Virus record (IMG/VR): IMGVR_UViG_3300035698_008060
Location: 1-22,252 of that record
Reading direction: 5' to 3' (one strand)
Length of the DNA: 22,252 nt
Source: a virus
Positions 1 through 22,252 of the stretch are shown here, piece by piece; position 1 is the stretch's first letter, and every line of letters starts with the position of its first letter. A model generated the notes under the pieces. The model was not told the DNA's origin. It saw nothing but the letters and a program-made list of their open reading frames with translations, and searched no databases. The translations under genes were made by a program, and so were the position numbers.

Positions 1-72
1 CTCAACAGAGTCAGCGGATTGCCAGAGGGTAGAGCACTTTTCTGACATCAACAACAGCATTAAATTGAAATA

Positions 73-1683
73 ATGAGCATACACGCTTGGCTAATTGAGA
101 ATCAGATCAAAAATGAGAAGGGGCAGTTGATTGAGTTTGACAATCACCCCTTTCTTTTTGATATATATGCTGACCAAGCAAAAGACATGTGCGTGATGAA
201 GGCTGCTCAAGTAGGACTTACGACCTTGGAGTTCTTGAAGAGCTTTTATGATGCCAAACATTTCAAGATGGACATGATCTATACATTGCCTACAGATGGG
301 GATGTGAAGGTGATGGTCGGGGGAAAGTTCAACCGTATCATTGCAATGAATCAATGCATGCTTGATGATGTATCAGATAAGGATAGCGTAGAGCAGAAAC
401 AAATAGGGGACTCGATGATTTACTTTCGTGGCACGTTCACCAAGAAGGCCGCAATGATGATCCCGGCAGATAGATTGATGCATGATGAGAAAGATACCTC
501 AAAGCTCGATGTGATTGCTGACTTCCAAGCCCGACTCCAACATTCAGAGTTCAAGCAAACCCATACATATAGCCATCCCTCACTTCCTGAGACTGGTGTG
601 CACAATGATTGGTTAAAGAGTGACCAAAAGCATTGGTTTATCAGATGCCGTGCGTGTGACAAGTGGCAGTTCATGGCATGGAACACAGAAAACCCCGACA
701 AGATGTCCGTGTGCTTTGAACGTAAGATCTTCCAATGCAAATCGTGCAAGGCAGAGATCACTGACGTTATGCGCAAGACAGGGCAATGGGTAGCAAAATA
801 TAAAGACAAAAAGATTAGCGGCTATTGGGTCCCATTACTAATAGCTCCGTGGGTATCAGCCGCCGAATTGATTGAGAAGTTCCAAGACAAAGACACTACA
901 GAAGAGTTTTGGTTGACCAAGGTACTCGGGATCCCATATGCCAACGCAGCATCCAAGCTATTGCGTCAGAGCTTCAATCAGAACCTTACAGGCAAACGGT
1001 GGAACCCTGACAAGAATGAGCGCATCGTGATGGGTGTTGATACGGGATTGCGCATAGATTATGTACTTGGTAACAAAAAAGGATTGTTCTATCATGGGGA
1101 CACAAAGGACTATGGAGAACTTGATGCCCTCATGTTGCGATGGCCAAAGATGATCGTCGTAATTGATCAAGGCGGCGACCTTATCGGATCAAGGCAGTTT
1201 TACCAACGGTGGCCTGGCCGTGTATACCTCTGTACGCTCACAGGAGACCGTACAACGAAGGAACTCGTGAAATGGGGTACTAAGGACGAAGAAGGCGCTT
1301 GTACGGCTGACAGAAACAGAATGATCCAATTACATGTCGATGAATACCGTAAGAAAAGAATCCCCGTACATGGAGATGAGGGAATGTGGCATGAATATTG
1401 GAGCGATTGGAATAATCTATCCAAGACCAAGATACTAGATCCGGTCACTAATGCAATCAAAGGGTACAAGTGGGTGCGCAATGGACGCGACCATAGAGCG
1501 CTTGCCTCAGTGTTTTGGAGAATTGGCATGAGTAGGTTCTCAGATCTCGGTACTATCATTCAAGCTGATGAGCCAACGAAACCAGAGAGTTACTTCATCC
1601 AACCCGATGATACTGCAGACTTCGATCCTATTAAAATGTTCGACCTCATGGAACATGAGAACGAGGAGGACTGGCGGCTATGA
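73..1683 (+). CDS. terL: Phage terminase large subunit (packaging ATPase/nuclease, GpA-like)
   Basis: Motor that pumps phage DNA into the prohead through the portal and cuts the concatemer. The 536-aa length is normal for the family. Residues 44-51 (AAQVGLTT) form a variant Walker A loop, and the hydrophobic stretch ending in D138-E139 is a plausible Walker B. C192-x2-C195 and C222-x2-C225 form a zinc ribbon between the ATPase and nuclease parts, as in GpA-like terminases. D323 (in GVDTG), D365 (in VVIDQGG) and D473 (in NGRDHRA) are spaced like the acidic triad of an RNase H-fold nuclease. It lies directly upstream of the portal gene. This is the only start in the window without T before ATG, and it has no Shine-Dalgarno. 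No small terminase is recognised; it may lie outside the window. Family call is firm, subfamily less so. Confidence 0.93.
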   Translation: MSIHAWLIENQIKNEKGQLIEFDNHPFLFDIYADQAKDMCVMKAAQVGLTTLEFLKSFYDAKHFKMDMIYTLPTDGDVKVMVGGKFNRIIAMNQCMLDDVSDKDSVEQKQIGDSMIYFRGTFTKKAAMMIPADRLMHDEKDTSKLDVIADFQARLQHSEFKQTHTYSHPSLPETGVHNDWLKSDQKHWFIRCRACDKWQFMAWNTENPDKMSVCFERKIFQCKSCKAEITDVMRKTGQWVAKYKDKKISGYWVPLLIAPWVSAAELIEKFQDKDTTEEFWLTKVLGIPYANAASKLLRQSFNQNLTGKRWNPDKNERIVMGVDTGLRIDYVLGNKKGLFYHGDTKDYGELDALMLRWPKMIVVIDQGGDLIGSRQFYQRWPGRVYLCTLTGDRTTKELVKWGTKDEEGACTADRNRMIQLHVDEYRKKRIPVHGDEGMWHEYWSDWNNLSKTKILDPVTNAIKGYKWVRNGRDHRALASVFWRIGMSRFSDLGTIIQADEPTKPESYFIQPDDTADFDPIKMFDLMEHENEEDWRL

Positions 1684-1856
1684 TGTTAATCAAGCACCTC
1701 ACCACTGAACAGATGGAGACATTGGCTATATTGCTAGATGCCGGTGTCTTCGATTTTGAAAGCGGCAAGATTGAAATTGATGTACACAACAAGCAGATTC
1801 AAAAGGTAAAGAAGTACATCACCACATACAAACGCGGGGCTGTGGATAAAGTTTGA
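1680..1856 (+). CDS. 58-aa protein of unknown function
   Basis: Too short to be obvious but well supported by context: its ATG overlaps the terminase stop as ATGA, the usual sign of translational coupling. The protein begins MMLIKHLTTEQMETLAIL and is charged, with no membrane segment or cysteine motif. It is probably a short helical cytoplasmic protein. A second ATG is the very next codon. The stop codon lies inside the -35 element of the promoter that follows. I do not recognise the family. Position between terminase and portal might suggest a packaging accessory role, but that is only context. Confidence 0.6.
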   Translation: MMLIKHLTTEQMETLAILLDAGVFDFESGKIEIDVHNKQIQKVKKYITTYKRGAVDKV

Positions 1857-1880
1857 TTTTCTATAAAAGTATGTTATAGT
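1853..1880 (+). promoter_or_regulatory. sigma70-type promoter with extended -10
   Basis: -35 TTGATT (1853-1858), 16-base spacer and -10 TATAGT (1875-1880), preceded by TG one base upstream (TGtTATAGT), an extended -10. Transcription should start near 1887. The promoter overlaps the end of the 58-aa ORF and points at the portal gene. Confidence 0.75.
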
Positions 1881-1918
1881 AGGGACAAATCCATTTACCC
1901 AAACCTATAAACACAGGC

Positions 1919-1955
1919 GGGGCTTAGACATGAAAATGTTTTGGCCCCTTTTTTT
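1919..1955 (+). terminator. Intrinsic terminator in the portal leader
   Basis: GGGGC (1919-1923) pairs with GCCCC (1944-1948). The helix continues inward through U.G and A-U pairs with one U-U mismatch to ACAU/AUGU, capped by a GAAA loop (1932-1935). Seven T follow (1949-1955). The portal ATG comes two bases later, so this sits in the 5' leader made from the promoter just upstream and could act as an attenuator or as the 3' end of a short RNA. Confidence 0.8.
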
Positions 1956-1957
1956 AT

Positions 1958-3775
1958 ATGAGAGATACTGGAATTGCAGCATACAAATCACTCGGCTCTG
2001 ACGTCAATAAGGAGAAAGGGAATGGCGAAGACATGCGTGACACAGAGGTTGGCGTAGTATCCGATAAATTGCCGGAGCTTACTTTGGATATGAAGGACGA
2101 GGACATGATTGTCCTCGCAAACAAGTGGACAAAAGAGTGGGAAGACTCCCCAATCAAAGCAACTTGGCTACAGAATACTAATGAAAACGTAGAATATTGG
2201 AAGGGAAACCAATACGACTCAGCAAGTGGAGACAAGAAAAGGCCAATGGTCGACAATCTCATCTTTGAAGCCCTTGAGACATTCTTGCCACAAGCTACAC
2301 GAAGAAACCCTGAGCCAATTGTATCCATTCTCAGCACAGAAGACCCAAGCGATGCCAATCAAAAGTATGTAGAACGCCTCAAAAACACCCTTGGAGACCT
2401 TGCAGACACCAATAAAATGCGTCTCAAGCTCAAAAAAGTCACTCGTCACTGGTGTTTGTACCACCTTGGTGTGGGTAAAATCGGCTGGGATTTGGACAAC
2501 GACATGCCAACAGCGCGCATCATCCGTCCAAAAAATATGATCCTCGACCCCACAGCAACAATTGATGAAGACGGATACACAGGGGAGCGCCTTGGTGAAT
2601 ACCGAAAAAAACAAGCATCAATCCTTTTGGGGATTATAGGAAAAGAAAAGGGAACAGCTAAAGCACGCAAAGCCATCAAAGATCTTGTTGGTGACGATCT
2701 TGCCACTGAGATACAGTTTATCGAATGGTGGACTGCACAGTACCTATTCTGGCAGCTCGGCTCAACTGTCTTATACAAGAAGAAAAATCCACATTGGAAT
2801 TACGCTACAGAAAAGACAGAAATGGATGAGCTTGGTGTAGAAACACCAGGAGAAGAAGAGGCAGGCGTCAATCATTTCAAGGTGCCAAAGATGCCGTACA
2901 TCTTCCTGTCAGTGTTCAACTTGGGCGAGCAGCCTATGGATGATACTGGTCTCATTAGCCAAAACCTTTCAAATCAAGACCTCATTAATAAAAGAAACAA
3001 GCAGATTGATAGAAACACGGACTCAATGAACGGTGGAATGGTCGTTTCAGCGGAGCGAGCAGGAGTAACGAAGGAGCAAGCAGCAAGCATTTCAAGAGCA
3101 TTGCGCAAAGGTGGCACAGTGGTAGTACCGAAGGGTGCCCCACGAGACGCCATAGATCGCTTCCCAGCGCAGGGATTGCCCGCAGACGTCTACAACAACC
3201 TTAGTGACACAAGAGAGCGCACACGGGACATTTTCGGCATCAAGGGACTATCTCAGGCTGGCATATCTAGTGAAAAGACAGTGCGCGGTAAGATTGTTGG
3301 CAAAAACCTTGATACGGATAGGATTGGTGGAGGTGTAACAGAATACATCGAGCAATTTGCAGATGATCTATACAATTGGTGGGTACAAATGTTGTACGTT
3401 TACGACAGTGACTTCCAGTTTTCACCCGGAGTACAGCCACCACAGCTCATTGTCTCAGTTAAAGAAGGCTCATTATTACCAAAAGACAGCACAACAATCG
3501 CCAATCAAGCCATTGAACTTGCAGGAGCAGGCAAGATGTCAACGATTGATCTATACAAGAGACTTGAATATTCCAACCCAGAAGAACTTGCAGCCAATGC
3601 ATGGCTAGAACTCAATGCGCCACAAGTGCTATTCAAAGACAACCCACTAGTACAAGAAGCGCTCGGGATGCAGCAACAAGCCGCTATGGCAGAGCAAGCA
3701 GGTATTCCACAGGTTCCACAAGAAGGCACAGAGGCTAGTGTTCTAAATCAGGCACCAATTCAATTGTATGGCTGA
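1958..3775 (+). CDS. Portal protein (P22-type)
   Basis: Dodecameric ring at the capsid vertex through which DNA enters and leaves; docking site for terminase and the tail. The 605-aa product resembles P22-like portals of podoviruses. The N-terminal half carries WKGNQYD, RRNPEPIV and RPKNMILDP, followed by a helical stem/wing region and a Gln/Ala-rich C-terminus. It lies between terminase and scaffold, the usual place. The start at 1958 fits the T-ATG rule of this genome. An alternative start at 2033 would remove 25 residues; an AAGGAG at 2009-2014 is 18 bases from it, too far to be a normal ribosome site. The chosen start lies two bases after a terminator poly-U, which is odd. Confidence 0.9.
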   Translation: MRDTGIAAYKSLGSDVNKEKGNGEDMRDTEVGVVSDKLPELTLDMKDEDMIVLANKWTKEWEDSPIKATWLQNTNENVEYWKGNQYDSASGDKKRPMVDNLIFEALETFLPQATRRNPEPIVSILSTEDPSDANQKYVERLKNTLGDLADTNKMRLKLKKVTRHWCLYHLGVGKIGWDLDNDMPTARIIRPKNMILDPTATIDEDGYTGERLGEYRKKQASILLGIIGKEKGTAKARKAIKDLVGDDLATEIQFIEWWTAQYLFWQLGSTVLYKKKNPHWNYATEKTEMDELGVETPGEEEAGVNHFKVPKMPYIFLSVFNLGEQPMDDTGLISQNLSNQDLINKRNKQIDRNTDSMNGGMVVSAERAGVTKEQAASISRALRKGGTVVVPKGAPRDAIDRFPAQGLPADVYNNLSDTRERTRDIFGIKGLSQAGISSEKTVRGKIVGKNLDTDRIGGGVTEYIEQFADDLYNWWVQMLYVYDSDFQFSPGVQPPQLIVSVKEGSLLPKDSTTIANQAIELAGAGKMSTIDLYKRLEYSNPEELAANAWLELNAPQVLFKDNPLVQEALGMQQQAAMAEQAGIPQVPQEGTEASVLNQAPIQLYG

Positions 3776-4032
3776 TGAAGTATTGAAAAGAGATGTAAAT
3801 CATCTTGTATGAAAGGGATAGTTTATTGGTAGTATCAGATCCGTTCGTGCCAAGAAGAATCATATGGTCTGCTGATGATCTAAAAGATCCAGTAGAAAAA
3901 GAACATAAAAGCCATATTAAAATAAAATCATTAACAGATATTTGGTTCAGAGCAGAAGGCAATGGACAGACCTCTGGCGTTTCTGTATGGATGGATTACT
4001 ACCTAGTTGATGCAGATGCAGATGGAGCATAG
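3768..4032 (+). pseudogene. Small gene split by one extra base (or 3805-4032 as a separate TTG-start gene)
   Basis: An ATG at 3768 overlaps the portal end and has the usual T before it. It encodes MADEVLKRDVNHLV and then stops at TGA (3810-3812). In the +1 frame, an ORF of about 75 residues (3805-4032) starts at best with TTG and encodes ERDSLLVV...WFRAEGNG...DADADGA, which looks like real protein. Removing one base near 3801-3812 would join them into an 87-aa protein. The KRDxN sequence resembles the RDxNxVP motif that opens three structural proteins later in the window, so the gene may be a virion protein. Alternatives: sequencing insertion, true mutation, programmed +1 shift, or two genes with a TTG start. 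Confidence 0.5.
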
Positions 4033-4049
4033 GAATTTAAGAAATGTAT

Positions 4050-4160
4050 ATGGCAAAATCAAAAAGTCACAGAGCCGTCTTGGAAGATATAAAACCTGAA
4101 CTTGCTAGAGAGTTCAAGAAGAAAATCAAAGAGATGGCAAAGAAAAAGAAAGGGGCCTAG
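4050..4160 (+). CDS. 36-aa lysine-rich small protein
   Basis: Short ORF starting MAKSKSHRAVLEDIKPELA and ending in a run of lysines (MAKKKKGA). It is strongly basic and lacks membrane segments or cysteines, so nucleic-acid or capsid-interior binding is conceivable, but I do not recognise it. The start at 4050 has T before ATG; an in-frame ATG two codons upstream (4044) is the alternative. The stop codon lies in the loop of a small GC-rich hairpin (4152-4166) just before the tRNA gene. Support comes from start context, tight packing and codon sense only. Confidence 0.5.
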   Translation: MAKSKSHRAVLEDIKPELAREFKKKIKEMAKKKKGA

Positions 4161-4166
4161 TGCCCC
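4152..4166 (+). other. Small GC-rich hairpin before the tRNA
   Basis: GGGGC (4152-4156) and GCCCC (4162-4166) pair across a five-base loop holding the stop codon of the 36-aa ORF. There is no T run, so it is not a full terminator. It ends four bases before the tRNA and could help RNA processing. The same five-base stem sequence forms the base of the terminator at 1919-1948. Confidence 0.4.
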
Positions 4167-4170
4167 GTAT

Positions 4171-4244
4171 TGCGCGGTGGAGCAGCTTGGCAGCTCGTCT
4201 GACTCATAATCAGAAGATCAGCGGTTCAAATCCGTTCTGCGCAA
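4171..4244 (+). tRNA. tRNA(CAU), initiator-type tRNA-fMet variant
   Basis: Full cloverleaf. Acceptor TGCGCGG/CTGCGCA (one G.U), D stem GAGC/GCTC, anticodon stem TCTGA/TCAGA around loop CTCATAA (anticodon CAT), T arm with TTCAAAT loop, discriminator A; CCA is not encoded (CGA follows). It matches bacterial initiator tRNA-fMet, as I remember the E. coli sequence, at most positions and with the same length. It has the initiator hallmark A11:U24 and a weak 1:72 pair (U-A here). Of the three G:C pairs at 29-31/39-41 typical of initiators only the middle one (30:40) is kept; the others are U29-A41 and A31-U39. Elongator Met or lysidine-modified Ile decoding is the alternative. Confidence 0.93.
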
Positions 4245-4289
4245 CGAGTAGTGCTAAACAAGGGAATCACTAACCCTTAAATATACAGT

Positions 4290-5066
4290 ATGGACAAGAC
4301 ACAGATGCAGATTCCACAAGAAGGCGACAATGCTTTCCCAGAATCACCAGAGGAGACAAACTCTGCTCCCTCATCAGGAGAAGAAGACACAGCCGATCAG
4401 ACTCCCTCACCTGAGGAGGATAACGAACAGGTGGAAAAACAAAATGACGGCAAAGAGTCTGTACCATTTAATGAACACCCACGGTGGAAAAAACGTGAAA
4501 CCGATTGGGATGACCGCTTCAATGAACAAGAGAAGCGTCATGTTGATGAAATAGAACAGCTACGCAAAGAAATCACCGGGGTAAAAAAAGAGGAAGCCCC
4601 CGCTGTTGACATCCCATCATGGTTCGGTGGCGATGAAAAGCAATGGCATGAGTTCCAAGACTGGAACAAAACGCTCAAGCAGCAGGCGAAAAGTGAAGCA
4701 CTCGATGAGATAAACTCACAGAGCGCGTCTGAACAAAAAGCTATTGATGATGCAACCGAATACTTCAATGAAGAAGTCGCAGACATCGAGACAGATAAGG
4801 AAATCAACCCAGAAGGTCTCAAGGTCGACAAGAACAAATTGTTGAAATTTGCACTTGACAACGAGCTTGTGGATACCAAAGGGCGATGGAATTATCGCAT
4901 AGCGTTCCAACTCATGCAGGTCAAAAGCAACATGGCCAAGACCAGCAAGTTGGACAAAAAGAAACAAATCGCCAACGCAACAACCTCAGAAAAAAAAGCC
5001 GAGAACAAGCCAAAAGACTTCATGTCCTCAGAGGATTATGACAATCCACAATCGAGGCCATGGTAA
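4290..5066 (+). CDS. Scaffolding protein (capsid assembly)
   Basis: A 258-aa, highly charged, hydrophilic protein directly before the major capsid gene, the standard place for a phage scaffold. Residues 1-60 are acidic and low-complexity (Glu/Pro/Ser/Gln), probably disordered. A predicted coiled coil follows around residues 75-100 (EQEKRHVDEIEQLRKEI), then a helical middle. The C-terminal region is lysine-rich, which in scaffolds is typically the coat-binding end. No cysteines or membrane segments. The start has T before ATG and no Shine-Dalgarno. Family sequence identity is low among scaffolds, so the call rests on composition, size and position; an internal capsid protein is the alternative. 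Confidence 0.8.
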   Translation: MDKTQMQIPQEGDNAFPESPEETNSAPSSGEEDTADQTPSPEEDNEQVEKQNDGKESVPFNEHPRWKKRETDWDDRFNEQEKRHVDEIEQLRKEITGVKKEEAPAVDIPSWFGGDEKQWHEFQDWNKTLKQQAKSEALDEINSQSASEQKAIDDATEYFNEEVADIETDKEINPEGLKVDKNKLLKFALDNELVDTKGRWNYRIAFQLMQVKSNMAKTSKLDKKKQIANATTSEKKAENKPKDFMSSEDYDNPQSRPW

Positions 5067-5086
5067 TTATTTACTAAAACATTTGT

Positions 5087-6106
5087 ATGGCCGAATTATA
5101 CGGACAAAGAATACAAACCACGGTTCAAACAAGCTACATGCCGTTTGTAGTCGACACCGTTCTTGACAGCAATGTTCTTTTCCAACGCATGGTGCGTGGG
5201 GCAAAGAACTGGAGCGGACGAACAAAACGTGTACCCGTCAAAGTATCTAAGAATACAACAGGTACATCATTCAGAGGATTCGATACTTTCTCAGTAGCAG
5301 CAACTGACAACCGTCAGTTCATGGAATTCACACCATCTTTCTACCAAATCACTTGTGCGCTTCCTGGTGACGAGCTTTCAGTAGCCGACACAGACGACAA
5401 GATTCTTGATTTGATGAAACTTACCATCCAATCAGATACAGAAGATATGGCCGATGACCTCGGGACAATCTTCTACGGTGATGGTACAGGTAACAGCTCA
5501 AAAGATCCTCTTGGTCTTGCAGCTCTTGTCGATGATGGAACAAGCGTGGCAAACATTGGTGGACTTTCACGTTCAACATACTCTTCACTTGCAGGAACAG
5601 TGACAGCATCAGGTGGTGCTTTGACACTTGCAGCAATTGATACTTTGTACGCAGCAGTGAAATCAGGAAACCAAACTCCAACATTCTTGCCTACAACAGA
5701 GGCTATCTTTAACTTCTACGGACAACTCTTGCGTCCACAAGAACGTATTGTGAAGCAAGCAGGTCTTATGAAGGGCCTCAAGAGTGGTACTGGATTTGAA
5801 GGACTTGAATACTCAGGAAAAGCAGTGATCTCAGATGAGAAATGTACATCAGGTGTACTCTTCGCCCTTAACGAACGATACCTTGATTGGTTAGCTCTTC
5901 CATACTACGGAGCAAAACCTGTTTCATACAAATCACAGATCAAAGGAAACGATTACTCAGCGCCAATGGGCCTCGGGTTCTCATGGGGAGACTGGATCAA
6001 ACCAGCCAACTCAGGATCAGTTGTTGGACACATCTACTTCGGTGGACAATTCATCACTACAAATCCAAAACGTCAAGGTAAACTTACAGGCATCACATCC
6101 ATCTAA
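5087..6106 (+). CDS. Major capsid protein (HK97 fold)
   Basis: The 339-aa protein that builds the icosahedral shell. Features typical of HK97-fold coat proteins: an N-arm with QTSYMPFVVDTVLDSN, a charged segment resembling the extended loop (WSGRTKRVPVKVSKN), a long mixed P/A domain including DTEDMADDLGTIFYGDG, and a C-terminal strand region ending near NPKRQGKLTG. Size and position after the scaffold agree. Its codons are regular, as expected for a highly expressed gene. No fused protease or scaffold domain is present. The start is T-ATG, 20 bases after the scaffold stop, with no Shine-Dalgarno. Confidence 0.92.
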   Translation: MAELYGQRIQTTVQTSYMPFVVDTVLDSNVLFQRMVRGAKNWSGRTKRVPVKVSKNTTGTSFRGFDTFSVAATDNRQFMEFTPSFYQITCALPGDELSVADTDDKILDLMKLTIQSDTEDMADDLGTIFYGDGTGNSSKDPLGLAALVDDGTSVANIGGLSRSTYSSLAGTVTASGGALTLAAIDTLYAAVKSGNQTPTFLPTTEAIFNFYGQLLRPQERIVKQAGLMKGLKSGTGFEGLEYSGKAVISDEKCTSGVLFALNERYLDWLALPYYGAKPVSYKSQIKGNDYSAPMGLGFSWGDWIKPANSGSVVGHIYFGGQFITTNPKRQGKLTGITSI

Positions 6107-6130
6107 TTCACCTCGTAAAACATATTCTAT

Positions 6131-6754
6131 ATGTTAGAAGCAAAAAACTACGATCCTGCGTTGATGCAAGGTGCATCACTAGGCGCACAAGAGGATCTGT
6201 ACGATCTCATCGACGTCAACGGTAACGAAGTTATCGAAGTAGACGGTATTGCTAGTGCTGTGAATTACGTGCGTGTTGCCAACTCTATTGCAGGCGTTGG
6301 GCCAACTGTGTCCGCTCAAGGTGACGACACAAATATTGACTACAACATGGCGGCAAAAGGTGCTGGGCTTGTAACGACAGGCTCTGCGCTCTTACAAAGA
6401 CATAGTACTGCCGCAATCAATGCTACAGCAACCGCTACGCCTGCTCAGGTCGCAACTGGTTATATCACATCAACTTCTGCTGCTGCTACAACTATTACAC
6501 TTCCAACTGGTACATTACTTGGTTTAGCTCTCGGAGCAGTCCAAGGTACAATCCACGAACTGTATATTGACAACACAGCAGGAGCAAACACTGTGACAAT
6601 GGCAGTGGCAGTCAACGGTATCATTTCTGACGCCGCTACTACTACTGCAGCCTCATTCGGTCAATTGACCGTTGCTGCAGGTGTTACAGGACAGGGACGA
6701 TTCACGTTGATGTTCTCAAGTGCAACAGCATACACATTCACAAGAACAGCCTAA
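6131..6754 (+). CDS. Probable capsid-associated or decoration protein
   Basis: A 207-aa protein directly after the major capsid gene. The first third carries NGNEVIEVDGIASAVNYV, a type of sequence common in virion surface proteins. The rest is rich in Ala, Thr and Gly with alternating hydrophobic residues and ends in a beta-strand-like AYTFTRTA, suggesting a beta-sandwich. There is no signal peptide or membrane segment. I infer a head decoration or minor structural role from position and composition; a fibre-type beta domain is the alternative. No family name is recalled. Confidence 0.65.
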   Translation: MLEAKNYDPALMQGASLGAQEDLYDLIDVNGNEVIEVDGIASAVNYVRVANSIAGVGPTVSAQGDDTNIDYNMAAKGAGLVTTGSALLQRHSTAAINATATATPAQVATGYITSTSAAATTITLPTGTLLGLALGAVQGTIHELYIDNTAGANTVTMAVAVNGIISDAATTTAASFGQLTVAAGVTGQGRFTLMFSSATAYTFTRTA

Positions 6755-6779
6755 CCAAATTATTCAGTAAATCAAATTT

Positions 6780-7505
6780 ATGTCCCAATTGATTGGTACA
6801 GGAGTACAGGTTGTGGCACAGGGCCTTTTTGATGAAAGTTCATCAGCTCTTCACAACCTCGGAGAACTTGTGCACTCAAGTGATGGTCGCGCTTTCCGTT
6901 ATTGTAAAGCTGGTGCAGTCGCACTAGTAGCAGGAAACTTGCAGCAAGCATCAGCACAAGACACAGGCGATCACAACCTTGCTATTGCAGCAGTAGCCGC
7001 AGGAGCAAGCGAAATCGTAACAACAGGAACAGTAACAGTAGTAGAAAACCAATACGCTGGCGGATTCGTCATCGTAGCAGACGATGCAGGAGAAGGGCAC
7101 GTTTACAGCATCAGCGGACACGCAGCAGCTACAGCAGCAGTTGTAACAATAAAGTTGGCTGATAAAGTCAAAGTTGCACTTACTACAAGTACAACTATTG
7201 ACCTTGTAAAGAATCCGTTTGATTCTGTTATCATCAACCCAACAACTGTATCATCAGCACCTGCCGGTGTTGCGGTAATGGCTATGACAGCCTCATACTT
7301 CGGATGGCTCCAAGTAAAAGGAGTGGCATCAGTATTGTGTGACGACGCGATCACCGTTGGTACTGACGTTGTAGCATCAGGAACAGTGGCCGGAGCTGTA
7401 GAAATTACAGCAGACGGAGCAGCAGAAATCAAATCAGTGGTGGGTACTGCATTGATTGCAGCAACTACAGCAGAATACGGAGCAATCAATCTAAACTTGC
7501 TCTAA
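6780..7505 (+). CDS. Probable head decoration protein
   Basis: A 241-aa protein with Ala/Val/Thr-rich beta-strand sequence throughout. The N-terminal part (QVVAQGLFDESS, LGELVHSSDGRAFRY) resembles capsid-associated proteins found beside major capsid genes in many environmental phages. It ends in EYGAINLNLL and is followed by a strong hairpin at 7514-7543 that closes the capsid gene block. Start is T-ATG without Shine-Dalgarno. The structural role is inferred from gene order and composition; I cannot tell decoration protein from minor capsid protein. Confidence 0.65.
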   Translation: MSQLIGTGVQVVAQGLFDESSSALHNLGELVHSSDGRAFRYCKAGAVALVAGNLQQASAQDTGDHNLAIAAVAAGASEIVTTGTVTVVENQYAGGFVIVADDAGEGHVYSISGHAAATAAVVTIKLADKVKVALTTSTTIDLVKNPFDSVIINPTTVSSAPAGVAVMAMTASYFGWLQVKGVASVLCDDAITVGTDVVASGTVAGAVEITADGAAEIKSVVGTALIAATTAEYGAINLNLL

Positions 7506-7513
7506 ACGAAACA

Positions 7514-7543
7514 GAGTGCCCTACGCAAAAGTGTAGGGCACTC
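7514..7543 (+). terminator. Thirteen-pair hairpin after the capsid block (no U tract)
   Basis: GAGTGCCCTAC (7514-7524) and its exact complement (7533-7543), extended by G.U and C-G pairs, enclose an AAAA loop (7527-7530). It lies just after the 241-aa ORF. The bases after it (ATTGTGCGC) are not T-rich, so termination is uncertain. It may instead protect the 3' end of the abundant capsid message or mark a processing site. Confidence 0.6.
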
Positions 7544-7588
7544 ATTGTGCGCTAATATCGGGAACTCGCACGCCCGTCAAATTACTTT

Positions 7589-8101
7589 ATGCGATCAGCA
7601 ATATTCACAAACTTTACAGATCACGATTTTACCGGCCATTGGAATGGACGAGCAAGAACAGTACCGGCAGGAGAAAAACTATCAATGCCTGACTACCTTG
7701 CAAGACATTACGCAAAACACCTTACAAATAGAGAGCTTTTGCGTAGAGATAAAAAAGGCAATTTCATTCATAAGAATGGAGACCGATTTACCTCTCCAAA
7801 AAAAGAAGAAGATGTATCACAGTTCATGGAACTCTTCAATCAGGCTTACACAGAAGAACTTGAAGAAGCCGTTGGTGAAGATGAAGATGACATTGATGCA
7901 TTGATTTCATCAGTAAACACAAACAAGAAGGCCAAAGCAAAAGGCAAAAAGAAAGAATGTTGCGGATCTCTAAGTACACGCCACAAGGCTGCGTGCAAAG
8001 GTGTTCCAGCAAAAACGCCCGACACAGAAGACGATGAAGAGCGAGATGATCGTGGCACAGACGACGACGAAGATGACTTTGAAAATAAACCAATAGCATA
8101 G
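7589..8101 (+). CDS. Phage structural-cassette protein with acidic C-terminus
   Basis: A 170-aa protein in two parts. Residues 1-55 form a compact domain with DFTGHWNGRARTVPAGEKL and HYAKHLTNREL, a pattern I recall from conserved hypothetical proteins next to capsid genes. Residues 55-170 are charged and probably disordered: a Lys-rich stretch (KKAKAKGKKKECC), four cysteines in total between about residues 120 and 140, and a long Asp/Glu tail. The cysteines may bind metal, although the spacing is loose. Function unknown; a head accessory or connector role is inferred from position only. The start is T-ATG, 46 bases after the hairpin. Confidence 0.75.
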   Translation: MRSAIFTNFTDHDFTGHWNGRARTVPAGEKLSMPDYLARHYAKHLTNRELLRRDKKGNFIHKNGDRFTSPKKEEDVSQFMELFNQAYTEELEEAVGEDEDDIDALISSVNTNKKAKAKGKKKECCGSLSTRHKAACKGVPAKTPDTEDDEERDDRGTDDDEDDFENKPIA

Positions 8102-8102
8102 T

Positions 8103-8573
8103 ATGTCAATTACCAGTAGTACATTTTCAAGGGATGCAAACTATGTCCCTATCACAACACTTGGGCTTATAACTTCTAAAACCATGGTATTTGATGGTGC
8201 AACGGTGAATGATCCTGGAGATTTTAACGGTACCGGAAACCCCGCTACACTTTTTGTGGTCACAGGTACGGTATCAGTTAATGTTGTGGGATTTTGTACT
8301 ACTGATTTGGCGGGTGCGGCAGCGACTATTGAATTGGGCGTGGCTTCATCCACTGCAGCACTTGGGGATCAACAGACAGCAACAGACGTGAATCAGCACA
8401 TGTCTTTCCATGATGCAGTACTTGCCATTGGCGGCAATGTGGATGGTCACTCTCATGTTGTTGATGAAAACGTCATCCAAACAGTCGGCACAGCAAATAT
8501 CACATCCGGTGCGCTTGTGTACTATTGTTGGTGGGTTCCACTAAGCACAGACGGTAATGTAGTAGCAGCATAA
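8103..8573 (+). CDS. Small virion protein with RDANYVP N-terminal motif
   Basis: A 156-aa, Thr/Val/Gly-rich beta protein. Residues 10-19 (RDANYVPITT) match the motif that opens the proteins at 9284 and 9558, suggesting a shared docking segment. The remainder (SVNVVGFCTTDLAGAAATIELGV and similar) reads as a beta-sandwich of the kind found in tail appendages and decoration proteins. The start follows the previous stop by one base (TAG-T-ATG). I infer a virion-surface role; the exact function is unknown. Confidence 0.7.
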   Translation: MSITSSTFSRDANYVPITTLGLITSKTMVFDGATVNDPGDFNGTGNPATLFVVTGTVSVNVVGFCTTDLAGAAATIELGVASSTAALGDQQTATDVNQHMSFHDAVLAIGGNVDGHSHVVDENVIQTVGTANITSGALVYYCWWVPLSTDGNVVAA

Positions 8574-8574
8574 T

Positions 8575-9282
8575 ATGAGACTTCTTGATCCACAAAAAGT
8601 TTCATCAGACAAAAAAGAGGTGGACGTTGCAAGGGAAAAACGAGTGGTGGCAATGAGCAGAGCCGAAACGGCCCTCGTTGAACGCTTGAACCTTGCAAAG
8701 AAACAACACGAGGATGGTATCAGTTTGATGGATGAAGAACACACGGAGCACAAAACTACGCTCCGAGAAGAAATCGAAGGACTTAAAAGCGAAGTCATAG
8801 GTTTAGAACAACGAAAAAAGGACGCATTGATGCCAATCAAAAAGCGCGTTAGAGAAGCCCGAGAGTTCGAGTTGATAAATGATATGTTTTCTCTATTTGT
8901 CGAGCTGTGGGGCGAAGCAGTGGCCTCTCACGATGATTCAGTGGAAGATATGGCTATGGATTTACAGGACAAAGCCATGGACTTGCACGAAAGACAGGAA
9001 GACGTAGAGAAAAAAGAAGGGGAAGCAAAGAAGACGTCCGAAGAAGTCGCGGCGTCTACAAAGAGACTTACTGGCCAATGGCTCGAGTATCACAAGCGTG
9101 TGGATGCTATCAATAAAGACTTCTCACAGCGAGAACTTGAACACAGAGCAGAAGGCAAGAGACTCGCATCATTGAAATCAGCACTTGACTTGAAAGAAAA
9201 GGAACAAAAGGACGAACGCAGAGCTTTGCAAGATGGATACCAAACACTTGCCAAGGCACAAAAAGAAATAATGGGAAACTAA
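8575..9282 (+). CDS. Coiled-coil protein of the structural cassette
   Basis: A 235-aa, highly charged, almost wholly helical protein with heptad-like patterns over residues 15-100 and 120-230 and a short less-charged centre (FELINDMFSLFVELWGEAV, about residues 98-116). No cysteines, signal peptide or membrane helix. The start is one base after the preceding stop (TAA-T-ATG), and the next gene follows in the same way. It sits among fibre-like proteins, so a trimeric fibre shaft or an assembly chaperone is possible. I recognise no family. Confidence 0.75.
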   Translation: MRLLDPQKVSSDKKEVDVAREKRVVAMSRAETALVERLNLAKKQHEDGISLMDEEHTEHKTTLREEIEGLKSEVIGLEQRKKDALMPIKKRVREAREFELINDMFSLFVELWGEAVASHDDSVEDMAMDLQDKAMDLHERQEDVEKKEGEAKKTSEEVAASTKRLTGQWLEYHKRVDAINKDFSQRELEHRAEGKRLASLKSALDLKEKEQKDERRALQDGYQTLAKAQKEIMGN

Positions 9283-9283
9283 T

Positions 9284-9556
9284 ATGGCACAAGCACCAAG
9301 AGACGACAATTATGTACCGGTTGCCCTTGGTGTGCTCGACTCTGACGGTGAAACCCCCATGCCACTAGAGGCAGACCCTACTACCCACTTTCTAGTAATG
9401 GAGGATAACAACAACGGGGCTGATAATTCAGGCAATAATGCTTATAGGGATCAAAACAGTGTGACCACACTTCTCGCAGTTTCAGAGAGCGATGGTTTAA
9501 CACCTGTACCACTGTATGTCGATTCAAATGGCATGTTACTCGTAGACTCAAATTAA
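9284..9556 (+). CDS. 90-aa protein made of two RDxN-VP modules
   Basis: Consists of two diverged copies of one module, residues 6-38 and 55-87, each running RDxN(Y/S)V...G(V/A)xxSDGxTPxPL(E/Y)xD...LV, joined by an Asn/Gly-rich linker. A single copy opens the next protein (9558). Junctions on both sides are stop-T-ATG. It probably makes a small virion component or adaptor that binds the same partner as the fibre protein; this is inferred from the shared module. No catalytic or metal-binding residues are seen. Confidence 0.75.
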   Translation: MAQAPRDDNYVPVALGVLDSDGETPMPLEADPTTHFLVMEDNNNGADNSGNNAYRDQNSVTTLLAVSESDGLTPVPLYVDSNGMLLVDSN

Positions 9557-9557
9557 T

Positions 9558-10922
9558 ATGGAAGCAAAACGTGACGACAACAATATACCAACACTCTTGG
9601 CGGTATCAAACGCAGACGGCATTACACCGGTGACTCTTTATGCAGACCCAACGACGCATAGGCTTCTTGTTGGTATGGCTGATATTGCTGTCTCAGACCT
9701 TGCAAATGGAACAGATGGAGAACTTATCACATGGGATGCAAACGGAGCCCCAACAACAGTAGCCGTTGGAACAGCGGGCCAAGTGCTAAAAAGTAATGGA
9801 GCAGGAGCAGAGCCAACATTCCAAAACGCCGAAGGTGGTGGGGATGTGTCAAAAGTAGGTACTCCGGTCAATAGCCAAGTGGGTGTATGGACAGGAGACG
9901 GAACAATTGAAGGTGCCGCAAGTCTCACATATGATGGCTCAAACTTCCAACTCACAGGTGATATTGGTGCTACTGGCGCGCGCATCACCAAAGGCTGGTT
10001 TACTGATTTACTAGTAACAAACGCTATTGCCGGTTCTGTCACAGGAAACGCGGGCACAGTTTCGACGATTACAGGTCTCGCACCTGACACAGCGACAACA
10101 CAAGCAACGCAGGTGAACATCACAACGATGGCCAACCTCACATCAATTCAAGGTTTAACGGTCACACTTGCCGATGCTGGCGCAGATGCTCTACTTGGAT
10201 GGGATGATACAGCAAGCGCATATGAAAACCTCACACAAGCAGAAGTGCTTGCCGTTATAGGTTCTGCCGGTCTTACAGCCCAGGGGGTTGTGGAATTGGC
10301 GACCATCGCGGAAACAAACACAGGGACAGATGCAACAAGAGCCGTTACACCAGATGGACTAGATGGATGGACTGGATCAACGCAGGTTGTCACACTTGGT
10401 ACGATTGCAACAGGGAATGTTGACGCGGCAGTGTCAGCATCAAGTGTCACAGTAGCAGGAAAGATCGAAGTCGCGACAGCGGCTGAAACCACAACAGGAA
10501 CGGACGCTACTAGAGCGGTATCACCTGACGGACTTGCTGGATCAGACTTTGGCAAAAGGGTTATTGTCATCCAAGCATTTGAATCTGACGCAGCGGTCAC
10601 AACGGGTAACGGAACAATCGGAGTACCTATCACAGCAGAGCTCAACGGTTACAATATCGTTGGGGCGCAGGCAAATGTTTATGTAAAAGGTATTACAGGA
10701 GCCACGGATATTCAAATCCGCAGACAGAGGGGTGCGGCAAATGCGGATGTCCTCTCAACTAAGGTCACTATTGGTGATGAATATTTCGCTGCAGATGGTG
10801 CAGTGGATGCTTCAAACGATGACCTCGCCACTGGCGACATGGTGTTTGTGGATGTAGATGCTATCCATAGCGGTACAGCACCAAACGGGCTATCAGTCGC
10901 AATAACTGCTCAACTCCCATAA
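9558..10922 (+). CDS. Tail fibre-like protein
   Basis: A 454-aa protein. Residues 5-38 form an RDDNNIP module shared with the preceding gene, probably the virion attachment end. Residues 51-90 carry the TAGQVLKSNGAG pattern and about 150-172 the GSVTGNAGTVST pattern, both frequent in phage fibres. Residues 243-268 and 301-326 are two copies of the short fibre repeat (ELATIAET...TDATRAVTPDGL). The last 120 residues look like a separate beta domain, perhaps the tip. The function, contacting the host surface, follows from these repeats. Neighbouring genes are joined by stop-T-ATG. Confidence 0.82.
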   Translation: MEAKRDDNNIPTLLAVSNADGITPVTLYADPTTHRLLVGMADIAVSDLANGTDGELITWDANGAPTTVAVGTAGQVLKSNGAGAEPTFQNAEGGGDVSKVGTPVNSQVGVWTGDGTIEGAASLTYDGSNFQLTGDIGATGARITKGWFTDLLVTNAIAGSVTGNAGTVSTITGLAPDTATTQATQVNITTMANLTSIQGLTVTLADAGADALLGWDDTASAYENLTQAEVLAVIGSAGLTAQGVVELATIAETNTGTDATRAVTPDGLDGWTGSTQVVTLGTIATGNVDAAVSASSVTVAGKIEVATAAETTTGTDATRAVSPDGLAGSDFGKRVIVIQAFESDAAVTTGNGTIGVPITAELNGYNIVGAQANVYVKGITGATDIQIRRQRGAANADVLSTKVTIGDEYFAADGAVDASNDDLATGDMVFVDVDAIHSGTAPNGLSVAITAQLP

Positions 10923-10923
10923 T

Positions 10924-12069
10924 ATGAAGAAACGGCTCGCAGGTAAAAATTCAAGAGAACGGGCAAAAATCAACTCTGAGGCGATTGCCAAGATTGACAT
11001 GCGGGGCGAGTTTACAAAAGGCGCTCTCCGTATTGAGATTGTAGAAACCCCCGTGGCCATTAGCGTGAATGACGTTAATGGTGTTGAAATGTACGTCAGA
11101 GCTTGGAAAAACGACAAACAGCTCGGTTTCGGAGCGATCGGTGATGTAGAAATCGAACGCATCCGCGTTTTCAACCCACCAGTAAGAACACCTGAAGGAA
11201 ACGGAACACGTACTCTAAAAAACAAGCGCTTCTACAAAGGTGCAGGTGCATACGAAGAAAAACTTATATTTCGGGACAATTTCATTAATGATCCTCTCAA
11301 AGCGATTCAAGCAGATCTCCACCACACTATCGGACTTATAGGGAAAGAAAACACAAAGATCACTATTGGTAAAAGAGGTAGGACAACATCAACTTTCTAC
11401 CCAGATGCCAGCCCAGAATCAACATCAGTTGATGGTGCTGTAAGACACAGCACAGGAGCTGGTGGCTCTGGTGTGGCTTGGTCTACTCTTGTAGCAGCCG
11501 CAGGAACAAGCGCAACAGACAGTGCAGCAGAAGATGCCGTCGTAGGTATTGAAGCAGACTCTACAACGGACAAGTTCCGTATTTTGTACAGATCCATTCG
11601 TTTGTTTGATACCTCAGCACTTCCTGATACAGACGTTATCAGTTCAGCGGTATACTCCGACAGCACACAAAGCAAAACAGGTACAGATGTATTCGGCATT
11701 GCTTTCAATGTGTTTTCCTCCAACCCAGCGTCAAATACAGCTTTGGTAGCAGGAGACTTTGACAGTCTTGGCACAACACCATTTGCAACTGAGATTGCAT
11801 TTGCTGGAATGTCTGGTTCAGAAGGAACATACAATGACTTTGTTCTAAATTCCGCTGGTATCGCAGCCATTGTAAAAGATGGTATTACCAAGTTTGGTGT
11901 TCGTGAGAGTAACTTCGATGCTCCTGACTCAGCTCCTACATGGTCAAACGGAGCTTTTGCGGCCGTTACATTCAACAATGCAGAAGAAACAAGCACAACG
12001 AAAGATCCAAAACTTGTTGTCACACATGCAGCAGGTGTCACATTTACACCTAAAATATTAATGTACTAA
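10924..12069 (+). CDS. Probable receptor-binding or appendage protein
   Basis: A 381-aa protein in two parts. Residues 1-130 are basic and charged (KKRLAGKNSRERAK, then strands around VAISVNDVNGVEMYVRAW). The C-terminal region has a beta-sandwich-type pattern I recall from modules attached to phage surface proteins: YRSIRLFDTSALPDTDVISS, NVFSSNPASNTALVAGDFD, LNSAGIAAI and a terminal KLVVTHA strand. That resembles carbohydrate-binding-like folds with a jelly-roll layout. Adjacent to the fibre gene and one base from its neighbours. Glycan binding is inferred; no catalytic site is visible. Confidence 0.7.
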   Translation: MKKRLAGKNSRERAKINSEAIAKIDMRGEFTKGALRIEIVETPVAISVNDVNGVEMYVRAWKNDKQLGFGAIGDVEIERIRVFNPPVRTPEGNGTRTLKNKRFYKGAGAYEEKLIFRDNFINDPLKAIQADLHHTIGLIGKENTKITIGKRGRTTSTFYPDASPESTSVDGAVRHSTGAGGSGVAWSTLVAAAGTSATDSAAEDAVVGIEADSTTDKFRILYRSIRLFDTSALPDTDVISSAVYSDSTQSKTGTDVFGIAFNVFSSNPASNTALVAGDFDSLGTTPFATEIAFAGMSGSEGTYNDFVLNSAGIAAIVKDGITKFGVRESNFDAPDSAPTWSNGAFAAVTFNNAEETSTTKDPKLVVTHAAGVTFTPKILMY

Positions 12070-12070
12070 T

Positions 12071-12976
12071 ATGAAAAGCAGAACAGGACTCCGCAATCTA
12101 TACGGCAAACTGACTCTCGATTCAGGAGCCGACAATCTCGCACTTGGTGATGAGCTTATTATGGATAGTATTAGAGATATTGTTGCATCACCTCAAGATT
12201 GGGATTTCCTCGAAGATACCAAAACAAGCGTGACTGTAGCCGACCAGGCTGCATACAAGACGCCTGCACGTTTCAGAAAGATGGACTCTGTGAAGGTCAC
12301 AATCGGATCGACAAACTGGTACCCGACCGAAGTAAATGACCGCAAACGATGGGATTATCTCAACATGACGGCTTTCACGGCAGACATCCCGGAATTTTTC
12401 TATATTTATGCTGGCGAAGTGCATTTGTGGCCAACACCAGCAACTGCAGGCAACGTAATCACATTTGATTACTCTCTACAGGTACAGGACTTGAATATTG
12501 CGGATTACGCAACGGGAACAGTTGATATAATCACAAATGCAGCAAAAGGTATAACAGGGGACAGCACAGTATGGACAGCCCCAATGGCTGGTAGGTACAT
12601 CCGTGTGGCACGTGGAGACGTTGCTGCATCAAGCGGCGATCACGTCTGGTATGAGATCGACAGCGTAGCCTCAAACACAGTGCTCACACTCGTCAAAAAC
12701 TACGAGGGCACATCACTCACCACAGGGGCGGCAGCATCATACATTATCGGTCAAATGCCTATACTACCAGAGGATTACCATAACCTTCCGGTATACAACG
12801 CAGCCCGCATGTACTGGCTCACACGAGACCAAGTGAAAGCTGACAGGTACAAGGTGCTATTTGATGAAGGATTCAAGAAATTGGAGAGAGACCATGCCAA
12901 CAAAACATCGGACATGGAAGTCGATAGTCGAGACGAATTGATAGCCAATCCAAACCATTTCATTACTCTTACATAA
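12071..12976 (+). CDS. Head-tail adaptor (P22 gp4-like tail accessory)
   Basis: A 301-aa protein. The opening helices (DELIMDSIRDIVASPQDWDFLE) followed by VTVADQAAYKTPARFRKMDSVKV, then FYIYAGEVHLWPTPA, match the layout of short adaptor proteins that cap the portal in podoviruses. The C-terminal helix region (ILPEDYHNLPVYNAARMYW...ADRYKVLFDEGFKKLE) fits that family as well. About residues 150-235 look like an inserted beta module (TGDSTVWTAP...GRYIRVARGD). It would join the portal to the tail hub encoded next. Family assignment is by recalled pattern and gene order. Confidence 0.75.
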   Translation: MKSRTGLRNLYGKLTLDSGADNLALGDELIMDSIRDIVASPQDWDFLEDTKTSVTVADQAAYKTPARFRKMDSVKVTIGSTNWYPTEVNDRKRWDYLNMTAFTADIPEFFYIYAGEVHLWPTPATAGNVITFDYSLQVQDLNIADYATGTVDIITNAAKGITGDSTVWTAPMAGRYIRVARGDVAASSGDHVWYEIDSVASNTVLTLVKNYEGTSLTTGAAASYIIGQMPILPEDYHNLPVYNAARMYWLTRDQVKADRYKVLFDEGFKKLERDHANKTSDMEVDSRDELIANPNHFITLT

Positions 12977-12978
12977 GT

Positions 12979-14769
12979 ATGGCAAAAAAGATCATCACAA
13001 TTGGGAGCATCATTGGGGGTATTTCACCACTCGCGAATCTATCACAGGATGACCAATTTATGATGTCCATCGGTATTGACACTGACAAGCCTATTAGTAC
13101 TTCTGGGAAAGTAAAAACAGGGGGTATGATCTCCCCTTCTTTATACACAAAGTTTTCTGGGGCTGCATTGAACTCTGCCCCAATGTGGATTTTGACATCA
13201 CCAAAAAACACCAACGTGTACGTTTATTGTGCAAACGGTGAGCTAATTTCGTACTCAGCAGCTTTGTTTGATGAAACGGGCATTGATACACCAGCAGGAG
13301 GTGACGGATCAGGGGCGGCTTATTATAATAATTACTACTATCTCGGAACAAACGATTCCTCACTTGCCTATGATAACCAGACTGGAAACTTTGCCGTCGG
13401 ACTTACAGTAACAGGGGGCAGCTCAGGAGCAACAGGAGTCATCAAAGCGGATGATGACAATGGAGCAACAGGTGTTTTGTCACTCTCAGGTGTTACAGGT
13501 ACCTTCCAAAATAACGAAACCATCACAGATTCAGCAACAGGAAGCGCGACAACAAACGGAGTGATTGGCTCAGACATTTCACGTTATGGCCCGCTTGATG
13601 GTAACCCAGCAATGGAACACGGCGTGTGGACTGGCGCAACATTTGGAAATAAAACAGCACTTAACAATTTTTCAACAACAAACGCAGGTGGAGCCGTTTA
13701 CCCAAACAGACCAATGCATGTACATACAGGAAATAATAGGTTGTACTTTGGTGATTTTGTTGATGGCCAAGGTGTGATCCATGTCATCGAAACCAAGAAA
13801 GGTGCGTCTATTGAAGGAGAGATTGATAACAACTCCGCATATAACGTGCTTGACCTTCCATTCGGCTTTAGACCAACGGACATCGAAAGCTACGGGGATT
13901 TGCTTGTTGTTTCGGCATCACAAACCACGGACTCCATTATCAGACAAGGGCCATCAGCACTATTCTTCTGGGATACTATCTCAGGCCAATACGAAACACC
14001 AGTCACAGTGAAAGAATCTATCATCGGGGCATTGCTTAATGTCAATGGTGAAATTGTGGTATTCAGCGGAAACCAAAGCGGGAGCACTACCATCGGAAAA
14101 TATGCTGGCGGTTTTAGTGTGAGAAACATTGCCTTTCTTGAAGAAGGATATGCGCCATTCCCTGGTGCAGTGGATTACTACGGAGACAGGATTGTTTGGG
14201 GAGGACAAACAACATATCCTGAAAGCTCTGCCTCTGTGTTCTCGCTTGGCTTCAAAAACCCACAATTGCCAGGAGAAGCTTTACACAACATTGCCAAAAG
14301 CACAGCAGCAAGCACAACGCCTACAATCTGTGCCCTTAAATACGTGCAGCAAGCGTCTGGGTCAACCCCGCGTCTTGTTCTCGGGTGGATCTCAGGAATA
14401 ACATTTGGACTTGATACGCTTGGAGGCGTACCAGACGGCCTCTTCTTGAGCAAAATGTTCAACGTAGGGCAACCGTTCAAAATAACCAAAGTTCGCCTAC
14501 CACTTGATAGCGCCGTTGTATCAGGAGACACGATTATTCCGACCATAAGTGTAGACAATGAAAGTAAGGATTTTGCACTCAAAACGATCAACTTTGCCAA
14601 CTTTCCTGGTATACTAAACGTAATATATAAAACACCAGAGGCTACAAACAACACAACGGGTAGTGTTGGAGGCCAGCAAAACTTTCTGTTAAAACTTGAT
14701 TTTGGTGGTACAGAGTACAAATCTGTGATGCTCCCAATTCAAATAGAAATTGAGACACTTGACGACTAG
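12979..14769 (+). CDS. Tail hub/nozzle protein (P22 gp10 or T7 gp12-like)
   Basis: The 596-aa protein directly after the adaptor gene, where podoviruses encode the nozzle. Repeated beta-strand blocks with aromatic-Gly signatures (NNYYYLGTND, NRLYFGDFVDG, DRIVWGGQTTYP, PRLVLGWIS) suggest a beta-propeller core. About residues 135-195 hold an inserted module (VTGGSSGATGVI, SGVTGTFQNNETITD) that I recall as a mobile insertion in phage structural proteins. The C-terminal 130 residues read as a beta-sandwich (FKITKVRLPLDS ... VMLPIQIEIETL). Role: continues the DNA channel below the portal and carries appendages. The family call is moderate. Confidence 0.75.
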   Translation: MAKKIITIGSIIGGISPLANLSQDDQFMMSIGIDTDKPISTSGKVKTGGMISPSLYTKFSGAALNSAPMWILTSPKNTNVYVYCANGELISYSAALFDETGIDTPAGGDGSGAAYYNNYYYLGTNDSSLAYDNQTGNFAVGLTVTGGSSGATGVIKADDDNGATGVLSLSGVTGTFQNNETITDSATGSATTNGVIGSDISRYGPLDGNPAMEHGVWTGATFGNKTALNNFSTTNAGGAVYPNRPMHVHTGNNRLYFGDFVDGQGVIHVIETKKGASIEGEIDNNSAYNVLDLPFGFRPTDIESYGDLLVVSASQTTDSIIRQGPSALFFWDTISGQYETPVTVKESIIGALLNVNGEIVVFSGNQSGSTTIGKYAGGFSVRNIAFLEEGYAPFPGAVDYYGDRIVWGGQTTYPESSASVFSLGFKNPQLPGEALHNIAKSTAASTTPTICALKYVQQASGSTPRLVLGWISGITFGLDTLGGVPDGLFLSKMFNVGQPFKITKVRLPLDSAVVSGDTIIPTISVDNESKDFALKTINFANFPGILNVIYKTPEATNNTTGSVGGQQNFLLKLDFGGTEYKSVMLPIQIEIETLDD

Positions 14770-14771
14770 AT

Positions 14772-15266
14772 ATGGCAAAAGATGATTTCAAACAAGCTAC
14801 ATTACCGAAACCTAGCTCACCCCGTGAGCAGAAATTCTTTGAACAGAAATTCTTTGAACAGAAAACTTTTGACTATCGTTCATTGAATAACAAGCGGATA
14901 TATGAGAGCCATACGATCATATCAACGGCAGCGGCAACAGCAGCAAACTATGATGTATTCTGGATCGCGCCATTCCCTTGTATAGTGGTAGGAGTCACTG
15001 AGGAGCACAGGGTGGCTGGAACACATGGCAGTGCGGTGAGTCTCAATATAGAGAAGCTCACAGGCACACAAGCGCTTGGGGCAGGGGTAGACGTACTTGA
15101 AAGTGTCATCGACTTGAAAGGGACAGCAAAAACACCCGTCGAGGGAACGCTCACAAAAACACTAGCAAACAAACAACTGGCGAAAGGAGATCGATTGGCT
15201 ATGAAAGACGCTGGAACATTAACATCACTTGCAAATGTAACAGTAATAATTGAAATTAAATTCTAA
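14772..15266 (+). CDS. Small tail or surface structural protein
   Basis: A 164-aa protein. Residues 17-34 carry three tandem copies of EQKFF-type pentapeptides (E-x-K-x-F), encoded by a 15-base DNA repeat. Residues 48-164 form a compact beta domain (FWIAPFPCIVVGVTEEH ... TLTSLANVTVIIEIKF) of a type I recall from small proteins in marine phage tail and head regions. The start is two bases after the preceding stop. Function unknown; its position between the tail hub and ejection proteins suggests an appendage or decoration role. Confidence 0.7.
   Translation: MAKDDFKQATLPKPSSPREQKFFEQKFFEQKTFDYRSLNNKRIYESHTIISTAAATAANYDVFWIAPFPCIVVGVTEEHRVAGTHGSAVSLNIEKLTGTQALGAGVDVLESVIDLKGTAKTPVEGTLTKTLANKQLAKGDRLAMKDAGTLTSLANVTVIIEIKF
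14826..14870 (+). repeat. Three tandem copies of a 15-base repeat
   Basis: Copies at 14826-14840, 14841-14855 and 14856-14870, based on GAACAGAAATTCTTT. The first two differ by one base; the third is more diverged. The repeat length keeps the frame, adding EQKFF-like units to the N-terminus of the 164-aa protein, so slippage could change copy number without breaking the gene. Confidence 0.9.
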
Positions 15267-15269
15267 TAT

Positions 15270-17381
15270 ATGGCCAAAAGACTCTCCAATTTTCTTAAAA
15301 AGTTCAACACACCAGTCAAACCTGGTGGTCTTTCTGGTAATCCAAGGCCAGCAACACCAAGTGCTTTCGACCGCACACAAACAAAGGCGCCGGCACTTCA
15401 ATCAATCAATTCTGTGCAGATGCCACCAACGCCGCAGCCAAATACAGCAGCCTCTACAACACGGCTTGCTGGAATGCCTGGCACTCCAAACTTGCCAGGG
15501 CCACAGTCAACGCCAACACAATCAGTACCAATGCAATCACTTGCAAGACCAAGTGTGCCACAATTACAAAGTCTTCCACAGCAGCCTACTGCCACAGCAA
15601 ACCAAGCACCGCCAGTACCTTCGGCTCTTGCAAATGTAATGGATCAAGACAGACAGGCAATGCAGCGCCGAGCAGCACAACAACAAGGTGTGCAAGCAGC
15701 CGCGGCAAGCCCAACGGTCACACCACCCGTTCCTGCAGTTGCACCGGAACAGTTTGCACCACAGGCAGCTCCACAGGTCACAGCTCCACAGGCGGCACCT
15801 CTTGCCCCACCGGCGCCATCACCTCTGCAAGAAGAGATTGCAGCATTACAAAAAAGAATCACAGACTCAGTATTGCCTACCGCAGATGAACTTGAAACGC
15901 AAAGACGAATCGACGAGTTGAGTGCGCAGCAAGCAGAAATTGATGCAGGCACGCAGCTTGGACAAGTGGACATCGAGGGAAAACTCATGTCACGAAGCCT
16001 TGCAGTTGGTGAGCAAGCACGGCTCGCGCAACAAGGGCAAGCGGCTGCAAACGCTCTCGGAGCACAGCAAGTACCACTTGAACAAAAACTCGCCCGCATG
16101 CAAGCATCACGCGTTGCATCAATGGGTGTATCCAAGTTCGCCTTGGAGCGCGCAGATAAACAAGCAGAAAGAGAAAGAACATCACAAAAAGGTGAAATCA
16201 AAGAGTTTGGTGGCCAACTTCTCCGCATCATGCCGGACGGTAGAACAGAAGTCATTGCAGATGCACCAGACGGAGCTGAACAGTTCACCCTTTCAGAAGG
16301 CCAATACAGGTTTGATGCACAAGGCAACATGGTCGCAGGTGTCGAAGCTGTCCAAGACCCTAAAGAAGCATTGCAAATCCAAAAACTCAACCTTGAAATC
16401 CAAAAAGCACAACAAGATCTTTCAGGCAGTGGACAACAACTTGCACCGTCTCAGTTATCTGACGCGGTGTCTAAGGGGTACACATCTGCAGCAAATCTCA
16501 AACTATATAGCCAGCTTGCAAATTCTGGTGTGGTACCACCTGAGCTAAAACAGCCCACAGAAGGACAATCAAAGGCTCGACAGTTCGCAGTGTCCGCAAG
16601 TGAAGCCAATGATATGCTGGAATCATTGAATTATGATCCAGGTCTTTTTGAAAGCCGCCACGTACCAAATGTATTCAAAGGACAAGTGCGTCAACAACAT
16701 GAACAAGCAGCGCGCGCACTAATCAATTCAATATTGCGTAGAGAATCAGGAGCAGTCATCAGTGATGACGAGTTCAAGAACAAAGAGCTGGAACTTATTG
16801 ACCAAGCAGGAGACAGTGACGCTGTGAAACAACAAAAGGCCATCGCACGGCGAAATGCAGTACAAAGTATGGTGGAAGCAGGCGGCGCGAGCTTCAATGT
16901 ACCAGGAGATATTGGAAACGTAACGCAAGAGGAGGCTGAATATTTGAGACAGCAAGGCGTAGACACGTCTCAACTGGGTTTTAGCCCCGTTGGCGGCGAC
17001 ACAAATGCAGCCGCAGTTGCTCAAGCCATAGGGCAACATGAAAGCGGAGGAAATTACAACGCCCGCGGAGCAGACGGAGAAGTTGGAAAGTATCAGATAA
17101 TGCCAAATAATTATGTGGCATGGGCGCAAGAGGCAGGAATAAGCCCAAATGATAAAAGCCCACAGGCTCAAGAAGCCGTAGCACAACACAAAATCAATCA
17201 GTATTACCAGCAATATGGCGGTGATCCGGTAGCGGTAGCCATCGCATGGAACGCGGGCCCTGGTAGAGCAAACGAATATCAGAGAACAGGGCAAATCCCA
17301 GGACTCGTGGGTACAAGCCAAGGCGGCGCAGCATTCAATGTCCCCAATTACGTTAAAAGCGTACTAAATAATCTAGGCTAG
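15270..17381 (+). CDS. Internal virion protein with C-terminal lytic transglycosylase domain
   Basis: A 703-aa protein. Residues 1-190 are rich in Pro, Gln, Ala and Thr and probably disordered. About residues 190-300 are helical or coiled coil. The C-terminal 120 residues are an SLT-type lysozyme domain: AIGQHESGG with the likely catalytic Glu591, then GKYQIMPNNY and AIAWNAGPGR. Such proteins are ejected with the DNA and cut peptidoglycan locally, as in T7 gp16 and other podovirus ejection proteins. The FNVP motif occurs twice (GGASFNVP before the domain, GGAAFNVP after it), possibly flanking linkers. It is followed by another ejection-type gene. Confidence 0.88.
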   Translation: MAKRLSNFLKKFNTPVKPGGLSGNPRPATPSAFDRTQTKAPALQSINSVQMPPTPQPNTAASTTRLAGMPGTPNLPGPQSTPTQSVPMQSLARPSVPQLQSLPQQPTATANQAPPVPSALANVMDQDRQAMQRRAAQQQGVQAAAASPTVTPPVPAVAPEQFAPQAAPQVTAPQAAPLAPPAPSPLQEEIAALQKRITDSVLPTADELETQRRIDELSAQQAEIDAGTQLGQVDIEGKLMSRSLAVGEQARLAQQGQAAANALGAQQVPLEQKLARMQASRVASMGVSKFALERADKQAERERTSQKGEIKEFGGQLLRIMPDGRTEVIADAPDGAEQFTLSEGQYRFDAQGNMVAGVEAVQDPKEALQIQKLNLEIQKAQQDLSGSGQQLAPSQLSDAVSKGYTSAANLKLYSQLANSGVVPPELKQPTEGQSKARQFAVSASEANDMLESLNYDPGLFESRHVPNVFKGQVRQQHEQAARALINSILRRESGAVISDDEFKNKELELIDQAGDSDAVKQQKAIARRNAVQSMVEAGGASFNVPGDIGNVTQEEAEYLRQQGVDTSQLGFSPVGGDTNAAAVAQAIGQHESGGNYNARGADGEVGKYQIMPNNYVAWAQEAGISPNDKSPQAQEAVAQHKINQYYQQYGGDPVAVAIAWNAGPGRANEYQRTGQIPGLVGTSQGGAAFNVPNYVKSVLNNLG

Positions 17382-17382
17382 T

Positions 17383-18276
17383 ATGATCTCACCTGAAAGA
17401 AAAGCACAACTCGATGCACTCGTCCAAAAACAAGGGGGTGCACGGCCAGCAATAACACCAGAACGCAAGGCGCAACTGGATGCTTTCGTTACAAAACAAA
17501 AACAGCGGGCACCAGCGGCTCCGCAAGAAAAAACGATTGCCGCTGTGGAATTTGGCAAGGGTGTCGGGAAAAGTGGACTTTCAACGGTGAAGGAGACATC
17601 TGGTCTTGGTGAGCGCTTTCTCAATACAGCATTGAAAATTGCACTACCAAAAAAATTAGAATCAAAATTTGGCATTGACGAACAAACACCAACACTTGGA
17701 CAGTCACAAGCGCAAACAAGTGCGGAAATGTTACAAGGTAAAGCAGAAACTAGCTTGGGCATAAAAGATGGATCACTCACAGAGGCCCAAAACACGGCTC
17801 AGAAGGTCGGGAAGTTCACAGGCGACGTTGCACAATTCATTGCACCTTCTGGCGCGCTAGGGCGTGCAGGAAAGGCCGCAGAGGCTATCGCAGGTGCAAG
17901 AGGTGCGGGACGCGCAGCACGATTCGGCGCAAAGATCGCCCCACAAGTCGCGGGAGACGTTGCTGTAGCCACTGGACAGACTGGTAGCCTAGAAGAAGGT
18001 GTGAAAGCCGGAGTTGCTGCCACTGTATTTCCATTTGCTGGCGCTGGTCTTGGTAAAGCAGCCAAGGTAGTGGGCTCAGGAGCAAAAAAAGCAGTAGGAT
18101 CAACAGTGAAAGGAACCGTCGGTCGTATGACCGGAGTACAAGGGGAAGCCATTGGCCGAGCCTTCACATCCGGCGACAACGTAAGAAACTTTGCGCGAAC
18201 AGCGGCAAAAGACCCCCAAGCGTTCCAACGAAGTATCCTGGCTGACTCCTTCACTAAAATCAAAAAAGATTGCTGA
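17383..18276 (+). CDS. Internal virion protein, N-terminal part (frame-disrupted gene)
   Basis: Encodes 297 aa and then meets TGA after an A6 run (18262-18267). The first 40 residues hold two copies of PERKAQLDA(L/F)V (residues 4-14 and 26-36). The middle is rich in Ala, Gly and Lys with amphipathic and hydrophobic stretches (VAQFIAPSGALGRAGKAAEAI, about 143-165; AGVAATVFPFAGAGL, about 208-222), typical of proteins that cross membranes during DNA ejection. The protein sense clearly continues downstream in other frames to 19224. Restoring the frame would give about 612 aa. The start is T-ATG, one base after the preceding stop. Confidence 0.75.
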   Translation: MISPERKAQLDALVQKQGGARPAITPERKAQLDAFVTKQKQRAPAAPQEKTIAAVEFGKGVGKSGLSTVKETSGLGERFLNTALKIALPKKLESKFGIDEQTPTLGQSQAQTSAEMLQGKAETSLGIKDGSLTEAQNTAQKVGKFTGDVAQFIAPSGALGRAGKAAEAIAGARGAGRAARFGAKIAPQVAGDVAVATGQTGSLEEGVKAGVAATVFPFAGAGLGKAAKVVGSGAKKAVGSTVKGTVGRMTGVQGEAIGRAFTSGDNVRNFARTAAKDPQAFQRSILADSFTKIKKDC

Positions 18277-19268
18277 AACCAGAGGCACAACATATACAAA
18301 AACAGCTTTCAAAACTCAAAACAAACAAGAAACAATTTGATGGTATCCTCAGCACAGTTCGAGACAGGCTTAAATCAAATGCACTGGATTCTTACGATAT
18401 AAGATTTGTTCCAGGGACAAAAGGCAAACTCAATAAGCTCAACTTTGATAATTCTGTTATCGTGGAAGGTCGCAACGTGGTAGAGTACGCATACAATGAT
18501 GTGCTCCGATGGACAGACACTACACCGGGAGGACTTGATAAACTCAAAAAGAGATTGTTCGAGTTCTCAGACCAATTGACAGATTCGGGCAAGCGTACAG
18601 CAAAATCAGCCGTTGACGACTTGGCGCACGGACTTGATGGGGAGCTAAAAACAAATATCAAAGGATACGAAAAAATGACCCGTGGCTATAGAGAAGCAAT
18701 GGATGTATTAGATGAAATCAAGCAGACATTCAGTCTAAAAGATCCAAAAAAAGCGGATACAGCTATCCGCAAGATTATGAGTTCACTTAGAGAAGGCAAT
18801 GAATTGCGTGGAGAACTTCTTGAAACACTGGGCCCTGATTTCCAAGACAGAGTGGCTGGATACATTTTGAGTAGCGCAACACCGCGAGGACTTGCTGGGG
18901 TGATTACACCACAGACAGCAATTATTGGAGGAGCCGCAACAATTGCAGGTTTAGTGAATCCAAGTGTTATGATACTTAGCACTCACATCACCACGACTAT
19001 ACGCAGAGCTTGGTGCGGTAATCCAAAGAATCCCCAAAGGGCAACTAAAAACAGGCAAAATATCGCCTGCATTCTCAGCGGAGATCAAATCTATATTACT
19101 CCGTGCTATTCAAGGTCAAGAATCTGGTCAAGATCCACGTTCTGCGGAGTTGCCAGGACAGCCAGTAAATATCCCACGAGGAACATCGCTGGGTGTGCCA
19201 AACCAAGTAATAGGCCAACAGTAATACAACCGATAATTCTCGTTATGTACGATCTTAGAGTCATATAA
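18270..19268 (+). CDS. Internal virion protein, central part (shifted frame)
   Basis: Open from 18270 (TTG, unlikely to be a real start) to 19268. Residues 11 to about 237 read as genuine helical protein (KQLSKLKTNKKQFDGIL, WTDTTPGGLDKLKKRL, NELRGELLETLGPDFQDRV, then a hydrophobic TAIIGGAATIAGLV) and continue the protein begun at 17383. After about 18975 this frame becomes Cys/Arg/Thr-rich nonsense, while frame 1 resumes protein-like sequence, so the end at 19268 is probably not the biological end. The join to the first part could be one -1 shift at A6, or two +1 shifts at A6 and at A5 (18298-18302); the latter gives the more natural KIAETRGTTYTK-QLSKLK. Confidence 0.6.
   Translation: MLKPEAQHIQKQLSKLKTNKKQFDGILSTVRDRLKSNALDSYDIRFVPGTKGKLNKLNFDNSVIVEGRNVVEYAYNDVLRWTDTTPGGLDKLKKRLFEFSDQLTDSGKRTAKSAVDDLAHGLDGELKTNIKGYEKMTRGYREAMDVLDEIKQTFSLKDPKKADTAIRKIMSSLREGNELRGELLETLGPDFQDRVAGYILSSATPRGLAGVITPQTAIIGGAATIAGLVNPSVMILSTHITTTIRRAWCGNPKNPQRATKNRQNIACILSGDQIYITPCYSRSRIWSRSTFCGVARTASKYPTRNIAGCAKPSNRPTVIQPIILVMYDLRVI
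18973..19224 (+). pseudogene. Internal virion protein, C-terminal part (third frame segment)
   Basis: Reading frame without its own start that continues the protein after about 18975: YLALTSPRLYAELGAVIQR, then KTGKISPAFSAEIKSIL and LRAIQGQESGQDPRSA, ending at TAA 19222-19224. It is back in the frame of the first segment (17383). Removing one base near 18973-18985 joins it to the central part. The holin gene starts 48 bases later, consistent with this being the true end of the gene. Confidence 0.6.
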
Positions 19269-19272
19269 TAAT

Positions 19273-19710
19273 ATGAAACCACCAATTATGGAATATGTCA
19301 AATCAATCTTGGCCCTACCAACGCTCAAAATTTCTTTTGGCTGGATTGGTATGTTTTTTTTCGCAGCTATTGGTGACAATTATCTTGCATACGAGACTTT
19401 GTTCATTCTCATCACAGTAGACACAATCAGCGGATTCGCAAAAGGCTTGAGATCCAAAAGTCTCAGCTCTCGAAGAATGTCGCGATCTGTCACAAAGATG
19501 CTCATGTACTACACACTGGTATTATCAGCCCACCAACTCACACGATACGCAGGGTACTTGCAATGGTTTGAGGACTTCATCATCATTTTCTTGCTCACTA
19601 CGGAGCTTATATCGATTATAGAGAATGCGCATGAACTTGGTATACCAATCCCGCACTGGGTAATTGAAAAATTGCAGTCTTACTCAAGAAAACCAAAGTA
19701 TGACAAATAA
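19273..19710 (+). CDS. Phage holin (PF05105-type, phi29/TcdE-like family)
   Basis: A 145-aa membrane protein. Hydrophobic segments lie near residues 18-34, 40-56, 76-92 and 100-116. Motifs DTISGFAKGLRSKSLSSRRM and ELISIIENAHELGIPIP match the bacteriophage holin family with the D-x-x-(S/T)G and S-I-x-EN-x-x-x-LG-x-x-x-P signatures. It forms inner-membrane lesions at the end of infection to release the endolysin. The endolysin gene overlaps it by 11 bases. An unusual TATAAT lies just before the start, but any transcript start from it would fall inside the gene. Confidence 0.9.
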   Translation: MKPPIMEYVKSILALPTLKISFGWIGMFFFAAIGDNYLAYETLFILITVDTISGFAKGLRSKSLSSRRMSRSVTKMLMYYTLVLSAHQLTRYAGYLQWFEDFIIIFLLTTELISIIENAHELGIPIPHWVIEKLQSYSRKPKYDK

Positions 19711-20416
19711 AGAAGTCTTACAATCTGCACCAGAGTTTATATCTCCAATCCCTAGAACTTACATGGCACAACGCAAGTATTGTGCTGTGACTCAACTCTT
19801 TGGATTAAACGATGCCCCATTTTACAAAAAACTAGGCCAGAAGGGCCACGGGGGTATTGATTTCAGGACAAAAGGAGCCGCACAATGGCTGTTCCACAAG
19901 ATAAAAGGCTCTATTAGAGGAAAACATATCACGACAAAGCAAACAAAGGGGATTATCCCAATTGTAGCCTGCCATGATGGATTCGTAGTCTCTCCAGATA
20001 ATGACGACAAGAAAGCTGGTATCTACGTCCACATTGAATCAAAACAGTTTATAGAAAAAGGAAAGATTTACAAATACAGAACAACCTACTTCCACCTTGA
20101 CGCAGTGAGACGATACGTAGGAGATAGTATCTCCACACACGCAACGCGCGAGCATGGGAAGAATTACGTACGACAAGGCACTGTAATCGGTTATAGTGGC
20201 AATACGGGTAAATACACCACTGGAGCACATTTACACCTGTCACTGCGTAAATATGAGCTTAGAGACGGTACGTGGAGACTACTTAACTACAACAATGGGT
20301 TCTTCGGTAAGATAAACGCCATGCAGCTGTTCCAAGACGAGACAGTGTATCAATATAGAAAACTTTATTATTACAAGGGTAAACTCCTTACCCGACAAGA
20401 AGCATTAAGCATATGA
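19700..20416 (+). CDS. Endolysin, M23 (LytM-type) zinc peptidase
   Basis: A 238-aa protein. Zinc ligands of M23 peptidases are present: H50 and D54 in GHGGIDF, and H179 in GAHLHLS, with H177 as the second catalytic His; H132 in TYFHLD is the usual active-site His. It should cut the peptide stems or cross-bridges of peptidoglycan. No signal peptide, so release through the holin is expected. The last 45 residues (FFGKINAMQLF ... LTRQEAL) may form a small extra region. The ATG at 19700 has T before it and overlaps the holin end; an upstream TTG at 19664 would be the only longer alternative. The stop overlaps the next gene as ATGA. Confidence 0.92.
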   Translation: MTNKEVLQSAPEFISPIPRTYMAQRKYCAVTQLFGLNDAPFYKKLGQKGHGGIDFRTKGAAQWLFHKIKGSIRGKHITTKQTKGIIPIVACHDGFVVSPDNDDKKAGIYVHIESKQFIEKGKIYKYRTTYFHLDAVRRYVGDSISTHATREHGKNYVRQGTVIGYSGNTGKYTTGAHLHLSLRKYELRDGTWRLLNYNNGFFGKINAMQLFQDETVYQYRKLYYYKGKLLTRQEALSI

Positions 20417-20631
20417 AATCATACGAAATAAACAAGACAATTTTGATACGGCATACTATAAGTGCTATACTTACATTTCTGACAGCATTTTCAATCACCT
20501 TGCTTGCTCAATGGGATAATCTAACGATAGAAGCATTCGGAAACGGGGCTGCATTCGGAGTATTCATCACAGCCGTGCGTTCAGGAGTAAAAGGTATGAT
20601 TGAGCTGTTTATAGCATGGAGAGCAAAATAA
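20413..20631 (+). CDS. Small two-helix membrane protein of the lysis cassette
   Basis: A 72-aa protein with two hydrophobic segments (about residues 12-33 and 45-68) and a basic C-terminus (AWRAK). Translationally coupled to the endolysin by an ATGA overlap. Position and topology suggest a second holin, an antiholin or a lysis regulator. No lipobox or periplasmic coiled coil, so a spanin is less likely. It is the last gene before the terminator at 20715-20740. Confidence 0.75.
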   Translation: MKSYEINKTILIRHTISAILTFLTAFSITLLAQWDNLTIEAFGNGAAFGVFITAVRSGVKGMIELFIAWRAK

Positions 20632-20642
20632 GCTCGCTTAAA

Positions 20643-20697
20643 CGGTTATGGGCTCTCGCTGCGTGCGGGTGAAGGCCCTATTCGTCTGGCCGGCCAG
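20643..20697 (+). other. GC-rich segment with 12-base palindrome after the lysis genes
   Basis: Noncoding stretch clearly richer in G+C than its neighbours. It contains a possible stem (GGGC near 20650 with GCCC near 20675, with CGC/GCG inside) and a perfect 12-base palindrome CTGGCCGGCCAG at 20686-20697. It lies between the last lysis gene and the late terminator, so it is within the late message. It could be a structured RNA, a protein-binding site or a packaging signal; the sequence does not decide. Confidence 0.5.
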
Positions 20698-20714
20698 GTA
20701 TAAAGTTACCGGTG

Positions 20715-20740
20715 AAACACGTCAATTTGGCGTGTTTTTT
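20715..20740 (+). terminator. Intrinsic terminator of the late operon
   Basis: AAACACGTC (20715-20723) pairs with GGCGTGTTT (20729-20737) around the loop AATTT (one U.G pair), and the T run reaches 20740. It closes the + strand block that begins with the terminase or portal. Confidence 0.85.
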
Positions 20741-20746
20741 CTATAC

Positions 20747-20775
20747 AAAAAAAGCGCCTCACATTGAGAACGCTT
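20747..20775 (-). terminator. Intrinsic terminator for the - strand gene
   Basis: Read on the - strand: AAGCG pairs with CGCTT, with an inner CTCA/TGAG helix around ATG and a single-base bulge, followed by seven T (complement of the A run 20747-20753). It faces the late terminator, so convergent transcripts both stop here. Confidence 0.8.
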
Positions 20776-20792
20776 GATCGTACTAACGGTAA

Positions 20793-20860
20793 TATCTTTT
20801 CACCCCACTTGGAAGTGAGATGTCAAAGAGAAATTCCTTTCAAGGAAAGGTGAGAAGATA
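20793..20860 (+). ncRNA. Candidate three-way-junction RNA structure
   Basis: Outer helix of 12 pairs, 20793-20804 with 20849-20860 (one U.G on the + strand, which is a C x A mismatch on the - strand). It encloses two hairpins: CACT/AGTG with loop TGGA (20806-20817) and TTCCT/AGGAA with loop TTCA (20834-20847), separated by a 16-base A/G-rich joint. It ends exactly beside the stop codon of the - strand gene. The compensating G.U suggests the + strand RNA is the functional one, but no + strand promoter is seen between the late terminator and here. Structure inferred by eye. Confidence 0.4.
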
Positions 20861-21196
20861 CTAGAGTGATCCGTCTGTTGTTTCTGTCTTACTCCACTGC
20901 CCGTCATTTGTTGTATCGTTTTTCATAAGTTTTGATACTTTGATAACAGCTCTCTTGTAAGGTTCGTCGAGGTCTTGCACCTCTTTGGTCAGCTCACTAA
21001 ATAATTTGAGAGAGCGATGGTCTGGTTGTGTTTTGTTCTGCCAAATAGACCACGCACCATGTATGTCCTCATTTGTGCATTTTTCACCAACAACTAGTAC
21101 GAGTAGCCCGTAGGTTTCTAATAGCCCCTCGTAGGGGGTGCCTACCATCTTGAGTTCTTGTTCTAGAAGGGTTTGTACTTTTTGTATATAGTTCAT
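20861..21196 (-). CDS. Lone reverse-strand small phage protein (111 aa)
   Basis: Only - strand gene in the window, transcribed away from the early operon. Residues 45-80 carry a distinctive pattern, IHGAWSIWQNKTQPDH, SLKLFSEL, EVQDLDEPY, which I recall in small proteins of unknown function from actinobacterial phages; that recollection is not checked. No helix-turn-helix is obvious, so a repressor role is not supported by sequence, although its divergent position would suit a regulator. Start has T before ATG. Just upstream its leader can form a short AGTAG/CTACT hairpin. Terminator at 20747-20775. Confidence 0.8.
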   Translation of the reverse strand: MNYIQKVQTLLEQELKMVGTPYEGLLETYGLLVLVVGEKCTNEDIHGAWSIWQNKTQPDHRSLKLFSELTKEVQDLDEPYKRAVIKVSKLMKNDTTNDGQWSKTETTDGSL

Positions 21197-21239
21197 ACTA
21201 GTAGATTCCTACTGTTGCTTGTTCGTTTTTCATATACCT

Positions 21240-21248
21240 ATTATACCA
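21240..21248 (-). promoter_or_regulatory. Extended -10 promoter for the - strand gene
   Basis: Read on the - strand: TGGTATAAT, an extended -10 with perfect hexamer. No good -35 at 16-18 bases, but an extended -10 can suffice. Transcription would start near 21233, about 37 bases before the ATG at 21196. Confidence 0.65.
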
Positions 21249-21290
21249 TATTCAAGGCTTTGCAATCCAGAGTTATCCCCACCCCCACAG

Positions 21291-21319
21291 TTGACCACAC
21301 TACAAACCCACTGTATAAT
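21291..21319 (+). promoter_or_regulatory. Strong sigma70 promoter for the early operon
   Basis: -35 TTGACC (21291-21296), 17-base spacer, perfect -10 TATAAT (21314-21319). Start expected near 21326, giving a leader of about 24 bases before the ATG at 21350. Divergent from the - strand promoter about 45 bases away. Confidence 0.85.
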
Positions 21320-21349
21320 ATATTTATATTAAACATAACCCACAAGCCT

Positions 21350-21514
21350 ATGGCAAAGAAGCCACTGCCCCTACTAGTGGAGGAGGAAGTTAAAAAAGCA
21401 TTTCACATGAATTGCTTGAAGAGTGACGAGAACATGAACTCAACACTCACAAAGTTCATTGATGCGTTCAATAGAGACCCTGAGAAACTTCTAAAGTTTA
21501 TGAAAAATGTATGA
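21350..21514 (+). CDS. 54-aa early protein of unknown function
   Basis: First gene of the rightward operon, beginning MAKKPLPLLVEEEVKKAF and ending KLLKFMKNV; helical, charged, with one Cys. An upstream extension of the frame to 21173 would run through both promoters and is rejected. T-ATG start without Shine-Dalgarno. The pattern (short basic start, VEEEVKKAF helix, SDENMNSTLTKFI helix) could be a small ribbon-helix-helix-type DNA-binding fold, a shape seen in phage regulators, but this is tentative. The stop overlaps the next start as ATGA. Confidence 0.75.
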   Translation: MAKKPLPLLVEEEVKKAFHMNCLKSDENMNSTLTKFIDAFNRDPEKLLKFMKNV

Positions 21515-21696
21515 GTAATTACCCCCCCAACGTCAACCTAGTAGAAATCGGAGTCGAAGAAGCAATGATTGCTGAACACGGCGAACTGTGTGAAGAGTGT
21601 GACCAACACGAGGAACACTGCACATGCTCACCGGGTGAAGGAATCAACGCAAGTCTAAAAGCAATTAATAAATCACTTGAAAATATCCCAGTATGA
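21511..21696 (+). CDS. 61-aa cysteine-containing early protein
   Basis: Acidic small protein. CEECDQHEEHCTC (residues 28-40) offers four Cys and two His in a short space and may bind zinc. The remainder is helical (INASLKAINKSLENI). Coupled to both neighbours by ATGA overlaps. No family recognised. Small zinc proteins are common in early phage operons, but the function is unknown. Confidence 0.75.
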   Translation: MSNYPPNVNLVEIGVEEAMIAEHGELCEECDQHEEHCTCSPGEGINASLKAINKSLENIPV

Positions 21697-21854
21697 AACA
21701 TGTACATGCAATCGGCTGGAGACGTTCGACCTTAGAAAAAGCAGTCCGAAAAGAACACAGAGAGCCATTGCGTGATGAAGAAAAGCATTGGATCATTATA
21801 GGGGTAGCACTTTCATTGCTAGCAATCGCACTAATTAAATCGTTTGCACAATAA
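21693..21854 (+). CDS. 53-aa single-pass membrane protein
   Basis: Starts MKHVHAIGWRRSTLEKAVRK, a basic N-terminal half, followed by one hydrophobic helix at residues 33-49 (WIIIGVALSLLAIALI) and a short tail. Positive charges before the helix predict the N-terminus in the cytoplasm. ATGA overlap with the preceding gene. No lipobox. Function unknown; superinfection exclusion or a membrane-linked early role is possible, but nothing in the sequence shows it. Confidence 0.65.
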   Translation: MKHVHAIGWRRSTLEKAVRKEHREPLRDEEKHWIIIGVALSLLAIALIKSFAQ

Positions 21855-21882
21855 AACCCCCAGCCGAAGCCGAAGGTTTTAT
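21851..21882 (+). other. AT-stem hairpin between early genes
   Basis: ATAAAACC (21851-21858) pairs with GGTTTTAT (21875-21882) around a 16-base loop containing GCCGAAGCC. No T run follows, so it is a weak terminator candidate. It ends just before an ATG at 21885 and overlaps the preceding stop, so it may tune passage or initiation. Confidence 0.45.
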
Positions 21883-21911
21883 TGATGACAGACATTACAT
21901 TCAAACGTAGT

Positions 21912-22252
21912 ATGTCACAAGACGAAAAAAAGAACAAGGACTCAGTAATCAAAAATGCACAATACCGCAAGGGATTGAGCATCGCATTCTTCAACGCAAC
22001 AAACGCGGCCATCGCAATGTTTGCTGGTAGAGAGCCAAACGAAGACACACTGGCAAAGATCACAAAAATGCGTGACTTCTTCCTGGAAGAGCACAAGGTG
22101 TACTATGCAAACGTAATTGCCAATGTCGGACTATTTGTTCCACGTGAAACAATTGCAAAAATGCATCTGTGCAAGAACATGGATGATTTGCATTCATTTT
22201 GGATGGCAATATCAGAAGACGAAAGACAATGCAAAGAGGTCGCCGATGCTAA
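21912..22252 (+). CDS. Partial early protein of unknown function (runs off the window)
   Basis: Open to the window edge, 113 codons visible. Begins MSQDEKKNKDSVIKN, then a helical region with GLSIAFFNATNAAIAMF, REPNEDTLAKITKMRDFF and LHSFWMAISEDERQ. Mostly helical and charged, without metal-binding motifs or a signal peptide. Its position in the early operon is compatible with a DNA-metabolism accessory protein, but I do not recognise the family. The ATG at 21912 fits the T-ATG rule; an in-frame ATG at 21885, next to the hairpin, would add nine residues. Confidence 0.75.
   Translation, partial: MSQDEKKNKDSVIKNAQYRKGLSIAFFNATNAAIAMFAGREPNEDTLAKITKMRDFFLEEHKVYYANVIANVGLFVPRETIAKMHLCKNMDDLHSFWMAISEDERQCKEVADA

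Follow-up and report, generated by a model that had tools for sequence, protein, structure and literature searches.

Introduction

The three G:C pairs 29:41, 30:40 and 31:39 of the anticodon stem are a hallmark of the initiator tRNA, with a high degree of conservation reported across every domain of life (PMC7949028). An E. coli initiator whose stem was changed at these places to UA/CG/AU, the '3GC mutant', is inactive in initiation (PMC10486304). The same arm is exposed to nucleases: VapC toxins cut tRNA-fMet between A38 and C39 (PMC4105405), and an alphaproteobacterial VapC also targets the initiator tRNA (PMC8522696). Phage tRNAs have been proposed to escape VapC-type anticodon nucleases, while phages are said generally to avoid encoding tRNA-fMet (both PMC10264068).

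Here we analyse a phage-borne tRNA that is very probably of the initiator type and retains only the middle one of the three pairs. The window, by which we mean the whole stretch of viral DNA under study, comprises the 22,252 bases of IMG/VR record IMGVR_UViG_3300035698_008060. Compared with bacterial tRNA-fMet (E. coli metY/metZWV and the alphaproteobacterial A29:U41 type), its tRNA has in common the body, A11:U24, a weak 1:72, the pairs G2:C71, C3:G70 and G4:C69, A37, the T loop UUCAAAU and G30:C40. It differs in having U:A at 29:41, A:U at 31:39 and no encoded CCA, and in lying within the structural operon of a phage. The outer pairs are identical to those of the laboratory 3GC mutant, whereas the middle G30:C40, absent from that inactive mutant, is kept (UA/GC/AU). 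This middle pair is reported to be the most important element for selection in the P site. Like the mycobacteriophage tRNAs of PMC10264068, the window tRNA is changed near a known nuclease cut; those, however, are elongators altered in the anticodon loop, whereas here the change affects the anticodon stem of an initiator. The changed stem, not the presence of an initiator-type tRNA in a phage, is the new point.

The tRNA and its surroundings

ARAGORN finds a single tRNA in the window, a tRNA-Met(CAU) at 4171-4245, and Rfam matches RF00005 at 4171-4244 with 60.7 bits (E 4e-11); the tRNA is real. Minimum-free-energy folding of the region recovers the cloverleaf with a z-score of -1.39, a value that counts neither for nor against a tRNA. 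All stem pairs are formed. They are U:A, G:C, C:G, G:C, C:G, G:U and G:C from 1:72 to 7:66 in the acceptor stem (1:72, 2:71, 3:70, 4:69, 5:68, 6:67, 7:66), G:C, A:U, G:C and C:G in the D stem (10:25, 11:24, 12:23, 13:22), and U:A, C:G, U:A, G:C and A:U in the anticodon stem (27:43, 28:42, 29:41, 30:40, 31:39). The anticodon loop reads CUCAUAA and the discriminator is A73. These parsed pairs agree with the initial annotation in the bases and sequence blocks that it described, among them A11:U24, the weak 1:72 and A37, and in its statement that 30:40 alone of the three G:C pairs survives beside U-A at 29:41 and A-U at 31:39.

Table 1. Features of the window discussed in the text.
Feature	Position	Strand	Basis
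Terminase large subunit	73..1683	+	phrog_675, E 9e-83; PF05876
Portal / head-tail adaptor-like protein	1958..3775	+	phrog_332, E 7e-5, weak
38-codon ORF, stop codon 9 nt before the tRNA	4044..4161	+	sequence and translation
Initiator-type tRNA(CAU), tRNA positions 1-73, no encoded CCA	4171..4244	+	ARAGORN; Rfam 60.7 bits; profile classification
D arm with A11:U24 (G10-A11-G12-C13 / G22-C23-U24-C25)	4180..4196	+	parsed structure
Anticodon arm UCUGA-CUCAUAA-UCAGA; G30:C40 kept, 29:41 U:A, 31:39 A:U	4198..4214	+	parsed structure
258-aa gene in scaffold position, ATG 45 nt past the tRNA	4290..5066	+	ORF list; position before capsid gene
Major head protein (capsid)	5087..6106	+	phrog_9953, E 2.3e-43

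The window also encodes tail genes and a holin. Its portal-like gene precedes the tRNA, and the scaffold-position gene, for which no PHROG match was found, follows it. A promoter scan of the interval between these two genes found none, a result consistent with, although not proof of, transcription as part of the operon. When the window was compared in full with GenBank phages by megablast, no match was returned; a TerL search of viral contigs yielded a single relative, and no integrase was present among the genes searched in this fragment. The major capsid protein has a 31 percent match in a TM7 phage, which raised the possibility of a host among the Patescibacteria. This is not supported: the TM7 phage has Shine-Dalgarno sites in use (21/31 genes), and the stretch of it that was read carries no tRNA.

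Classification among CAU tRNAs

The initial annotation had called for a classification into fMet, elongator Met and Ile2. A position-weight classifier was built on 64 reference CAU tRNAs (18 distinct initiators, 21 elongator tRNA-Met and 25 tRNA-Ile2), drawn from Pseudomonadota only, whichever phylum the host of the window phage belongs to; in leave-one-out trials 64/64 were assigned correctly. Measured against these references, which may not represent the host's phylum, the window tRNA scored +54.9 bits as fMet, -8.6 as elongator Met and -11.0 as Ile2, and when the anticodon arm was left out the Pseudomonadota profiles still gave 49.3, -2.2 and -11.0 bits, respectively. Core identity to cellular initiators averaged 76 percent (best 80 percent), against some 53-54 percent for the other two classes.

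The determinants point the same way. Position 1:72 lacks a strong Watson-Crick pair, being a weak U1:A72 where the E. coli initiator has a C1xA72 mismatch; A11:U24 is present, and so is the formylation set G2:C71, C3:G70 and G4:C69. The three G:C pairs are reduced to 30:40, yet the full set is not strictly required, because cellular alphaproteobacterial initiators also lack G29:C41. The initiator-type identity put forward from the first reading is thus upheld by a distance of more than 60 bits from either other class and by a complete set of formylation determinants, and on its sequence the window tRNA can be assigned to the initiator type with high confidence.

Anticodon stems of phage and cellular initiators

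A change at 29:41 alone is not unusual, since alphaproteobacterial initiators have A29:U41 as a rule; what is rare is a change at 31:39. We searched for the initiator D arm combined with a G:C pair at 30:40 and changes at both 29:41 and 31:39. This pattern occurred in 57 stretches of viral contigs as compared with only 2 of 84,980 species genomes. The earlier description of an 'altered anticodon stem' is correct, and it carries more weight than could be judged from the letters of the window, because the alteration is nearly exclusive to phages. Of the two exceptions, one (L253) is in a phage-like region, next to helicase, primase and antiterminator genes of phage type, and is identical in sequence to a viral match (L225); the other (L254) comes from a 4.1-kb MAG contig, where a gene of phage type bears an RF-1 domain. 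That peptide-release-type gene, at 550-1071 of L254, lies less than 1 kb from the changed-stem tRNA.

Another 32 viral stretches had 31:39 changed with a G:C pair kept at 29:41, and just 17 had a changed 30:40. As a control, requiring this D arm but leaving the stem free gave matches in 265 of 398 Pseudomonadota genomes, where all matches listed had G30 and G31 except for the centre genome's own phage-like copy; the changed-31:39 pattern occurred in 2 of the 398. The contrast between phages and cells is to be read as qualitative, though large, for three reasons: the patterns require an E. coli-like D arm, by which some phyla are missed or poorly covered; initiator genes linked to rRNA can be absent from draft genomes; and the viral collection is an unmatched denominator. 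The 17 viral initiator bodies with a changed middle pair (L255-L271) mostly have C:G there.

The 88 distinct changed phage tRNAs have Watson-Crick pairs at 29:41 in 88 cases, at 30:40 in 87 and at 31:39 in 79, with G-U in the other 9. A strong 1:72 pair occurs in just three of them, and most retain G2:C71 and C3:G70. Since the changed pairs stay complementary, these genes are not decaying. The commonest new 31:39 pair is C:G (53/88 tRNAs, found in 25 of 41 clusters), which keeps the strength of the stem and yet alters the base 3' of the VapC cut. The exact U:A/G:C/A:U stem was found in the window tRNA only. Among 106 places of changed phage initiators, a radius of 3 kb holds no second tRNA at 59, and 4 are near a locus end, which argues that these genes do not mainly belong to tRNA arrays or attachment sites. 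The recurrence of rewritten stems in many unrelated phages, set against their near absence from bacteria, suggests that this starter tRNA is functional.

Initiator-type tRNAs in named phages

Both the initiator body and a changed 31:39 are shared with the window tRNA by those of Aeromonas phages Aeh1 and phiAS5, Agrobacterium phage Atu_ph07, Mycobacterium phage Phabba, Streptomyces phage Wakanda, Microbacterium phage Pumpernickel, Sinorhizobium phage phiM12, Brevundimonas phage Bajun, Synechococcus phage S-CRM01 and Gordonia phage GMA2. The pair is likewise changed in Rhizobium phage RHph_TM3_3_3, Mycobacterium phage Baudelaire, Synechococcus phage S-PM2 and Vibrio phages nt-1 and D69. It is unchanged in CcrSC, CcrColossus, CcrRogue, phiKX1, cr60_1, Pan5, CN1A, D479, Kaldavass, CBB and phiLM21, the proportion of changed to unchanged being biased by the changed-stem query with which this sample was drawn. 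The named-phage initiators mostly have C31:G39, in contrast to A31:U39 in the window tRNA.

The view expressed in the initial annotation that an initiator copy is unusual in a phage can therefore be granted only in part, as many named phages have one (Aeh1, phiAS5, Atu_ph07, S-CRM01, Wakanda, CcrSC, Phabba and phiM12 among them). Most are annotated simply as 'tRNA-Met', whereas the CcrSC record already says tRNA-fMet. The data suggest that many phages do the opposite of generally avoiding tRNA-fMet, with changes in the stem rather than in the loop. In GenBank, Atu_ph07, phiAS5, nt-1 and CN1A (L345, L346, L356 and L351) have no tRNA annotated at the matched initiator-type place.

Proposed function and its alternatives

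Taken as a whole, the explanation that we prefer, and consider somewhat better than an even choice, is that the gene encodes a working phage initiator, made from the late operon, whose outer stem pairs have been rewritten, possibly for nuclease escape. The tRNA would be transcribed with the late structural genes and excised from the operon transcript; the host would add the CCA end, and host MetRS would charge the tRNA. Host Fmt would be expected to formylate it, given the weak 1:72, G2:C71, C3:G70, G4:C69 and A11:U24, and IF2 together with the retained G30:C40 would admit it to the P site. Judging from these sequence features, expression, formylation and use in initiation are likely. Because U1:A72 is a pair and not the E. 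coli mismatch, some activity in elongation is also possible.

Why the stem was changed is a separate matter, on which nuclease escape is the reason that we favour tentatively. The outer pairs 29:41 and 31:39 have been rewritten by complementary changes, which would allow the phage copy to keep initiating while host nucleases cut the normal initiator. The change does lie at or beside the nuclease site: VapC toxins cut between A38 and C39, and base 39 of the window tRNA is U instead of C. Contrary to escape, many phage initiator copies retain G31:C39 (CcrSC, CBB, Kaldavass, cr60_1 and D479). If the proposal is right, initiation may be a step over which phages and tRNA-cutting toxins compete, despite the reported avoidance of this tRNA by phages. 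With complementary changes around a sole surviving middle pair, the phage set also serves as a natural test of which pairs are needed in the P site.

The strongest competitor is relaxed constraint, whereby the less important outer pairs of a spare phage initiator simply drifted. The same pairs indeed vary widely in other phage initiators, and the middle pair has changed least (17 stretches as against 57 and 32). However, drift away from G:C should produce mostly A:U and G:U, not the dominant C31:G39; mismatches are almost absent; and cells with multiple initiator genes do not display the same drift. We regard this explanation as unlikely.

Less likely still, the tRNA could be an initiator turned elongator tRNA-Met, in which the loss of two G:C pairs, along with a paired (U:A) position 1:72, would allow reading of internal AUG codons or of both kinds. 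The elongator profile (-8.6 bits, more than 60 below the initiator score), the D arm with its A11:U24 and the weak U1:A72 disagree with that class, and G30:C40 and the formylation set are retained. Moreover, a separate second CAU tRNA accompanies the initiator type in CcrColossus, CcrSC, CcrRogue, Bajun and Wakanda, and most other CAU tRNAs among the capsid relatives described below have 1:72 mismatches.

A lysidine tRNA-Ile2 was considered since the window stretch GACUCAUAAUC is identical in many bacterial Ile2 tRNAs and positions 30-40 match most Ile2 references. TilS and IleRS recognise C4:G69, U12:A23 and C29:G41. The window tRNA has G4:C69, G12:C23 and U29:A41 instead, its phage relatives mostly have a C31:G39 that is not Ile2-like, and the profile score of -11.0 bits led us to reject the reading drawn from GACUCAUAAUC; we hold Ile2 to be very improbable. 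Hardly credible, finally, is the idea that the tRNA is a fragment of a host initiator gene, captured with an attachment site and without any function in the phage. Host initiator genes (of the alphaproteobacterial AGG/CCU type) do stand at the ends of many IMG/VR contigs, but here a full gene lies between structural genes, with no integrase among those searched; its core shares no more than 80 percent identity with any cellular initiator in the comparison, and just 4/106 changed phage initiator places are near a locus end.

Relatives with a shared capsid gene and their start sites

Eighty viral contigs have the capsid gene in common. Their tRNAs are few, and 7 of the 10 distinct ones found by ARAGORN, the window tRNA included, are CAU. 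All seven have the initiator-type acceptor end, without a strong 1:72 pair and with G2:C71 and C3:G70 kept; G31:C39 is absent from six. The different genome places of these tRNAs imply repeated gain or movement. A11:U24 is present in five. Its substitution in related phages had been named beforehand as evidence against initiator identity, and two of the six relatives (L040 and L045) do show it, yet both retain the mismatched 1:72 of an initiator. These two, at L040 3242-3316 and L045 3845-3917, are initiator/elongator hybrids in which an A-A mismatch at 1:72 is combined with C11:G24 and U11:A24, respectively.

None of the late genes listed for the window (1958-20413) has a clear Shine-Dalgarno site, and such sites are scarce in the whole clade, at 8 percent compared with 41-43 percent in other phage loci. 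Starts in the clade have A at -3 and -6. Many gene junctions in the window take the form stop-N-ATG, for instance TAATATG, and among the ATG genes with a product of 100 aa or more, 17 of 18 have U at -1 (p 8e-8 versus the local U content). U(-1) could pair with A37, as Esposito reportedly described in 2003 (a study cited in PMC9841429). A link between U(-1) and the tRNA was rejected as a general rule, since 0-11 percent of genes have U(-1) in L023, L035 and L036, all three with initiator-like tRNAs, and since no tRNA was found in several contigs where U(-1) is frequent. More speculatively, and with little confidence, one may imagine that rewritten-stem initiators form a class of their own, spread over many phage lineages, as a private supply for when the host initiator is destroyed, and that this clade without Shine-Dalgarno sites might favour U(-1)AUG starts through four-base pairing with A37. 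Start-site context differs sharply inside this one phage clade: across the capsid relatives, T at -1 ranges from 0 to 100 percent (L005, L064, L019, L050 and L002 versus L023, L035 and L052).
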